Assembly (NCBI GenBank): GCA_944389505.1
Contig: CALXMP010000005.1
Coordinates: forward strand, 1 to 64,000
Direction: 5' to 3'
Length of the DNA stretch: 64,000 nucleotides
Source: an uncultured Spirochaetaceae bacterium
GTDB taxonomy: Bacteria; Spirochaetota; Spirochaetia; Sphaerochaetales; Sphaerochaetaceae
The notes beneath the pieces are model-generated. The model was not told where the DNA came from, did no database searches, and saw only the letters and a program-made list of their open reading frames with translations. The translations under genes were made by a program, and so were the position numbers. This document shows, piece by piece, positions 1 through 64,000 of this stretch. How positions within the stretch are numbered: position 1 is the stretch's first letter; every line of letters begins with the position of its first letter.

Positions 1-27
1 CGCGGGAGAGTAGGTCGCCGCCAGGTT
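1..27 (+). rRNA. rrf: 5S ribosomal RNA, 3' end only
   Basis: The first bases read GGGAGAGTAGGTCGCCGCC, which is the conserved 3' terminal region of bacterial 5S rRNA (helix I/IV end ending in GCCAGG). Only the tail is inside the window. A hairpin terminator follows at once, as expected at the end of an rRNA operon. The exact 3' end is uncertain by a few bases. Confidence 0.88.
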
Positions 28-45
28 CTTTTTTTATCCTTCATC

Positions 46-72
46 CCCCTCTCTATGAGGGGTTTTCTTTTT
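46..72 (+). terminator. Intrinsic terminator of the rRNA operon
   Basis: CCCCTC and GAGGGG pair as a perfect 6-bp stem around a 5-nt loop, followed by TTTTCTTTTT. It lies 18 nt after the 5S tail. Confidence 0.9.
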
Positions 73-115
73 GATTATCCCTTTTCTGATGTATCATGCT
101 TAAAGGAGAATTCAG

Positions 116-988
116 ATGAAGGCATTGAGTTTTGGAGAGATCCTCTGGGATATAGATGGTGATGTCAGGACATTGGGCGGTGCACCGCTGAATGTTCTTG
201 GACATATATCAAAGCTTGGCGGCGATTGTTCCGTCATAAGCGCTGTAGGCGATGATGAACTTGGAAAGGAGACGCTTTCCAGGATTGATAGCCTCGGTAT
301 TGACAGAAGCTTTGTCAGCATATCAGCGTATGAGACTGGAAAAGCACTTGTTGCATTGGATAATGGAATTCCTTCATATTCATTCCCGGATCCATCTGCA
401 TGGGATGATATAAAGCTATCGGATGCAGAGAAGGAGAAGCTCTGCAGTACGCCGTTCGATGTATTCATCTATGGAACACTGGCATCGAGGCATAGCGTAT
501 CGCGTGGGACGCTTTGCTATCTCCTTGAGAACATAAAGGCATCAGAGTTCTTCTTTGACGTCAATCTCCGGCTTTCATTCTATTCTGCAGAGCTCATTGA
601 AGAATGTCTGAAGCATGCGACGATTCTGAAACTGAACAATGATGAGGTTCCTGTTGTGTCATCGCTTCTTGGCATGGATGAAAAGGACTTTCCGTATGAG
701 GTACAGAGAAGATTCCCTGTCAGGAAGGTTCTGATATCATTAGGTAGCAAAGGCTCTGTATGCTTTGAAGGCAATAATGCGATAAATGCCGAAGCTGGGA
801 AGGTCAAGGTGATTGATACAGTTGGGGCTGGCGATAGTCTCTCTGCAGCGTTTCTGTATTTCCTCAGCATGGGCGATGATACAGCTGCTGCCCTCTCAAA
901 GGCCTCAGCCCTCGCTGATTATGTTGTGACAAAGCGCGGTGCGATACCAGATTATGATGAGGATATAAGGAGAAGGCTGAATGCCTGA
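116..988 (+). CDS. PfkB-family carbohydrate kinase (fructokinase-like)
   Basis: A ribokinase-fold sugar kinase of 290 residues, usual for the family. It would phosphorylate a sugar using ATP in the cytoplasm. Visible family marks are the N-terminal GGAPLNV segment after the first strand, and the C-terminal DTVGAGDSLSAAF anion-hole and catalytic-base motif near residues 238-250. The start is set by an AAAGGAGAA ribosome site at 102-110. It is a single gene after the rRNA operon terminator with no linked transporter, so the substrate is not indicated; fructose is the likeliest guess from the N-terminal motif. The downstream phosphatase has its own promoter-like sequence. Confidence 0.85.
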   Translation: MKALSFGEILWDIDGDVRTLGGAPLNVLGHISKLGGDCSVISAVGDDELGKETLSRIDSLGIDRSFVSISAYETGKALVALDNGIPSYSFPDPSAWDDIKLSDAEKEKLCSTPFDVFIYGTLASRHSVSRGTLCYLLENIKASEFFFDVNLRLSFYSAELIEECLKHATILKLNNDEVPVVSSLLGMDEKDFPYEVQRRFPVRKVLISLGSKGSVCFEGNNAINAEAGKVKVIDTVGAGDSLSAAFLYFLSMGDDTAAALSKASALADYVVTKRGAIPDYDEDIRRRLNA

Positions 989-1027
989 TCCATAGACTAA
1001 AACGCTCACCTTTGGTATAGAAATGCT

Positions 1028-1453
1028 GTGAATATCCTTTTTGTCTGTCATGGGAATATATGCAGGTCACCGATGGCCGAGGCAGTGTTCAGAAAGCTTG
1101 CTGATGACCGTGAGCTTGGTGATCGGTTCAATGTATCCTCGTCTGGAGTAAGCAGCGAGGAGTCCGGCAATGATATCTATCCACCTGCTAAAGCAGAGCT
1201 AAGGAGAAGGGGCATACCGTTTTTCAGAAGGTCTGCAAAGCGCATAAGCGATAGGGAATTCGAGGATTATGATCTTATCATCGCACTCGATCGTTCTAAC
1301 CTAGCATCTCTCAGACGCCGTTTCGGTGATAGCCCGAAGATCAGGATGCTGCTTGACCGCGATGTGGCTGATCCATGGTATACCGATGATTTCGTCACAG
1401 CATATGATGATATATTAAAAGGATGTGAGAGGCTCCTTGATTCGCTTGCATAG
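1028..1453 (+). CDS. Low-molecular-weight protein-tyrosine phosphatase
   Basis: A 141-residue cytoplasmic phosphatase. The N-terminal CHGNICRS loop gives the CX5R catalytic signature (nucleophile Cys7, Arg13), and the general-acid Asp115 sits in the DPWY motif at 115-118. These are the complete hallmarks of the LMW-PTP/arsenate-reductase fold; the protein is slightly shorter than the usual 150-160. The start is GTG with no ribosome site. A TATAGA hexamer at 1016-1021 ends 6 nt before the GTG, so the mRNA may be leaderless. Its partner kinase or substrate is not visible nearby. Confidence 0.9.
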   Translation: MNILFVCHGNICRSPMAEAVFRKLADDRELGDRFNVSSSGVSSEESGNDIYPPAKAELRRRGIPFFRRSAKRISDREFEDYDLIIALDRSNLASLRRRFGDSPKIRMLLDRDVADPWYTDDFVTAYDDILKGCERLLDSLA

Positions 1454-1479
1454 GCAATGAGGCATGGTATCATCAGGGT

Positions 1480-2427
1480 ATGAAGAAGATCCTTGTTGTT
1501 ATCATGCTGTCTCTGGCAGCTGTCAGCCCCGTATTCTCCGCTCCAAAGGATGTGGAGCCTTTAGTGATACTATCGCTGGCAGCCCCTGCCTTGATTGCTG
1601 CGGAGAATCCCGGAGGAGATGTTGATCTGTCCATGACGGATCAGGCTATGCTTCTGATGATACCTGAAGAGATCAGGCGTTCAGGTATCAGGCTTGCTGG
1701 AATTCTTTCCGATAATGTCATCACGATAGCGAATGAAGGGCTGAAGGTGGCCATGCTTTATGCCGGATTCGATGATGTGGATATCATAGGAGCGGGAGGT
1801 TATGTCTCCTCTTCCTTTGATATGGATGCTATTGAAACGGATAGACTGTTCAGGACTCAGATTTCATTCGATGATGCCAGCGCAATATATAAGTTCGGAT
1901 CCAGGACATCCAGCACCTCGCTTGATGGCACAATCCTCCTTTCTCTTTCCATCTTTTCCGAGCCGCTCTTCTCATTGTATATCGATACCGGGGATATATT
2001 GATATCAGGGAATGAAGGCTATCAGGGCAATGTGCTGGAGATCCGTGTCGATCTCAATGAGGATGCCGTCTATTCCTATTTCGATATGGCAGGTATCAGC
2101 CTGGAGGATGCGAGGATGAATGCAATCATGATGTTCATGATGTTTGGCGGCGCTGATTATGATGATGCTATAGGGATGGATCTCTCCTCAATGGATTACA
2201 ATGAGATAGTGTCTGTCCTTTCCGAGGGGAATCTTCTGGATGTGCTTGATGCAGCGGCATTCTTCTTTGAGGCAAGCAATGACCCTGCAATGGATATCCC
2301 CGGAATTGCAACTGTCGCGCTGAAGCCTTCCCTCTACCTCAATGGCAGCCCTGTCCCGGGTGTGGATCTTGAAAAAGCCATGAACCGCTTCATGGATATC
2401 TACAGCCTTGCCGAGATGATCGGGTAG
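1480..2427 (+). CDS. Exported protein of unknown function
   Basis: I do not recognise this 315-residue protein. It begins with a clear Sec signal peptide (MKK, hydrophobic core, cleavage near SPVFSA-PK, about residue 22). The mature part is acidic, has no cysteine pattern and no repeats, and alternates beta-prone stretches with Asp/Met-rich segments, so a periplasmic or outer-surface role is plausible. There is no ribosome site; TATCAT at 1468-1473 ends 6 nt before the ATG with TTGCAT 16 nt further upstream, consistent with a leaderless transcript. It is probably lineage-specific. Confidence 0.7.
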   Translation: MKKILVVIMLSLAAVSPVFSAPKDVEPLVILSLAAPALIAAENPGGDVDLSMTDQAMLLMIPEEIRRSGIRLAGILSDNVITIANEGLKVAMLYAGFDDVDIIGAGGYVSSSFDMDAIETDRLFRTQISFDDASAIYKFGSRTSSTSLDGTILLSLSIFSEPLFSLYIDTGDILISGNEGYQGNVLEIRVDLNEDAVYSYFDMAGISLEDARMNAIMMFMMFGGADYDDAIGMDLSSMDYNEIVSVLSEGNLLDVLDAAAFFFEASNDPAMDIPGIATVALKPSLYLNGSPVPGVDLEKAMNRFMDIYSLAEMIG

Positions 2428-2482
2428 GTGGTCACAAAGAGCAGTTTTCCTGCTATATTAGGAATATAGGAGCTTAGTTATT

Positions 2483-3328
2483 ATGGATATTCGCTATTCA
2501 ACAGGCAAAGAGCCTTTCAAGAGAATGAATACCGATGAACTCAGGAATGAGTTCCTCATCACAGATATCTTCCTTCCGGATGATGTCACCGCTGTATACT
2601 CCCATGTCGACAGAATTGTGACAATGGGTGCTATGCCAATCAAGGAGACAATCTCCATCGATAAGAACATCGACTGCTGGAAGAACTTCGGCGTTGATTA
2701 CCTTCTTGAGAGAAGGGAGCTTGGCGCTATAAATATCGGAGGAAAGGGAAAGATCATCGCAGATGGCACAGAGTACGCTATGGATCATTTCGATGGTATC
2801 TATATCCCTATGGGAACAAAGGATGTGAAGTTCTCATCCGATGATCCTTCGGATCCTGCCAAGTTCTATATGTGCACGACACCTGCACACCGCCCGTATC
2901 CTGTAAAGCTCATCCCTCTCAAGGATGCCATCCATAAGCATCTTGGATCGCAGGCAACATCGAACGAGAGAACAATCAATCAGTATATCCACCCGGATGT
3001 GCTTGATACCTGCCAGCTCTCGATGGGACTTACTCACCTCGAGCCGGGTTCTGTATGGAATACGATGCCTGCGCATACGCATGAGAGGAGAATGGAAGTC
3101 TATTTCTACTTCGAGATCCCAGATGACAACGTTGTCTTCCATTTCATGGGAGAGCCATCTGAGACGAGGCATATCGTTATGCACAACGAGGAAGCTGTCA
3201 TCAACCCATCATGGTCAATCCACTCTGGATGCGGTACTTCGAACTATACCTTCATCTGGGCTATGGCCGGTGAGAACAGGGCATATGATGATCAGGATGT
3301 CCTGAAGACCGATAAGGATCTCAGATAA
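2483..3328 (+). CDS. kduI: 5-keto-4-deoxyuronate isomerase (4-deoxy-L-threo-5-hexosulose-uronate ketol-isomerase)
   Basis: KduI converts 4-deoxy-5-ketouronate, released from pectin or glycosaminoglycan disaccharides, into 2,5-diketo-3-deoxygluconate. The 281-residue protein resembles E. coli KduI (278 aa) along its length. The cupin zinc ligands are all present: His198, His200 and Glu205 in HTHERRME, and His247 in SWSIH. The start follows an AGGAG at 2469-2473 with a somewhat long spacer. It stands alone here: KduD, polysaccharide lyases and unsaturated glucuronyl hydrolase are not in the window, so the uronate pathway must be completed elsewhere. Confidence 0.95.
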   Translation: MDIRYSTGKEPFKRMNTDELRNEFLITDIFLPDDVTAVYSHVDRIVTMGAMPIKETISIDKNIDCWKNFGVDYLLERRELGAINIGGKGKIIADGTEYAMDHFDGIYIPMGTKDVKFSSDDPSDPAKFYMCTTPAHRPYPVKLIPLKDAIHKHLGSQATSNERTINQYIHPDVLDTCQLSMGLTHLEPGSVWNTMPAHTHERRMEVYFYFEIPDDNVVFHFMGEPSETRHIVMHNEEAVINPSWSIHSGCGTSNYTFIWAMAGENRAYDDQDVLKTDKDLR

Positions 3329-3349
3329 TCATACGGTATGACTATGCTT

Positions 3350-3376
3350 AAGGCTGCAGCAATGCAGCCTTTTGCT
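3350..3376 (+). terminator. Terminator after kduI
   Basis: AAGGCTGCA and TGCAGCCTT form a perfect 9-bp stem with a GCAA tetraloop, ending in a short T stretch. It lies 22 nt after the kduI stop. Confidence 0.75.
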
Positions 3377-3479
3377 ATCATTGGGGATCTGTAAATCAAC
3401 ATTGTGAGGATACAATCAGCATTGTATACCTGTTTCTTAATCCAGATATCTGATATAAATAGACTTCGGAGTATTTTAT

Positions 3480-4472
3480 ATGCAGATAAGGCTAAGGAAT
3501 CTGAAGCGGAACTATGCATCGCTCCATGCTGTCGATGATGTTTCGCTTGATATACCATCCAACACAGTCTATGGCATCATAGGACGCTCGGGGGCTGGAA
3601 AGTCCACGCTTGTCCGTCTTGTATCGATGCTTGAGAAGCCTGATCAGGGTGAGGTCTATTACGATGACAAGCGTGTCGATAACCTCTCAAAGGAAGAGCT
3701 GATCCAGGAAAGGAGGAAGATCGGTATGATCTTCCAGAACTTCAATCTCTTCTCTTCCAGGAATGCTGAGGATAATATCGCCTATCCGATGGAGATATGC
3801 CATATGGATAAGGCTTATATAAAGAAGCGCACGGCAGAGCTTCTTGCTCTTGTAGGGCTTGAAGGGCGTGGCAGTGCTCCTATATCCACGCTGTCGGGCG
3901 GACAGAAGCAGAGGGTAGCGATTGCAAGGGCGCTTGCTGTGAAGCCCGAGATACTCTTCTGCGATGAGGCGACAAGTGCTCTCGATCCTCAGACAACGAG
4001 AGCGATACTCTCTCTTATCAAGGAAATCCAGAAGAAGATGAACCTCACTGTCGTGATGATCACTCATCAGATGGAGGTAGTCCGCGATGCATGTGACCGT
4101 GTTGCGGTGCTGGATGCAGGCCATATCGTTGAGGAAGGTCCTGTCTCGGATATCTTCGCTTCCCCCAAGAGCGATGTGACGAAGGATTTCCTATCATCGC
4201 TTACAAATGTCCATGAGTCCATTGTGCGCTGGTCGAATGATGGCGGGCACTATACGCTGCGCTTCCGCGGAGGTGCTACCGATGAGCCTATCATCTCCAC
4301 AGTCTCCGCAAAGACAGGTGCTGTGTTCAATATAAGGGCAGCAGGTGTGCAGACTGTCAATGGTGAGGAGCTTGGTGTGATGATCACTGATATCGGGCCG
4401 GATGGGAAGACTGCAGCGGAAGCTGTCAGGCTTCTTCAGGATATGGGCGTATTGGTAGAGGAGGCTGAGTGA
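3480..4472 (+). CDS. metN: Methionine ABC transporter, ATP-binding subunit
   Basis: The ATPase that powers D/L-methionine uptake with MetI and MetQ. At 330 residues it has the full MetN architecture: Walker A GRSGAGKST (35-43), signature LSGGQ (138-142), Walker B ILFCDE (158-163), H-loop His196, and a C-terminal NIL domain (about 255-330) that senses intracellular methionine. The GGAG at 3468-3471 precedes the ATG by about 8 nt. It overlaps metI by one base. metQ is detached (5485), with a terminator between. Confidence 0.95.
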   Translation: MQIRLRNLKRNYASLHAVDDVSLDIPSNTVYGIIGRSGAGKSTLVRLVSMLEKPDQGEVYYDDKRVDNLSKEELIQERRKIGMIFQNFNLFSSRNAEDNIAYPMEICHMDKAYIKKRTAELLALVGLEGRGSAPISTLSGGQKQRVAIARALAVKPEILFCDEATSALDPQTTRAILSLIKEIQKKMNLTVVMITHQMEVVRDACDRVAVLDAGHIVEEGPVSDIFASPKSDVTKDFLSSLTNVHESIVRWSNDGGHYTLRFRGGATDEPIISTVSAKTGAVFNIRAAGVQTVNGEELGVMITDIGPDGKTAAEAVRLLQDMGVLVEEAE

Positions 4473-5158
4473 TGGATGCTGTAATGTCTTTCTTCCAGTC
4501 TACGATGTTTACGCTTGTTGTGCAGGCAACATGGCAGACGCTTGTCATGGTCTTCCTTTCGACGATCTTCTCCATGATACTTGGACTGCCGATAGGAATC
4601 CTTCTCCATGTGACTTCATCAGAGGAGCAGGGAGGTATAATCCCGCATCCTGTCTTCTACAATGTCCTTTCGCGTATTGTGAATATACTGAGATCGTTCC
4701 CGTTCATAATACTCATGATTGTCCTGATGCCTCTCTCCAGGCTTATAATCGGCACAAGCATAGGAACGATGGCTACCGTGATCCCGCTTTCGATAGCTGC
4801 GGCTCCATTTGTCGCAAGGATCATAGAGTCTGCGCTCAAGGAAGTCGATCCTGGTGTTGTACAGGCAGCACGTGCCATGGGGTCGACGAACTGGCAGATA
4901 ATCCTCAAGGTTCTTATACCCGAGGCTCTTCCTTCGCTTGTTTCCGGCGTCACGCTTACGATCATCAATCTCATAGGCTATTCAGCTATGGCAGGAGCCA
5001 TAGGCGGTGGCGGACTCGGTGACCTTGCAATCCGTTATGGATACCAGAGATTCAGCCCGTCATATATGGTCTCTGCTGTCATCGTAATCATTGTCATGGT
5101 TGAGGTGATACAGTTCATCGGAGACAGGATAAGCGCTCATCTGATTGCTAAACGCTGA
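4472..5158 (+). CDS. metI: Methionine ABC transporter, permease subunit
   Basis: A 228-residue integral inner-membrane permease with five to six hydrophobic helices and the EAA-like loop around EVDPGVVQAARAMGS, where MetN docks. The length is normal for MetI (about 217-230). I prefer ATG 4472, which overlaps the metN stop as TGATG and has AGGAGG 7 nt upstream, over the GTG at 4469. It is translationally coupled to metN. Confidence 0.93.
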   Translation: MDAVMSFFQSTMFTLVVQATWQTLVMVFLSTIFSMILGLPIGILLHVTSSEEQGGIIPHPVFYNVLSRIVNILRSFPFIILMIVLMPLSRLIIGTSIGTMATVIPLSIAAAPFVARIIESALKEVDPGVVQAARAMGSTNWQIILKVLIPEALPSLVSGVTLTIINLIGYSAMAGAIGGGGLGDLAIRYGYQRFSPSYMVSAVIVIIVMVEVIQFIGDRISAHLIAKR

Positions 5159-5210
5159 TTGGATATGCAGGTTATCTGAAAAATTTAAGATATTTTAATT
5201 ATTTATAAAG

Positions 5211-5242
5211 CAGGAAGATAGCATAATTTCTTCCTGTTTTTT
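5211..5242 (+). terminator. Terminator between metI and metQ
   Basis: CAGGAAGA pairs with TCTTCCTG around a 10-nt AT-rich loop and is followed by six Ts. It would uncouple metNI from metQ. Confidence 0.78.
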
Positions 5243-5335
5243 CATAAAATTTGCATCAGCCGCATGGAATTTATGTTGCATATTCTTGCACCTTTATGCA
5301 TAATCAAGGCATCAAAGATAAAGGAGAGCACGATT

Positions 5336-5398
5336 ATGGCAAAGACATTATCCATCATATCCATGCGCATGTTCTCCATGATGCCCGTGAGGGCATAA
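5336..5398 (+). CDS. Candidate methionine-rich leader peptide upstream of metQ
   Basis: A 20-codon ORF, MAKTLSIISMRMFSMMPVRA, with a textbook AAGGAG at 5321-5326, 9 nt before its ATG. Met occurs at positions 1, 10, 12, 15 and 16, so a quarter of the codons are Met. The last Met-Pro codons form the 5' arm of a perfect hairpin (ATGCCC 5381-5386, GTGA loop, GGGCAT 5391-5396) that runs to the stop codon. The position 86 nt before metQ, the gene for a methionine-binding protein, fits a ribosome-stalling attenuator. No known family is claimed. Confidence 0.5.
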   Translation: MAKTLSIISMRMFSMMPVRA

Positions 5399-5484
5399 TA
5401 CTTCTATTCCACCACATTTCTATAATTGTTCAGGGTCCTTCGGGATATCGTAATACTTAATCGAATTATTTTGGAGATATATTA

Positions 5485-6288
5485 ATGAAAAAGACTTTTG
5501 CTGTTCTTGCGGTGCTTCTTATCGCAGTATCTGTTTTCGCTTCCGGTTCCAAGGAATCCGCTGATTCCAATGTCATCAAGGTTGGTGCAACACCCGATCC
5601 GCACGGTGTGCTTCTCGGTCTTGTGAAGGACGATCTCGCTGCTCAGGGAATCGACCTCCAGATTGTCGAGTTCACGGATTATGTGACACCTAATGAGGCC
5701 CTTGCTTCTGGTGATATCGATGCTAACTACTTCCAGCACCTTCCGTATATGGAGAGCGCAAATGCAGAGCGCGGCTACAAGCTTGTGAATGCTGGCGGCA
5801 TCCACATCGAGCCTCTTGCAGTATACAGCGAGAAGTATGATTCACTCGAGGCTATCCCCGATGGAGCAAGGATTGCTATTCCTAATGATCCTACGAATGA
5901 GGGAAGAGCTCTTCTCCTTCTCCAGAGCGCAGGTCTCATCACTCTTAAGGCTGACGCTGGTCTTGAAGCTGTTCCTTCCGACATCGCAGAGAATCCGCAC
6001 AACTTCTCATTCTCCGAGATTGAGGCTGCATCGCTTCCACGTGTTCTTGCAGATGTCGATGCTGCTGTAATCAATGGCAACTATGCTATCCCTGCAGGTC
6101 TTATCGCAACACGTGATGGTCTCTTCATCGAGAATGCAGATAGCCCGTATGTGAATGTCATCGCAGTCAATGATGGCAACCAGGACGATCCTAAGGTACA
6201 GGCTCTTGTCGCAGCTCTCAAGGGAGATAAGGTAAGGGAGTATGTTGCAGAGCGCTATCCTAACGGAGAGGTCGTACTCGTAGACTAA
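5485..6288 (+). CDS. metQ: Methionine ABC transporter, substrate-binding protein
   Basis: A 267-residue MetQ/NlpA-family periplasmic protein that delivers methionine to MetNI. Family features include the early VGATPDPHG segment, DYVTPNEALASGDIDANYFQH, and the NGNYAIPAGL stretch near the ligand site. The signal peptide ends SVFASGSKES and has no lipobox cysteine, unlike classical MetQ lipoproteins. It is expressed separately from metNI: terminator, 326-bp gap, leader ORF. The ribosome site is GGAG at 5472-5475. A strong terminator follows. Confidence 0.94.
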   Translation: MKKTFAVLAVLLIAVSVFASGSKESADSNVIKVGATPDPHGVLLGLVKDDLAAQGIDLQIVEFTDYVTPNEALASGDIDANYFQHLPYMESANAERGYKLVNAGGIHIEPLAVYSEKYDSLEAIPDGARIAIPNDPTNEGRALLLLQSAGLITLKADAGLEAVPSDIAENPHNFSFSEIEAASLPRVLADVDAAVINGNYAIPAGLIATRDGLFIENADSPYVNVIAVNDGNQDDPKVQALVAALKGDKVREYVAERYPNGEVVLVD

Positions 6289-6311
6289 TCAGGTCCTTTA
6301 TTTCTGATTCC

Positions 6312-6351
6312 GAAGGCTGTTCTGGATGATTCCGGACAGCCTTCTTTTTTT
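6312..6351 (+). terminator. Terminator after metQ
   Basis: GAAGGCTGT and ACAGCCTTC form a 9-bp stem, extended by further G-C pairs, and are followed by seven Ts. Confidence 0.92.
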
Positions 6352-6363
6352 GCGAAATCCCGG

Positions 6364-6410
6364 TCTGAAACGGACTTTTTCAATAAAAATTGCAATTTTG
6401 TCCGTTTCAG
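6364..6410. repeat. 47-bp palindromic direct repeat, copy 1 (upstream of ATPase gene)
   Basis: The ends CTGAAACGGAC (6365-6375) and GTCCGTTTCAG (6400-6410) form a perfect 11-bp inverted repeat. The interior holds a second palindrome, AAAATTGCAATTTT. A copy differing at 3 of 47 positions lies at 7696-7742, so the two bracket the ATPase gene. Confidence 0.93.
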
Positions 6411-6418
6411 GCTAGTAT
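6390..6418 (+). promoter_or_regulatory. Promoter of the repeat-bracketed ATPase gene
   Basis: TTGCAA (6390-6395), a 17-nt spacer and TAGTAT (6413-6418). The -10 ends 6 nt before the ATG, implying a leaderless mRNA. The -35 lies inside repeat copy 1. Confidence 0.55.
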
Positions 6419-6424
6419 TTCATT

Positions 6425-7687
6425 ATGGTTAAGAATCTTTTTCCCAGAACCAGATATCTGGATAGAATCAGACCCTTCTATCACGATGAGGAGATGATCA
6501 AGGTCGTTTCAGGGGTTCGCCGCTGCGGTAAATCATCCCTTCTTTCGCTGGTTCGGGAAGAGCTTATTGCTTCTGGAGTGCCGAAGGAATCGATTCTCAG
6601 TATCAATCTCGACAAGAGACCCTATAAAAGCGTGAAGACTACCGCTGCTCTGGAGAAGATAGTCGATGGCTTCTTTTCCGGGGTCGAAGGCATGAAGTAT
6701 CTCTTTATTGATGAGATCCAGAATGTGAAAGGCTTTGAGGAGACAATCAATGCCTATAGGGAGGAAGGTGATTATTCCATTTTCATCATAGGCAGCAATT
6801 CATATATGCTCTCAGGGGAGCTTGTCACAAAGCTGACTGGCAGATACATCGAAATGCGCATGACGACGCTTACATTCGAAGAGTATCTGAAGATGAAGGC
6901 ATTTTATGGGAAGCCTGTGCTGGATGATCTTGAGAAGGAGCTTAACAATTACATCCTTGAAGGCGGTTTCCCTCGTGCTGTGATGTACGATACGCTTGAA
7001 CAGAAGCGGGTATACGTCCAGAGCGTAGTTGATGAGATTTTCGATAAGGATATAAAGCATAACAGGAAGATACGCAAGAAGAGGCTTTTTGATCTGATAA
7101 TGCAGTTCATAATAAACAATTTCGGATGTACTGTATCTGTTGATAAGCTTACAGCGAATCTGAAGTCGATTCTCAGGGAGAATGTCAGAAAGGAGACGGT
7201 ATACAGATACATCAATGAGATGGAGAATCTCCGTATCATAAGCCGCTGCAGCAGATTCGACCTTAAAAGCAAGCGGTCCCTCAGAGGAGATGAGAAGTAC
7301 TATCTTTCCGATCTCAGCTTCTATTTCCTTCGCAATACAGATAACAGGATTCCTTATGGTCCTGTGCTTGAGAATATCGTATACCAATACGCGGAGAGCC
7401 TATCATACTCTGTCAGTGTCGGAAAGATTGGCAATCTTGAAGTTGATTTCATCCTCCGCAAGCCTGATATGGATTATGCGTATGTACAGGTTGCAATGTA
7501 TATCTTCAATGGTGCAGAGGACGGTTCCGGTGTGAATCAGACAGAGGAAAGGGAGTATAGATCTCTTGAGGCTATCCGCGATTCATACCCGAAGTTCCTG
7601 CTTACCCTTGATCATATGCATCAGAGAAGGAACGGAATCGTCCATGCTAACCTCGCAGAGTTCATAAAAGAAGGGAAGATGTTCTGA
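6425..7687 (+). CDS. AAA-family ATPase with DUF4143-type C-terminal domain
   Basis: A 420-residue solitary ATPase of the AAA_14/DUF4143 family; its function is not established. Walker A is RRCGKSS near residue 35, Walker B is YLFIDEIQNV (about 96-105), and a sensor-like FIIGSNS follows. The C-terminal third has GNLEVDFIL then YVQVA, resembling a degenerate PD-(D/E)XK nuclease core in which the final lysine is missing. There is no ribosome site and the transcript appears leaderless. Copies of a 47-bp palindromic repeat end 14 nt before the start codon and begin 9 nt after the stop, so the gene and its repeats form a compact unit of about 1.4 kb. The neighbours are unrelated. Confidence 0.85.
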   Translation: MVKNLFPRTRYLDRIRPFYHDEEMIKVVSGVRRCGKSSLLSLVREELIASGVPKESILSINLDKRPYKSVKTTAALEKIVDGFFSGVEGMKYLFIDEIQNVKGFEETINAYREEGDYSIFIIGSNSYMLSGELVTKLTGRYIEMRMTTLTFEEYLKMKAFYGKPVLDDLEKELNNYILEGGFPRAVMYDTLEQKRVYVQSVVDEIFDKDIKHNRKIRKKRLFDLIMQFIINNFGCTVSVDKLTANLKSILRENVRKETVYRYINEMENLRIISRCSRFDLKSKRSLRGDEKYYLSDLSFYFLRNTDNRIPYGPVLENIVYQYAESLSYSVSVGKIGNLEVDFILRKPDMDYAYVQVAMYIFNGAEDGSGVNQTEEREYRSLEAIRDSYPKFLLTLDHMHQRRNGIVHANLAEFIKEGKMF

Positions 7688-7695
7688 AATCTCTA

Positions 7696-7742
7696 TCTGA
7701 AACGGACTTTTTCAATGAAAATCGCAATTTTGTCCGTTTCGG
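7696..7742. repeat. 47-bp palindromic direct repeat, copy 2 (downstream of ATPase gene)
   Basis: Matches copy 1 (6364-6410) at 44 of 47 positions and lies in the same orientation. One change turns the promoter-like TTGCAA of copy 1 into TCGCAA, and another breaks the outermost pair of the stem. It begins 9 nt after the ATPase stop codon. Confidence 0.93.
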
Positions 7743-7852
7743 TAGCTATTTGGCACATATATAGTTCTGCATATTGTGAGCTCTCCTGATAATATTGATT
7801 GCATTGGCATCTGCCCGGGATGATAATCTCTTCTGGAAAGCAAGGAGGAGCT

Positions 7853-10800
7853 ATGGAAGGCTGGAATCAGAAGGGACGGATGATCATCATCACGGAGAGA
7901 ATCTCCCAGTTCATAAAGGAGCTGAAGGAGAGAAGCATAGCAAGGCGTATTCCGCTCTCCGCTTCCGTATACGTTACCGATGAAAGGCTTCCGCTTAAGG
8001 ATACCATCAATTTAGAGCGCAGGCCGATACAGCCCGGGACTGAATGGGGCAGGAACTGGCGGTCCGGATACTTCCTGCTTGAGGCTGATGTGCCTGATGA
8101 TTTCCCTTGTTCTGATGCCTTCCTTTCAGCAGATCTTGGAGGCGAGGTGCAGATCTATGATGATGAAGGCAATGCTCTTTTCGGCCTGACGGATAGATCT
8201 GCTTTCGATTGCAATTATGTGAAGAGCGAGGAACGGTTTGCAGTCGTTCCTGGTCATTGCAGAATCTATGCAGAAGCTGCTGCCAATAATCTCTTCGGGT
8301 TATCAAGGCGCGAGATGAAGTTCTCAAGGAACATTCCGGAACCTGAAGGGCGGCATATCGGTATATTCCGCTATGCTGACATTGCTATAATCGACAAGAA
8401 GCTCCATGAGCTCTATGTCTCCATGGATGCGCTCTTCGATCTCTATCAGAGTATCGATGGGAATTCGATCAAAGCCGTCAGAATCATATCGTCGCTCTTT
8501 GATGCGATGACAGCATTCTCAAGATCAGGTACGGACGAGGCTTTGGCGATTATAAGGAAGGAGCTGGCAAAACCTGCATCGGCTTCCTTCCTTTCCACTG
8601 CTGTTATAGGCCATGCCCATATCGATACAGGCTGGCTGTGGCCTATTGCGGAGACTCACCGCAAGGTAATGCGTACATTCTCCAGCCAGATTGTGAATCT
8701 GGAGAATTATCCGGAATATATCTTCGGAGCATCATCGCCTCTTCATTATGAATGGGTGAAGACTGAGCAGCCAGAGCTTTACCAGAAGGTGAAGGATGCT
8801 GTGGCTGAGGGACGGTGGGAATTGCTTGGCGGCATGTGGGTAGAACCTGACTGCAACCTTGTATCAGGGGAATCCCTTGTGCGCCAGATACTGGAAGGGA
8901 AGAATTTCTTCAGAAAGGAATTCGGGAAGGATGTGAGAACGTGCTGGATTCCGGATTCCTTCGGATATCCTGCATCCCTTCCGCAGATTCTGGCGAAGTC
9001 CGGCATCCGGTATTTCTCTACGCAGAAGATTTCATGGTCGCTCTCCAACCAGTTCCCGCATGACAGCTTCATATGGGAAGGTGTTGACGGAAGCCAGGTT
9101 GTTGCTCACTTCCTTCCAGAGCATACATACAACTCCTCAGGAAACTTCGGATCGCTTCTGAGAGCGCAGGAGAATTTCCTGGAGAAAGACAGACTGGATG
9201 AATTTGTGACGGCACTTGGCATAGGTGATGGCGGTGGCGGGCCGAAGGCCGAGCATATTGAGAGGATATTGCTTGCCCATGATACCGAAGGTGTTCCCAG
9301 AGCATCGTTCTCATCTGTCGAGGATTTCTTTGACCGCCTTGCAATGTGTGAGGATAAGCTTTCGTATTATAGGGGTGAGCTGTATCTGGAATTCCATCGC
9401 GGCACATACACATCTCAGGCGAGGAACAAGCGTATGAACAGGATGGCAGAGGAGGCTCTGAAGCCTGTTGAGGCTCTGGATGTGTATCGAGGAGGTCTGT
9501 TCAGCAATCAGATAAAGGATGCTCTCCATACCATGCTTGCATTCCAGTTCCATGATATCCTTCCTGGATCAAGCATCGGGGCTGTATACAGGGAGACAGA
9601 GGAAGGATACAAGGCCGTATTCACTGCTTTCTCGGATGCCCTCTCAGGAGCCTTGGACTCATCAGGATGTGGATGCTATGGATTCACCTCATCCTTCGCC
9701 TCTCGGAACAGCCATGGCAGAATGGGCTATTTGACGGTATTCAGCGGAGACGGATACAGACTTCCGCATATCGTTAAGCTTCCAGCCTGTGATGTGCTCC
9801 CGTCTTCCTGCGGTGGACGTGGTATACAGGAATACCAAGGAGAATTGTATATCAATGCAGAATTATCAAGCCAGAATTGGAATATATTCAATCTTGATTA
9901 TTCTGATAAGCTACGGCAGAATCCGGTGCTTGATGCAAGCAATCTTGTACTTGATAACGGCAGGGTCCGCTATGAATTCGATTGCCATGGCCATCTTCTG
10001 AAGGGAATATTCAGGAAGAGCGGCTTCGAATTCACATATTCCGGCATCGGAAATGTCCTTAAGCTCTATGCGGATGAGCCGCATGTATATGATGCCTGGG
10101 ATATTGAGTACTACTATCCGGAGATGGAGTGCTCACCGGTTGAGTGCATCTCCGCATCGCGCAGTGCCGATGGACCTGTCTTCTCTGCGCTGAGATTCTC
10201 TTTCCGGGCAGGAAACTCCCTCATAGAGCAGGATGTCATCCTTCCGAATGATTCAAATGAGATATATTTCAGGACGAAGGTGCAGTGGCATGAGGAGAAG
10301 AAGCTTCTGCGGGTTTCATTCCCATGTGATCCCATGGTTGATTTCTGCACCTCTGACATCCCATACGGAGAGATACATAGAAAGACACATGTCCAGAATG
10401 AATGGGATGCTGCAGCCTTCGAATTCCCTGCGCGTCTTTTTACCGATGTAAGCAACGATAGGGGAGTTGCACTTGCATCCGACTGCAAGTATGGATACAG
10501 CGTCAGGGATGGGCGCATCGGCTTAAGCCTTCTCAGAAGTCCTCTTGATCCCGATCCATACGCTGACCAGGGAGAGCACGAGTTCACATATACTCTCATC
10601 CCCCATGAAACATCGCTTCCAATCAGTCATGTCAGGGAGATTGCTTCCTATCTCTCTTCATCGCATCTTGCAATACTCAGTGAGAACATACCAGACTTTG
10701 CTTCTGCTCCTTCGGGCTATGAGGTTGCAGGCGATCATGTGCATATCACTGCATATAAGATGGCTGAGGATGGGGACGGTGCAGTGCTGAGGCTTGCTGA

Positions 10801-10978
10801 GACCGATGGATGCAGTACGGCTGTGCACATTATCTCCAACCGCCCAGGATACATGCTCTCGGAATGCAATCTGATGGAAGAGAGATTGTCCGATGGCTTT
10901 GCAGATATCTCAGAGCCTATTGCTTTTTCCCCTTATGAGATAAAGACGTTCCGGGAGGTACGCATCCCTAGTGTGTGA
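7853..10978 (+). CDS. Alpha-mannosidase, glycoside hydrolase family 38
   Basis: A 1041-residue retaining alpha-mannosidase that removes alpha-linked mannose from N-glycan fragments or mannosyl-glycosides. The catalytic domain carries the zinc motif GHAHIDTGW (His254, Asp258) and the nucleophile Asp368 in WIPDSFGY. FHDILPGSS further on is also typical of GH38. Beta-sandwich domains follow to the C-terminus. There is no signal peptide, so it probably acts in the cytoplasm on imported oligosaccharides. I chose ATG 7853 because AAGGAGGAG lies just before it; a TTG at 7799 would add 18 residues without family similarity. No mannose transporter is adjacent. Confidence 0.93.
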   Translation: MEGWNQKGRMIIITERISQFIKELKERSIARRIPLSASVYVTDERLPLKDTINLERRPIQPGTEWGRNWRSGYFLLEADVPDDFPCSDAFLSADLGGEVQIYDDEGNALFGLTDRSAFDCNYVKSEERFAVVPGHCRIYAEAAANNLFGLSRREMKFSRNIPEPEGRHIGIFRYADIAIIDKKLHELYVSMDALFDLYQSIDGNSIKAVRIISSLFDAMTAFSRSGTDEALAIIRKELAKPASASFLSTAVIGHAHIDTGWLWPIAETHRKVMRTFSSQIVNLENYPEYIFGASSPLHYEWVKTEQPELYQKVKDAVAEGRWELLGGMWVEPDCNLVSGESLVRQILEGKNFFRKEFGKDVRTCWIPDSFGYPASLPQILAKSGIRYFSTQKISWSLSNQFPHDSFIWEGVDGSQVVAHFLPEHTYNSSGNFGSLLRAQENFLEKDRLDEFVTALGIGDGGGGPKAEHIERILLAHDTEGVPRASFSSVEDFFDRLAMCEDKLSYYRGELYLEFHRGTYTSQARNKRMNRMAEEALKPVEALDVYRGGLFSNQIKDALHTMLAFQFHDILPGSSIGAVYRETEEGYKAVFTAFSDALSGALDSSGCGCYGFTSSFASRNSHGRMGYLTVFSGDGYRLPHIVKLPACDVLPSSCGGRGIQEYQGELYINAELSSQNWNIFNLDYSDKLRQNPVLDASNLVLDNGRVRYEFDCHGHLLKGIFRKSGFEFTYSGIGNVLKLYADEPHVYDAWDIEYYYPEMECSPVECISASRSADGPVFSALRFSFRAGNSLIEQDVILPNDSNEIYFRTKVQWHEEKKLLRVSFPCDPMVDFCTSDIPYGEIHRKTHVQNEWDAAAFEFPARLFTDVSNDRGVALASDCKYGYSVRDGRIGLSLLRSPLDPDPYADQGEHEFTYTLIPHETSLPISHVREIASYLSSSHLAILSENIPDFASAPSGYEVAGDHVHITAYKMAEDGDGAVLRLAETDGCSTAVHIISNRPGYMLSECNLMEERLSDGFADISEPIAFSPYEIKTFREVRIPSV

Positions 10979-11043
10979 TTCTGTCTGGAATCGGTCAATT
11001 TGCTCATATTCTGGAGTGAAATGTTGCGTGTGGCTATATTCTG

Positions 11044-11072
11044 ATTTATCCTAATAATCACATTAGATAAAT
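11044..11072. promoter_or_regulatory. Operator-like dyad upstream of gntR-type gene
   Basis: ATTTATCCTAAT (11044-11055) and ATTAGATAAAT (11062-11072) are inverted repeats with one extra base in the left arm. The dyad ends 16 nt before the start codon and could be an autoregulatory site. Confidence 0.5.
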
Positions 11073-11088
11073 TGCATCAGGAACACAC

Positions 11089-11802
11089 ATGGACGAAGAG
11101 AAAGAACTGCTTTACGAGGATTACGGGATAAGCGCAGAGAATAAGCTGATGAAGGATCTTCTCGCATTCATCAGGGAGAACAACCTGAAGTCGGGCGATA
11201 AGCTGCCTCCTATCAGAGTGCTATCTGAGCACTTTAACACAACACAGAGCCAGATGCGTACGGCATTGCTCCGGCTTGAGGCTCTGGGGGTGCTGATGAT
11301 CCAGCCGAGAAGCGGATGCTATGTGAAGAATATAAGCCTGGATTCAATGCTCCAGACGTTCTGCCTGCTTTTTGAGACCGCAATGACCAATGAGATGTCT
11401 CTTATAGAGTTATATGATCTGAAAACGGCCATTGAATCGACAATCGCGAAGCAGGTTGCCCTGATCAGGACAGAGGGAGAGCTTCTGTCTATAAAGAGCA
11501 TCCTTCAGCAGCAGGAAGAGGCTGCGGATCGTGATGAGAGGGTCGCTCTTGATGAGAAATTCCACCTTCATCTTGCTCAGATAAGCCGCAATCCATTCTT
11601 CTATGCCATCCTTTCAGCTATACAGTCCATACTCCGCAATGCCCGTCGGGAATATCCCGATTACGACGATATGTATGAGCAGATTGTTTCCGATCACAAC
11701 AAGATATATATCGCAATAAAGGAAAGGAACGAGAATGATGCGTACTACTACGCAAGCATCCATTCGAACCGCAGGAAGGATCGTCTTCTGAGTTACTGCT
11801 AG
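11089..11802 (+). CDS. GntR-family transcriptional regulator, FadR (FCD) subfamily
   Basis: A 237-residue regulator. The N-terminal winged helix-turn-helix spans about residues 18-85 (KLPPIRVLSEHFNTTQSQM, then LRLEALGVL and the wing QPRSGCYV). The C-terminal all-helical FCD ligand domain has the metal-binding pattern Asp...EKFHLHLAQ...NPFF and ends with SDHNKIYIAIKER and HSNRRK. FCD regulators usually sense small carboxylates. It sits directly upstream of the carboxylate cluster, and an ACTGG-N4-CCAGT inverted repeat lies in the promoter that follows it. Confidence 0.9.
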   Translation: MDEEKELLYEDYGISAENKLMKDLLAFIRENNLKSGDKLPPIRVLSEHFNTTQSQMRTALLRLEALGVLMIQPRSGCYVKNISLDSMLQTFCLLFETAMTNEMSLIELYDLKTAIESTIAKQVALIRTEGELLSIKSILQQQEEAADRDERVALDEKFHLHLAQISRNPFFYAILSAIQSILRNARREYPDYDDMYEQIVSDHNKIYIAIKERNENDAYYYASIHSNRRKDRLLSYC

Positions 11803-11808
11803 ATTTTC

Positions 11809-11836
11809 TTGACAACTGGTTTTCCAGTGATACACT
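11809..11836 (+). promoter_or_regulatory. Promoter with embedded GntR-like operator, driving the aldolase gene
   Basis: TTGACA (11809-11814), a 16-nt spacer and TACACT (11831-11836). The spacer contains the perfect inverted repeat ACTGG-TTTT-CCAGT (11815-11828), a shape used by FadR-subfamily repressors. Repression by the upstream FCD regulator is an inference. Confidence 0.6.
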
Positions 11837-11872
11837 TAACTCATAATCTGATAATCAGTGTGAATCAATATT

Positions 11873-11887
11873 CAATAGAGGTTCGCT
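11873..11887. promoter_or_regulatory. 15-bp element shared with the tctC promoter region, copy 1
   Basis: CAATAGAGGTTCGCT occurs here and, as the exact reverse complement, at 17748-17762. Both copies lie in the untranslated region of a gene of the same cluster, 30 to 80 nt before the start codon. Confidence 0.75.
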
Positions 11888-11951
11888 GCCAAGATTCCAC
11901 TGTGTATCGGATTTGTCTTGCTGACTTGTATCAGCTGAGGAGAACCTGAAA

Positions 11952-12734
11952 ATGCTTGAGAAGAACTACAATCCAATAAAACACGGTATAAAGGAAGGAA
12001 AGAAATTCATTGCTGCCTGGTGCCAGGCTGCAAGCAATATCACGGCAGAGGTCCTTGCCGATAGCGGCATGGATATCCTCATGGTTGACTGTGAGCATGC
12101 ACCGAGCGGATTCGAGACGCTTATAAGCCAGGAGCAGGCGATGAATGGCTACAAGGCAGTTCCATTTGCACGCGCACCATGGAATGACTTCGTGCAGATC
12201 AAGAAGCTGCTCGATACCGGCATGTATGGAATCCTTGTACCATATGTCGAGACGAAGGAAGAGGCTGAGAAGGCCGTTGCAGCAGTGAAGTATCCTCCAT
12301 TCGGAGTAAGGGGTGTAGCAGGATCCACAAGGGCTGCCCATTTTGGCAATAACAGTCTTGGCTATTTCACGAAAGCTAATGACGAGGTGATGGTATTCAT
12401 CGCAATCGAGAGCCAGAAAGGCATAGATAATCTCGATGGAATCCTTTCGGTAGAAGGTCTTGATGGCGTTTTCGTCGGTCCTGTTGATCTTGCTACCAAC
12501 CTCGGCCATCTCGGCAATCCTAACTTCCCCGATGTGCAGGAAGCAATAAGCGCAGTGGAGAAGAAGGTCCTTGATTCCGGTAAGGTTCTCATGGCCCTCG
12601 GCGGAGACTGGGAAGGAACGAAGAAGAAGCTCGATGCAGGTGCCCAGATTGTTATCGCGATGAGCGATACGACAAGCCTTGGAAGCATGGCCCGTGAGAA
12701 TGTGAAGAAGTTCAGGGAGTACTGCGGGGAGTAA
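11952..12734 (+). CDS. HpcH/HpaI-family class II aldolase (first copy)
   Basis: A 260-residue metal-dependent pyruvate aldolase, relative of HpaI, RhmA and GarL, cleaving a 2-keto-3-deoxy (or 4-hydroxy-2-keto) acid to pyruvate plus an aldehyde. The hallmark DCEHAPSGFETL places Glu48-His49 at the general-base position; a metal-ligand Glu lies in FIAIESQKG and the Asp in FVGPVDLATNLG. The AGGAG at 11938-11942 sets the start. A second, divergent member lies at 20864-21646, so the pathway may need two retro-aldol steps or handle two substrates. Terminated at 12744. Confidence 0.92.
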   Translation: MLEKNYNPIKHGIKEGKKFIAAWCQAASNITAEVLADSGMDILMVDCEHAPSGFETLISQEQAMNGYKAVPFARAPWNDFVQIKKLLDTGMYGILVPYVETKEEAEKAVAAVKYPPFGVRGVAGSTRAAHFGNNSLGYFTKANDEVMVFIAIESQKGIDNLDGILSVEGLDGVFVGPVDLATNLGHLGNPNFPDVQEAISAVEKKVLDSGKVLMALGGDWEGTKKKLDAGAQIVIAMSDTTSLGSMARENVKKFREYCGE

Positions 12735-12743
12735 TGCAGCATG

Positions 12744-12776
12744 GAGAGAGGGCAGAAGGGCTTTCTGCTCTCTTTT
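12744..12776 (+). terminator. Terminator after the first aldolase
   Basis: AGAGAGGGCAGAA pairs with TTTCTGCTCTCT with a small bulge, followed by TTTT. Confidence 0.78.
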
Positions 12777-12848
12777 CCGTATTTCTGCATGGTTTTCGAT
12801 GCATTCTGCTGATATTCCCGATGCAGGATTCTTCTTGGATATTGCTAC

Positions 12849-12897
12849 ATGTTCACATTGCTTACAAATAGCATGTTTGCAAATGTAATTTGAACAT
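12849..12897. promoter_or_regulatory. Operator-like dyad cluster upstream of the kinase-enolase operon
   Basis: ATGTTCA (12849-12855) and TGAACAT (12891-12897) are an inverted pair, with TTTGCAAA palindromic between them and TTACAAAT repeated at 12862 and 12901. The spread-out arrangement suggests two or more regulator sites. The regulator is unknown; TTTGCA also features in the dyad near the CdaR-type gene. Confidence 0.45.
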
Positions 12898-12971
12898 ATG
12901 TTACAAATTATTCCAATTGTTGCGACCCCGATGAGCATCTAATCTTAAGGAGGGATCTTATCAGGAGAACA

Positions 12972-13982
12972 ATGATTATGGATATCAGCAGAGAGGACGT
13001 TCTTGAGGAGTATCTCGAGGAACGTGGGTTGGTCGGAAAGGGTGATGGCCATAAGATCAGATACCTTTCCGGAGGTGTTTCAGGCACTGTAGCGTTTGTG
13101 GAACGGAGTGATTCATTTCCACTTATTGTGAAGGAGGCATTGCAGAAGCTTAAGACGAAAGCGGATTGGGAGTGCGATCCTGGACGTATGGAGACAGAGG
13201 CTGAGGCGAATGAGGTCTATCATGAGATAGATCCGGAGTCAGCCCCTAAGGTCCTTTTCTATGATAAGGAGAACCATATCTACGTCAGGGAGGCTCTTCC
13301 GGAGTCATGGAGGATGTGGAAGGATGATCTTATGTCCGGCTGCCTCGATTTCAATATCGCGGCAAAGTCGGTGAAGACGCTTCTGGAAGTCCATGAGAAG
13401 AGCTCTTCATCCAAGGAAATCAGGGCAAAGTTCGCATCGAAGGATGTCTTCGATAACCTGAGGATCGATCCGTATATCCGCTATACAGTGAAAAAGTATC
13501 CAGGGCTGGCTAATCGTGCTGAGAGCGTTATCGCGCTCCTGCTTGGTTCTTCCATCGCATTGGTCCACGGGGATTATAGCCCGAAGAACATAATGACGGA
13601 TGGAAAGCAGATCGCGGTTCTGGATTTCGAGGTCGCTCACTATGGGCATCCTGCGTTCGATCTCGCATTCTTCTTCAACCACTTCATACTGAAGGCGGTG
13701 AAGTTCGCGGAATACGGGAATGCCTATCTTGCGATGATGATGTACATGAAGGAGCTTTACTTCTCTTCTATGTCATATATGGACCGTGATGAGCTGGAGC
13801 GTAACGTCATGGAGGTGCTTCCGTTCCTCATGCTCGCCAGGGTCGATGGGAAATCTCCGGTGGAGTATCTCTCATCCGACGAGAAGAAGAAGGAAAGGGT
13901 AAGGAATATGGCTTTAGCGCTGCTGCTTGAGAGCAGACCTTCCTTCAAGGACATTATTTCAGCATACAACAAGGAGAATTGA
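12972..13982 (+). CDS. APH-fold small-molecule kinase
   Basis: A 336-residue phosphotransferase of the aminoglycoside/choline/methylthioribose kinase superfamily. The catalytic loop is HGDYSPKN (199-206, Asp201 as base, Asn206) and the metal-binding motif DFE at 218-220 replaces DFG/DWE. The N-lobe has a glycine-rich loop in LSGGVSGTVAF. AGGAGA at 12963 sets the start. It ends two bases before the enolase-like gene and shares its ribosome site, so the two products are made together. Phosphorylation of a hydroxy acid such as glycerate is a reasonable guess, given the neighbours; a drug-resistance role is unlikely. Confidence 0.85.
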   Translation: MIMDISREDVLEEYLEERGLVGKGDGHKIRYLSGGVSGTVAFVERSDSFPLIVKEALQKLKTKADWECDPGRMETEAEANEVYHEIDPESAPKVLFYDKENHIYVREALPESWRMWKDDLMSGCLDFNIAAKSVKTLLEVHEKSSSSKEIRAKFASKDVFDNLRIDPYIRYTVKKYPGLANRAESVIALLLGSSIALVHGDYSPKNIMTDGKQIAVLDFEVAHYGHPAFDLAFFFNHFILKAVKFAEYGNAYLAMMMYMKELYFSSMSYMDRDELERNVMEVLPFLMLARVDGKSPVEYLSSDEKKKERVRNMALALLLESRPSFKDIISAYNKEN

Positions 13983-13984
13983 AT

Positions 13985-15274
13985 ATGAGAATCAGTGATA
14001 TCAAAGCAAGACAGGTATTCGATAGCCGTGCGAATGCGACCGTTGAAGTGGATGTCATTCTTGCGGATGGCAGTGTCGGGCGTGGAACCGTCCCTTCTGG
14101 CGCATCAACAGGTATATATGAGGTTCTTGAGCTTCGTGATGGAGGCAAGGAACTTGGCGGAAAGAGCGTAAGGAAGGCAATCGGCAATGTCCTGAATGAG
14201 ATTGCTCCGCGCATCATCGGCCTTGATGCTGAGGATCAGAGGGGCATCGACCAGCTGATGATTGAGCTTGATGGAACGGAGAACAAGAGCAGGCTTGGCG
14301 CTAATGCGATTCTTGGAGTATCGATGGCTGTCGCCAGGGCATCTGCAGCATCCAGGCGCGTTCCCCTCTTTAGATATCTTGGAGGGACGAATGCACGCAC
14401 AATCCCAGTCCCAATGATCCAGATCATAGGCGGAGGAGCCCATGCACTGCATTCAATCGATGTGCAGGATTTCCTCGTGATTCCTCTCTCTTTTGGAACA
14501 TTCTGGGAAGGCTTCGAGGCTGTCGTCAATGTATACAATGCCACCAAGAAGATCTTCATGGAGCTTGGGCGTCCTACTGCGATTGCCGATGAGGGCGGAT
14601 TCTGGCCTTCATCATTCAAGACCAATGAGGAAGGTCTTGAGATCCTTACAGAGGGAATCAGGAGAGCTGGATACGAGCCGGGAGTGGATCTTGGTATCGC
14701 GCTGGATATCGCATCGAGCGAATTCTACGATAAGGAAAAGAAGAAGTACATCTTCCATCTTGAGAACAAGGAGTTCTCGACATCGGAGTTCGTCGATCTC
14801 CTCTGCTCGTGGGTGGACAAGTATCCAATCGTTTCGATTGAGGATGGTACCAGTGAGCTTGACTGGGAAGGCTCCGTGCTTATAACGGAGAAGCTCGGCG
14901 GAAGGATACAGCTTATAGGCGATGACCTCTTCACCACGAACATAGAGAGAATCAGGAACGGCGTTAAGCTCGGTGCGCTGAATGCAGTGCTTATCAAGAT
15001 GAACCAGATCGGTACCATCACTGAGACGATGGATGCAATCGAATTCACAAAGAACAGTGGATACCTTCCTGTTGTAAGCGCACGCAGCGGCGAGACAGAG
15101 GATGACACGATAGTCCATCTTGCGATCGCAACGAACGCAGGTCAGCTGAAGGTTGGTTCCGTTGCAAGGACTGAGCGTGCCGTCAAATGGAATGAGGCAA
15201 TAAGGATGGAAGAGCTGCTTGGCAGGGATGGAGTTTATCCCGGCAAGGCAATCTTCGATCAGATAAGGAAATAA
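13985..15274 (+). CDS. Enolase paralogue with altered active site
   Basis: A 429-residue member of the enolase (phosphopyruvate hydratase) family proper, full length. The metal ligands are kept: Asp241, Glu286 and Asp313. So are the bases and phosphate-binding residues: Glu203 in DEGGF, Lys338 in IKMNQIGT, Arg367-Ser368 and Lys389. Two catalytic-pocket positions differ from canonical enolases: the SHRSGETED motif is SARSGETED (His to Ala366) and QEF is QDF (Glu to Asp162). This argues for a changed substrate rather than glycolysis. ATG 13985 has AAGGAG 8 nt upstream; the TTG at 13979 is too close. It is in an operon with the kinase and the UroD-like gene. Confidence 0.85.
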   Translation: MRISDIKARQVFDSRANATVEVDVILADGSVGRGTVPSGASTGIYEVLELRDGGKELGGKSVRKAIGNVLNEIAPRIIGLDAEDQRGIDQLMIELDGTENKSRLGANAILGVSMAVARASAASRRVPLFRYLGGTNARTIPVPMIQIIGGGAHALHSIDVQDFLVIPLSFGTFWEGFEAVVNVYNATKKIFMELGRPTAIADEGGFWPSSFKTNEEGLEILTEGIRRAGYEPGVDLGIALDIASSEFYDKEKKKYIFHLENKEFSTSEFVDLLCSWVDKYPIVSIEDGTSELDWEGSVLITEKLGGRIQLIGDDLFTTNIERIRNGVKLGALNAVLIKMNQIGTITETMDAIEFTKNSGYLPVVSARSGETEDDTIVHLAIATNAGQLKVGSVARTERAVKWNEAIRMEELLGRDGVYPGKAIFDQIRK

Positions 15275-15293
15275 GAATAGGAGATAGTGGGGG

Positions 15294-16322
15294 ATGCAGA
15301 AGATTCCGTTCATGAGTTCACGTGAGAGATTCATGGCCGCATTGTTCAGGAAGCCATTTGATGTCTATCCTGCAGCAAGCATAACGAGCACCGTGAACAG
15401 CGAGGCTATGGAGAAGACCAGATGCTTCCTTCCTGCCGCTCATTGCAAGGCTTTCGATATGGCTATGCTCTCATCGTTCGTCCATGATGAATACGGCTTC
15501 GACTCTGTCTCCCCATACTTCTCACTTCATATTGAGGCCTCTCTCTTCGGATGTAATGTATCATGGGGAGACCAGAACTCAATGCCACGGATCCTATCAT
15601 CCCCTGAGCCGGGGCTGGAGGATCTTGCTGTTTCCGACGATTTTTTCCAGCAGGGAGCTGCTAAGGAGCTGCTCTCTGCTATCCGGGGTCTTGCAAAGCG
15701 CTACCAGGGAAAGGTTGCAATCATAGGGAAGGTAGTCGGACCATGGACGCTGATGTATCACCTGTATGGGGTTGAGAATGTCATCCTCGATTCGATAATC
15801 TCCCCTGATAGGATCAAGTCGATACTTGAGCTCCTGACCGATGAGGCCGTGCGTTTTGCCCGCCTTCAGTTCTCAGAGGGCGCTGATGCAGTGGTATGGG
15901 CCGACCACGTAACGGAGGATCTTGTAAGCAAAGGCATGTATGAAAGGATGCTTCTTCCGTTCCATAGAAAGGCAGTGGAGATGCTTGGCCCTGATCATCC
16001 ACTGATCCTCCATGTCTGCGGCAATGTGGAATCCAAATTCCCCCTTTTCAGGGATGCCGGATTCAGGGCTTTCCATGCCGATAGCAGGAACTCCATAGCC
16101 AGTCTTGCGTCAGAGAAGGGTGGAATGGCGCTTGCCGGAGCTGTTAACAATCCCAAGACGCTTCTGAGCCTTACTCCGGGATACGTCAAGTCGGAGGTGA
16201 TGGGGAATATCAGCGATGGGGTGGATATAATCAGTCCCGAATGCGCGATACCAACAAGAGTGCCGGGAAGGAACCTCACGGCACTGGCTGAAGCGGCCCA
16301 TTCAATCCGATACCGCGGGTGA
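15294..16322 (+). CDS. UroD/MtaA-family protein (methylcobamide methyltransferase-like)
   Basis: A 342-residue member of the uroporphyrinogen decarboxylase superfamily. It carries the zinc motif of the methyltransferase branch: HVC at 240-242 (His240, Cys242) and Cys317 in SPECAIPTRVPG, giving H-X-C-X74-C as in MtaA/MtbA. True heme-pathway HemE lacks these ligands. No corrinoid protein or corrinoid methyltransferase is encoded nearby. It follows the enolase-like gene by 19 nt and is probably in the same operon, ending only two bases before the convergent regulator gene. A methyl- or C1-transfer step on the imported carboxylate is possible but unproven. Confidence 0.82.
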   Translation: MQKIPFMSSRERFMAALFRKPFDVYPAASITSTVNSEAMEKTRCFLPAAHCKAFDMAMLSSFVHDEYGFDSVSPYFSLHIEASLFGCNVSWGDQNSMPRILSSPEPGLEDLAVSDDFFQQGAAKELLSAIRGLAKRYQGKVAIIGKVVGPWTLMYHLYGVENVILDSIISPDRIKSILELLTDEAVRFARLQFSEGADAVVWADHVTEDLVSKGMYERMLLPFHRKAVEMLGPDHPLILHVCGNVESKFPLFRDAGFRAFHADSRNSIASLASEKGGMALAGAVNNPKTLLSLTPGYVKSEVMGNISDGVDIISPECAIPTRVPGRNLTALAEAAHSIRYRG

Positions 16323-16324
16323 GA

Positions 16325-17539
16325 TCAGATGGGATAGACCTCGTCGCCTGTCTTCTCTGCTTTCGCCTTTATCGCCAGCATCTTCACCAGAAGCGCATCC
16401 TTTATGTCATTCGCTGGATCGAGCCCGGTAAGATTCTTCAGCTTCTCAAGCCTTACAGATATCGTATTCCTGTGCACGTGCGTCCTTTCCGATGCAAGTG
16501 AGAGGTTCATGCAGGCATCGACGAATGCCTGGCAGCTGTCAATCATATCAAATGGCAGCACGCCATCCTTTCTGCGGAGTGCATCAAGCGCCGGATCAAT
16601 GATCTTGTTTATTATCTGCGGGCTCAGCTTCTGGTAGCTGCTCTCGAAGAAGACATCCTCCAGTGTTATGATCCCGCTTGTAAGTCCTTTCTCCTGTGCC
16701 AGATCAAGGATCTCCTCGGCTTCCTTATAGCTTGTCCTTATTCCTTTCAGCGTAGAAACGATGCTCCCATACGCTACAGAGAATGAGAGAGAGGAGTACT
16801 TACCAAGGGAATCCGACAGGTTCTGTGTTATCACATCGAGGGCTTTATATGCTTTCTTTATATCGGACTTCATCTGGAAGCTCTTTATCACGATTATCAG
16901 GGAGGATGTCTTCATTGCGACCATATCCTGGCTGGTGATGTAATCGCTTTCCATTATCTCCTTGAGAATCTCATCCTTAAGCTCCTCGAATGATGCCCTG
17001 TAACCAAGGGAGAGGTTTATGTTGAAGTAATTATTCTGATAGAGATTGAGCCTGATGCATATGACGGATCTCAGAAGCGATGGATCCATATCGAAGCTGG
17101 CAAGCAGCTTCTCGCTCTCCTCCTTGTCGATATTCGATTTTGTCAGGGATATTGCGAGCTCGGCTCTCTTCTCCTCGATTGTGGTGCTTTTCTCTTCGAT
17201 GAACTTCTCATACATCATGGAACTTTCGATTGCAGCTTTGAGCTCCTGTCCCGTCTTCTGGACCGCATCCCTCTTTCCTTTCAGCACAATTGCGCCGAAC
17301 AGCTTGCCGGAGGGCTTTATCGCAGCAGTGTATATGATATTGTCCATGTTCGCATCGTCCTCGCTAGCGAGAACCAGTGGAGTATCCTGCTCGAGCGCAT
17401 ACCTTGAGAACTTCGCAAGCTCGGCATTGCTCTTGCCATTTGCTGAATAGGCCAATTTCGCCTCTGTGTCGAATATGGATATCTCCAGATCATCCTTTGC
17501 GTAATGGTCGATAAGCACTGCCAGGAATTTCTGTTCCAC
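16325..17539 (-). CDS. CdaR/PucR-type transcriptional regulator
   Basis: A 404-residue regulator. The C-terminal HTH_30 domain is clear: RTHVHRNTISVRLEKLKNLTG near residues 358-380. The middle GGDEF-like region precedes it, and the N-terminal 130 residues end with GAIVLKGKRDAV and a long helix, resembling the sugar-diacid recognition domain of CdaR, the activator of glucarate, galactarate and glycerate use in E. coli. It is divergent from tctC and convergent with the UroD-like gene, placing it as the pathway activator. An ATGCAAA-N8-TTTGCAT dyad lies in its upstream region. Confidence 0.87.
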   Translation of the reverse strand: MEQKFLAVLIDHYAKDDLEISIFDTEAKLAYSANGKSNAELAKFSRYALEQDTPLVLASEDDANMDNIIYTAAIKPSGKLFGAIVLKGKRDAVQKTGQELKAAIESSMMYEKFIEEKSTTIEEKRAELAISLTKSNIDKEESEKLLASFDMDPSLLRSVICIRLNLYQNNYFNINLSLGYRASFEELKDEILKEIMESDYITSQDMVAMKTSSLIIVIKSFQMKSDIKKAYKALDVITQNLSDSLGKYSSLSFSVAYGSIVSTLKGIRTSYKEAEEILDLAQEKGLTSGIITLEDVFFESSYQKLSPQIINKIIDPALDALRRKDGVLPFDMIDSCQAFVDACMNLSLASERTHVHRNTISVRLEKLKNLTGLDPANDIKDALLVKMLAIKAKAEKTGDEVYPI

Positions 17540-17637
17540 GTTGCTCTCCTTTTTGTTTAATCCGCAATAATATTATCCAAAATATTGGACACATTGCAAA
17601 TCATATCACTGATAAACAGATGTGTGCAGATTATTTT

Positions 17638-17659
17638 ATGCAAAATGCTTGATTTGCAT
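17638..17659. promoter_or_regulatory. Operator-like dyad in the cdaR-like/tctC intergenic region
   Basis: ATGCAAA (17638-17644) and TTTGCAT (17653-17659) form a perfect 7-bp inverted repeat with an 8-nt spacer. Half-sites TTGCAAA (17594-17600) and TTTGCA (17663-17668) flank it. It is a candidate site for the divergently encoded regulator. Confidence 0.6.
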
Positions 17660-17747
17660 ATCTTTGCACGGTGAAATAAGACAACTTTCACTAATTATTC
17701 TTTACCCGATATCCGAAACCTACAATAAACTTTACATAAATGAGGAT

Positions 17748-17762
17748 AGCGAACCTCTATTG
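17748..17762. promoter_or_regulatory. 15-bp element shared with the first aldolase, copy 2
   Basis: AGCGAACCTCTATTG is the exact reverse complement of 11873-11887 and lies 30 nt before the tctC start. A looser relative, CCGAAACCTACAAT, is at 17713. Confidence 0.75.
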
Positions 17763-17791
17763 TTCATAGTCAAAGTCTAAAGGAGGGGTTT

Positions 17792-18772
17792 ATGACTAAG
17801 AAACTTATTTCCATTCTGCTTGTGCTCTGTGTAGTTGCTACCGGACTCTTTGCGGGCGGCGGAAATGAAGTCTATCCATCAAAGGATATCGAATTCACAG
17901 TAGGTGCTGGCGCTGGTGGCGGTTCCGATACGACATGCCGCAAGATCCTTCAGCTTACTGAGCCTATTCTCGGCGGTACATTCTATGTAACGAACAGACC
18001 TGGCGCATCTGACTGCGTAGGTCCTAATATTCTCATGACAGCAAAGACCGATGGTTATTCCCTCGGAAACCTCACATATGGTGCTGTCGTCACTGGTGAG
18101 TACCAGCAGATCATGAAGGGCTATACAACAGATAAGCTCGATCTTCTCTGCATGGTCACACGTGAGGCTGACTCCTTCACGATCAGCTCCGACGCTCCTT
18201 ACAAGACATGGGATGAGTTCATCCAGTATGCAAAGGATCATCCGGGCCAGGTCCGTGTCGGCGATCAGGGAATAGGAAGCCGTGTATACCTTCTTGTAAC
18301 CAAGGTTGAGCAGTACTATGGTGTTCAGTTCAACAAGATCTCCTATACATCATCAGCTCCTCAGAGAGAGGCTCTTCTCAATGGTGAGGTTGATTGTATC
18401 GTATCCAGCCTCGGAGATTTCGCTCCGATAATCCAGAGCGGAGACGCAATCGGTATCCTCGAGTTCTCAGAGGTCCGCAACCCAACATATCCTGACGTTC
18501 CTACAGCAAAGGAAATCGGTCTTCCTGATGATTTCATCTCCGGATCGTTCATCATCATCGCAGGACCTAAGGGTCTTTCCGAAGAAGTGAAGACAAAGCT
18601 TGTTGATGCATTCCGCCAGGCAGCTACTAGCCAGGAGTTCGCAGACTGGGCAGCAACTGTCGGTATCACACCATCATGGATGGAAGGCGAAGAGCTTCTC
18701 GAGTACTGCAACCAGCTTAAGGAGAATGACTTCGCAGCACTCGACGTCCTTAAGGATCAGGGTCTTATCTGA
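17792..18772 (+). CDS. tctC: Tripartite tricarboxylate transporter, substrate-binding protein
   Basis: A 326-residue Bug/TctC periplasmic receptor that binds a carboxylate. The signal peptide ends TGLFAGGGNE without a lipobox cysteine. The mature start shows the family pattern YPSKDIEFTVGAGAGGGSD, whose glycine-rich loop contacts the ligand carboxylate through water, followed by NRPGASDCVGPNIL and later GDVDCIVSSLGD-like hinge elements. AAAGGAGGGG at 17779 drives translation. First gene of a tctCBA-aldolase-dehydrogenase operon. The ligand cannot be read from sequence. Confidence 0.94.
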   Translation: MTKKLISILLVLCVVATGLFAGGGNEVYPSKDIEFTVGAGAGGGSDTTCRKILQLTEPILGGTFYVTNRPGASDCVGPNILMTAKTDGYSLGNLTYGAVVTGEYQQIMKGYTTDKLDLLCMVTREADSFTISSDAPYKTWDEFIQYAKDHPGQVRVGDQGIGSRVYLLVTKVEQYYGVQFNKISYTSSAPQREALLNGEVDCIVSSLGDFAPIIQSGDAIGILEFSEVRNPTYPDVPTAKEIGLPDDFISGSFIIIAGPKGLSEEVKTKLVDAFRQAATSQEFADWAATVGITPSWMEGEELLEYCNQLKENDFAALDVLKDQGLI

Positions 18773-18842
18773 TCAGAATCCCGCTCGGGAGTATAGGGGC
18801 CGTATAAAAGCGGCTCCTATTTCGGAATTGAAGGAGTTTTAT

Positions 18843-19316
18843 ATGAAGAAATATATCCGCGCAGACTTCCTTACACCGCTCATCACGCTTATCGGTATGG
18901 TGATCTATTGTATTGAGGCCCTGCGTCTATCTCCCCCTATAGTCAAAGGGGTTGTCCAGGAATCATTCTTTCCTGTGATTATCTGTGTTTTCGGTATTCC
19001 TACAGCAATCTCCCTTGTAGTGGATGCTCTCAAGAAGATAAAGGCAAACGGGCCTCTTCCGGAGAAGAGCAAGGATGAGAAGTGGAGATCCTTGAAGTGC
19101 ATCATCCTCGTTGCTGTCGCATTCTTCATGGTTCTGCTTTTCGATACGCTTGGCTACTGGTTCACAGTTCCAATCTATGTGTTCATTGCAATGAACCTCT
19201 ATGATGATCATTTCGGCCATTACGTAAAGAGGATTATCTATTCGGCTATTGTATCCGTGCTTATCTATGCTCTTTATGTATATGTCTTCGACATCAGGTT
19301 CCCATCACTTTGGTAG
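18843..19316 (+). CDS. tctB: Tripartite tricarboxylate transporter, small membrane subunit
   Basis: A 157-residue protein with four hydrophobic helices, the normal TctB topology and length. ATG 18843 follows AAGGAG at 18831-18836 by 6 nt. The same frame is open for 81 codons further upstream but that stretch overlaps tctC and is not protein-like. The stop codon lies 13 nt before tctA. Confidence 0.9.
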   Translation: MKKYIRADFLTPLITLIGMVIYCIEALRLSPPIVKGVVQESFFPVIICVFGIPTAISLVVDALKKIKANGPLPEKSKDEKWRSLKCIILVAVAFFMVLLFDTLGYWFTVPIYVFIAMNLYDDHFGHYVKRIIYSAIVSVLIYALYVYVFDIRFPSLW

Positions 19317-19329
19317 GAGGTAGAAGATC

Positions 19330-20877
19330 ATGGGTGAAATATTGACTATTTTCCAGGGTATCGGGGTTGTTCTACAGCCAGTATCCCTGCTTTACCTCCT
19401 CGGAGGATTCTTCATTGGAATCGTTTTCGGTGCTCTTCCGGGCCTGACAAGTGCTCTTGCCATAGCGCTCTTGCTGCCTATGACATACTCGATGCCTCTC
19501 CAGCAGGCTCTGATCATGTGTATGGGCGTATACATGGCAGGTATCTATTCCGGTTCAATTACCGCTGTAACGATCAATATCCCGGGTGCTCCTGCTTCTG
19601 CTATGACATGTATCGAGGGCCATGCCCTTATGCAGAAAGGAAGAGGCGCACAGGCTATCGGCCATGCGACAATCGCATCCGCAATCGGTGGATCGATCGG
19701 CGCGCTGCTCCTTATCTTCGTATCACCTCTGACCGTAGAGCTTGCTCTCAAGGTCCGTACGCCAGGTAAGTTCTCCCTTTGTCTCTTCGCTCTTGCAACG
19801 ATGGTTGTCATCTCAAAGGATAAGAGAAAGGGTCTCATCACGCTGGCATTCGGCCTTATGTGCGCAACAATCGGTATCGATAAGCTTAAGGCTGTATCCC
19901 GCTTCACATTCGGATTCCCGCAGCTTGTCGAGGGTATCGATGAGACTACGCTCATCGTAGGCGCATTCGCTGTCAGTGAGTTCATCTCCCAGGTCAAGGT
20001 CAGCAACAAGGAGTACAAGGAGCTTTCCGATCAGGCGAACAGAGTGAAGTTCACACGCCGTGACTTCTTCGATATCTGGGATGATATGAAGGAAATCGGT
20101 GTATGGCTCTACATCAAGAGTGCTCTTATCGGATACTTCATTGGCGTTCTTCCTGGCGCAGGCGCATCAATGGCAGGATTTGTTGCCTATGCAGAGGCCC
20201 AGAGAACAGCTAAGAATCCGGAGACGTTCGGCCATGGTAATCCTAGAGGCATTGCAGGTCCAGAGACCGCAAACAACGCAGTCTGCGGCGGTGCTCTCGT
20301 TCCTATGCTCTCGCTTGGTATCCCCGGTGATGGTACGACAGCTATCCTTCTCGGAGTCTTCCTTGTCTATGGTATTGTTCCTGGACCGGACCTGCTGAGA
20401 AACCAGCTTGAGACATTCGCACCTATGTATGTAGCGCTGCTCATATCCGCAGCTATACTCCTGCCTCTCTCGCTCTTCCTCTTCGGACCGTACTATCTGA
20501 AGATAGTGAAGATCAACAGGCTTGTGCTCTACAGTGCAATCGGAGCAATAGCTCTTATCGGTGTATACGCAGCAACATCATCAGCAGTGCAGATGTTCCT
20601 CGCAGTACTTGTTGGAATCGTTATGTACTTCTTCAAGACGCAGGGCTATCCGAACGTTCCGTTCATCCTCGGTGTTATCCTCGGACCTATTGCAGAGGAG
20701 TACCTCAGGACAACGCTCACGCTTGGCCATGGCAACCCAATGATCTTCTTCACCGAGCCAGACAGCCTCGTGTTCCTCGTTCTTACTGTAGTCTTCGCGG
20801 TATTCCTTCCACGCCTTAACAAGAAGAGCAGTGCAAGTGTTGAGAAGACAACCGGTATAAAGGATGAAGATGACTGA
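19330..20877 (+). CDS. tctA: Tripartite tricarboxylate transporter, large membrane subunit
   Basis: A 515-residue, roughly 12-helix inner-membrane permease. It carries the TctA signatures: GALPGLTSALAIALLLPMT near residues 36-54, the second loop GIYSGSITAVTINIPGAP, and the internal repeat GVLPGAGASMAGF around residues 273-285, with NAVCGGALVPMLSLGIPGDG. AGGAGG directly upstream (19316-19321). The last 14 bases overlap the second aldolase gene, so transport and catabolism are translationally linked. Confidence 0.95.
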   Translation: MGEILTIFQGIGVVLQPVSLLYLLGGFFIGIVFGALPGLTSALAIALLLPMTYSMPLQQALIMCMGVYMAGIYSGSITAVTINIPGAPASAMTCIEGHALMQKGRGAQAIGHATIASAIGGSIGALLLIFVSPLTVELALKVRTPGKFSLCLFALATMVVISKDKRKGLITLAFGLMCATIGIDKLKAVSRFTFGFPQLVEGIDETTLIVGAFAVSEFISQVKVSNKEYKELSDQANRVKFTRRDFFDIWDDMKEIGVWLYIKSALIGYFIGVLPGAGASMAGFVAYAEAQRTAKNPETFGHGNPRGIAGPETANNAVCGGALVPMLSLGIPGDGTTAILLGVFLVYGIVPGPDLLRNQLETFAPMYVALLISAAILLPLSLFLFGPYYLKIVKINRLVLYSAIGAIALIGVYAATSSAVQMFLAVLVGIVMYFFKTQGYPNVPFILGVILGPIAEEYLRTTLTLGHGNPMIFFTEPDSLVFLVLTVVFAVFLPRLNKKSSASVEKTTGIKDEDD

Positions 20878-21646
20878 TATGACAGCGGTTGAAAGACTGA
20901 AAAATGGCGAGTGTATCAAAGGTACGCTCGTCAGGATGATTCGTACTCCTGCGGTTTCGCTTGTGGCGAAGGCCGCTGGTCTTGATTTCCTCCTCTTCGA
21001 TATGGAGCATGGTTCGTTCTCGTTCGAGACGCTTACGGATATCGCAGCAGCATCACGTGCAGCTGGCGTCGGTATCTTCTGCAGGGTCCCTGAGCTCAGG
21101 AAGAGTTATATCTCCAGAGCACTGGATTCAGGCATCGAAGGAGTGATGGTTCCTATGGTCAGCACAAAGGAGCAGGCCGAGGCTTTCGTGAAGCTCGCCA
21201 AGTACCAGCCGATAGGCGACAGAGGGCTTGGAAGCAATGGAGGTCTTTCCGACTATGCCGGAATGCAGGGACTGAAGACCCAGGACTTCATGGACAGGCA
21301 GAATACCCTCAGCCTTGCAATTGCGCAGATTGAGACTGCAGAGGCTATCAAGAATGTCGATGAGATCGCGGCTGTGAAGGGAATCGATGTCCTTCTTGTC
21401 GGTCCGAATGATCTTTCTATCTCTATGGGTATTCCTGGTGAGTATGACAATCCCGAATTCCTTGCAGCTATCGAGAAGGTCTGCAAGGCTGCGGAGAGGA
21501 ACCATATCGCATTCAGCGTGCATGGTCCTATGAAGCTCCAGACCCATTGGCAGAAGAGAGTCCAGATGCAGATGTTCAGCATGGATATCGATGCCCTGAC
21601 AAATGGCTTTAAGAATATCCGTAAAGAGCTTGATGCGTTAGACTGA
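20864..21646 (+). CDS. HpcH/HpaI-family class II aldolase (second copy)
   Basis: A 260-residue aldolase of the same family as 11952-12734, with Glu48-His49 at the identical position (FDMEHGSFSFETL) but a clearly different sequence. The substrate-side RVPELRKSYISRALDSG and the metal Glu (QIETAEAIKNVD) and Asp (VGPNDLSISMG) are present. It overlaps the tctA end by 14 bases; in-frame ATGs at 20870 and 20879 are alternative starts. It most likely cleaves the imported acid or a product of it to pyruvate and an aldehyde acid. Confidence 0.91.
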   Translation: MKMTDMTAVERLKNGECIKGTLVRMIRTPAVSLVAKAAGLDFLLFDMEHGSFSFETLTDIAAASRAAGVGIFCRVPELRKSYISRALDSGIEGVMVPMVSTKEQAEAFVKLAKYQPIGDRGLGSNGGLSDYAGMQGLKTQDFMDRQNTLSLAIAQIETAEAIKNVDEIAAVKGIDVLLVGPNDLSISMGIPGEYDNPEFLAAIEKVCKAAERNHIAFSVHGPMKLQTHWQKRVQMQMFSMDIDALTNGFKNIRKELDALD

Positions 21647-21662
21647 GACCAAGGAGCTTAGT

Positions 21663-22619
21663 ATGAAGATAGTCGTTCTGGATTCATTGCCGCTTGTCTC
21701 TGAGGGAATGTCCTTCTCTGTCCTGGAGAAATACGGGACAGTCGAGATCTACGAGAGTTCAACACCTGAGGAGACGCTTGAGAGGATTGCGGATGCCGAT
21801 GCGGTTTTCACGAATAAGGTGGAGCTTCGTGCAAGGGAGTTTGAGAAGGCAAGGAACCTTAAGTATGTAGGTGTTCTTGCTACAGGGTTCAATATCATTG
21901 ACCTTGATGAGGCCCATAAGCATTCTGTTGTGGTCACGAATGTTCCTACCTATGGTACAGATTCCGTTGCGCAGTTTGCATTCGCTCTCCTGCTTGAACT
22001 CTGCCATCATATCCAGAGGCATTCCGATGATGTTCTCTCAGGAGCATGGACGGAGAGCGGCAAGTGGTGCTACTGGCTCTATCCACAGGTGGAGCTGGCT
22101 GGAAAGACTATCGGGATTATAGGCTATGGCAGGATCGGCCAGAGATCGGGTGCTCTTGCCAAAGCCTTCGGAATGAATGTCCTGATGTACGATAACTACG
22201 TCAGGAAGGAGCTTGAAGACGAAAGGAGCAGATATGCCTCACTCGATGAGATCTTCTCTTCATCTGATGTGATCTTCCTCCATTGTCCGCTGACAAAGGA
22301 GACCGAGGGGATCATCAACAAGGAGAACATCTCGAAGATGAAGGATGGTGTTCTTATCGTCAACAATTCCAGAGGCCCGCTTGTCGATGAGGCAGCTCTG
22401 GCAGAGGCCCTGGATTCAGGCAAAGTTGGCGGGGCGGCACTCGATGTTGTCTCATCTGAGCCTATCAGCGCGGAAAACCCTCTTCTGAAAGCGAAGAATG
22501 TGATTATTACCCCTCATATTTCATGGGCAAGCTATGAAAGCAGGAAGAGGCTCTTTGATATCGCGATAGGGAACTACGAATCGTTCTTGTCAGGCAAGAG
22601 CGTGAATGTTGTCTCCTGA
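21663..22619 (+). CDS. D-2-hydroxyacid dehydrogenase (glycerate/hydroxypyruvate reductase-like)
   Basis: A 318-residue NAD(P)-dependent oxidoreductase. The Rossmann loop is GIIGYGRIGQ, the substrate arginine lies in NNSRGPLVDE, the Glu in SSEP and the catalytic His in ITPHISWAS. Similarity of layout is closest to glycerate dehydrogenase (about 310-320 aa). It is the last gene of the tctCBA operon, 16 nt after the aldolase. It could reduce the aldolase-derived aldehyde or keto acid to a hydroxy acid, which the APH-type kinase could then phosphorylate. This order is inferred. Confidence 0.92.
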   Translation: MKIVVLDSLPLVSEGMSFSVLEKYGTVEIYESSTPEETLERIADADAVFTNKVELRAREFEKARNLKYVGVLATGFNIIDLDEAHKHSVVVTNVPTYGTDSVAQFAFALLLELCHHIQRHSDDVLSGAWTESGKWCYWLYPQVELAGKTIGIIGYGRIGQRSGALAKAFGMNVLMYDNYVRKELEDERSRYASLDEIFSSSDVIFLHCPLTKETEGIINKENISKMKDGVLIVNNSRGPLVDEAALAEALDSGKVGGAALDVVSSEPISAENPLLKAKNVIITPHISWASYESRKRLFDIAIGNYESFLSGKSVNVVS

Positions 22620-22679
22620 TGATGGGACTCAGCTGAATTTTGGTTGTAGAGGCGGTTTTTCCTGCAACTCTCTTTCTTT

Positions 22680-22705
22680 GGCCGGGAGCGACACCCGGCC
22701 TTTCT
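22680..22705 (+). terminator. Terminator of the tctCBA operon
   Basis: GGCCGGG and CCCGGCC, perfect 7-bp GC-only stem with a 7-nt loop, followed by TTTCT. It reaches the last base of the convergent fic gene. Confidence 0.85.
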
Positions 22706-23826
22706 CATCCCTGATATTCTCCTTGTTTTTCATTTCTGAGCATATATCCAGCATTTCTGCTGTTTCCTCCATCTGCAATCAGTATGCCCTTGCTTATCAG
22801 GTCATTAATGTCCCTGAGAGCTGTGGAGTGGGAGCACTTCCCAAGTTTTGCCCATTTGGCTGTAGTCAGTTTTCCTTTGAATCCATCATGGAGCATGTTG
22901 ATGATTTTGATCTCCCGTGGATTCAGAGATATTCCTCTCAGAGAATCCCAGAATTGTGTCTTCTGGATTGCCTTTTTGATTTCGCCTTCTGCAGCCCTGA
23001 TTGCATTCTGCAGCGTCAGCAGGAAATATTCCAGGAATCCTGTGATATCCATTGTGCCTTTCTGGCAGTATTCAAGAATTTCGTAATATGCCTTCCGGTC
23101 TGCCATGATTGCAGACGATAAGCTGTAGTATCGATGGCTTGTATTATCTGCTCTTGCAAGCAGCATTTCCGCTATAGCCCTTCCGATTCTCCCATTTCCA
23201 TCTGAGAATGGGTGTATTGTGACGAACCAGAAATGTGCGATTGCTGCTTTAAGCAGTGGGTTCATGTCCTTGGAATTGATGAATTCAAGGAATGCCTCCA
23301 TCTCATGCTCAAGCCTGTCTGCAGGAGGTGCTTCATAATGTATTATTTCCTTTCCAAGTCTTCCCGATACTACGAACATCTCTCCTTGCCTCCATTGACC
23401 GACAAGGATCCTTCTTCCTTCACTCATTCCTGCAGGGAACAATTCGGCATGCCAGCCTAATAGACGTTCTGCCGTCAGGGGCATTTTGTGATTTCTGGCT
23501 GCATCGATGACTATATTGACAGCTCCATCGGTGTATCGATCTGCTTTTTCATGCCCTTCAGAATCAAAACCAAGCCTTGATAATATGGATGAACGTACAG
23601 AATCTCTTTGCAGTGTGATGTTTTCTATGGAATTCGATGAGAGTATCTCATTCTCAAGATTCCTGGTAAGTATCGAGTTCCTTATCTCTGGATCAATCAT
23701 CGAAATCCTGCCAAGAAAATATGACTCCATTCTAGTTGTTTCATACAGCAATGGGCTGACTTTCTCCTCATCCCACCTGAATGAAGGCCAATCCGGCTTT
23801 TGCCATACGTATATCTTGTAGTTCAT
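22705..23826 (-). CDS. Fic-domain AMPylase, class II, with C-terminal winged helix
   Basis: A 373-residue Fic protein that would transfer AMP (or another nucleotide moiety) to a target hydroxyl. The Fic motif is HPFSDGNGRIGR, complete. The auto-inhibitory helix SNSIEN lies in the N-terminal domain about 135 residues before it, which makes this a class II enzyme. The C-terminal part is a winged helix (LRDINDLISKGIL, then an extended wing), suggesting DNA binding. I prefer ATG 23826 to GTG 23832: CATAAT ends 6 nt before the ATG, and no ribosome site exists. A perfect 11-bp inverted repeat lies 43 bp upstream. No separate antitoxin is present. Confidence 0.9.
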   Translation of the reverse strand: MNYKIYVWQKPDWPSFRWDEEKVSPLLYETTRMESYFLGRISMIDPEIRNSILTRNLENEILSSNSIENITLQRDSVRSSILSRLGFDSEGHEKADRYTDGAVNIVIDAARNHKMPLTAERLLGWHAELFPAGMSEGRRILVGQWRQGEMFVVSGRLGKEIIHYEAPPADRLEHEMEAFLEFINSKDMNPLLKAAIAHFWFVTIHPFSDGNGRIGRAIAEMLLARADNTSHRYYSLSSAIMADRKAYYEILEYCQKGTMDITGFLEYFLLTLQNAIRAAEGEIKKAIQKTQFWDSLRGISLNPREIKIINMLHDGFKGKLTTAKWAKLGKCSHSTALRDINDLISKGILIADGGNSRNAGYMLRNEKQGEYQG

Positions 23827-23832
23827 AGCCAC

Positions 23833-23861
23833 ATTATGAAGTGGAAGAATCGGATATTCAA
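23833..23861 (-). promoter_or_regulatory. Promoter of the fic gene
   Basis: On the minus strand TTGAAT (23861-23856), 17 nt and CATAAT (23838-23833). The -10 ends 6 nt before the ATG, so the transcript would be leaderless. Confidence 0.5.
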
Positions 23862-23868
23862 GTCAAAA

Positions 23869-23897
23869 TATGACGCGAATATTATTTTCGCGTCATA
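23869..23897. promoter_or_regulatory. Perfect 11-bp inverted repeat upstream of fic
   Basis: TATGACGCGAA (23869-23879), 7 nt, TTCGCGTCATA (23887-23897). It sits just upstream of the -35 of fic, and could be the binding site of the Fic protein's own winged helix or of another regulator. It has no T tract, so it is not a terminator. Confidence 0.75.
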
Positions 23898-23975
23898 ATA
23901 TGAATCGAAATTGATGTCATTGTCCATATAAATTATAGATGGGAACAAACTCTTCAATGAGCTATTATTCCTTGT

Positions 23976-25322
23976 ATGTCCATTGAAATTCTTGTCCTTA
24001 TATCTATTGCATTGTCTTCGCTGAGCGTAATCCTTCTGCTTATTGTTGCTGTCAGAGGAAATGGGAGGAAGGATATTTCAAGGCTGTCCCAGGAGATGCA
24101 GGATAGGACAGCATCATCATTCGATGCATTCAGGTCATCGATTGAGCAGAGACTCCAGTCCCTTGAATCCGCTATCTCTGATATCAACACATCACAGAAG
24201 GGGCAGATGGCGCTGTTTTTCCGTGAGAACAGGGAACTCAATGACAAGCTTGACAGAAGGCAGAAGGAGGGCACGGATTCAATCTCTGCGATACTCTCTG
24301 AGATACGCCGCGAGAACATGAAGACGATGGAAATCGTGATGAAGGAGACGGCATCACTGACAGAGGAGGTAGGAAAAGGTATGGAGAAGATCCGTACCGA
24401 GAACTCCGACCAGCTTGAGAAGATGCGGCTCACTGTAGATGAGAAGCTCCAGAGCACGCTTGAGGAGAGGATATCAAAATCATTCGAGCAGGTTACGAGG
24501 AACCTAGAGGCATTGTATAAGAGCATCGGCGAGATGGATAAGCTTGCTGGTGATATCTCATCATTGAATAAGATGTTCTCGAATGTCAAAGTGCGTGGAA
24601 CCTGGGGTGAGGTGCAGGCAGAGAACATACTTTCCGATCTGATGACTCCGCAGCAGTATGTCAGGAACTATGCTCCGAAGAAGGGTGGTGCCGTTGTCGA
24701 GTTCGCAATTAAGCTTCCAGGCAGGGAGAGGGACGAGGAGGTTTTCCTCCCTATCGATTCAAAGTTCCCGAAGGAGGACTTTGTACGCTATTCCGAGGCT
24801 GTATCGGATGGGGATGAGGAGCGTATAAAGGAATCCATCAAGAATCTCAGGGCAAGGGTTCTCTCTGAAGCACGGGATATAAGGGATAAATATATCGTCC
24901 CTCCCAAGACAACCGATTTCGCTATTCTTTTCGTCCCTACGGAAAGCCTTTATGCAGAGCTTCTCCGCATGGAGGGGTTCTCAGAGACTCTGCAGGATGA
25001 ATACAGGGTGCTTCTTACGGGCCCGACCAATTTCGCTGCTCTTATAAACTCATTGCAGATTGGTTTCAAGACGCTTCAGGTGGAGAAGAATACAAGGAGA
25101 ATCTGGCAGCTATTCAAGGATCTCAAGACCCAGTTCTTCCGCTTTGGAGAGGACCTGGAGAAGACACAGAATGCCATAGACCGGGCATCGGACAGGATAA
25201 GCGATGCTGTCAAACGCAACTCGATGATAACAGGCAAGCTTGAAAGGATTGAACTTCCTGATGATATTGCAGGGGAAAAACCTCTTGAAAGGGTAGACAC
25301 AGAACCCGATCTGCTTGAGTAG
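23976..25322 (+). CDS. rmuC: RmuC-family DNA recombination protein
   Basis: A 448-residue RmuC homologue, a predicted nuclease-fold protein that limits inversions at short repeats. An N-terminal membrane helix (about residues 3-26) is followed by a long coiled coil (about 40-190), then the conserved RmuC domain: VRGTWGEVQAENIL, PIDSKFPKEDF, FAILFVPTESLYAEL and RVLLTGPTNFAALINSL. The start is weakly supported: there is no ribosome site, and TATTAT ends 7 nt before the ATG. The gene stands alone. Confidence 0.93.
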   Translation: MSIEILVLISIALSSLSVILLLIVAVRGNGRKDISRLSQEMQDRTASSFDAFRSSIEQRLQSLESAISDINTSQKGQMALFFRENRELNDKLDRRQKEGTDSISAILSEIRRENMKTMEIVMKETASLTEEVGKGMEKIRTENSDQLEKMRLTVDEKLQSTLEERISKSFEQVTRNLEALYKSIGEMDKLAGDISSLNKMFSNVKVRGTWGEVQAENILSDLMTPQQYVRNYAPKKGGAVVEFAIKLPGRERDEEVFLPIDSKFPKEDFVRYSEAVSDGDEERIKESIKNLRARVLSEARDIRDKYIVPPKTTDFAILFVPTESLYAELLRMEGFSETLQDEYRVLLTGPTNFAALINSLQIGFKTLQVEKNTRRIWQLFKDLKTQFFRFGEDLEKTQNAIDRASDRISDAVKRNSMITGKLERIELPDDIAGEKPLERVDTEPDLLE

Positions 25323-25370
25323 CTTATATGGTGTATTCGTGGCTTGCCATAGTTTGGCCTTGAAAAATCT

Positions 25371-25432
25371 ACTGATTGCATTATCATTGATTTTGAATTC
25401 AATGAAAAATATTCATTGATTTAAAAATCAGT
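25371..25432. promoter_or_regulatory. Nested palindromic operator region upstream of ATPase gene
   Basis: Three half-sites alternate in orientation: TCATTGA (25384-25390), TCAATGA (25399-25405) and TCATTGA (25413-25419), at 14 to 15 bp spacing. The block is framed by ACTGATT (25371-25377) and AATCAGT (25426-25432). It ends 13 nt before the start codon, next to the AAGGAG. Confidence 0.65.
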
Positions 25433-25445
25433 ATAAGGAGCTACA

Positions 25446-26831
25446 ATGTTTTACCATCGCCAGAAGGAAATTGGTACTATCCGGAGTTTCTTCACCGACA
25501 GGAAGCATGCCCTTCTTGTTTATGGTAAGAGGCGTGTAGGGAAGACTACTCTCATAAATAAAGCACTTGAGGATTTTGAAGGCAAGGTTGTCTCATTCCA
25601 GTGCACAAGCGAAAGCTATGAGAGCAATTGTGTACAGCTGATGAAGGAGATAGAGCTATCTCTTGGAAGGGAATTCGGACGCTTTGATTCATTTCATGAT
25701 ATCTTCCGTTTCCTTGTTAGTCTTGATGTTCCGATTATGGTCGTTCTGGATGAGTATAATGAGCTGAAAGACTCATATGGCGGGGTGCAGGCCGATTCGA
25801 TGATGCAGAAGATTATCGATAGCCTTGCAGGAACAAATGTTCGAGTCATTCTGTCAGGATCTGCCATTTCGGTGATGGCAGAGCTTCTGGATTCCTCTAA
25901 TCCGCTTTTCGATCGGTTTGCCGTCGCATTGAAGATAAATGAATTTGATTATTATGAGGCATCCTCATTCATTGAGAAATGGAGTATCAGGGATAAGGTG
26001 TCTGCATATTCTGTATTCGGAGGCTCTCCTGCAGCACTGGAATATATAGATAGTTCAGCCTCGCTCGAATCGAATATCAAGCGGCTGGTTGTTGATCCGA
26101 GGGGCAGTGTCCGTGCTCTTGTGGAGAATACGCTCCTAAAGGAGTTCAATAAGATAGGACCTGTACTTAGCATACTTAACCGCATTGGCAATGGTAAGAG
26201 AACCTACAGAGATCTAAGGGAGGTATTCGATCAGAAGAATACTGGCAACCTTTCGAGATGGCTGTCAAAGATGGTGGCGAATGATGTTGTCACCAGATCG
26301 TATCCGATAAATGAGGATGAGAACAGCAAGCATGTTTTCTATTCAATCGGTGACAATTTGTTCCGGTTTTATTTTACATATGTATACCCGAATCGATCGA
26401 GGATAGAGAATGTAGGCGTGGATGCGGTCTACGATAATCTTATCAAGCCATCACTGGATATGTATTTCAGTTATCGTTTTGAAGATGTTGCCAGACAGTA
26501 TTTCTCAATGCTTGCGAAAGCAGGGAGGCTGGATGGCATTATCGGTATTGGAAGCTATTGGTATGATGACCGGAAAAGACAAGCAAATGGTGAATTTGAT
26601 GTAGTGCTGGAATTCATCAATGGTTACGATGTTTTCGAGGTAAAGTTCCTGAAGAACAAGATGACTGAGAAGCTTGCTGCCACTGAAGCTGAGAAGATCA
26701 GATCCATCGAATCATTCAAATCGCGGAGGATAGGATTTGTCTCCATTGAAGGGTTTGATTTCACATCCAATGAGTATGTTCTTATTGATGGGAATATGCT
26801 GTTCAGTGTGACTTCTCAGCAATTGGCGTGA
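25446..26831 (+). CDS. AAA-family ATPase with C-terminal nuclease-like domain (DUF234-type)
   Basis: A 461-residue ATPase of the archaeal-type ATPase group. Walker A is GKRRVGKTTL (about residues 31-40), Walker B is IMVVLDEYNEL, and a sensor ILSGSAISVM follows. A winged-helix-like middle (YRDLREVF...NLSRWLSKM) leads to a C-terminal segment with GEFDVVLEF then VFEVKF, which keeps the Asp...Glu-x-Lys core of PD-(D/E)XK nucleases. Function is not established; some relatives are in mobile or defence-like settings. AAGGAG precedes the ATG. A nested palindromic region upstream suggests tight, possibly self-imposed control. Confidence 0.82.
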   Translation: MFYHRQKEIGTIRSFFTDRKHALLVYGKRRVGKTTLINKALEDFEGKVVSFQCTSESYESNCVQLMKEIELSLGREFGRFDSFHDIFRFLVSLDVPIMVVLDEYNELKDSYGGVQADSMMQKIIDSLAGTNVRVILSGSAISVMAELLDSSNPLFDRFAVALKINEFDYYEASSFIEKWSIRDKVSAYSVFGGSPAALEYIDSSASLESNIKRLVVDPRGSVRALVENTLLKEFNKIGPVLSILNRIGNGKRTYRDLREVFDQKNTGNLSRWLSKMVANDVVTRSYPINEDENSKHVFYSIGDNLFRFYFTYVYPNRSRIENVGVDAVYDNLIKPSLDMYFSYRFEDVARQYFSMLAKAGRLDGIIGIGSYWYDDRKRQANGEFDVVLEFINGYDVFEVKFLKNKMTEKLAATEAEKIRSIESFKSRRIGFVSIEGFDFTSNEYVLIDGNMLFSVTSQQLA

Positions 26832-27339
26832 AAGATGATTTGTTCGGGATAGATGGCAGAGGCTGGCATATCTTGTAGTCCAGACAGAGTGAATAAGAGG
26901 GCTGTTCCAAGGCTGCTCCGTGTTCGTAAGGAGATGCCCCTCCCCAGACTATGACAAGAGGAAGGCAGTAGGCAGATAGCGGGGATCTCGGAGCTTTAGA
27001 AGGATAAGCGGGTTCTTTCAGCCGCATTCAATGACAGGACATCTAAGTTTATCGAAATCTTTGCTTCGCTGTAGAAGACCTGAGCTATCTGTTTGTCTTT
27101 GCTGTTTTACGATTGTACCGGGTATTGTTTACTGTATGGGAGATACCCTGGGACCTTTCATATGATATATGCCCTTTTTCCGGATAATGATATCAATTAT
27201 TGTATATATCTGGGGAAAGTCAGAATTACATCGAAGCAGCATCCGGGCTGAAAATATAGGAACAGCATGCGCAGATTCCTATATTATATATTTTTGCTGT
27301 TGCATGCTATACTCTGGATACAGGTTCAGGTGATAATCA
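26832..27339. other. Gene-free 508-bp region with a candidate structured RNA
   Basis: No convincing protein-coding frame. The block 26900-27000 is GC-richer than its surroundings and can fold: GCTCCG (26915-26920) with CGGAGC (26989-26994), continuing as AGAT-G-CCCC (26932-26940) with GGGGATCT (26981-26988), leaving an 11-nt bulge. CTCC/GGAG (26916-26919 and 26930-26933) is a competing hairpin. I tested it by eye against tmRNA, RNase P RNA, SRP RNA and 6S RNA and could not match any. The rest holds the dyad at 27254-27284. Confidence 0.4.
27254..27284. promoter_or_regulatory. Dyad upstream of the two-component system
   Basis: ATATAGGAA (27254-27262) and TTCCTATAT (27276-27284), perfect 9-bp inverted repeat with a 13-nt spacer, 55 nt before the response-regulator start. 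It may be an operator. Confidence 0.5.
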
Positions 27340-27999
27340 ATGGACGAGTGTCTGACGAAATCAATTAATATCCTGATTGTCGATGATCAGGTTCTGTTTG
27401 CTGAGAATCTAAAGCTTATGCTGGAGACGCTCACTCCGGATATCCATTGCATAGATATAGCTTTCAATGGCCAGGAAGCGATTGATAAGCTTATGCATAT
27501 CTCAGCCCCTGATATAATCCTGCTTGATGTCCGTATGCCTGTGATGGATGGTGTGCAGGCTGCAAAGATCATCAAGAAGCAATGGCCTGAGATAAAGATT
27601 GTAATGCTTACGACCTTTATTGATGATGAATATGTCCGTGAAGCCATTGAGTATGGCGCAGCTGGATATTTCATAAAGAATATAAAGCCCATGGATCTTA
27701 TCTCATCATTGAAGACAATTGCCACAAATGACTCCTCAATCATCCTCCCTGAGGATTGGATCTCTACTCATTTCTCACAGGAATCCAGATCCGAATGGAA
27801 TAATTTCATCGCACGACTGGGCAACAGGGAGAAGGAAGTACTTAAGCTTGTTTCGAAGGGATATAACAATAAACGCATTGCTGAGGAGCTCTTCATCTCC
27901 GAGCCAACCGTAAGGAATTACATCAGCAGGATATACGCGAAGATTGGATCAAAAGACAGACTGGAGGTGATTTCTATTGTTCGCCAGAATACGATTTGA
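27340..27999 (+). CDS. Response regulator, NarL/LuxR family
   Basis: A 219-residue transcription factor. The receiver domain has the acidic pair Asp15-Asp16, the phospho-acceptor Asp63 in ILLDVRMPVMDG and the switch Thr in VMLTTF. The C-terminal LuxR-type helix-turn-helix is REKEVLKLVSKGYNNKRIA (about 164-182) with EPTVRNYISRIYAKIG. AGGTGA lies 7 nt upstream. It overlaps its histidine kinase by 23 nt. The ABC operon directly downstream, headed by a strong palindrome, is the likely target. Confidence 0.93.
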   Translation: MDECLTKSINILIVDDQVLFAENLKLMLETLTPDIHCIDIAFNGQEAIDKLMHISAPDIILLDVRMPVMDGVQAAKIIKKQWPEIKIVMLTTFIDDEYVREAIEYGAAGYFIKNIKPMDLISSLKTIATNDSSIILPEDWISTHFSQESRSEWNNFIARLGNREKEVLKLVSKGYNNKRIAEELFISEPTVRNYISRIYAKIGSKDRLEVISIVRQNTI

Positions 28000-29155
28000 G
28001 ACATTCATCAGAAAATGGGTGCTTTTGATTCTTGCTATAATCGCATCTCTGGTCCTATGCTTGTTTCTTGACAATAGTTTTTCCATGATTGATTGCATGC
28101 TTTGTCTGTTTGTGATTATACAGGCATGGTTATGTTCCTGTACACGGATGAACAATGCTTTTCGCCGGATATTCCATGCTTCTGTCTATTTCACGGTTCT
28201 GCTTATTGCATATTATGACTCTGCCCCGCTTCCTAGGGAATATGTCCTTATCCCAATCCTTGTGGCTTCCATGATCTATATTTACCCCTTGTATCTGAAC
28301 ATTTTCCTGATTGTAGTGATTGGGGTAATAGGCAACCTGTTCCTGTCATATGACTATTTCATTACCGAAAAGGTTGATCTTGTAAGTCTCATTGTATATA
28401 TGGCAACTGCCACATTTCTCATAATCCTTGAGCTTTTCAGCATCCGCAATGAGCGGCTCAGCAGATCCCTGAGTGCTCTGCAGAGCAGAATCGAGCATCT
28501 GGATGCACTCAATTCAACATTCTCTAAGCAGATTTTTGCGCTGCAGAAGAATATCTCACTGGAAGAACGAAAGAAGATAACAAAGCAGATTCATGATACG
28601 GCAGGATATGTGTTCACGAATATTATAATGATACTGCAGGCTACTGATGCCGTTATGGAAGTCGATAATGTCAAGGCAAAGAAGATGATAGATGATGCCC
28701 TTGATTATTCAAGACGCGGGATAAATGAGATCCGCTATATCCTCCGCGAGATGAGGGAGGACGAGTATGGACTTAAAAGCCTGCATAACGAACTGTATGA
28801 AATTGTGAGGACTTTCTCAATGGCCTCGCATTGCAGTGTGAATATCGAGTATGGCAACTGGCCCTATACATTCAATCCTGATTATGATGTCTTCTTCATC
28901 CATCTTGTTCAGGAATCACTTACTAATTCAATCAAGCACGGCAATGCTGAGCATATATCGATTGTATGCTGGAAAAGTGATAGCCGTATTTCAATATCGA
29001 TAAGCAATGATGGATTGAAGCCAGAACATGGGATAATCAACTTCGGTATAGGGCTTTCCGGAATATATGAATTCGTTTCAGAACGGAAAGGTAGCCTTGA
29101 GTTTCCTCCAGTAGATACGGGCTTCTCTTTATTGGTCGAACTGCCGATTATATGA
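27977..29155 (+). CDS. Sensor histidine kinase (HisKA_3 type)
   Basis: A 392-residue membrane kinase, partner of the preceding regulator. About five to six hydrophobic segments occupy residues 14-152, with little extracytoplasmic loop, then a coiled coil. The phospho-acceptor His206 is in ITKQIHDTAG, followed by the ATPase domain (N-box QESLTNSIKHG, G-box FGIGLSGIYEF). The start is a TTG at 27977, chosen because GGAGGT (27963-27968) lies 8 nt upstream inside the regulator gene. The stop codon falls within a 16-bp palindrome. Confidence 0.9.
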   Translation: MFARIRFETFIRKWVLLILAIIASLVLCLFLDNSFSMIDCMLCLFVIIQAWLCSCTRMNNAFRRIFHASVYFTVLLIAYYDSAPLPREYVLIPILVASMIYIYPLYLNIFLIVVIGVIGNLFLSYDYFITEKVDLVSLIVYMATATFLIILELFSIRNERLSRSLSALQSRIEHLDALNSTFSKQIFALQKNISLEERKKITKQIHDTAGYVFTNIIMILQATDAVMEVDNVKAKKMIDDALDYSRRGINEIRYILREMREDEYGLKSLHNELYEIVRTFSMASHCSVNIEYGNWPYTFNPDYDVFFIHLVQESLTNSIKHGNAEHISIVCWKSDSRISISISNDGLKPEHGIINFGIGLSGIYEFVSERKGSLEFPPVDTGFSLLVELPII

Positions 29156-29198
29156 CAATTGTCATAGATTAATGTGACAAACCGCGGAAAGATTATGA
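29151..29198. promoter_or_regulatory. Palindrome and repeated TGACA half-sites before the ABC operon
   Basis: TATGACAATTGTCATA (29151-29166) is a perfect 16-bp palindrome. TTGTCA (29159-29164) also pairs with TGACAA (29175-29180), and a further TATGACA begins at 29194. They lie 50 to 100 nt before the binding-protein start and are a good candidate for the binding array of the adjacent response regulator. Confidence 0.7.
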
Positions 29199-29247
29199 CA
29201 CGATGTTTTCTTCTTTCCCCATTAAACTAATACAAAAGGAGAAAACA

Positions 29248-30489
29248 ATGAAACGGATTCTAGTGTTATCACTCTGTATGATGCTTGCTCTGTCTTCCGT
29301 ATTCGCAGGAGGGGATTCGGAGAAGGAATCTGGACCGATTACTCTTCAGGTATGGCATAGATGGTCTGGTGACAGCGAGGCTCGTCTCAATGAGATTGTA
29401 GATAATTTTGAAGCTGCAAATCCGGATATCAAGGTTGAAGTAACTGCAAAGCCTGGCGAATACATAGATCTTCTTCAGCAGATGATTGCGGACCTTGCTG
29501 CAGGTAATAATCCTCCTGATGTTCTTCTCGGAGGATATAACCTCATGAATTATATCGCTACAGAACTCAAGCCGAATCACATTGATGAGATTGCTCCATC
29601 CGCAGAGGCTTATGAGGCATTGACCCAGAAATTCAATCCAGCGATCCTCAATCTTGGAAAGGTCGATGGTGATATGGTATGCGTGCCGTTCTGTATGTCC
29701 AATATGGTCATGTTTGTCAATATGGATATCCTCAGGGAAGCTGGATTATCAGAAGAGGATATCCCTGATACATGGGATGAGGTATTCGAGGTAGGAGAGG
29801 TAATCAAAGCCAATACGGACAAGTATACAATCGGTCTGCAGATGCTGGATACCTGGCCAGACCTGACGCTCATTTTCTCCAATGGCGGCAAGCTCCTCAA
29901 CGAGGATAATACAAAGGTTGCATTTAATAATTCTGAGGCTGTTGAGGCTATTGAGATGTGGCAGAGACTATACAGCGAGGGTCTTATTCCTGTATGTACG
30001 GATAATGAGCTCTTTGCAGACTTCATAGCTGGTGAGATGGCTTTCTACTGTGGATCATGCATGAAACTTTCAAGCATTGCTTCCGGTGCTAACTTCGAGC
30101 TTGAAGTAGCGATGAACCCTGCTTTCACAGGCAAGCAGAGAGCCCTTCCTGCTGGTGGATCAGGCATCTTCAATTTCAGTAAGGATAAGGATGCTCAGGC
30201 CGCTGTCTGGAAGTTTATCGAGTATGCGACATCTGCTGAGGCCATGGAGATCTTCACTAAGACAGGCTATCTTTCGGTAACAACCGACGAGGTTCCGGTT
30301 ACTCCAGGCCAGGAAGCTGCTTATGAGAGCGTACCATATGCAGTGCCATGGCTCTGTTGGCCCGGTGGATCAACCGGAATGGAGATTGACAGACTCTATT
30401 ACAATGTAAGGACTGATTGTCTGTTCAATGGCGTTGAGGTCGGCCCGGCTTTTGATAAAGCTGTAGAAGACTTCAATAAGATGCTCTGA
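29248..30489 (+). CDS. ABC sugar transporter, family 1 substrate-binding protein
   Basis: A 413-residue periplasmic sugar-binding protein. The signal peptide ends SSVFAGGDSEKES without a lipobox cysteine. The mature start, ITLQVWHRWSGDSEARLNEI, and FAAGEMAFYCGS-like and GSGIFNFSKDKDAQAA segments are typical of the MalE/UgpB group. ATG 29248 has AAAGGAG upstream; an ATG 45 bp further up lacks one. First gene of the operon that contains two permeases, an isomerase, an MgtC-like protein and a phosphatase. No ATPase is encoded here, so a shared MsmK/UgpC-type ATPase must serve it. A hairpin follows the stop. Confidence 0.92.
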   Translation: MKRILVLSLCMMLALSSVFAGGDSEKESGPITLQVWHRWSGDSEARLNEIVDNFEAANPDIKVEVTAKPGEYIDLLQQMIADLAAGNNPPDVLLGGYNLMNYIATELKPNHIDEIAPSAEAYEALTQKFNPAILNLGKVDGDMVCVPFCMSNMVMFVNMDILREAGLSEEDIPDTWDEVFEVGEVIKANTDKYTIGLQMLDTWPDLTLIFSNGGKLLNEDNTKVAFNNSEAVEAIEMWQRLYSEGLIPVCTDNELFADFIAGEMAFYCGSCMKLSSIASGANFELEVAMNPAFTGKQRALPAGGSGIFNFSKDKDAQAAVWKFIEYATSAEAMEIFTKTGYLSVTTDEVPVTPGQEAAYESVPYAVPWLCWPGGSTGMEIDRLYYNVRTDCLFNGVEVGPAFDKAVEDFNKML

Positions 30490-30517
30490 TCTTATTCCAT
30501 AATTCATGACACATACT

Positions 30518-30549
30518 GCTGTGCACCCCTCTCGGGATGCACAGCTTTT
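30518..30549 (+). terminator. Hairpin after the binding-protein gene (partial terminator)
   Basis: GCTGTGCA and TGCACAGC, perfect 8-bp stem with an inner CCC/GGG, followed by four Ts. Its position inside an operon suggests partial termination or 3'-end protection, giving excess binding protein. Confidence 0.75.
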
Positions 30550-30563
30550 AAAAAGGAGGAAAT

Positions 30564-31379
30564 ATGTCTGGCATATACACAGATAGGAATGAATATGCGC
30601 TCTCATCATGGATCGGTGAGTTCTCGGATCTGCGTGAGATTCTGAAATGCACCAAGGAGAATGGTTTTGATTATGTCGAGCTCTGGGGGGATTCTGTCCA
30701 TTTTGACCCAAGAGCGGAAATAAACAGAAATGAAATAAAGAGCTGGCTTAAAGAATATAGTCTTTCAGTCCATTCCGTGCATGCTCCATTTAGGCGTTTT
30801 AAACCTGTATTCAGGGATTCCCGCGAATTCCTTTCGTATCGTATGAATCTGTGGCATAGGACAATCGAGGACTGCTCGGAGTTCGAAGTCCCTATTATGG
30901 TAATGCATGGCCTTGATAGAGGCGAATACAATTATAAGAATTCTGAAATCAGCATAGTAAAGGATGTGTTTGCTGATCTCTGTGATTATGGAAGTAAGTT
31001 CGGCGTTACGATAGCTCTTGAGAATATACCCCCATCAGGTGCTGAGGATGAGATAATCTGTACCTTGCAGAATCAGAAGAAGCTGTATGGCGATATACCA
31101 GGACTGAAATACTGTCTTGATATAGGGCATGTGGTTCTCTCTGGTGTTGAGATGCATGATGAGATCGATGCTGCGATGCCAGATATCGTGACGATGCATA
31201 TCCATAACAATGATGGCAGAAATGATCTGCATAATCTCCCGGATGATGGCGTAATCGATTGGCCAGAGGTCCACGACTATATGAGGAAGAAAGGGTATAC
31301 GGCGCAGTTTGTCCTTGAGGTCTTCGGAGGAGAGAATCCATTTGAGAAGATCCGGGAGCTTTCTTCTTTGTTTGACTGA
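30564..31379 (+). CDS. Sugar phosphate isomerase/epimerase, AP-endonuclease-2 fold
   Basis: A 271-residue TIM-barrel protein of the xylose-isomerase-like superfamily. Metal-ligand positions can be read: Glu in TIALENIPPSG, Asp and His in YCLDIGHVVLSG, His in MHIHNND and the terminal Glu in FVLEVFGGENP. AAAGGAGG lies upstream. Its place between binding protein and permeases suggests it converts the imported sugar or inositol-like compound; whether it epimerises, isomerises or acts on a phosphate cannot be said. Confidence 0.87.
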   Translation: MSGIYTDRNEYALSSWIGEFSDLREILKCTKENGFDYVELWGDSVHFDPRAEINRNEIKSWLKEYSLSVHSVHAPFRRFKPVFRDSREFLSYRMNLWHRTIEDCSEFEVPIMVMHGLDRGEYNYKNSEISIVKDVFADLCDYGSKFGVTIALENIPPSGAEDEIICTLQNQKKLYGDIPGLKYCLDIGHVVLSGVEMHDEIDAAMPDIVTMHIHNNDGRNDLHNLPDDGVIDWPEVHDYMRKKGYTAQFVLEVFGGENPFEKIRELSSLFD

Positions 31380-31394
31380 TTGTGGGAGAATTCT

Positions 31395-32318
31395 ATGGTA
31401 GCGAAAGTCGAGAGTAGATCGATATATGCGAAGCGTGCGCAGCGGCGTAAGACCACAATGTTCTTTATATATATGCTGCCCGCTCTTGTGACATTTGTTC
31501 TGTATAAATTCTGGCCGATAATCTATTCGCTTATACTCAGTTTCTTCAAATGGAACTTTGTCGGCACCATGAAATGGACAGGACTTAATAACTTTGTTGA
31601 GATGCTTGGAAGAGAAGCCTTCCAGAAGGCTACGATCAATACGTTCCTTTATATGATAGGGCTGTTCCCATTCTTCATGGTTCTTCCTCTTGTCTTTGCC
31701 CTGATGCTTTCGAATATAAGGAGCAGCAGATTCCAGAATTTCTATAAAGCCCTGTTATTTCTTCCTTCGATCCTGGCATTTTCAATCATCTGTCTTGTCT
31801 GGATGTGGATGTTCAATCCTCAGTTCGGAGTTCTGAACAATATCCTCAATATGGTGGGGCATCCTGGCTTCGCATGGCTCAGTGACAAGAAGACTGCTAT
31901 GTTCTCAATCATTCTTGTGTCGGGATGGAAGCATATTGGAACGAATATGATCTTGTTCATCGCAGGTCTCCTCTGCATCAATAAGGAATATATAGAGGCA
32001 GCTACGATAGAGGGTGCAAGCGGGTGGCAGGTGTTCCGGAAGATCAAATGGCCTCTGCTCTGGCCAACGACTATTTATATCCTGATAACTTCTGTTATCT
32101 TTGCTGCGGAAAGGGCTTTCACTCCAATAAATATCCTGACCTCAGGCGGCCCATCCGATGCTACGACGAATCTGTCGCACATCATATATGTATTCGCATT
32201 CGAGTACTTCAATATCGGACTGGCAAGTTCCACTGCAATATTCACCTCGATATTCTTCCTGATAATCACGGCTAGTCTGATTAAGCTTGCTGGAGGGTTA
32301 TGGCATTATGACGATTAA
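31395..32318 (+). CDS. ABC sugar transporter permease (MalF/UgpA type)
   Basis: A 307-residue inner-membrane permease with six predicted helices and the EAA loop EAATIEGASGWQVFRKIKWPLLWP, where the ATPase binds. The start is ATG 31395 with GGGAG 7 nt before it; a TTG at 31380 would overlap the preceding stop. The end overlaps the next permease by 11 bases. Confidence 0.92.
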   Translation: MVAKVESRSIYAKRAQRRKTTMFFIYMLPALVTFVLYKFWPIIYSLILSFFKWNFVGTMKWTGLNNFVEMLGREAFQKATINTFLYMIGLFPFFMVLPLVFALMLSNIRSSRFQNFYKALLFLPSILAFSIICLVWMWMFNPQFGVLNNILNMVGHPGFAWLSDKKTAMFSIILVSGWKHIGTNMILFIAGLLCINKEYIEAATIEGASGWQVFRKIKWPLLWPTTIYILITSVIFAAERAFTPINILTSGGPSDATTNLSHIIYVFAFEYFNIGLASSTAIFTSIFFLIITASLIKLAGGLWHYDD

Positions 32319-33144
32319 TATATCCAGACGAGGAAAGCAGTCAATTCTGCATATTTTCCTATTTATCCTTGTCATCCTGAATATCTTCCCGATTTTCTGG
32401 ATGATCTCATCGGCTTTCAAGCTTCCAAACGAACTCTTCACACGCGATATTTATCTTATACCGCATGTGCCGACGCTTGATAATTTCAGGACAGTAATAG
32501 AAGATTATGATCTTCTGAACTGGTTCTACAATAGTATTGTCACCACGCTTGGGATAGCGTTGTCTCAGATTGTTGTATCCATGCTTGCGGCATTCGCGCT
32601 TACATACTACAAAACGAGATTCAATGCATTCATCTTCTATATGCTCATCTCTACAATGGTCATTCCATTCCAGGTTACGATGATCCCGAATTACATCCTT
32701 ACCAGCCGCATGGGAATACTGAACACGCCAGCTGCTGTTATTATTCCGAATATTGCCAATGCTTCTACGTTCTTCTTCATCAGACAGCATGTAAGCAGCA
32801 TTCCAAAGGCTTTCTTCGAGGCTGCGGAGGTAGAGGGGGCGAACTCGTTCTGGATTTTCAGAAAGGTTGTATTCAGGATATGCCAGGGTGCGATTCTGTC
32901 AATGTTCATACTCTGCCTTATCGATGGATGGAACCAGTATTTCTGGCCGCTTCTTGTTCTTTCATCATCGGAGCACCAGACGCTTACGATTGGTCTGCAG
33001 CAGTTCCTTGATCATGAAGCAGGTAATAGATGGGGACCATTTATGGCAACAGCAACACTTGCATCCCTGCCCATGATGATCATATATGTCTTCATCCAGA
33101 AGAATATCATTGATGCATTCGTAGGTTCTGGTATAAAGGGGTAA
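32308..33144 (+). CDS. ABC sugar transporter permease (MalG/UgpE type)
   Basis: A 278-residue permease, partner of the preceding gene. It has about six helices and an EAA loop EAAEVEGANSFWIFRKVVFRICQ. The start is ATG 32308, with GGAGGG at 32292; the TTG at 32287 is less likely. It ends 14 nt before the MgtC-like gene. Confidence 0.92.
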   Translation: MTINISRRGKQSILHIFLFILVILNIFPIFWMISSAFKLPNELFTRDIYLIPHVPTLDNFRTVIEDYDLLNWFYNSIVTTLGIALSQIVVSMLAAFALTYYKTRFNAFIFYMLISTMVIPFQVTMIPNYILTSRMGILNTPAAVIIPNIANASTFFFIRQHVSSIPKAFFEAAEVEGANSFWIFRKVVFRICQGAILSMFILCLIDGWNQYFWPLLVLSSSEHQTLTIGLQQFLDHEAGNRWGPFMATATLASLPMMIIYVFIQKNIIDAFVGSGIKG

Positions 33145-33158
33145 TCTGCGAGGGCTAT

Positions 33159-33857
33159 ATGGAAAGTTTATGCGCTGGAATAGATCAGTATTTTGCAGGG
33201 CTATCAATTGATGTTGTATTCCTGAAAGTCCTCATTTCAGCGTTCCTCAGCGGTCTGCTTGGACTGGAGCGTACCCAGAAACGCAGACCTGCTGGGGCAA
33301 GAACCTACATGCTTGTCTCTCTTGGCGCCACCCTTGTCAGTATGCTTGGCATATATATACAGGAATATATGGGTGGTACTGATCCTTCGAGACTTGGTGC
33401 CCAGGTAATAAGCGGAATAGGCTTTCTGGGTGCCGGTACGATAATCTTCAATGGCTATCATCAGATCAAAGGACTGACTACAGCCGCGGGCCTATGGGTG
33501 TCGGCATGCATAGGATTATGCGTAGGAGCTGGATTCATAACAGGGGCTGTTCTGGTCGGCATTGCTATACTATGCATACTTTATATTCTGGGCAAGATCG
33601 AATCCACTTATTTTGCGATATCAAGACGGATTCAGATAATGATTGTCTTCAATAAGGCGATTGATATGGCAGAGTTCTTTGACAAGATGAAATGCTATGG
33701 TGATTACAAGATAATGGATTTCGATACATTCCATAATAGTGGCGATGAAGGATTCCTTATATATATCATGGTGAAGACTCAGCCTAAGGAAGAAAGGCTG
33801 AAGCTTATAAGCAATATAAAGAAGATTGCTGGTGTCCAGTATGTCGAGATAATCTAG
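33159..33857 (+). CDS. MgtC/SapB-family membrane protein
   Basis: A 232-residue protein. The N-terminal half contains four to five hydrophobic helices with the family motif SGLLGLERTQKRRPAGARTYMLVSLGA-like pattern and QVISGIGFLGAGTI, and the C-terminal half is a soluble ACT-like domain. MgtC proteins are linked to magnesium limitation, F-ATPase inhibition or virulence in other bacteria. Finding it inside a sugar ABC operon, between permease and phosphatase, is unusual. Its ribosome site (GAGGG) is weak, so its expression may depend on coupling to the permease. Confidence 0.9.
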   Translation: MESLCAGIDQYFAGLSIDVVFLKVLISAFLSGLLGLERTQKRRPAGARTYMLVSLGATLVSMLGIYIQEYMGGTDPSRLGAQVISGIGFLGAGTIIFNGYHQIKGLTTAAGLWVSACIGLCVGAGFITGAVLVGIAILCILYILGKIESTYFAISRRIQIMIVFNKAIDMAEFFDKMKCYGDYKIMDFDTFHNSGDEGFLIYIMVKTQPKEERLKLISNIKKIAGVQYVEII

Positions 33858-33871
33858 GGGAGTACTTGTTT

Positions 33872-34519
33872 ATGCATAAGTGCGTTATGTTTGACTTTGA
33901 TGGTGTTATCGTTGATAGTGAATCATATGCCAAAGACCTGCTCATCAAAGTGATCAGGGAAAATTATGGCACAGAGGTTTCTGAGGCAGATGCAATCCAT
34001 GTGATTGGTTTCAATACTGTCAGGACAATCGATTATATCAATGGCAAATATGGTTTATCTATCTCTCCAGATGATTATATATCGAAGTATTCTCTATATG
34101 ACAATTTCTATATGGATTATGATGGAATAAAGCCAATTGATGGTGCTGCTGTATGTCTCAGACAGCTTGCCTGCAATGGATTCCGTGTGGGATTGGTTTC
34201 ATCTACAGGATCAAAGCTGATCCTATCGGCACTGGATCGCCTTGATATGGTCCGGTGCTTTGATTTCATCGTCACAGGGGACATGATCCAGCATAGCAAG
34301 CCTGCGCCAGATCCATATCTGAAAGGAATTGCATTATCCGGACTGTCTGCAGATTGCTGTATTGCTGTGGAGGATTCTCCTGCAGGGGTTGCTTCTGCCA
34401 GAGCAGCAGGACTTAAGGTCGTAGGATTCAAAGCTGCAAGCATAAAGCTTGATACCACCGGTGCAGTTGCAGAGGTCGATACATATCCTGCTCTTCTGAA
34501 TTATCTCTGCACACTATAA
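33872..34519 (+). CDS. HAD-superfamily phosphatase/phosphomutase (beta-phosphoglucomutase-like)
   Basis: A 215-residue haloacid-dehalogenase-fold enzyme. Motif I is DFDGVIVDSE (nucleophile Asp and acid Asp), motif II is LVSSTGS, the Lys is in HSKPAPDPYL and motif IV is EDSPAGV. The cap-1 length fits beta-phosphoglucomutase or sugar-phosphate phosphatases. ATG 33872 has GGGGAG 9 nt upstream. Last gene of the ABC operon, so it probably acts on a sugar phosphate made in this pathway. Confidence 0.88.
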   Translation: MHKCVMFDFDGVIVDSESYAKDLLIKVIRENYGTEVSEADAIHVIGFNTVRTIDYINGKYGLSISPDDYISKYSLYDNFYMDYDGIKPIDGAAVCLRQLACNGFRVGLVSSTGSKLILSALDRLDMVRCFDFIVTGDMIQHSKPAPDPYLKGIALSGLSADCCIAVEDSPAGVASARAAGLKVVGFKAASIKLDTTGAVAEVDTYPALLNYLCTL

Positions 34520-34668
34520 TCTGAGTGATGGTATTGTATATATTACAGGTATAATAGTGCGCTGGATTCCTTTACCCGCTGGATATTCCGGATATGGAAA
34601 CAGTAAATGTTTAAGGTAGGGAGAATAGGACAGACTGTAAAAGCTTCTATCCCATTGTATAAAATTGT

Positions 34669-34735
34669 TTGACAGCTGCTCGACCCCGGGGTATTCTGTT
34701 TATGGATTTCAGGAAAACGTTTACGTAATCGTTTT
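34669..34735 (+). promoter_or_regulatory. Promoter and LacI-type operator upstream of the polyol operon
   Basis: TTGACA (34669-34674), 17 nt, TATTCT (34692-34697), then a 22-bp near-perfect palindrome (34714-34735) that reads AAAACG, T, TTACGTAA, T, CGTTTT. The central ACGT and the flanks are LacI-family operator features. The site lies just after the expected transcription start, so a bound repressor would block the operon and its own gene. Confidence 0.85.
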
Positions 34736-34752
34736 TCTATCAGGGAGGGCAT

Positions 34753-35754
34753 ATGGCTGTCGGAATAAAACAGATAGCAGAGACTGCTGGCGTATCCACG
34801 GCTACTGTTTCGCATGTCATCAACCATACCCGCTTTGTCTCCGAGGAAACGACAAGAAAAGTAGAGAAGGCGATGGAAGAGCTTTCCTACTGTCCAAATT
34901 ATCTGGCCAAGATGCTCAAAGAGAAAAAGAGCAATATGATTGGTCTTGTCATTCCTGATATCTCGAATTTCTTCTTTACTGAGATTGCTGCCGCTGTTGA
35001 GAAGAAGCTTTCCGGTTCTGGATATAACCTGGTTCTCTGCTCTTCTGATGAAGATCCTGCAAGAGAGAAGGAGAAAATAGCCCATATTCTTACTTATTTC
35101 CCCGCTGGGATAATAATTGCTCCTACGGATAGGTCCTTTGATTACCGGAGTCTTCTGGGAGATCTTCCCGCGGTATATATTGATAGAAGGCTGGAGCAGA
35201 ATATCGGGGATTCAGTCCTTATGGATTCCCGTTCAGCTGTAAACAATGCAATAGGCTATCTTATCGGTTCTGGGCATAAGCGCATAGGCTTTATTGGTGG
35301 TGTCGCAGGTATAAGCACCACGGATGAAAGATATAAAGGATATACAAGCGCTTTGCTTGAGGCTGGTATTAAGCCCGATCCTTCTTTGATTGCTTTCGGT
35401 GATTCCCGCATACAGGGCGGATATGATTCATGCAGGGCTCTCATCGAATGCAATAGCGATATGACCGCTTTATTTGTATCGAATAATCTTATGTGTATCG
35501 GTGCTATGAAATACTTTGTTCAGTATTCCATGCGTATCCCTGATGATATCTCCGTTATAGGATTTGATGATTACGACTGGACTGAGATAACGAATCCTGC
35601 GCTTTCTACTATCAAGCAGCCCACAGAGAAGATGGGAAAGATAGCTGTATCATTGCTGCTTTCAAGGATTGCCGATCCATCTAAGCCGATTGAGGAGATA
35701 ATGCTTGATGGGCAGCTGATTCTCAGAAGTTCCTGCAAAGGAATGGATGTTTGA
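34753..35754 (+). CDS. LacI-family transcriptional repressor
   Basis: A 333-residue regulator. The N-terminal helix-turn-helix and hinge are IKQIAETAGVSTATVSHVIN and the hinge helix follows at about residues 45-57 (YCPNYLAKML). The C-terminal periplasmic-binding-protein fold has IGFIGGVAGISTTDERYKGY and DISVIGFDDYDW. GGGAGGG precedes the ATG. First gene of a long polyol operon; the palindrome 18 bp before its start implies autoregulation. The inducer is probably the polyol or its phosphate. Confidence 0.94.
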   Translation: MAVGIKQIAETAGVSTATVSHVINHTRFVSEETTRKVEKAMEELSYCPNYLAKMLKEKKSNMIGLVIPDISNFFFTEIAAAVEKKLSGSGYNLVLCSSDEDPAREKEKIAHILTYFPAGIIIAPTDRSFDYRSLLGDLPAVYIDRRLEQNIGDSVLMDSRSAVNNAIGYLIGSGHKRIGFIGGVAGISTTDERYKGYTSALLEAGIKPDPSLIAFGDSRIQGGYDSCRALIECNSDMTALFVSNNLMCIGAMKYFVQYSMRIPDDISVIGFDDYDWTEITNPALSTIKQPTEKMGKIAVSLLLSRIADPSKPIEEIMLDGQLILRSSCKGMDV

Positions 35755-35783
35755 TATGACTGTGCTCACAGAAGGAGGAGAAT

Positions 35784-37151
35784 ATGGTTGAGTTCAGAAC
35801 TGGTATTGAGGATGTTTCAACCTGTGATGTGCTTGTTATCGGAGGAGGACCGGGAGGAATTGCATCAGCGCTGGCTGCTGCCCGCAATGGTGCCAAGACA
35901 GTGCTCATTGAACGTGAGGGCTGTGTCGGAGGGATGGCCACAATTGGTCTTGTAGGGCCTTTTATGACATCGTTTGATGGCAGCGGAAAGGTTCAGATTA
36001 TCCGCGGCATATTCGATGAGCTTGTGAGAAGACTGGAGAAAGCAGGGGGTGCAATACATCCTTCTAAGATCGGTAAGGCTACTCCCTATGCCGCTTTCAT
36101 ACGTAAAGGGCATGAGCATGTTACCCCTTTCGATTCCGAAACACTGAAGATTGTGGCCGAGGATATGCTTCTGGAAGCAGGTGTTCAGCTCATTTATTAT
36201 ACTGATTTCGTCGATACCATCATGGATGGTGATTCCATTGATTATGTAGTTGTGGCAAAGAGACAGGGGGCAGCTGCCATAAAAGCAGGTATCTATATTG
36301 ATGCCACCGGAGATGCATCCGTAGCAGTGAAAGCTGGCGTTCCGACCTCTAAAGGCCGAGAGGAAGATGGACATATACAGCCTGCAACGCTCTTCTTCAG
36401 AGTATGCAATGTGGATTCGGAGCGGGTATATGCATATGTGGAGGAGAATAAGGATCTGATGGGACAGCCCTTCTTCGGTGTTTTCAGCTGGCTTATAAAG
36501 GAGGGACGCAAAACAGGGGAGTGGACTATAGCCCGTGATGAGATGGGAACATATGAGACTTGTTCCAAAGGGGAGTGGAAGCTGAACACAACCCGTATAC
36601 AGAATATAGATGGGACAAGGAGCGAGGATCTTACAAAAGCCACAATCGATGGAAGAAAGCAGGTCCAGGAAGTATATGCATTCCTCCGGAAGCATGTCCC
36701 CGGATTCGAGAATGCCAAATTGATGGATACGGCCTCTGTTGTTGGCTGCAGGGAGACTCGCCATATAAAAGGACTATATACGATAACAAAGGAAGATGTG
36801 ATCAATTCTGTGGTTCCTGAGGATGTTATCCTTCTCTGTTCGAACTCTATTGATATACATGATGCCAAGACCGGTGCGGGAGAGTATATCACCGTTGATA
36901 AATGGTATGGAATCCCATATAGATCACTCGTCCCGCAGAATTGCCGGAATCTTCTTGTGGCAGGAAAGACGATATCCGCAACATCCGATGCAGTATCTGC
37001 ATTCCGTGTTATGCCATGCTGCTATGGAATAGGTGAGGCTGCGGGGGCAGCTGCTGCATTGTGCGTACAAGAATCGACGGTTCCTGCAAGACTGGAATAT
37101 GGAAAACTCAGGGATGCATTGCTGAATGAAAATGTGTTTTTAGGCGATTGA
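35784..37151 (+). CDS. FAD-dependent oxidoreductase (FAD_oxidored family)
   Basis: A 455-residue flavoprotein with the Rossmann FAD motif GGGPGGIASALAAARNGAK (about residues 19-37) and the CVGGMAT segment, a middle substrate domain, and a C-terminal GVGEAAGAAAALC-like FAD motif (GIGEAAGAAAALC). AAGGAGG precedes the ATG. Its position as first enzyme gene of the LacI-controlled polyol operon suggests oxidation of an imported sugar alcohol or cyclitol. No cysteine cluster for iron-sulphur binding is seen. The exact substrate is unknown. Confidence 0.87.
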   Translation: MVEFRTGIEDVSTCDVLVIGGGPGGIASALAAARNGAKTVLIEREGCVGGMATIGLVGPFMTSFDGSGKVQIIRGIFDELVRRLEKAGGAIHPSKIGKATPYAAFIRKGHEHVTPFDSETLKIVAEDMLLEAGVQLIYYTDFVDTIMDGDSIDYVVVAKRQGAAAIKAGIYIDATGDASVAVKAGVPTSKGREEDGHIQPATLFFRVCNVDSERVYAYVEENKDLMGQPFFGVFSWLIKEGRKTGEWTIARDEMGTYETCSKGEWKLNTTRIQNIDGTRSEDLTKATIDGRKQVQEVYAFLRKHVPGFENAKLMDTASVVGCRETRHIKGLYTITKEDVINSVVPEDVILLCSNSIDIHDAKTGAGEYITVDKWYGIPYRSLVPQNCRNLLVAGKTISATSDAVSAFRVMPCCYGIGEAAGAAAALCVQESTVPARLEYGKLRDALLNENVFLGD

Positions 37152-37179
37152 TCTGCTTCTGATTCAAAAGGAGGAATTT

Positions 37180-38433
37180 ATGAAGAAAGTATTGACCGTT
37201 CTGTTATGTTCTATGTTGTCGCTGGCTCTCTTCGCAGGAGGTTCCGGAGAGAGTGCTACGGCAGAGTCTGCTGCTGATAATGGCAAGACAAAGCTCGAGT
37301 TCTGGACGTGGCTGAGCAGCGATGCCGCGATCGATGCATACAATCAGATGCAGGATGATGTGGAGATCGTTAAGGTCCAGATGTCTCATGCAGATATCAA
37401 TGCAAAGCTTGCTATTGCTCTTCAGGCAGGAACAGGTGCACCTGATATCTATCAGACTACCCAGCGGTACTATCCTCAGTTCAGGGATAGCGGACATATG
37501 TATGATATGACATCCGTTGTTTCCGATATCATGGATGGATATCCAGACAGCCTTAAGGATCTTGTCACCTATAATGGACAGATCGCTGGTCTTACTCCGG
37601 ATGTCTCCCCTTCTGTTATGTTCTATAGAGCCGATATCTTTGAGGAATATGGTATTGAGATCGAGACATTCAATGATCTTATCGAAGCTGCAAAGATCCT
37701 GAAGGAAGATGGAATCTATATGCTGCCGATTTTCAATCCGGCTGGTTCTTGGGGTGCTAATGCCGTCGGTATGCTGCTTGGATCAAGAGGAGGCAATTAT
37801 TTCACGGCAGATGGGAAAGTAATCCATGATAACAAGGATCTTGAGATAGTCCTTGAGTTCCTCAATACAATGGTAGCAGAGGGATATGGCGAGAGCCTTA
37901 CATTCTTCACTCCGGAGTTCTGGGGAGAATTCAAGGCAGGAAAGATTGCCGCATGGATCATGAATACAGCAGAAGCTGCCAACCTGAAGACCAATGCTCC
38001 AGAGCTCTCAGGAAAGTGGAAAATCATGCCTACACCGAGGTGGGATGATAAGGAACAGGCCCTTTCCGGATACTGGGGAGGAACTGTTATAGCTGTAACG
38101 GATCAGTCTGAGAATCCGGAGGCAGCAGCAGATTTCGTGAAATGGCTCTGCGGTTCTGTTGAAGGTCAGGTATGGGCCGGAAAGACATGGTCTGCTGTTC
38201 CTGCTTATGAACCGGCTTATTCCGATCCATTCTATCAGGAAGGTGATCCGTATTTCTCAGGGGATAACATATACGATATGATTCTCGATACAACTCCGTT
38301 CCATTATTTTGATTGGGCCTCCGTTGAGATGATAATCGGAGAGAAGCTTGATCTTATGTTTGCTGGACAGCTTACACCTCAGGAGGCTGCAAGAGCAATC
38401 GAGGATACTATAGCAGCAGAAACGGGCAGGTAA
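37180..38433 (+). CDS. ABC sugar/polyol transporter, family 1 substrate-binding protein
   Basis: A 417-residue periplasmic binding protein. The signal peptide ends ALFAGGSGES, again without a lipobox cysteine. KLEFWTWLSSDAA at the mature start and ADFVKWLCGS near the C-terminus are typical of the family. AAAGGAGG lies before the ATG. A stable hairpin separates it from the permeases. As in the operon before, the ATPase is not encoded locally. Confidence 0.92.
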   Translation: MKKVLTVLLCSMLSLALFAGGSGESATAESAADNGKTKLEFWTWLSSDAAIDAYNQMQDDVEIVKVQMSHADINAKLAIALQAGTGAPDIYQTTQRYYPQFRDSGHMYDMTSVVSDIMDGYPDSLKDLVTYNGQIAGLTPDVSPSVMFYRADIFEEYGIEIETFNDLIEAAKILKEDGIYMLPIFNPAGSWGANAVGMLLGSRGGNYFTADGKVIHDNKDLEIVLEFLNTMVAEGYGESLTFFTPEFWGEFKAGKIAAWIMNTAEAANLKTNAPELSGKWKIMPTPRWDDKEQALSGYWGGTVIAVTDQSENPEAAADFVKWLCGSVEGQVWAGKTWSAVPAYEPAYSDPFYQEGDPYFSGDNIYDMILDTTPFHYFDWASVEMIIGEKLDLMFAGQLTPQEAARAIEDTIAAETGR

Positions 38434-38472
38434 TATTCTCTTCTGCTGTTATCAGATTGAGTAAATATGTTT

Positions 38473-38498
38473 CTGGCCGGCGCAATGCCGCCGGTCAG
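38473..38498 (+). other. Intercistronic hairpin after the binding-protein gene
   Basis: CTGGCCGGCG and CGCCGGTCAG form a 10-bp stem (one G-T pair) with a 6-nt loop. There is no T run, so it probably protects the upstream mRNA rather than terminating. Confidence 0.75.
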
Positions 38499-38514
38499 AT
38501 AGGAGCTGAGATTT

Positions 38515-39402
38515 ATGAAAGTCCATATAGATTCCAGACGGATTGCACCGTATTTGTTTCTACTGCCATTCCTTATTTTCTTTGCTATTTTCCGTCTTTG
38601 GCCGATAATCTGGTCATTTCTCATTAGTTTCTTCCAGCTGGATGATGGCGATATCTCAGGATTCATCGGAATGTCGAACTATATTACGATTTTCCATGAT
38701 CCGACTTTCATCAAGGCTATATGGAATACATTATACTTTGTTGTTGTATATAACGTAATAATGATTATCCTGGCAATAATGCTCGCCGTTTTCTGTAATA
38801 GTTCAATAATAGGCGGGAAAAAGGCCTACAGGGCTGTATTCTTCTCTCCTATTGCTATGTCATTGCCAGTTGTCGCGGTTGTCTTCGATCTTATCTTCGC
38901 GAGGAATATCGGATTCATAACTTCGCTTCTGGGTATGTTCGGCATCGAGTACAATTATAGGATTTTCGCATCAATGACCGGTGCTATGTGGGCTGTCATA
39001 TTGATGCGTGTATGGCGTGGCTCTGGATATTACTGTGCATATTTCCTTGCAGGACTCACATCAATTCCTGAAGAACTGTATGAATCTGCGATGATTGATG
39101 GTGCAAATGCTTTCCAGCAGTTCAGGAAGATAACCCTTCCTCTGCTGAAGCCAATGCTTATATTCGTGATAATCATGTCAACGATACTTTCATTCCAGTT
39201 ATTCGATGAGCCTTGGATTCTTACCCAGGGAGGTCCTGCGAATTCAACCCTCACACTGCAAATGTATCTGTATCAGACAAGCTTCCTTAAGCAGGATTTC
39301 TCTAAAGGAGCCGCAGTCTCATACGTTATGACGCTTCTTATGCTTGCGGCCTCCATAGTCTCTGTTTCAAGGCAGAAGGAAAGTTCTTCAGGGAGGAAAT
39401 GA
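38515..39402 (+). CDS. ABC sugar/polyol transporter permease (first)
   Basis: A 295-residue six-helix inner-membrane permease of the MalF group with the EAA loop ESAMIDGANAFQQFRKITLPLLKP. AGGAG at 38501-38505 lies before the ATG. Stop and next start overlap in ATGATG. Confidence 0.92.
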   Translation: MKVHIDSRRIAPYLFLLPFLIFFAIFRLWPIIWSFLISFFQLDDGDISGFIGMSNYITIFHDPTFIKAIWNTLYFVVVYNVIMIILAIMLAVFCNSSIIGGKKAYRAVFFSPIAMSLPVVAVVFDLIFARNIGFITSLLGMFGIEYNYRIFASMTGAMWAVILMRVWRGSGYYCAYFLAGLTSIPEELYESAMIDGANAFQQFRKITLPLLKPMLIFVIIMSTILSFQLFDEPWILTQGGPANSTLTLQMYLYQTSFLKQDFSKGAAVSYVMTLLMLAASIVSVSRQKESSSGRK

Positions 39403-40244
39403 TGTTAGGTACAAAGAGAAAGAGAACGCTGTCAAAGCTCGGCATACACCTGATTCTTATTGTTTATGCTATCTTTACGCTTATCCCATTCTACTGGATG
39501 GCTGTGAATTCGATAAGGCCGGCTGGTGACTTCTATAGCAGAATGGAGGGGTTGTTCCCAGACAATATAGATTTTGGTAATTATATCAGTCTATTCAGCA
39601 ATACGAGTTTTCTGGCATGGTTATGGAATAGCATCATAATCTGCATATTATCTACATTTCTTGGACTGTTGATATGCTCTATGGCTGGTTTTGCTTTTGG
39701 GGTGTATAGATTCCGGCTTAAGAATTTCTTCTTCTGGCTTGTACTGGGATCAGTGGCAATTCCAGAGATAGTGACAATCATTCCGGTTTTCCGGCTGATG
39801 TCAGATATCGGTATGATAGATACATATTCATCTCTTGTACTTCCGTATGCTGTGAGCATGTTCGGGATATTCCTTATGAAGCAGTATATTGAATCCAGTC
39901 TGCCGATGGAGCTTCTTGAAGCTGCTAGAATCGATGGTATAGGTGAAGCTGGCCTTTTTGTACGGATTGCGTTACCACTGGTGAAACCCGGTCTTGGTGT
40001 GCTTGGAATATATCTATGGCTGAATGCCTGGTCCAGCTATTTCTGGCCATTGATTATGCTAAAGTCACAGACAATGCTTACTGTTCCTCTTGGATTGGCG
40101 ACTCTTTATGCCGATCCTTGGAATCTTCAGTATGGTGTTCTGATGGCGGGGTCTCTGATTTCCACAATCCCGATTATCATAATCTTCATTTGTGCTCAGG
40201 ATCAGTTCATAAATGGTCTTACTGCAGGTTCGGTAAAAGGATGA
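39402..40244 (+). CDS. ABC sugar/polyol transporter permease (second)
   Basis: A 280-residue MalG-type permease with about six helices and the EAA loop EAARIDGIGEAGLFVRIALPLVKP. I prefer ATG 39402 because GGAGG (39392-39396) is 5 nt upstream; ATG 39399 is only 2 nt away. Translation is coupled to the preceding gene. Confidence 0.92.
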   Translation: MLGTKRKRTLSKLGIHLILIVYAIFTLIPFYWMAVNSIRPAGDFYSRMEGLFPDNIDFGNYISLFSNTSFLAWLWNSIIICILSTFLGLLICSMAGFAFGVYRFRLKNFFFWLVLGSVAIPEIVTIIPVFRLMSDIGMIDTYSSLVLPYAVSMFGIFLMKQYIESSLPMELLEAARIDGIGEAGLFVRIALPLVKPGLGVLGIYLWLNAWSSYFWPLIMLKSQTMLTVPLGLATLYADPWNLQYGVLMAGSLISTIPIIIIFICAQDQFINGLTAGSVKG

Positions 40245-40275
40245 AAGAGTATGCTGATGCTGAAAGGTGACTATT

Positions 40276-41277
40276 ATGTTTGATGTCGTGGCTCTTGGTG
40301 AGTGCCTTATAGATTTCACTCCATCTGGAATGACTGGCGAAGGGATTCCTCTTTATTCTCAGAATCCAGGTGGAGCTCCTGCTAATGTCCTAGCGATGCT
40401 ATCCCGTTTAGGATGCCATACAGCATTCATCGGCAAGGTCGGCGATGATCCATTCGGATCCTTCCTGCGATGTAGACTTGAGGATGCAGGTATATGCTGC
40501 TCAGGATTGTCATTGGATCAAAGATATCTTACATCACTGGCTTTTGTCACTCTCGATGCTTCCGGAGATCGATCGTTTCTTTTCTATAGGGAGCAGGGGG
40601 CTGATCTTATGCTTGAGGATAGCGATATAGATAAGGATCTTATTTCCGGATCAAGGATTTTCCATTTTGGGTCTGTATCCATGACAGGAGAGCCCTCCAG
40701 AACGACTACCATCGATGTTGCTGGATATGCAAGAAAGGCTGGGGCTGTAATCAGTTTTGATCCAAACTACAGGGCATTCCTCTGGAAGGATCCTGCTGAT
40801 GCTGAGAAGGTGATATCCAGCGTCATTCCCTTATGTGATATTGTTAAGGTATCAGAGGAGGAGATGAGGCTTATTTCCGGCCGGGATGGTCTTGAGGATG
40901 GGTCGGCCTGTATAGCTGACAAAGGGCCTTCTATTGTAATTGTGACCCGTGGCCCATCGGGCGCATTTGTCCGGGCTGGTGGATATATCGCATCTTTTCC
41001 AGCTTTCGATGTCAGGACTATTGATACTACTGGGGCTGGCGATGCATTCTATGGGGCATTCCTCAGCAGGATCCTTGCATCCGGTTATTGTAGCCGTGGT
41101 GCATTAGCAAGCATCAGCGAAGATTGTATATACGATGCTTTGATATATGCTAATGCGGCAGGAAGCCTGGCAACAGCATCTTATGGTGCTATCCCGGCGA
41201 TGCCCTCTGCGGATGAAATCAAGGACTGCATAGAAAATATAGGTTTGTTAGGAGGCCATGATGATTATCTCAGATGA
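40276..41277 (+). CDS. PfkB-family kinase (fructokinase-like)
   Basis: A 333-residue sugar kinase. GGAPANVLAMLSRLG at the N-terminus and DTTGAGDAFYGAF at the C-terminus are the two PfkB signatures, and the former resembles bacterial fructokinases. In this operon a polyol dehydrogenase would yield a ketose that this enzyme phosphorylates. The end overlaps the mannitol dehydrogenase-family gene by 17 bases. ATG 40276 is preferred over GTG 40267. Confidence 0.9.
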   Translation: MFDVVALGECLIDFTPSGMTGEGIPLYSQNPGGAPANVLAMLSRLGCHTAFIGKVGDDPFGSFLRCRLEDAGICCSGLSLDQRYLTSLAFVTLDASGDRSFLFYREQGADLMLEDSDIDKDLISGSRIFHFGSVSMTGEPSRTTTIDVAGYARKAGAVISFDPNYRAFLWKDPADAEKVISSVIPLCDIVKVSEEEMRLISGRDGLEDGSACIADKGPSIVIVTRGPSGAFVRAGGYIASFPAFDVRTIDTTGAGDAFYGAFLSRILASGYCSRGALASISEDCIYDALIYANAAGSLATASYGAIPAMPSADEIKDCIENIGLLGGHDDYLR

Positions 41278-42709
41278 AACACTTCCGCTGCTGAAGGATA
41301 AAGGAATAAAGGTTCCTTCATATGACAGGAAAACCCTGAAGCCTTCACTTGTACATATTGGGCTTGGGCATTTCCATCGTTCTCATTTCCTTGCATATCT
41401 GGATGATCTGCTGAATGCAGGGTTATATGATGGCGGTGTCTTTGAAGTGGATATGATTCCCTCGGACAGGAATTTCATCAATGCACTCCGGAAGCAGGAT
41501 TATATGTACAGCGTGCTGGCAATTGCTCCCGATGGTAAAGAGGATCTGCGTATTAATGGCCCAATACTCGGGTATGCTAATCATTCTGATGATCCTGGCA
41601 TCGTTGCCAGAGTCCTTGCATCCCCGGATACAGAGCTTATAACTCTTACCATCACGGAAAAAGGCTATTGCTACCGTGATGATATCGGCAGCATAGACTG
41701 GGATAATCCACAGATAAAGCATGATCTAGGAGCTTCTGGGCCTCCTATGACAGCAGTAGGCTGTCTTTCCGCAGCTCTGGCTGAGCGGTACAGGAATAAC
41801 GATCCCGTTACGATTATGAGCTGTGACAATGTACCGGAGAATGGCAGAATGCTACGTTCCTGCATTCTGCAGTTCTGTAGCCGTAAGTATCCCGCTATTG
41901 TGAAATGGGTAGAGGAGTCAATCGCATTCCCCTGTACGATGGTTGACAGGATAACGCCGGGAACTGGTATCGATGATATCAATAAGCTGATGAATGAATA
42001 TGATCTTGAAGATGGCTGTCCCGTGCACTGCGAGAGCTTCAGGCAATGGGTGATTGAGGATTCATTCTGCACGCCTGTCCCTGATTTCCGGAAATCAGGG
42101 GCGCTTATCGTAAAGGATGTTAGACCGTATGAGCTGATGAAGATCAGGCTTCTCAATGGTTCTCATTCTGCGCTCTCGTATCCTTCGTATATGATTGGAC
42201 ATAGGATGGTCCATGAAGGTATTGGTGATCCTGTGATCAGGAAGCTTATCCGCGGATTCTATATGGAGGAGATTGCGGAGACACTTCCTGCTGTTCCTGA
42301 TGTTGATATCCCATCCTATGAGGATGAGCTGATCGCCAGATTCTCCAATCCATATATTGCGGATACTATCCTGCGTCTTGCATCCGATGGTTCCAAGAAG
42401 ATCTCTAATGCTATATTCAGGCCATTGGAAGAAGGGTTGTCCAAAGGGCTTCCGATGAAGCATGCAATACTTGTCCTGGCCATCTGGAACTACTATTACA
42501 TCTACAGAGAGGATGGTATGCCTATGCCGATAGATGATCCCAAAGGCGATGAGCTCCTTTCCGCTGCTGGTGATTCATCTCTGTTCTTCCGGATTGCAGG
42601 TCTTGCAGACTGGGTGTTGGATAAGAGCATTTTCATTGGACAGGTTGATGAATACCTTTCGGAACTGAAGACAAAAGGCGTGAAAAGAACAATAGAGGAA
42701 ACATTATAA
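41261..42709 (+). CDS. Mannitol dehydrogenase-family oxidoreductase
   Basis: A 482-residue member of the polyol-specific long-chain dehydrogenase family (mannitol 2-dehydrogenase, fructuronate and tagaturonate reductases). The nucleotide site is VHIGLGHFHRSHFLAYLDDL, the conserved MVDRITPGT and WVIEDSF follow, and the catalytic Lys and His are in MKIRLLNGSHSALSYP. GGAGG 5 nt before ATG 41261 sets the start. With the kinase it gives a route polyol to ketose to ketose phosphate. Mannitol or arabitol are the likeliest substrates. Confidence 0.9.
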   Translation: MIISDETLPLLKDKGIKVPSYDRKTLKPSLVHIGLGHFHRSHFLAYLDDLLNAGLYDGGVFEVDMIPSDRNFINALRKQDYMYSVLAIAPDGKEDLRINGPILGYANHSDDPGIVARVLASPDTELITLTITEKGYCYRDDIGSIDWDNPQIKHDLGASGPPMTAVGCLSAALAERYRNNDPVTIMSCDNVPENGRMLRSCILQFCSRKYPAIVKWVEESIAFPCTMVDRITPGTGIDDINKLMNEYDLEDGCPVHCESFRQWVIEDSFCTPVPDFRKSGALIVKDVRPYELMKIRLLNGSHSALSYPSYMIGHRMVHEGIGDPVIRKLIRGFYMEEIAETLPAVPDVDIPSYEDELIARFSNPYIADTILRLASDGSKKISNAIFRPLEEGLSKGLPMKHAILVLAIWNYYYIYREDGMPMPIDDPKGDELLSAAGDSSLFFRIAGLADWVLDKSIFIGQVDEYLSELKTKGVKRTIEETL

Positions 42710-42723
42710 AATGTCCGGAGACG

Positions 42724-42809
42724 ATATAGCTGAGCTGGATGGAAAGCATGCGGATCATATCCGTATATGGCTAAGGATTCCTCGGTAGCTATATGCTCTG
42801 CAGTTTTTT
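42724..42809 (+). promoter_or_regulatory. Structured leader or attenuator before the zinc dehydrogenase
   Basis: ATATAGCT (42724-42731) pairs with AGCTATAT (42787-42794), GAG with CTC inside it, and CGGAT-CAT-ATCCG (42751-42763) forms a perfect inner hairpin within a longer AGC...GCT helix. A run of six Ts (42804-42809) follows, then the AGGAGG of the next gene. The arrangement could be a terminator-type attenuator. Confidence 0.55.
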
Positions 42810-42822
42810 ATAGGAGGAATAT

Positions 42823-43878
42823 ATGGAAGGCAAAATGAAGGTTGCTGTCATGGAGGCCATAGGCCGGATAGAGATAGAGGAGAGGCCGATACCGCAGCCT
42901 AAGGACAATGAGGTCCTGATCAAGGTTGGGTATGTCGGCATCTGCGGGAGCGATGTGCATTACTTCGAGACCGGGGCAATCGGGGATTTTGTCGTAAAGC
43001 CGCCGTTCGTGCTCGGACATGAGGCCGCAGGCACCGTCATTGCGGCAGGGAAGGATGTGAAGAATCTGAAGGTCGGAGACAGGGTTGCTATGGAGCCTGG
43101 AAAGACGTGCGGGCACTGCGAGTTCTGCAGGACTGGCCGCTACAACCTCTGCCCTGATGTGCAGTTCTTCGCGACGCCTCCTGTGGATGGGGTGTTCCAG
43201 GAGTATGTAGCATACGATGCCGATATGTGCTTCAGGCTTCCCGATAATGTATCCCTGATGGAAGGGGCGCTGATAGAACCGCTTGCTGTCGGGTTCCACG
43301 CTGCGAACCAGGGAGGGGCGCATATAGGGCAGAAGGCGGTCGTCTTCGGATCCGGATGCATCGGGCTGATGTGCATGCTTGCGCTGAAGGCCGAGGGTGT
43401 GACCGAGGTGTATGTGGTCGACGTCATTGATTCCCGCCTTGGGAAGGCCCTCAGCCTTGGAGCGACGGCCGTGGTGAACAGCAGCAGGGAGGATGCCATC
43501 AGGCGGATAGCAGAGCTTGCGGGAGGCAGCGGCGTGGATCTTGCCATCGATACGGCAGGGGCCGATGCGACGGTCAACCAGGCGATAAGGATGGTGAAGC
43601 CGGGTGGGACAATTGTGTGCGTGGGATACAGCAGGAGCGGCCAGGTGACGATGGACATGAGCGTTGCGCTGAACAAGGAGATCACATTCCGCACTGTATT
43701 CAGGTACAGGCACATCTATCCTATGGCGATAGCAGCTGTTGTGGCGGGCAAGATTGATCTGAAGGATGTTGTGACGAACAGGTTCACGCTTGACCAGATC
43801 CAGGAGGCTATGGAGAAGAGCGTGAGCGACAAGGTGAACATCGTAAAGGCTGTCATTGAGGTAGCAGGAGAAGCTTAG
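42823..43878 (+). CDS. Zinc-dependent alcohol dehydrogenase (sorbitol/xylitol dehydrogenase-like)
   Basis: A 351-residue medium-chain dehydrogenase. Catalytic zinc residues lie in [13 protein letters not shown] and GHEAAGTV, the structural zinc cysteines in [15 protein letters not shown] and the NAD site in [19 protein letters not shown]. The pattern is that of sorbitol/xylitol dehydrogenases, oxidising a polyol to a ketose. AGGAGG lies 6 nt upstream of the ATG. The gene is visibly GC-richer than its neighbours, with many third-position G/C codons, which suggests separate acquisition or unusual expression demands. A folded leader precedes it. Confidence 0.92.
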
Positions 43879-43971
43879 AAGCTGAACAGCAGGAACGTAG
43901 TTGCGAGGAAGGCAGAAATGCCATGAAGCTGATGGGAGCTGATCCATCATTATTGGTCATACTGTTTAGCA

Positions 43972-44001
43972 TTAGGTTCTCCTTTGGCTAGGAGAGCCTA
44001 A
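43972..44001. terminator. Hairpin between the polyol operon and argF
   Basis: TTAGG-T-TCTCCT pairs with AGGAGA-G-CCTAA around a 6-nt loop, a 12-pair stem. There is no strong T tract, so termination is likely but not certain. Confidence 0.5.
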
Positions 44002-44006
44002 TAGTT

Positions 44007-44066
44007 TATGAATAAATATGCAGTAATATTCAAAATATTGACATATTATGCATAAATATTTAGTAT
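44007..44066 (+). promoter_or_regulatory. argF promoter with two ARG boxes
   Basis: TTGACA (44038-44043), 17 nt, TAGTAT (44061-44066). TATGAATAAATATGCA (44007-44022) and TATGCATAAATATTTA (44047-44062) match each other at 13 of 16 positions and resemble the ArgR/AhrC consensus TGAAT-N4-ATTCA. The second fills the spacer and would block polymerase; the 40-bp offset (about four helical turns) suits a hexameric repressor. Confidence 0.72.
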
Positions 44067-44091
44067 ATTCTGCATATAGGAGATAATGGCA

Positions 44092-45099
44092 ATGACACTT
44101 AAAGGAAGAAGTTTTCTTACGCTCAAGGACTTTACGAAGGATGAGATTCTCTACCTTGTCGATCTTGCGGCTGAGCTTAAGGCAAAGAAGAAGGGTAAGG
44201 CACATAGCAGCAATGTCGATGGAAAGCTGCTGGATGGCAAGAATATAGTTCTCCTTTTCGATAAGACTTCTACCAGGACGCGCTGCTCATTCGAGGTAGC
44301 GGCTTATGATGAAGGTGCGCATGTCACATATCTCACGAATTCCCAGATGGGGAAGAAGGAGTCGCTTGAGGATACAGCAAAGGTCCTTGGCAGGCTCTAT
44401 GACGGTATAGAGTACAGGGGCTTTGAGCAGAAGATCGTGGAGGATCTGGCGCTCTATTCAGGCGTACCTGTATGGAATGGGCTGACCGATGATGATCATC
44501 CTACTCAGTTCCTTGCTGATTTCCTTACAGCTATCGAGCATACAGGCAAGAAGCCTGAGGAGATGAAGCTTGCGTATGTAGGTGATGGAAGGAACAATGT
44601 CGCCAATGCTTTGATGATCGGCGCTGCGAAGGTCGGTATGGACTATACGGTAGCTACCCCTGCATCACTCAATCCTGCAGATGACCTCGTCTCGCAGTGC
44701 AAGGTTTGGGCAGATGAGAATGGTTCTTCGATAACAATCACCACAGATCCGTATGAGGCGGTAAAGGGAGCGGATGTTATATACACGGATATCTGGTGCT
44801 CGATGGGAGAAGAGGACAAGATGGCTGAGCGCATCGCTCTTCTGAAGCCTTATCAGGTGACGATGGATCTTCTGAAATCAACAGGATGCAATACGATCTT
44901 CGAGCACTGCCTGCCTTCGTTCCATGATCTGAACACAACGACTGCTAGGATGGTCAAGGAGAAGTTCGGACTGGATGAGATGGAGGTCACCGATGAGGTC
45001 TTCAGGAGTCCTGCTTCGGTTGTGTTTGATGAAGCCGAGAACAGGATGCATACTATTAAAGCAGTAATGGTAGCAACGCTATCAGATATGCTTGCATAG
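44092..45099 (+). CDS. argF: Ornithine carbamoyltransferase
   Basis: Transfers the carbamoyl group to ornithine to give citrulline (or the reverse in arginine deiminase catabolism). The 335-residue protein has the carbamoyl-phosphate site STRTR (60-64), the HPTQ motif, the ornithine loop SMG and HCLP at 272-275. ATG 44092 lies 9 nt after AGGAG; ATG 44086 is too close. The ARG boxes upstream point to an anabolic, arginine-repressed enzyme. Arginine deiminase and carbamate kinase genes are not in view. Confidence 0.94.
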
Positions 45100-45104
45100 C
45101 ATTG

Positions 45105-45134
45105 AGGCCCCATCTTTGGGGCTTTTGCTTTTTC
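45105..45134 (+). terminator. Terminator after argF
   Basis: AGGCCCCA and TGGGGCTT, 6 to 8 pairs around a 4-nt loop, followed by TTGCTTTTT. It ends just before the ribosome site of the next gene. Confidence 0.8.
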
Positions 45135-45146
45135 AGGAGGTTATTA

Positions 45147-46868
45147 ATGGAACTCAATAGTCAGAGAGTGCGCAGGCTTGCGCCTGAGAATGATCCGCTT
45201 AAGATCGGAATGGGCTGGACGCTGGAGGATCTGGATAAGCCGCAGATAATGGTTGAGAGCACTTTCGGCGATAGTCATCCGGGTTCTGCACATCTCGACA
45301 AGCTGGTCAATGAGGCAATGAAGGGAATATCCGATGAAGGAGGCAGAGGTGCAAGGTACTTCACCACGGATATCTGCGATGGGATTGCCCAGGGGCATGA
45401 TGGCATGAACTATTCCCTCGCTAGCAGGGATATGATCGCCAATATGATTGAGATCCACGGAAAGAGTACCGGATTCGATGCCGGTGTTTTCATCGCTTCC
45501 TGCGATAAATCCATGCCGGGCTGCCTAATGGGCCTTGGAAGGCTCAATATGCCCTCGATATTCATAACCGGTGGAGTAATGGAGGCCGGCCCTGATCTTC
45601 TTACTCTTGAGCAGATAGGAGCATATTCCGCAATGTGCCAGAGAGGGGAGATCACGGAGGAGCAGTTTGCTTACTATAAGCATAATGCCTGTCCTAGCTG
45701 CGGTGCCTGTTCATTCATGGGTACTGCCAGTACCATGCAGATAATGGCGGAGGCACTTGGGCTTATGCTTCCCGGGACTGCGCTGATGCCTGCAACCAGC
45801 AAGGAGCTGCTTGAGGCCGCATATGCTGCGGGAAGGCAGTCCGTTGTCCTTGCAAGGAAGGGTATCAAGGCAAGCGATATCGTTACGATGGACAGTTTCG
45901 AGAATGCGATAATGGTCCATGCGGCAATCTCCGGATCGACGAACAGCCTGCTTCATATTCCTTCTATTGCCCATGAATTCGGATTCGAGATCGATAGCGA
46001 TACATTCGACAGAATGCACAGGGGCGCTCATTATCTTCTTGATATACGTCCGGCAGGAAAATGGCCTGCTGAGTTCTTCTACTATGCAGGAGGTGTGCCT
46101 GCGGTGATGGAGGAAATAAAGTCCCAGCTTCATCTCGATGCGATGACAGTTACGGGGAAGACTCTTGGAGAGAATCTCGATGAGCTTAAGCGCAATGGAT
46201 TCTATGATAGGTGCAGCAGATATCTTTCAGAGAAAGGTCTTAAAAGGACCGATGTGATAAGATCCTTCGATTCACCTATCGGGACGAATGGTACCGTTGC
46301 GATACTTAGAGGCAATCTTGCCCCCGATGGAGCTGTAGTGAAGCATTCAGCTGTGCCTAAGGAGATGTTCAATGCTGTTTTGAGAGCGCGTCCATTCGAT
46401 TCAGAGGAGGAGGCAATCGCTGCAGTTCTTTCCCATGATATAAAGCCTGGGGATGCTGTCATCATAAGATACGAAGGACCGAAGGGATCTGGTATGCCGG
46501 AGATGTTCTATACAACGGAGGCAATCTCCAGCGATGGCGAGCTGGGCAGGACAATCGCTCTTATAACCGATGGCCGCTTCTCAGGAGCAAGCAAGGGCCC
46601 TGCCATAGGCCATGTGAGTCCGGAAGCCGCGGAAGGCGGGCCTATTGCCCTTGTAGAGCCCGATGATCTTATTGAGATATCAATACCTGACAGGAAGCTC
46701 GATATAGTAGGTGTGAAGGGCAGGAGAATCAGTCCGGAGGAGGTCTCTTCAGAGCTTGAGAGACGCCGAAAGGCCTGGAAGCCAAGGCCATCAAGGTATA
46801 AGTCAGGAGTGCTCAGTCTTTTCATCAGGCATGCAGTGAGCCCGATGAAGGGCGGATACATGGAGTGA
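45147..46868 (+). CDS. IlvD/Edd-family dehydratase, probably a sugar-acid dehydratase
   Basis: A 573-residue iron-sulphur dehydratase. Cluster cysteines lie in TTDICDGIAQGHDGM, CDKSMPGC (Cys119, Cys126) and ACPSCGACSFMGTASTM (Cys182, Cys185, Cys188). True dihydroxyacid dehydratases usually read ACPGAGACGGMYTANTM and have no CDG cysteine, while pentonate dehydratases share CPSCG and MGTASTM. I therefore favour an aldonate such as arabinonate, xylonate or gluconate over branched-chain amino-acid synthesis. AGGAGG 6 nt before ATG 45147 sets the start. No ilvC or ilvB genes are adjacent. Confidence 0.85.
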   Translation: MELNSQRVRRLAPENDPLKIGMGWTLEDLDKPQIMVESTFGDSHPGSAHLDKLVNEAMKGISDEGGRGARYFTTDICDGIAQGHDGMNYSLASRDMIANMIEIHGKSTGFDAGVFIASCDKSMPGCLMGLGRLNMPSIFITGGVMEAGPDLLTLEQIGAYSAMCQRGEITEEQFAYYKHNACPSCGACSFMGTASTMQIMAEALGLMLPGTALMPATSKELLEAAYAAGRQSVVLARKGIKASDIVTMDSFENAIMVHAAISGSTNSLLHIPSIAHEFGFEIDSDTFDRMHRGAHYLLDIRPAGKWPAEFFYYAGGVPAVMEEIKSQLHLDAMTVTGKTLGENLDELKRNGFYDRCSRYLSEKGLKRTDVIRSFDSPIGTNGTVAILRGNLAPDGAVVKHSAVPKEMFNAVLRARPFDSEEEAIAAVLSHDIKPGDAVIIRYEGPKGSGMPEMFYTTEAISSDGELGRTIALITDGRFSGASKGPAIGHVSPEAAEGGPIALVEPDDLIEISIPDRKLDIVGVKGRRISPEEVSSELERRRKAWKPRPSRYKSGVLSLFIRHAVSPMKGGYME

Positions 46869-46872
46869 TTGC

Positions 46873-46895
46873 AGGAGGGCCTTTCAGGTCCTCCT
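46873..46895. terminator. Hairpin between convergent genes
   Basis: AGGAGG-G-CC and GG-T-CCTCCT, nine pairs with a 5-nt loop, located between the dehydratase stop and the end of the convergent gene. Neither strand has a T run. Confidence 0.45.
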
Positions 46896-47546
46896 ACCTC
46901 CCAGCAGTATTTCTATATGGTGCTCATCGTCTGGAAAGCACGCCAAGAGGGGTTCCTTCATGGTGCTGAATGCGCTTTCCGGGGTATAGGAATCTATCAT
47001 GCTCTCCGTATCATCGCCGAATACCGCCTCAGGGAGGGCATACCGTGTGATTCCCCAGCCATACTTCCTTCCGTCCTTGGTGAGTCTGTAGTCAAATCCT
47101 GAGACGATGACAAAGCCATTCATCTGCAGCCCTTTCATTGCTTCTCCGAAGGAGGAGTCTGAGAGCTTGCATTTCGCTTTCAGGAACGTCGAGTTCTCCT
47201 CTCCTGTCTCCTCAAGGATCTGATAGACCTTTCTCTCATTCGACCTTGCATGGCCATCATTGGAGAAGCCCTCGAAATCGTAGCCGTTGCGTCTGTATGC
47301 CAGAAGGGGGAAGAGCATTTCCTTCGATACAAATCCCGGGCATGAGCAGAAGAAGCTGCCGTATGCCCCACCTGTCATCTTTATGATATCCTCCTTCCAG
47401 TCCCAGGCTCCCATCCCGTCTGGCGGGAACCATATGCTCTTGTCAGCCAGCTCCTCAAGGGAGAGTCCTTTCACCACGGAGCGGAAGAATGGAAGCACTC
47501 CGAATCTATTGACAGCATCACATAGTTCTTCTCTGGTTGTTATCAT
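46884..47546 (-). CDS. AlkZ-related protein (uncharacterised)
   Basis: A 220-residue protein that resembles a family labelled AlkZ-related in clostridia and spirochaetes. Marks are VLPFF near the start, WDWKEDIIKMTGGAYG in the middle, YRRNGYDFEGF and the later GFDYRLTKDGRKYGWG winged-helix-like section. AlkZ/YcaQ are DNA glycosylases for crosslinks, but this protein lacks the full length and catalytic QxQ context, so no activity is claimed. The start at 47546 has no ribosome site; an extended -10, TGCTACTAT, ends 6 nt before it, suggesting a leaderless mRNA. Confidence 0.72.
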   Translation of the reverse strand: MITTREELCDAVNRFGVLPFFRSVVKGLSLEELADKSIWFPPDGMGAWDWKEDIIKMTGGAYGSFFCSCPGFVSKEMLFPLLAYRRNGYDFEGFSNDGHARSNERKVYQILEETGEENSTFLKAKCKLSDSSFGEAMKGLQMNGFVIVSGFDYRLTKDGRKYGWGITRYALPEAVFGDDTESMIDSYTPESAFSTMKEPLLACFPDDEHHIEILLGGRRT

Positions 47547-47602
47547 AAGAATATAGTAGCACGGGAAAGCTTTTGAGCTTATGATGGGTTCTGAGGATTC
47601 CC

Positions 47603-49000
47603 ATGAAGAAAGCATCGTACGAGATTGACATGGTCAATGGACCACTGTTCGGCAAGATACTACGTTTCTCTATTCCATTAATGCTCTCAGGCATACTCCA
47701 GCTTCTTTTCAATGCTGCGGATATAATCGTAGTAGGGCAGTTCACGGGAAGCCATGCGATGGCTGCTGTCGGATCGACAGGAAGTCTGAACAATCTGATC
47801 ATAAACATATTCATTGGGTTATCTACTGGAAGCAGTGTGCTTATGGCGATGTACTATGGAGCCAGGGACAGGGAGAATATCGATGATCTTGTTCATACAT
47901 CGATTCTTCTTGCAATTGTCTCCGGCGCAGTGCTTATCGTAGTCGGTATAGCTCTCGCAGGTCCTCTTCTTCTGCTGATGGGCACCCCAGATGATGTGCT
48001 CCCGCTTGCTGAGCTATATATGAGGATAGTCTTCTGTGGAATGCCTGCCCTGATGATCTATAACTTCGGGTCCGGCATCCTCCGTGCTGTCGGGGATACG
48101 AAGCGTCCTCTGATGTTCCTTACCGCTGCGGGAATCATCAATGTTGTGCTCAATCTTTTCTTCGTCATAGTCTTTGGCATGGGGGTTGCCGGCGTAGCGC
48201 TGGCGACTATTATTTCGCAGTACATCTCGGCATTGCTTGTGCTGAGATGCCTTATACATACCGATTCTGCCTATAAACTCACACTCTCACGGCTGAGGAT
48301 ATCGAAGGAGAAGTTCGTGCAGATAGTCAGGATCGGCCTTCCGGCAGGCGTGTCAGGAGCTGTCTTCTCGATATCCAATGTGCTGATACAGTCCTCTGTG
48401 AACTCCTTCGGATCGATAACCATGGCAGGCAATGCCGCTGCGCAGAATATCGAGGGATTCATATATACAGCCATGAACTCGCTGTATCAGGCATCGATAA
48501 ACTTCACCAGCCAGAATTTCGGAGCAGGAAAGAGCGAGAGGATTGTCCGTGTTCTTATCTGCTGTCTCGGTATTGTTGCAGCTGTAGGTGTTATCCTTGG
48601 CGTTGGCGCAATGCTTCTTGGGCCTGAGCTTCTCCATATCTACTCCTCTGATCCAGAGGTCATCCATTATGGGCTTATAAGGCTGAATATCATAAGCATA
48701 ACGTACTTCCTCTGCGGAATGATGGATGTGGCCTGCGGTTCAATCAGGGGAATGGGCTATTCGATAACCCCGACAATAGTCTCGCTCCTTGGCGCATGCG
48801 CTCTAAGGGTTCTCTGGATCTTCACGATATTCCAGGTCGACAGATCCTTGTTTGTCCTCTATGTCTCGTATCCTGTCTCCTGGGCCGTCACGTTCCTTGC
48901 CCATATGGCATGCTTCGTTGTCTTCTTCCGGCGGTACAAGCTTGGAATCAGGCAGAAGGACATGCTCAGGCGTCTGGATGCTGCGGGACATGTGGATTGA
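47603..49000 (+). CDS. MATE-family efflux transporter
   Basis: A 465-residue inner-membrane antiporter with about 12 helices in two similar halves. N-terminal MVNGPLFGKILRFSIPLMLSGILQ-type start (helix 1), then ADIIVVGQFTG and the repeated pattern in the second half are typical of the DinF/NorM-like MATE branch. It exports cationic drugs or metabolites using sodium or protons. The ribosome site is weak (GAGG at 47593). It lies 57 nt from the divergent AlkZ-related gene. Confidence 0.92.
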   Translation: MKKASYEIDMVNGPLFGKILRFSIPLMLSGILQLLFNAADIIVVGQFTGSHAMAAVGSTGSLNNLIINIFIGLSTGSSVLMAMYYGARDRENIDDLVHTSILLAIVSGAVLIVVGIALAGPLLLLMGTPDDVLPLAELYMRIVFCGMPALMIYNFGSGILRAVGDTKRPLMFLTAAGIINVVLNLFFVIVFGMGVAGVALATIISQYISALLVLRCLIHTDSAYKLTLSRLRISKEKFVQIVRIGLPAGVSGAVFSISNVLIQSSVNSFGSITMAGNAAAQNIEGFIYTAMNSLYQASINFTSQNFGAGKSERIVRVLICCLGIVAAVGVILGVGAMLLGPELLHIYSSDPEVIHYGLIRLNIISITYFLCGMMDVACGSIRGMGYSITPTIVSLLGACALRVLWIFTIFQVDRSLFVLYVSYPVSWAVTFLAHMACFVVFFRRYKLGIRQKDMLRRLDAAGHVD

Positions 49001-49042
49001 CAGCATATGCCTTTTCTGGATATGACAATCCCAGGAGGGCAT

Positions 49043-50059
49043 ATGAGAAAGGCTCTTGTTTTTCTGCTTATTGCTTTTACCGTTATCTCATCGGCTGTCG
49101 CTGCCGATGATGGCGCAATTCCTGTAAAGGTCCTTATCCTGCCGAAGTTCGAGAATGGTGAGATGGCTGGTGACTTCCCTGGCGAGGCACAGTACTACTA
49201 TGAGGAATACCTTATCGGCAGTGATGAGTATGATATCAAAGGCGGAACGCCAGGATCGAAACTCTACGTGAAGGATGGGGTTGCCCTCTATGTCACAGGC
49301 ATGGGCAAGATCAATACAGCCATGAGCCTCAATTCGATACTCCTCGATCCTCGCTTTGATTTCTCCGATTGCTACTTCATCAGCACAGGATGCGCAGGTT
49401 CTGCAACCGAGTATTCAGTAATGGGAGATGTCTTTGTGATCACAGCTGCGATTGACTATGACCTTGGCCATCATGCAGATCCAAGGGAGATGGAGAATCC
49501 CGATGCTCCAACTTGGTTCCACGATGCAAGCTATGACAGCTCATCCTATAAGCTCCTTGATCAGGATCTCATGGACAGCATCTACAGCCTGGTAAAGGAC
49601 GTTGAGCTTGAGACAACAGAGAAGACAAGAGCATTCATGGCATATACATTCGATAATGCAGACTGGGCTGTAAGGGATCCTATGGTTCTCAGGGGCACTA
49701 CAGTCACCGCTGATAACTACTGGAAGGGTGAGTATGACCAGCAGAATGCCAGAGCTATGTGCGAAGTCTATGGCGCTCCAGATCCGTTTGCCCTTTCCGA
49801 GATGGAGGATGTCGCACTTGCAGTCGTTCTCGACCGTTTCGGACTTCTTGATAGATATATCATCATCCGCGACAGCGTTAACATGGTCGTATTCATGAAC
49901 GGTGTTACACCAGAAGGTCTCTGGGATCCTTCAAGATCCTCCGATTCCCTCTCCGATGAGGATTCCATTGAAGCTGCAGATATCTTCGCAACTGCGATGG
50001 AGAACAACTTCAAGGTTGGATCCGTGGTTGTCGATGCAATCCTTGATGGAACTCTCTGA
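49043..50059 (+). CDS. NUP-family purine nucleoside phosphorylase/permease-like exported protein
   Basis: A 338-residue protein of the NUP family (purine nucleoside permease, PF06516), whose fold is that of nucleoside phosphorylases. It has a signal peptide (MRKALVFLLIAFTVISSAVAA) and the conserved ISTGCAGSA and VTGMGKINTAMS patterns. That the protein is exported argues for nucleoside cleavage or binding in the periplasm. AGGAGGG upstream of ATG 49043. It is a single-gene unit with its own terminator, next to the MATE gene. Confidence 0.85.
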   Translation: MRKALVFLLIAFTVISSAVAADDGAIPVKVLILPKFENGEMAGDFPGEAQYYYEEYLIGSDEYDIKGGTPGSKLYVKDGVALYVTGMGKINTAMSLNSILLDPRFDFSDCYFISTGCAGSATEYSVMGDVFVITAAIDYDLGHHADPREMENPDAPTWFHDASYDSSSYKLLDQDLMDSIYSLVKDVELETTEKTRAFMAYTFDNADWAVRDPMVLRGTTVTADNYWKGEYDQQNARAMCEVYGAPDPFALSEMEDVALAVVLDRFGLLDRYIIIRDSVNMVVFMNGVTPEGLWDPSRSSDSLSDEDSIEAADIFATAMENNFKVGSVVVDAILDGTL

Positions 50060-50079
50060 TAGTCTATAATCTGCAAATC

Positions 50080-50112
50080 TCCCTCCGTGTGATTGCATGG
50101 AGGGATTATTAT
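50080..50112 (+). terminator. Terminator after the NUP gene
   Basis: TCCCTCC and GGAGGGA, perfect 7-bp stem with a 12-nt loop, followed by TTATTAT. It overlaps the end of the convergent regulator gene by four bases. Confidence 0.72.
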
Positions 50113-50891
50113 ACTATGCAGACATTGATTCCTTTGCTTTCAAGCTTCTGCACAGTATCTTCATCAATCATAGAATCTGTTACGACTGTATTCACTTTCT
50201 CAAAGGGGAAGGCAAGACAGAAACCTCTTCTTCTGAATTTCGTATGATCAATAAGCAATATGCAGTTTCTGGAATGCTCAATCATAAGCTTCTTCAGTCT
50301 TGCTTCATTTGGAATTGCTGCATAGCAGCCGATTTCTGGCTCAGCCCCCGTAACGCTTATTATGCATTTGTCGACATAGTATTTCATGAGGTGCTCCTCT
50401 GCATCGGCACCAGATACCATATGCGTACCTCTAAGAAGTTCTCCCCCGATAAGAACTACATGGCAATCGTCAGAACCTAGCATAATTTCTGCAATTCCTG
50501 GGGAAGTTGTCACCGCCAGGAGATTGTGCTTATCAAGCAGGTGGGCAGAAAAAATCTGCGTTGTGCTGCCGCCATCAATCATAAGGCTCTCCCCATCGTT
50601 TATCAGCGAAGCAGCATATTCTCCGATTTTTTCCTTCAAATCGGCATTCTTACTGAGCCTGCTGCTTATTGCTGTAGTCTGCCAGATGGATTTTTCTTTT
50701 TCCTTTTTTATTGCACCGCCATGAGTTCTGATTATTATACCTGATTTTTCAAGTGCTATGAGATCCCGCCTTATCGTATATTCCGTTGAATCAAGGATTC
50801 TCTCCAGTTCTGTTATTTCAGCCTTGCCATTGACATCGATATATCTTGCTATTTTTCTTCTTCGCTCTTCGATTTTGTTTCGTTCTGCCAT
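50109..50891 (-). CDS. DeoR-family transcriptional regulator
   Basis: A 260-residue repressor of sugar metabolism. The N-terminal helix-turn-helix is EITELERILDSTEYTIRRDLIALEKSGIIIRTHGGA, broken here only by my spacing of motifs, and the C-terminal sugar-phosphate sensor contains MIDGGSTTQIF and VVLIGGELLRGTHMVSG. The frame is open for 144 codons further upstream, but that stretch shows no protein character. The start at 50891 lacks a ribosome site; GATACT ends 6 nt before it. The regulator is divergent from the aldolase-kinase-transporter operon and probably represses it, responding to a sugar phosphate. Confidence 0.9.
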   Translation of the reverse strand: MAERNKIEERRRKIARYIDVNGKAEITELERILDSTEYTIRRDLIALEKSGIIIRTHGGAIKKEKEKSIWQTTAISSRLSKNADLKEKIGEYAASLINDGESLMIDGGSTTQIFSAHLLDKHNLLAVTTSPGIAEIMLGSDDCHVVLIGGELLRGTHMVSGADAEEHLMKYYVDKCIISVTGAEPEIGCYAAIPNEARLKKLMIEHSRNCILLIDHTKFRRRGFCLAFPFEKVNTVVTDSMIDEDTVQKLESKGINVCIV

Positions 50892-50897
50892 ATTGAA

Positions 50898-50926
50898 AGT
50901 ATCAATGCTTCTTTTCTGCAGGTCAA
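50898..50926 (-). promoter_or_regulatory. Promoter of the deoR-type gene
   Basis: On the minus strand TTGACC (50926-50921), 17 nt, GATACT (50903-50898). Transcription should start at or very near the A of the ATG (50891), giving a leaderless mRNA. Confidence 0.65.
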
Positions 50927-51065
50927 TAGAGAATTGAGCATTTTTTGCACCTATATGGCAAAATTTAGAAAAATCATGCACTAAAACTAGCAAAAAAATG
51001 TAAAAGATTTTGTTTACAACTCTGAAAACTGGCCTTAACATGGGCTTGTCATTCAGGAGGCACAG

Positions 51066-51932
51066 ATGAGACTGGTTTCTGCAAAGGATATGCTCGTGAA
51101 AGCTCAGAGGGAGCACTATGCTATCGGGCATTTCAATCTTAACAATATGGAAAGTGTCAGGGCATTCCTTCTTGCTGCACAGGAAGCTTCTTCGCCGATT
51201 ATCCTCGGAGTATCCGGTGGGACAGCAAAATACATGGGTGGTTATCGTACGATTGCTGATATGGTGCAGGATTTTGTTGATTTCCTTAAGATTACTGTGC
51301 CGGTCGCAGTTCACGTCGATCATGGAAAATATACAGAAGCACTTGATGCCATAGAAAATGGATTCACATCCGTGATGTTTGACGGATCATCTCTTCCTAT
51401 CGAGGAGAATATCGAGAAGACCCGAACCGTGGTCAGTCTTGCCCATGCAAAGGGAATTTCTGTCGAAGCTGAGGTTGGAGGCATTGGTGGCGAAGAGGAT
51501 GGCCATATCGCGATGGGAGAGTGCGCAGATCCAGCTCAATGCAGAATGATTGCTGATCTTGGTGTTGATTTCCTTGCTGCTGGAATCGGGAATATCCACG
51601 GGAAATATCCTGCAGATTGGAAAGGTCTGAATTTTGATCTATTGAAGAAAATCAAGGATGCGGTAGGTAATCTCCCTCTCGTTCTCCATGGAGGTTCCTG
51701 CATACCCGATGATCAGATCAGGAAGGCCATCAGTCTTGGTGTAAGCAAGATCAATGTGAATACCGAGTGCCAGATAGCATTCACCGAGGCAACCAGGAAG
51801 TACTTTGAGGAAAAGAAGGATTACGAGAGCAAGGGATATATGCCTCGCAATGTCCTGGCTCCGGGTCTTGAAGCTACAAAACTCATGTGCCTGAAGAAGA
51901 TGGAGCTTTTCGGAAGCGTAGGGAAGGCTTGA
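51066..51932 (+). CDS. Class II fructose-bisphosphate/tagatose-bisphosphate aldolase
   Basis: A 288-residue zinc aldolase of the FbaA/GatY/KbaY type, which splits a ketose bisphosphate to dihydroxyacetone phosphate and an aldehyde. Zinc ligands are in VHVDHGKY, GNIHGKYP and VLHGGSC; the catalytic Asp is also in VDHG; substrate-phosphate loops are GGSC and INVNTEC. AGGAGG 5 to 6 nt upstream. The PfkB kinase that follows would provide the bisphosphate. The operon is divergent from a DeoR regulator. Confidence 0.93.
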   Translation: MRLVSAKDMLVKAQREHYAIGHFNLNNMESVRAFLLAAQEASSPIILGVSGGTAKYMGGYRTIADMVQDFVDFLKITVPVAVHVDHGKYTEALDAIENGFTSVMFDGSSLPIEENIEKTRTVVSLAHAKGISVEAEVGGIGGEEDGHIAMGECADPAQCRMIADLGVDFLAAGIGNIHGKYPADWKGLNFDLLKKIKDAVGNLPLVLHGGSCIPDDQIRKAISLGVSKINVNTECQIAFTEATRKYFEEKKDYESKGYMPRNVLAPGLEATKLMCLKKMELFGSVGKA

Positions 51933-51968
51933 TTGCTGGAAATAGACCGGGAGGCTTGAATCAGAACG

Positions 51969-52889
51969 ATGATGGAACATGGACTGCAGGTCATAGGTGT
52001 TGGTCATAGTTGTCTCGATAGGCTCTGCATGATAGAGAACTATCCGAAAGAGGATGATTCAACGCATATAACATCGATTACTGTCCAGGGCGGCGGTGCT
52101 GTAGCGACTGCTCTTGCTGCGGCATCGAGGCTAGGTGTGAAATCTGGGTATATCGGAAATACTGGGACAGACTTCGTATCCGATGAGATCATCCGTCTTC
52201 TTGAAGCCGATGGTGTGTACACAGGTTATGTTTCAAGGCGTTCTGATGCATTTGGGCTTGAGTCATTCGTTATGGTTAATCCTGCAAACGGTTCTCGTAC
52301 TAAGTTTCCTGAAAGGGATGTCAATCCACCGATTGAATGGACTACAGAATTGAAAGACGCTATCAGAAATGCATCAATACTGCATCTTGATGGTACGAAT
52401 TGGGAAAATGCATATGAAGCAGCATCAATAGCTCGTGATTATGGTGTCATGGTTTCGCTGGATGGTTGTTCGATGCAGAGTGACAATACCCGGAACAGGA
52501 AGCTTGCATCCATGGCAGACTGCCTGATCATGAACAAGAAATATCCACTTCGTGTGACTGGGGTATCCGATTATGATGATGCGCTTCTTGAAATCTCTTC
52601 CTGGGGACCTGGGATTGTGATGTGCACACTTGGTGAGGATGGAGTTAAAGCCGTTATAGATGGGCAAGTAGAGTCTTTTCCTGCTTTCAAGATCAATGTT
52701 GTCGATACAACAGGAGCTGGCGATGTTTTCCATGGTGCTTTTATCGCGGGTCTGCTTGATGGAATGGATATACGTGAGAACATACGTTTTGCATCTGCGG
52801 TCGCAGCGCTGAAATGCACGAAAGCCGGAGGCAGGGCTGGAATTCCGGATAAGGAAAAAGCTCTGGCATTTATGAATGGGAATATGTAG
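51969..52889 (+). CDS. PfkB-family kinase (sugar-phosphate kinase candidate)
   Basis: A 306-residue ribokinase-fold kinase. GGGAVATALAAASRLG at the N-terminus and DTTGAGDVFHGAF at the C-terminus are the family motifs. The GGGAVATAL form differs from the fructokinase GGAPANV and is nearer to ketohexokinase and 6-phosphofructo-type kinases. Directly after the class II aldolase gene, so a 1- or 6-phosphate kinase feeding the aldolase is likely. The ribosome site is distant (GGGAGG at 51949-51954); coupling to the aldolase gene is possible. Confidence 0.88.
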   Translation: MMEHGLQVIGVGHSCLDRLCMIENYPKEDDSTHITSITVQGGGAVATALAAASRLGVKSGYIGNTGTDFVSDEIIRLLEADGVYTGYVSRRSDAFGLESFVMVNPANGSRTKFPERDVNPPIEWTTELKDAIRNASILHLDGTNWENAYEAASIARDYGVMVSLDGCSMQSDNTRNRKLASMADCLIMNKKYPLRVTGVSDYDDALLEISSWGPGIVMCTLGEDGVKAVIDGQVESFPAFKINVVDTTGAGDVFHGAFIAGLLDGMDIRENIRFASAVAALKCTKAGGRAGIPDKEKALAFMNGNM

Positions 52890-52921
52890 CCGGGAGGCTA
52901 TAGATAAAAAGGAGAGAAAAT

Positions 52922-53965
52922 ATGAGAAAAGTCCTGAGCATTGTACTTATTGCACTGCTTGCTATCACTGGGCTTGCTGCCAGTGGTGCTTCGGATTCTT
53001 CTGGTGAGGCCGGAAAGGGAGAGCTGTATATCTACACTACCGTCTCTGATACGCATTACGACCTTACTATGGCTGCTTTCAATGAGCTCTATCCTGATAT
53101 CACCGTGTATAGTACATATGGCGGAGCAGGTGAGTGCAAAGCTAGAATCCAGGCAGAGGCTGCAAATCCACAGGCCGATCTTATGTTCGGCGGTCTGCAG
53201 TATGCTGATCTTGACGCATACGGTCAGTATTTCGAGACATATGTATCAAAGAATGACGAACTGATGCTTGAGGAATACAGGAACACAAGCGGTAAGCTTA
53301 CATTCCATGATTCCCAGATTCCATGTCTCATTGTCAATGATGCTCTTGAAGCAGAGCTTGGCATAAAGGTCACTGGATGGGAATCGCTCCTTGATCCAGC
53401 TCTCAAGGGCAAGATTGTTACAGCTAATCCTACATCATCCTCTTCTGCATGGAATAACCTCCAGTGCATCCTTACCGATTTTGGCGGATGGGATAGCGAG
53501 GAAGCATGGGATTATATCGCCAAGCTGATGCAGAATGGTCTTGTTGTTGTAAGTTCTTCTTCAATCCCATCAAGAAGTACCTTCTCTGGAGAGTACGTTG
53601 TAGGTCTTACATATGAGCCTTCAGTTGTAAAGATGCTTGATGGTGGTCAGACAGGTGCTCACATGGTATTCCCGGAAGAGGGAACGACATCTGTTGGATT
53701 CGCTTCTGCAATCATCAAGGGCGCAAAGAATCTTGAGAATGCTAAGCTCTTCATGGATTTCCTTCAGAGCGATGCTGGTCAGCAGACATATCTTGATGCA
53801 GGTGCACGCCCAATAACAACCCACAAGATCGAGGGCGGCAGCCAGTACATGGTCGACCTTGATACTATCCTCGTGAAGGCTGCAGATACACAGGCTCTTG
53901 CGGATAACAAGGCTGCAATCTGCGATAGATGGAATGAGTACTGGGCAAAGTACGGCAATAACTGA
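52922..53965 (+). CDS. ABC transporter substrate-binding protein (AfuA/FbpA-like)
   Basis: A 347-residue periplasmic receptor of the type II-fold group that includes iron (FbpA), 2-aminoethylphosphonate and sugar-phosphate (AfuA) binders. The signal peptide ends GLAASGASDSS without a lipobox cysteine. The mature start ELYIYTTVSDTHYDLTMAAF and the later KGAKNLENAKLFMDFL are typical. The tyrosine pair needed for iron binding in FbpA is not evident. The neighbouring aldolase and kinase make a sugar phosphate the best guess. AAAAGGAG precedes the ATG and a hairpin follows the gene. Confidence 0.9.
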   Translation: MRKVLSIVLIALLAITGLAASGASDSSGEAGKGELYIYTTVSDTHYDLTMAAFNELYPDITVYSTYGGAGECKARIQAEAANPQADLMFGGLQYADLDAYGQYFETYVSKNDELMLEEYRNTSGKLTFHDSQIPCLIVNDALEAELGIKVTGWESLLDPALKGKIVTANPTSSSSAWNNLQCILTDFGGWDSEEAWDYIAKLMQNGLVVVSSSSIPSRSTFSGEYVVGLTYEPSVVKMLDGGQTGAHMVFPEEGTTSVGFASAIIKGAKNLENAKLFMDFLQSDAGQQTYLDAGARPITTHKIEGGSQYMVDLDTILVKAADTQALADNKAAICDRWNEYWAKYGNN

Positions 53966-53980
53966 TTGATTATGGTCTAA

Positions 53981-54006
53981 GGGTTCTGCCGGAGACGGCA
54001 GAATCC
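53981..54006 (+). other. Intercistronic hairpin after the binding-protein gene
   Basis: GGGTTCTGCC and GGCAGAATCC form a 10-pair stem (one G-T) around a 6-nt loop. The absence of a T tract and the operon context suggest mRNA protection or partial termination. Confidence 0.75.
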
Positions 54007-54028
54007 TTCAATGATGAGGGTGAGAGCT

Positions 54029-55111
54029 ATGAATGTAGGCATAAAGATAGAGCACGCGGTAAAAAAATACGGGAATTTCACAGCTATCCCGGATCTCTCT
54101 CTGGATATCAGGAGCGGAGAGTTCTTTACGCTTCTTGGCCCTTCCGGATGCGGTAAAACCACATTGCTCAGAATGATTGCGGGTTTCAATTCAATTGAGG
54201 GTGGTGATTTCTATTTCGGAGATAGAAGGATTAACGATCTTGATCCTGCAAAAAGGAATATCGGAATGGTTTTCCAGAATTATGCGATATTCCCGCATCT
54301 GACAGTAAGAAAGAATGTCGAGTTTGGCCTTAAGAACAGGAAGCTTCCGAAAGATGAGATCCACAGTAAAGCAGATAAATTCATGGAGCTGATGAAGATC
54401 AGTGAATATGCAGGCAGACTTCCTGAAAAGCTTTCCGGTGGTCAGCAGCAGCGTGTTGCTCTCGCCAGAGCTCTTGCTATTGAGCCTGATGTCCTCCTGA
54501 TGGATGAACCGCTATCAAACCTTGATGCGAAGCTAAGGGTCGAGATGCGTACAGTCATCAAGGATATACAGAACAGGCTTGGAATCACGACAGTATATGT
54601 GACACATGACCAGGAAGAGGCCATGGCTGTTTCCGATCGCATAGCTGTCATGTCTGAAGGTGTGATACAGCAGATTGGAACACCTAAAGCTCTTTATCAG
54701 AGGCCAGTAAACCGTTTTGTAGCAACGTTCATCGGCCGGTCGAATGTCATGCCTGCGAAAATCTATGTCGATGGAAATGAGAAGGGCATAAGCTTTGATG
54801 AGGGATATAGGCAGCCGATGGATAATCTCATCGATGTCACCGATGGACAGAATGTCATTGTCTCTGTGCGTCCGGAGGAGCTTCTTATCAGGACAGATGG
54901 CAATGGTATGAAAGCAAAGGTTGTCTATAGTACATTCCTCGGCCTCAATACGCACTATATGGTAGAGTTCGGGGATGGAGTCAGAGCTGAGATAATACAG
55001 GAATCCCAGATTGATGACATCATTGAGAATGGTTCGATGATCAACCTTGTTGTAAATCCTGAGAAGATCAACGTCTTTACTGAAGACGGACGGAAGTCTG
55101 TAGTGAAATAG
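54029..55111 (+). CDS. ABC transporter ATP-binding protein (AfuC/FbpC/PotA-like)
   Basis: A 360-residue ATPase with Walker A GPSGCGKTTLL, Q-loop MVFQNYAIFPHLT, signature LSGGQQQR, Walker B VLLMDEPLSNLD, H-loop VTHD and a C-terminal TOBE domain (from about residue 280). ATG 54029 follows GAGGGTGAG; upstream ATGs at 54011 and 54014 are less likely. It is the middle gene of the binding protein-ATPase-permease unit. Confidence 0.93.
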   Translation: MNVGIKIEHAVKKYGNFTAIPDLSLDIRSGEFFTLLGPSGCGKTTLLRMIAGFNSIEGGDFYFGDRRINDLDPAKRNIGMVFQNYAIFPHLTVRKNVEFGLKNRKLPKDEIHSKADKFMELMKISEYAGRLPEKLSGGQQQRVALARALAIEPDVLLMDEPLSNLDAKLRVEMRTVIKDIQNRLGITTVYVTHDQEEAMAVSDRIAVMSEGVIQQIGTPKALYQRPVNRFVATFIGRSNVMPAKIYVDGNEKGISFDEGYRQPMDNLIDVTDGQNVIVSVRPEELLIRTDGNGMKAKVVYSTFLGLNTHYMVEFGDGVRAEIIQESQIDDIIENGSMINLVVNPEKINVFTEDGRKSVVK

Positions 55112-55121
55112 GAGGATTCGG

Positions 55122-56783
55122 ATGGAAAAGAAGAAATCCTTCAATTTCTGGGTTATAGCCAGTCTTGTAGTGCTTGCCCTTTACCTCCTATTCATGGTTT
55201 ATCCGCTTGTAAAGCTTGTATCCCGGTCCGTTGTGGATGCTGATTCAGGTGGATTCTCCATGCGTTACTTCAAGCAGTTTTTCTCAACCCCGTATTACTC
55301 GGGTACGATGATCAACAGCTTCAAGGTTGCGATTGCAGTTTCTGTGACATCGACTTTGATAGGTATTCCATTGGCCTATCTGTATAACATGTATAAGGTC
55401 CGGGGAAGAAAAGCCCTGCAGATGCTGATAATCCTCAGTTCGATGTCAGCACCATTCTTAGGTGCATATGCATGGATTATGCTTCTTGGAAGATCTGGTG
55501 TTATAACTAAGTTCTTCGAAGCAGCATTCGGTGTGACAATACCGAGCATCTATGGTTTCAAAGGCATTGTGCTTGCCCTTACTATGAAGATGTACCCTAT
55601 GGTATTCCTTTATGTAAGCGGGGCACTCAAGACGATGGACAATTCCCTTATGGAAGCTTCTGCGAATATGGGATGCGACGGGCTGAAAAGGGTATTCAAG
55701 GTTGTCCTCCCACTCTGTATGCCTTCGATTCTCGCTGCAGTACTTATGGTATTCATGAGATCAATGGCGGATTTCGGTACTCCTCTCATGATAGGTGAAG
55801 GATATTCGACATTCCCTGTTCTCATCTACAACTCATATGTAGGCGAGGTTGGAACGAATCAGAATTTTGCAGCGGCCATAAGTGTCATTGCCATACTTCT
55901 GACGATGATGTTCTTCCTTCTTCAGAAAGCTGTTTCAAGCAGATATCGTTTCAGCATGAGCACGATGCGGCACAATATAGAGAAAAAGCAGGCACGCCTC
56001 TTACCATCGATGCTTATCCATATCTTCTCCTATGGTGTTGTTGCTGTATCACTCCTTCCTCAGGCTTATCTTGTCTACCTTTCTTTCAGGAAGACAGGCG
56101 TAGGCGGTGTTGTATTCATGCCAGGCTACAGCCTTGAAAGCTATCAGGAAGTCTTCCGGAAGATGGGCAACGTAATCTGGAATACTCTAAGGATCTGCGG
56201 TACCTCGCTCGTCCTGATAATCGTATTGGCTATACTTATTGCTTATCTTGTCGTAAGACGGAGAAATGCGGTGAACGGGATTATAGATGCACTATCAATG
56301 GTTCCTTATGTTATTCCGGGATCAGTTGTCGGTATTGCTTTGATAATCTCATTCAATAACAGGTATATTCCGCTTGTCGGAACTGCAGCAATCATGGTTG
56401 TCTCGATGTGCATAAGGAGAATACCTTATACAATCAGGAGCTCGGTTGCTATTCTTGGGCAGATTCCTATTACGATTGATGAAGCTGCGGAGTCCCTGGG
56501 AGCTGGAAGGATAAAGACTCTTTGCACTATCACTGTTCCGATGATGCTAAGCGGAATCTTCTCCGGTGCAATCATGAGCTGGGTTACGCTCATAACCGAG
56601 CTTTCCTCTTCGATATTGCTTTATTCCTATAAGACGCAGACTCTGAATGTTGCTATATACTCTGCTGTGTCCAAGGGGACAGATGGAAGGGCATGCGCAT
56701 TGTCGACCATACTTATGATTTTCACAGTGGTGTCGCTCCTGCTCTTCAATAAGTTCTCGAAGGATGGCGAGATAATGATGTGA
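55122..56783 (+). CDS. ABC transporter permease, fused two-domain type (AfuB/FbpB-like)
   Basis: A 553-residue inner-membrane protein with about 12 helices, made of two homologous permease halves (about residues 1-275 and 290-553). Each half has an EAA loop: MEASANMGCDGLKRVFKVVLPL and DEAAESLGAGRIKTLCTITVPM. This fused form is characteristic of FbpB, AfuB and PhnU-type transporters. Overlap-free, 10 nt after the ATPase gene with AGGAGG at 55111. Terminator follows at 56863. Confidence 0.93.
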   Translation: MEKKKSFNFWVIASLVVLALYLLFMVYPLVKLVSRSVVDADSGGFSMRYFKQFFSTPYYSGTMINSFKVAIAVSVTSTLIGIPLAYLYNMYKVRGRKALQMLIILSSMSAPFLGAYAWIMLLGRSGVITKFFEAAFGVTIPSIYGFKGIVLALTMKMYPMVFLYVSGALKTMDNSLMEASANMGCDGLKRVFKVVLPLCMPSILAAVLMVFMRSMADFGTPLMIGEGYSTFPVLIYNSYVGEVGTNQNFAAAISVIAILLTMMFFLLQKAVSSRYRFSMSTMRHNIEKKQARLLPSMLIHIFSYGVVAVSLLPQAYLVYLSFRKTGVGGVVFMPGYSLESYQEVFRKMGNVIWNTLRICGTSLVLIIVLAILIAYLVVRRRNAVNGIIDALSMVPYVIPGSVVGIALIISFNNRYIPLVGTAAIMVVSMCIRRIPYTIRSSVAILGQIPITIDEAAESLGAGRIKTLCTITVPMMLSGIFSGAIMSWVTLITELSSSILLYSYKTQTLNVAIYSAVSKGTDGRACALSTILMIFTVVSLLLFNKFSKDGEIMM

Positions 56784-56862
56784 AACAAATGGATAGCTTT
56801 ACCTATTCACTATGTCTCATGAAATTATCTTTGGAAATCAACAGTATTCACTAATTAATTAC

Positions 56863-56890
56863 AGAGCAGGACCTGGTCCTGCTTTGTACT
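56863..56890 (+). terminator. Terminator of the aldolase-kinase-transporter operon
   Basis: AGAGCAGGAC and GTCCTGCTTT, up to 10 pairs around a CTG loop, then TTTGTACTTTT. Confidence 0.78.
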
Positions 56891-56942
56891 TTTAAATTTC
56901 AGGACAATCCATAAAGTGCTATGAATTATCCGCGTCATATCA

Positions 56943-57239
56943 TTAGAGCGGGCAACCGTTAGATCGGGCCCATCTGATTACATTATCGAGACGCTGCTGA
57001 TATCCCTTGCCGCCTTTCTTCAACCATTCGAGATTATCTTCTGAGATTGCCGTATAGATTTTTTTCTTAGGAACTTTCACTGCATAATGGAACACCGCAT
57101 CGGAGAAATCCACCTCGGGGATATCTTTTGTATTGATATCCTTCTCCTTCATCTTACCAATAGCTTCAAGTTCCTTCTTCTGGGCTTCTGTCAGAGGCGG
57201 AAAATCAATCTGCCTGTAGGCTCTTTCTGTGTTTCTCAT
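56943..57239 (-). CDS. brnA: BrnA-family antitoxin
   Basis: A 98-residue antitoxin. The C-terminal part, ISEDNLEWLKKGGKGYQQRLDNVIRWARS, is the short ribbon-helix-helix-like domain used by BrnA to bind DNA and dimerise; the N-terminal part wraps the toxin. The start lies 35 nt inside the end of brnT, so the two are translationally coupled. BrnA binding of the operator upstream of brnT would repress both. Confidence 0.85.
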   Translation of the reverse strand: MRNTERAYRQIDFPPLTEAQKKELEAIGKMKEKDINTKDIPEVDFSDAVFHYAVKVPKKKIYTAISEDNLEWLKKGGKGYQQRLDNVIRWARSNGCPL

Positions 57240-57513
57240 ATTCCCTTACCTCCTTGGCCGTAGCCTTTCGCGCGGATATTATCCTTGTCTTTCCATTACA
57301 ATCTGTAAAGCATATGAATGTAATAAGATATTCCTTTATCTTTCCGATTCCTATATATCTATCTTCTTCGACGGAATGGGCGGAATCATATTTTTCTAGA
57401 AGGAAAGGATCATTAAAGACTCGTACTGCCGTCTGAAAGCTGATTCTATGCACCTTGATATTTCTCTGGTTCTTCTCCTCATCCCATTCGAATCCATAGT
57501 ACTCTACATCCAT
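57205..57513 (-). CDS. brnT: BrnT-family toxin (RelE-like ribonuclease)
   Basis: A 102-residue RelE-fold toxin that cleaves RNA when BrnA is lost. FEWDEEKNQRN at the start, HRISFQTAVRVFNDP, then EEDRYIGIGKI and RIISARKATAKEVREYE carry the family's basic and catalytic residues (Arg/Lys and Glu in the C-terminal helix). AGGATG precedes the ATG. Toxin-first order matches known brnTA modules. All expected motifs are present, so it is probably active. Confidence 0.9.
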   Translation of the reverse strand: MDVEYYGFEWDEEKNQRNIKVHRISFQTAVRVFNDPFLLEKYDSAHSVEEDRYIGIGKIKEYLITFICFTDCNGKTRIISARKATAKEVREYEKHRKSLQAD

Positions 57514-57528
57514 TGTTTCATCCTGTTT

Positions 57529-57558
57529 GTATTATATATTAATAATATATATAGTCAA
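57529..57558 (-). promoter_or_regulatory. brnTA promoter with palindromic operator
   Basis: On the minus strand TTGACT (57558-57553), 18 nt, TAATAC (57534-57529). The spacer is filled by a palindrome, TATATATTA, A, TAATATATA (57533-57551). This is the standard autoregulation layout for type II toxin-antitoxin genes. Confidence 0.75.
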
Positions 57559-57742
57559 TATATAATTTTCTTTGGCTCTATTGGAGTCTATTGCAAAAGT
57601 ATCTATCCTCCCATTCGGAATATAAACTCCAATGATATTCCCTGTTATGGATTCTCCTCAGAATCGATGTTTCCAACATGATTAATGGTTGCTGTTGATT
57701 ATTTTGATAGACCATTGTACCAATATGTTAGAATCCTAAAGA

Positions 57743-58318
57743 ATGAATGTTCCTATGTTTGAAACGGAGCATCTTATACTCAGAAGGTTCACTGCGTGTG
57801 ATCTGCATGCGCTGTATCTGATCTATAGTGACAAGGAAGTTAATCGATTTCTTCCATGGTTTCCTGCTGAGAATATTGATGATGCGAAGTCTATTTTTGA
57901 TAGCCGATATGCTGATCCTTCAGCATTTGCCTATGCTGTCTGCCTGAAGGCTGATGATTACCCCATAGGTTATGTGAATATCGGCAATGAAGAGCCATAT
58001 GACCTTGGATATGGATTGCGGAAGGAATTCTGGCATAGAGGCATCATGACAGAAGCAGTTTCTGCCGCTGTGGAGTGTGCCAGGAAATGCGGCATCCCGT
58101 ATCTGACAGCAACCCATGACAGAAATAATCCACGGAGCGGCGGGGTAATGCAGAATATAGGTATGCGGTATGAATATTCTTACGAAGAGCAATGGCAGCC
58201 TAAGGATTTCTCTGTTGTTTTCAGGATGTATCAGCTGAATTTCTCAGTGCCTGAGGATTATGTATACAAGGGGTACAGGGATAATTCTTCCGTGCATTTC
58301 ATCGAATCGGTCAGATGA
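57743..58318 (+). CDS. GNAT-family N-acetyltransferase (RimJ/RimL-like)
   Basis: A 191-residue acetyl-CoA transferase. The start ETEHLILRRFTACDLHALY and the core GYGLRKEFWHRGIMTEAVSA, which contains the acetyl-CoA loop, are typical of RimJ/RimL-type enzymes. NNPRSGGVMQNIGMRYE is the standard motif B. There is no ribosome site; TTGATA (57704), 19 nt, TAGAAT (57729-57734) lies 8 nt before the ATG. An in-frame ATG at 57755 is an alternative. The substrate is unknown. Its end overlaps the convergent FUSC gene by 8 bases. Confidence 0.87.
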   Translation: MNVPMFETEHLILRRFTACDLHALYLIYSDKEVNRFLPWFPAENIDDAKSIFDSRYADPSAFAYAVCLKADDYPIGYVNIGNEEPYDLGYGLRKEFWHRGIMTEAVSAAVECARKCGIPYLTATHDRNNPRSGGVMQNIGMRYEYSYEEQWQPKDFSVVFRMYQLNFSVPEDYVYKGYRDNSSVHFIESVR

Positions 58319-60221
58319 ATGGGATGTATGCTTTGTAATCAAGCAGCTTCTCCGCATTTCTGAGATAATCCCTTATGACAAGAGCGATGTCGTTGTACTG
58401 GAGCTTTATCTCCTTATATAGGGCAGGGAAGTCCTCCTGTCTTATGATTGGGTAGAAATCCTTCTGAATTGCAGTTATTAGGTGGATTATCTGCTCCGTC
58501 TCATTGCTCTGAATGCTCTTGATGCGTACGAGATAATGTATCTGCTCTAGCTCTGCGAACATGTGCCAGAGGATTATAAGGGCATTCTCGAGTTCCTTAT
58601 ATGATTCATCATCAGGATGTTTTCTTATGTATGTTGCGGCATCCTCATAATACATATGGAAGTCCGTGAGGATATCCGTGGAGACGGAGAGATCGGTTTC
58701 CGAGATAAGGCCTCTTCTGATTATATTCCAATAGCTGTTATGCAGTTTGAAGAGAGCCTTTATGCTGTACCTGAACTGCGAGGACTGTCTTATAGGGAAG
58801 AAGAATCTGTTGACTATGAAGACAATCAGGAATGCGATGGCAAGATACAGCAGCCTCAGCGATATGGCTGTCGTTTCTCCAAGTGTCATCAGAGCAAGCG
58901 TAAGCGTATAGCATGTATGGAACGCAGGATGGTACCAGGTTCCTGGTATGGAGCAGTACATCAGGGATATCATAACGAGGGCGAAGGTTATCTCGCCTCC
59001 GACGCCTGGCAGGAATGGATAGATCAGATATTCAGTCAGGCATCCTATGAACGTACCAAGCGGATTCGTCCTCATATGGTAGCTGCTATCCTCTGAGCTT
59101 GGCTGCAGCAGCAGGAACGCATTGAGCGGTATCCAGTACGAATGCGTCATCGGTATGAGGTAGTTTGCAATGCCGCTTAAAGCCATCACAATTGCAAGCC
59201 TGAGCGCGAACCGCATCTCAAATGATTCATTCGTGAAGCGTATTGCAATCTCATGCCCTATGTTTTTCCAGTTTATTCTCTTCCTGCCGGAATCATGGGA
59301 TTCCTCCATTACATTGAGCATGTAGTCGACCATATGGAGGATACTCCTTATGAATATCCTGATATGTCCCTCAGGAAGCCTCATTGTATCCAGAAGATAC
59401 TGTGCATGGTCGATACGTTCGCTCTGCCAGGCTGTGCCGATTGATTTGGATGTCTCATGCAGGAAATCCGAGAGCTTCCTCAGTTCCGCTATATGCATTG
59501 CATCGAGTTCATCCTGCCAGTCATCGCCGGAAATCATGTAGGAGAAACGCTGAAGCAGTGTCGACATGATATTCTCTATCTGCGTGTCTTCCGAGCTAAG
59601 GGCAGAGAAGCTCTTCCTGTTTCCTGAGATCCTGTATGTCAATGTCCAGAAGCGCACCTTGAGCTCTTTGATTCTTTCCGGGTCAATCATGAGCTTCGTA
59701 AGCTCTGAAAGCTCTGAAAGAAGCTCCTGTATTGATATCTTCTCTGCCTTCCTTCCCTTTGCATGTTTTCTGATGAAGAACAGTATTGCAGCCATGTATG
59801 CAGTCAATAACCACAGTGAGAGCAGCATGAATATGAATTCATTCTGGTTTCTTGGAGGTACGAACGACATGTATACGAACAGCAGCATGTACGTGTAGTA
59901 GCCTTTAGGATTGAACTGCGAGCTCTGTGTGAATACAAGTACGAACGGCACCAGGATATTGAGTATTGTGACAATCCATACATTCAGAGATCCGAGCGAT
60001 GCAAGGAAAAGCAGAAGTGTTTCATGGAAGATCAGAATGGAGTAACTGGTTGATGATTTCCTGCGCTCTGCATTGAAGAATGCAGCCATAGGTGGAACGG
60101 CTACAACGTAATGCAATCCAAACAGGAGATAGAGAAGGAAGAATGATGATATGAAGAAAAGGATAACAGGCAAGGCATTTATGAATAATGCAGTGAGTTT
60201 CTCTTTTCTTATCCTTCTCAT
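58311..60221 (-). CDS. FUSC-family membrane protein (aromatic-acid exporter-like)
   Basis: A 636-residue protein with two groups of hydrophobic helices (about residues 10-165 and 330-480) separated by, and followed by, soluble helical regions. This is the YccS/FUSC layout. FALRLAIVMALSGIANYL and HSYWIPLNAFLLLQPS are the second, better conserved membrane motif. Relatives export aromatic carboxylic acids or are of unknown function. GAGGGA precedes the start. The gene is single. Confidence 0.88.
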   Translation of the reverse strand: MRRIRKEKLTALFINALPVILFFISSFFLLYLLFGLHYVVAVPPMAAFFNAERRKSSTSYSILIFHETLLLFLASLGSLNVWIVTILNILVPFVLVFTQSSQFNPKGYYTYMLLFVYMSFVPPRNQNEFIFMLLSLWLLTAYMAAILFFIRKHAKGRKAEKISIQELLSELSELTKLMIDPERIKELKVRFWTLTYRISGNRKSFSALSSEDTQIENIMSTLLQRFSYMISGDDWQDELDAMHIAELRKLSDFLHETSKSIGTAWQSERIDHAQYLLDTMRLPEGHIRIFIRSILHMVDYMLNVMEESHDSGRKRINWKNIGHEIAIRFTNESFEMRFALRLAIVMALSGIANYLIPMTHSYWIPLNAFLLLQPSSEDSSYHMRTNPLGTFIGCLTEYLIYPFLPGVGGEITFALVMISLMYCSIPGTWYHPAFHTCYTLTLALMTLGETTAISLRLLYLAIAFLIVFIVNRFFFPIRQSSQFRYSIKALFKLHNSYWNIIRRGLISETDLSVSTDILTDFHMYYEDAATYIRKHPDDESYKELENALIILWHMFAELEQIHYLVRIKSIQSNETEQIIHLITAIQKDFYPIIRQEDFPALYKEIKLQYNDIALVIRDYLRNAEKLLDYKAYIPFI

Positions 60222-60391
60222 TTATTCCCTCTGAGGAATTTTAGCATAAGTTCATGACTTTCCACCCTGTGCTGATGTCGGAAAAAGGAAAATATATTAT
60301 CAATTATGCTATGCATGTTTCTTTTATGCAGTTTTGCAATGGCTCAGCAAATTACCAATTTGTAGTAATATCTGTGCAAAAGGAGTTGGGA

Positions 60392-60673
60392 ATGTCTCAG
60401 ACCACATACAGTATCCGGATAGACAGTGATCTTAAGAAGGACTTTGATGCTATCTGTAAGGATCTCGGCATGTCTCCGGCTACAGCTATAAATGAGTTTG
60501 TGAAAGCTGTTGTAAGGGAAAGACGGATTCCCCTTGAGATCCTCTTCGATAATAAAGGAGGCGAAGCCTTAAGAATACTTCGTGCAACAGCAAAGAAGAA
60601 CGGGATACAGGATATGAGCCTTGATGAGATCAATGAAGAGATAAGAAAGGCTAGGGAAGGAATAGGGGACTGA
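60392..60673 (+). CDS. RelB/DinJ-family antitoxin without partner toxin
   Basis: A 93-residue antitoxin. The N-terminal ribbon-helix-helix is TTYSIRIDSDLKKDFDAICKDLGMSPATAINEF and the C-terminal half is the toxin-binding extension. AAGGAG (60380-60385) lies 6 nt before ATG 60392; the frame is open further upstream but without a ribosome site. No RelE/YafQ gene lies within the 140 bp that separate it from the decarboxylase terminator, nor upstream, so it is an orphan or acts in trans. Confidence 0.85.
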   Translation: MSQTTYSIRIDSDLKKDFDAICKDLGMSPATAINEFVKAVVRERRIPLEILFDNKGGEALRILRATAKKNGIQDMSLDEINEEIRKAREGIGD

Positions 60674-60765
60674 TTAAAGGGTAGTAATGGATACCCTGTT
60701 ATCATTGATTGCATATTGAAGATTTGGATCAAATCCTAATGTAATTGGTCATCGAAGAGTTGCAA

Positions 60766-60794
60766 TGGAAAAGGCCGCCCAAATGAGCGGCCTT
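60766..60794 (-). terminator. Terminator after oadB
   Basis: On the minus strand AAGGCCGC, an 8-nt loop and GCGGCCTT form a perfect 8-bp stem, followed by TTCC. It lies just after the oadB stop. Confidence 0.8.
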
Positions 60795-60815
60795 GATGTT
60801 TCTCTGATGTCTCTA

Positions 60816-62057
60816 TCAGATAGCTGCGAGCATTGTCGGTACTACAGAGATGAGCACACCTGCTGCAACTGCAGATCCGATAACACCGGATACGTTCGGT
60901 CCCATAGCATGCATGAGGAGGAAGTTCTGTGTATCTGCCTCCTGTCCAACCTTGCTGGATACACGTGCTGCCATAGGTACAGCCGATACACCTGCCGATC
61001 CAATGAGAGGATTGACTGGGTGCTTCGGGTCGAGCTTGTTCATAAGCTTTCCGAGGAGAACTCCGCCTGCTGTTCCTACACCGAATGCAACCATTCCGAG
61101 AACAAGGATTCCAAGTGTCTCGATGTTGAGGAACTTGTCAGCAGCCATCTTCGATCCGACAGAGAGTCCGAGGAAGATCGTTACTGTGTTCATGAGAGCA
61201 TTCTGCATCGTATCAGAGAGTCTCTTGATGACTCCGCACTCTGTTGCCAGGTTGCCGAACATGAGAGCTCCGATAAGAGGACAGGCAGAGGGGAGGAGGA
61301 TAGCACAGACTGTGATAACCATGATCGGGAAGATGATCTTCTCAAGCTTGGAGACCGGTCTGAGCTGCTGCATCCTGATCTTTCTTTCCTTCTCTGTTGT
61401 GAGAGCCTTCATGATAGGTGGCTGGATGATAGGAACAAGAGCCATGTATGAGTATGCTGCGACTGCGATTGAGCCAAGATACTCAGGGGCAAGACGGCTT
61501 GTTACGTAGATAGCGGTAGGACCATCAGCGCCTCCGATGATTCCGATGGAAGCTGCAACGTTGAGGTTGAAGTTGATTCCAGGAATGAAGGAGAGGAGCA
61601 GAGCTCCGATGAGAGCTGTGAAGATTCCGAGCTGTGCTGCTGCGCCGAGGAGAAGTGTCTTCGGGTTAGCGATAAGCGGTCCGAAATCTGTCATAGCACC
61701 TACGCCCATGAAGATAAGCACAGGGAAGAGGCCTGATTCGATACCAGCATCATAGAGAATCTTTATGAAGCCTGCATCTCCCGAGGTCGGATCCACAGAT
61801 GCGATGAAAGCTGAAGGAATATTGGAGAGAATGCATCCCATAGCGATAGGAATGAGAAGCAGAGGCTCGAATCCCTTCTTAATTGCAAGATAGAGGAGGA
61901 GGAATCCTACAAGGATCATGATAGCGCAGCCAGGTCCTACAGCACCTGCTGCAGCTGCTCCCTCTCCCCACATTTCCTTGGTAGCATCTGGGAACAGGAA
62001 CCCGAAGATTCCTGTTGATGTCCAGAGCTGCATAAGTCCGGTTAAGATTGCGTCCAT
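60816..62057 (-). CDS. oadB: Sodium-pumping decarboxylase, beta subunit
   Basis: A 413-residue membrane protein of the OadB/MmdB/GcdB family, which decarboxylates carboxybiotin and exports sodium. It has about nine to eleven helices. The conserved [25 protein letters not shown]-type re-entrant segment ([14 protein letters not shown]), [16 protein letters not shown] and [13 protein letters not shown] are all present, including the sodium-site Asp of MTDFGP and the GGADGPT loop. AAAGGAG at 62067 precedes the ATG. It directly follows the alpha-subunit gene. The substrate (oxaloacetate, methylmalonyl-CoA or glutaconyl-CoA) is decided by alpha. Confidence 0.94.
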
Positions 62058-62073
62058 CTGGTTTAATTCTCCT

Positions 62074-64000
62074 TTAGATGATCATCAGCACTGTATCTGC
62101 AGAAAGCTGATCACCCTGGTTTACGAGAATCTGCTTTACCACACCATCGCATGGAGCATAGATCTCGTTCTCCATCTTCATAGCCTCCATGACCATGAGG
62201 ACCTGATCCTTCTTTACTGCATCGCCGACCTTGACATTGAAGCGGAGCGCGAGGCCCGGCATCGGTGCCTTGATCTCTGTGCCTGCGCCTGCTGCTGCCT
62301 GTACCGGAGCTGGCTGAGGAGCTGGAGCTGCCTGAACAGGAGCTGCCTGCTGGACAGGAGCTGGCTGAGGAGCTGGAGCTGCAACTGCAACACCGCCGAT
62401 TGTCATAAGGACTTCACCAGACTGAAGCTGCTGACCCTGTGAGACTGGGATGGATGAGACAACGCCATCACATGGAGCGTAGATCTCGTTCTCCATCTTC
62501 ATAGCCTCCATGACCATCACAACCTGATCTTTCTTTACTGTATCGCCGACCTTAGCGTTGATACGGAGCACGAGGCCCGGCATTGGTGCCTTGATCTCCT
62601 CGGATCCTGTTACAGCAACCTGAGGCTGAGCCACAGGAGCTGCCTGTGCAGGAGCTGCCTGCTGGACAGGTGCTGGCTGAGGAGCTGGAGCTGCGACTGC
62701 AACACCGCCGATTGTCATAAGGACTTCACCGGACTGGAGCTGCTGACCCTGTGAGACTGGGATGGATGAGATGACACCATCGCATGGAGCGTAGATCTCA
62801 TTCTCCATCTTCATAGCTTCCATAACCATCACAACCTGATCCTTCTTCACTGCATCGCCGACCTTGACGTTGATGCGGAGGACGAGACCCGGCATTGGTG
62901 CCTTGACCTCTTCAGAACCAGTTACGACAACCTGCTGAGGAGCAGCCTGCTGTACAGGTGCTGCCTGCTGTGCTGCAGCGATTCCCTCTGCAATCGAGAG
63001 AGGATAGGAAACGCCATTGACAACAGCTGCATTAGCATCGAGCTTGACGCCGTAAGCCTTTCCGTTGACTGTGACTGTGTACTCGCCATTGGAAGCCTTC
63101 TTTGCAGCTGCCGGAGCCTCTGCCTTCTTCTCCTGGCTCTTGAGTCTGACTCCATTGACCTTTGCCTTGCCTGTGAGATAGAGGATTCCCTTCTCTTTGC
63201 AGGTTGAAGCAATGAAGATATTCTCATCGTTGATTGGGAGGTTTGCCTCCTCAAGCATCTTCTTAGCAGCCTCGATACCCTTGTTCGGGTTCTTGTCGTT
63301 GATATCAACAACCTTCTCAGTTGTAGGCTCGAGCTTGAGCTGAGCTGCAGCTGCCTTTACAACCTCCGGATCCGGAGCGACAGGAGTCTTTCCGAAGTAG
63401 CCGAGGACCATCTTTCCATAGCCTTCTGCTATCTTCTTCCAAGGTCCGAACATAACGTTGTTGAAAGCCTGCTGGAAGTAGAACTGGGAAACAGGTGTAA
63501 CAGATGTGCCGAAGCCACCCTTTGCAACTGTATCGCCCATAGCCTCGACAATCTGAGGATACTTGTCCATGAGACCGTTGTCCCTGAGCATCTGGGTATT
63601 TGCTGTGAGAGCTCCGCCCGGAAGAGGGAAGAATGGGATCTCAGGATTGACTGACTTTGCCTCTGGTGGGAGGAAGTAGTCTGCCATGCACTCCTCGAAT
63701 ACCTTCTCAGCATCTCTTACCTTGTTGATATCGACATCGAGTGTGTAGTCAGTGCCTCTGAATGCATGCCACATCGTAAGAACGTCTGGCTGGCATGTTC
63801 CGCCGGAAACCGGAGACATTGAGAGGTCGATTGAGTTTGCACCTGCGTCGAGCGCTGCCATGTACTGTGCAACGGAAACACCAGCTGTCTCGTGTGAATG
63901 GAATACGATCTTCACATTTGGTCCGAGGAGCTTTCTTGCTCTCTTGACTGTCTCGAATACATTGTGTGGTGTTGATGTTCCTGATGCATCCTTGAAACAT
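62074..64000 (-). CDS. oadA: Biotin-dependent decarboxylase, alpha subunit with three biotinyl domains (5' end outside window)
   Basis: At least 641 residues; the gene runs past base 64000. The visible N-terminal part is the carboxyltransferase TIM barrel ([20 protein letters not shown], then [20 protein letters not shown] with zinc-site residues). A PYC_OADA-like domain and a Pro/Ala-rich linker follow. Three biotinyl domains then occur in tandem, each with EAMKME: their biotin lysine codons are at 62809-62811, 62497-62499 and 62176-62178. Usual alpha subunits have one. KDASGT differs from the KDMAG of classical OadA, so oxaloacetate specificity is not certain. No gamma subunit is seen in the window. 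Confidence 0.92.
62083..62920 (-). repeat. Tandem repeat encoding three biotinyl domains
   Basis: Near-identical DNA blocks recur at 312- and 321-bp intervals within the alpha-subunit gene (for example the AACACCGCCGATTGTCATAA block at 62389 and 62701). The first two domains and their Pro/Ala linkers are closer to each other than either is to the last. Recent duplication or gene conversion is likely. Confidence 0.9.

What the first reader, a model, noticed from the sequence alone, without database searches (positions are those of the whole stretch)
6364..7742. Solitary AAA ATPase gene bracketed by two copies of a 47-bp palindromic repeat
The copies match at 44 of 47 positions, are in the same orientation, and hug the gene (14 nt before the start, 9 nt after the stop). 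Each has CTGAAACGGAC/GTCCGTTTC arms and an inner AATTGCAATT palindrome. The upstream copy supplies the -35 TTGCAA of a leaderless promoter; in the downstream copy that hexamer is mutated. This could be a mobile cassette, a self-regulated unit, or DNA that the ATPase itself recognises.
Basis: partly seen in the sequence, partly recalled or inferred. Interest (0 to 1): 0.75.

Follow-up and report, generated by a model that had tools for sequence, protein, structure and literature searches.

The report
Single-gene ATPase cassette with palindromic ends
A lone ATPase gene of a widespread 'candidate phage-defence' family turns out to travel as a tiny self-contained unit with a palindrome at each end, hopping between unrelated intergenic spots in related gut spirochaetes and sometimes leaving a single palindrome behind as a scar.

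Summary
Two direct copies of a 46-bp palindrome (11-bp arms CTGAAACGGAC/GTCCGTTTCAG, 24-bp AT-rich spacer) hug an AAA_14-DUF4143 gene (P0001; PADLOC candidate PDC-S01). They are the only two copies in the genome. In 48 genomes of the genus the palindrome was found almost only with this gene: 12 carry the gene with palindromes, 5 carry one solo palindrome, the rest have none. Orthologs (68-74% identical) sit at different intergenic spots between housekeeping genes; only the gene and palindromes are shared. Three species have 94-95% identical elements while their chromosomes are 70-76% identical, which implies recent transfer. The nearest relative has the exact empty site with one palindrome; a second filled/empty pair exists. 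Related species lacking the element have no palindrome at three of the loci, so palindromes arrive with the gene. L and R copies resemble each other within an element (p=1e-5). The upstream copy holds the promoter in all ten elements tested. AlphaFold (pLDDT 91) shows AAA+, winged helix and a PD-(D/E)XK-like fold lacking the catalytic Lys. Mobility is well supported; that the ATPase itself mobilises the unit, and autorepresses, is inferred. Other AAA_14 lineages carry different palindromes at the same positions.

The parts
6365..6410 (+). Left (L) palindrome: CTGAAACGGAC - 24-bp spacer - GTCCGTTTCAG; also carries the promoter of the gene
6353..6364 (+). Outer left extension of the repeat (consensus GAAAAnCCnnTCT), recognisable in most elements
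6390..6395 (+). -35 element TTGCAA inside the palindrome spacer
   Evidence: same position (within 1 bp) in all 10 orthologous L copies
6413..6418 (+). -10 element TAGTAT; transcription would start at about the ATG (leaderless)
6425..7687 (+). ATPase gene (P0001, 420 aa): AAA_14 + DUF4143; PADLOC PDC-S01; model = AAA+ / winged helix / PD-(D/E)XK-like
7697..7742 (+). Right (R) palindrome, direct copy with -35 changed to TCGCAA; in most orthologs it begins in the gene's own stop codon (TTC TGA AACGGAC)
6365..7696 (+). 1332-bp mobile unit (gene + one palindrome) missing from the empty site of the nearest relative, which joins window 6411 to 7686 with a single palindrome

Best explanation
This is a single-gene mobile element. 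Its ends are direct copies of a palindrome and its only gene encodes an AAA+/winged-helix/PD-(D/E)XK-like ATPase. SHOWN by sequence comparison: the unit inserts at many unrelated intergenic sites; both palindromes come with it; both copies stay alike within one element; it has passed recently between species; loss of the gene leaves one palindrome. INFERRED: the ATPase binds the four half-sites as an oligomer. At the left end this covers its own promoter, so it represses itself; paired at both ends it bridges them and drives, or licenses, excision and insertion using its nuclease-like domain. A circular or hairpin-ended intermediate carrying one palindrome whose long staggered ends are filled in would explain why one palindrome becomes two. 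That last step is a guess.
For: Only the gene and palindromes are shared among orthologs; flanks differ, e.g. NUDIX/HflX, Fe-ADH/pseudouridine synthase, GlgC/rubrerythrin, BipA, MgtC/xanthine dehydrogenase, Glu dehydrogenase. Precise empty site with one palindrome, flanks 92% identical. Second pair G020/G021. Palindrome-free orthologous sites at three loci in relatives. Elements 94-95% identical in G010/G029/G033 against 70-76% for chromosomal segments; dN/dS 0.06-0.11, so the protein is kept functional. L/R spacer identity 17.8 of 24 within against 13.4 between elements, permutation p=1e-5. Fixed 24-bp spacer in all except G021's solo copy (25). Promoter at the same place in 10/10 L copies. 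Half-sites shift together in G035 and G014. E316, D341 and Q355 highly conserved in 107 homologs. Model pLDDT 90.6; VIA Z 17.2 to 2QEN/2FNA and 14.1 to an Orc1/Cdc6 chain from a DNA-bound structure. Different palindromes flank other AAA_14 genes at similar positions.
Against: No act of transposition or DNA binding was observed. The PD-(D/E)XK lysine is replaced by A/C/S/T in nearly all homologs, so canonical cleavage is doubtful. No genome carries two copies, and most AAA_14 genes tested show no palindrome pair; the 55%-identical ortholog in G005 has none. The exact target and any short target duplication could not be read, because relatives with clean sites are too diverged. A recombinase acting in trans was not looked for genome-wide. 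Many genomes are draft MAGs, so counts are approximate.
Confidence: 0.55

Rival explanations
1. Passenger cassette: the palindromes are recombination sites used in trans by a host or IS-encoded recombinase (integron-like, Xer-like or IS200/605-like), and the ATPase is cargo such as a defence gene.
For: The unit carries no recognised recombinase; gene plus one palindrome resembles an integron cassette or pdif module; the family is a PADLOC defence candidate.
Against: The attC cores GTTRRRY/RYYYAAC are absent from all 24 copies and the best match to dif is 15 of 28; units are solitary, not in arrays. The palindrome was seen with no other gene in the 48 genomes. Different AAA_14 lineages each have their own palindrome, so the site follows the ATPase.
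Confidence: 0.22
2. Horizontally transferred defence gene with an autoregulatory operator upstream and a hairpin downstream; movement is by ordinary illegitimate or homologous recombination and the downstream copy is regulatory.
For: PDC-S01 score; promoter inside the L copy; several other AAA_14 genes have an upstream palindrome only (e.g. window 25379-25436).
Against: Does not explain exact boundaries, two direct copies alike within each element, solo copies with precise flanks, or a dozen unrelated sites. Carriers lie among housekeeping genes rather than in a defence island. A regulatory downstream copy need not track the upstream spacer.
Confidence: 0.15
3. The palindrome is a pre-existing attB-like target at which the unit integrates, so the solo copies are unoccupied targets.
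For: Empty sites have exactly one copy.
Against: Genomes have at most one solo copy and most have none; orthologous sites in relatives have no palindrome at all; the G019 solo spacer matches the element of that same site (22/24, next best 16/24).
Confidence: 0.08

Closest known systems
PADLOC PDC-S01 (AAA_14/PF13173 + DUF4143/PF13635 ATPases)
   Same: Same protein family: E 2.7e-119 over residues 1-416. Described as an ATPase fused to a PD-(D/E)XK-superfamily domain, a guilt-by-embedding single-gene candidate, fourth most common 'defence' across prokaryotes (PMC12988326).
   Different: Described as a defence gene with validation pending for most PDCs; I found no report of palindromic ends, solo scars or mobility of single genes, and the carriers checked here lie among housekeeping genes.
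Integron gene cassette (gene + attC)
   Same: One gene plus one palindromic site as the exchanged unit; direct copies bracket the gene.
   Different: No attC core sequences, no arrays; insertion at many chromosomal sites.
IS200/IS605 and REP/RAYT elements
   Same: Palindromic ends in the same strand orientation; single gene.
   Different: No HUH transposase in the unit; the palindrome has a 24-bp spacer of fixed length; a full palindrome remains after loss of the gene.
Orc1/Cdc6 and archaeal 2QEN/2FNA-type ATPases
   Same: AAA+ core followed by a winged helix (VIA Z 14-17); Orc1/Cdc6 proteins bind repeated origin sites (established knowledge).
   Different: Different substrates; an extra PD-(D/E)XK-like C-terminal domain.

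Membership tests
AAA_14-DUF4143 ATPases (PF13173 + PF13635) | Both Pfam domains above the gathering score; Walker A and B motifs | tested here: met
PDC-S01 phage-defence candidate | Match to the PADLOC PDC-S01 profiles | tested here: met
PDC-S01 phage-defence candidate | Protects cells against phage | not testable with these tools
   needs a phage challenge; no test of this protein was found in the held library
PDC-S01 phage-defence candidate | Lies in defence islands | tested here: not met
   immediate neighbours of the window site and about a dozen orthologous sites are housekeeping genes; only immediate neighbours were typed
PD-(D/E)XK nuclease | alpha-beta-beta-beta-alpha-beta core | tested here: inconclusive
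   the order of elements from residue 311 on fits, but this domain was not searched alone; PMC12988326 reports the assignment for PDC-S01
PD-(D/E)XK nuclease | Catalytic acidic residues plus Lys | tested here: not met
   E316, D341, Q355 kept, Lys replaced by A/C/S/T
Insertion sequence with terminal inverted repeats | Encodes a DDE/HUH/serine/tyrosine recombinase | tested here: not met
   single ORF, no such Pfam domain
Integron cassette | attC with RYYYAAC/GTTRRRY cores | tested here: not met
   0 of 24 copies
Xer/pdif module | 28-bp dif-like XerC/XerD site | tested here: not met
   best match 15 of 28 to E. coli dif (sequence recalled); a lineage-specific dif was not tested
IS200/IS605-type element mobilised in trans | Y1 transposase present in carrier genomes | not tested

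The most novel reading that the evidence does not exclude
AAA_14-DUF4143 (PDC-S01) ATPases, counted among the commonest 'defence systems' of bacteria and archaea, are at least in part a new class of autonomous single-gene mobile elements. The ATPase is its own mobility protein and repressor, acting on lineage-specific palindromic ends, and spreads without any known recombinase.
Probability: 0.4. Interest if true: 0.92.

Novelty: categorically new. Interest (0 to 1): 0.78.

Why it matters
If the family is a mobile element, its great abundance and its clustering with other accessory genes would need no defence function, so defence-system counts would need revision. A new kind of gene mobility would become testable in a 1.3-kb unit. 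Even if the gene is cargo, the unit gives a minimal, precisely bounded case of single-gene transfer with readable scars, and the co-varying half-sites predict the DNA that each ATPase recognises.

Tried and rejected
Dispersed repeat: only two copies in the genome. General terminator or riboswitch: no Rfam match. Non-spirochaete hits of the 84,980-genome pattern scan (Eubacterium, Paraprevotella, Streptomyces and others) have unrelated spacers and no ATPase, so they are chance or terminators. Integron and dif sites: not met. The 136-bp sequence left of the G010 element first looked like an IS with the same end; it is a shared flank, and in G033 an IS21-type element sits between that flank and the ATPase element. 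G020's two palindromes looked like two sites; they are one element broken over two contigs with an insertion in the gene. The G000:C1/G019 pair of the GTAGAATTCTAC lineage is not a clean empty site, since 1.6 kb more is missing. First AlphaFold run with 7 sequences was unusable; the C-terminal domain was not matched to any solved structure because the AAA+ part filled the list. Relatives of the clade were not found in viral contigs. Eight plasmid homologs were examined: no clear pair, one (L290) with an upstream palindrome and a weak downstream match.

Full report
WHAT IS THERE. Window 6365-6410 and 7697-7742 hold direct copies of a 46-bp palindrome around a 420-codon gene (6425-7687) with AAA_14 and DUF4143 domains. 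The pair of arms at this spacing occurs nowhere else in the 2.1-Mb genome.

CONSERVATION. A protein search of 100 related genomes found a tight clade of orthologs, 68-74% identical in ten genomes of the same genus. These carry the same palindrome just before the start and again at the stop; G035 has a variant with diverged arms, and G020's gene is interrupted by an insertion and split over two contigs. The arm spacing is 24 bp except in G021's solo copy (25), while the spacer sequence varies freely. In most, the gene's stop codon is part of the right copy (TTC TGA AACGGAC). Outer extensions make the full repeat about 70 bp: GAAAAnCCnnTCTGAAACGGAC-N24-GTCCGTTTCAGAnnGGnTTTTC. An ortholog at 55% identity (G005) has no palindrome.

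MOBILITY. tblastx of 7-19 kb around each site shows that essentially only the gene plus palindromes are shared; flanks are unrelated except in one sister pair (G035/G037) and for a loosely shared neighbourhood in G002/G012 and short flank stretches in G010/G029/G033. Neighbours are housekeeping genes, often convergent. L073 (= G019) aligns to window 727-6411 and then directly to 7686-10058 at about 92%, i.e. the same site with one palindrome and no gene. G021 is likewise the one-palindrome version of the G020 site, with its palindrome core inverted relative to the flanks. In all, 12 of 48 genus genomes are filled, 5 have a solo copy, and none has two sites. At three loci with preserved gene order, relatives lacking the element have plain intergenic DNA with no palindrome. 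So the palindromes come with the element, and solo copies are best read as scars of its loss. Elements in G010, G029 and G033 are 94-95% identical although chromosomal segments of the same species are only 70-76% identical, and dN/dS of 0.06-0.11 shows selection on the protein. L and R spacers are more alike within than between elements (17.8 against 13.4 of 24, p=1e-5; G002 and G012 in flipped orientation), as if each insertion re-made both from one.

REGULATION. In all ten elements tested the L copy contains a -35-like hexamer at nearly the same place in the spacer and a -10 just outside, 17-18 bp apart and shortly before the start codon; R copies score lower. A protein bound to the palindrome would therefore cover the promoter. 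This is inference from anatomy.

PROTEIN. AlphaFold2 with 38 sequences gives pLDDT 90.6 and pTM 0.91. Residues 1-307 match the archaeal ATPases 2QEN/2FNA (VIA Z 17.2, 271 residues, rmsd 3.5), NLR/CED-4 STAND proteins and Orc1/Cdc6 (2QBY, Z 14.1). Residues 311-394 have the element order of a PD-(D/E)XK core. E316, D341 and Q355 are highly conserved in 107 homologs, but the catalytic Lys position is A/C/S/T, so the chemistry is uncertain.

GENERALITY. Among 107 AAA_14 loci, 12 show the same 6-bp-armed palindrome on both sides against 0.7% for mismatched flanks, though most of these are the window's own clade. In a control of 193 other ORFs, 2 do. Independent lineages with other palindromes: GTAGAATTCTAC around genes in G000 and G017; ATAGTTTTT..AAAAACTAT in L139; TTTCGC..GCGAAA in L173; CTGAAAAAATTGCGGATGCCGCAAAAATTTCAG three times around L447/L448/L450; a repeat of about 40 bp around L444. 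Most other homologs show no pair.

KNOWN CONTEXT. The protein is PADLOC PDC-S01. A 2026 paper calls PDC-S01 the fourth most common defence across prokaryotes, found by guilt-by-embedding, with validation pending for most PDCs (PMC12988326); it is also the most frequent individual locus in rumen genomes (PMC13356809). Ten searches of the open-access library found no description of palindromic ends or single-gene mobility for this family; subscription journals and preprints are not held, so absence is weak evidence.

VERDICT. A mobile, single-gene unit is well supported (about 0.9). That the ATPase itself recognises the palindromes is likely (about 0.65), and that it is the mobility protein is the best current guess (about 0.45). 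Integron, IS and dif filings fail their tests. The novelty rating is for the unit as described; if a recombinase in trans is found, it would drop to a new variant of a known kind.

Noticed in passing
L124 (G006:C23), reverse strand, Fic-family gene at rc 1857-2966: A Fic-family gene with palindromic TTATAA-type sites on both sides, including repeated CTTATAAACGTTCTGCAG downstream; perhaps a similar arrangement in another candidate-defence family.
   Followed up: no
window 25379-26831: A second AAA_14-like ORF with an upstream ACTGATT..AATCAGT palindrome before the start; the same is seen upstream of its ortholog in L072 (6211-6258). No downstream copy seen.
   Followed up: partly
L119 (G033:C23) 1850-4500: An IS21-type istA/istB element inserted in the outer left arm of the ATPase element, apparently with an 8-bp duplication TTCGAAAC.
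   Followed up: partly
L118 9980-10160; L121 8273-8422; contig ends in G000: A dispersed repeat of about 165 bp (AAGAGCATGTG...CACATGCTCTT) present in many genomes of the genus; it abuts one ATPase element and ends an insertion inside another (G020).
   Followed up: no
L118 (G010:C29) 6872-13645: Three AAA_14-type ATPase genes within 7 kb, the palindrome-flanked one in the middle.
   Followed up: no
G041:C9:83568/84239 and G028:C14:39818/40075: Pairs of GTAGAATTCTAC sites 257-671 bp apart with no ATPase gene detected nearby; possibly decayed elements.
   Followed up: no
L120 and L113 (G002, G012): Both elements lie near the same two-gene neighbourhood but at different positions and orientations; possibly a hot spot.
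   Followed up: partly
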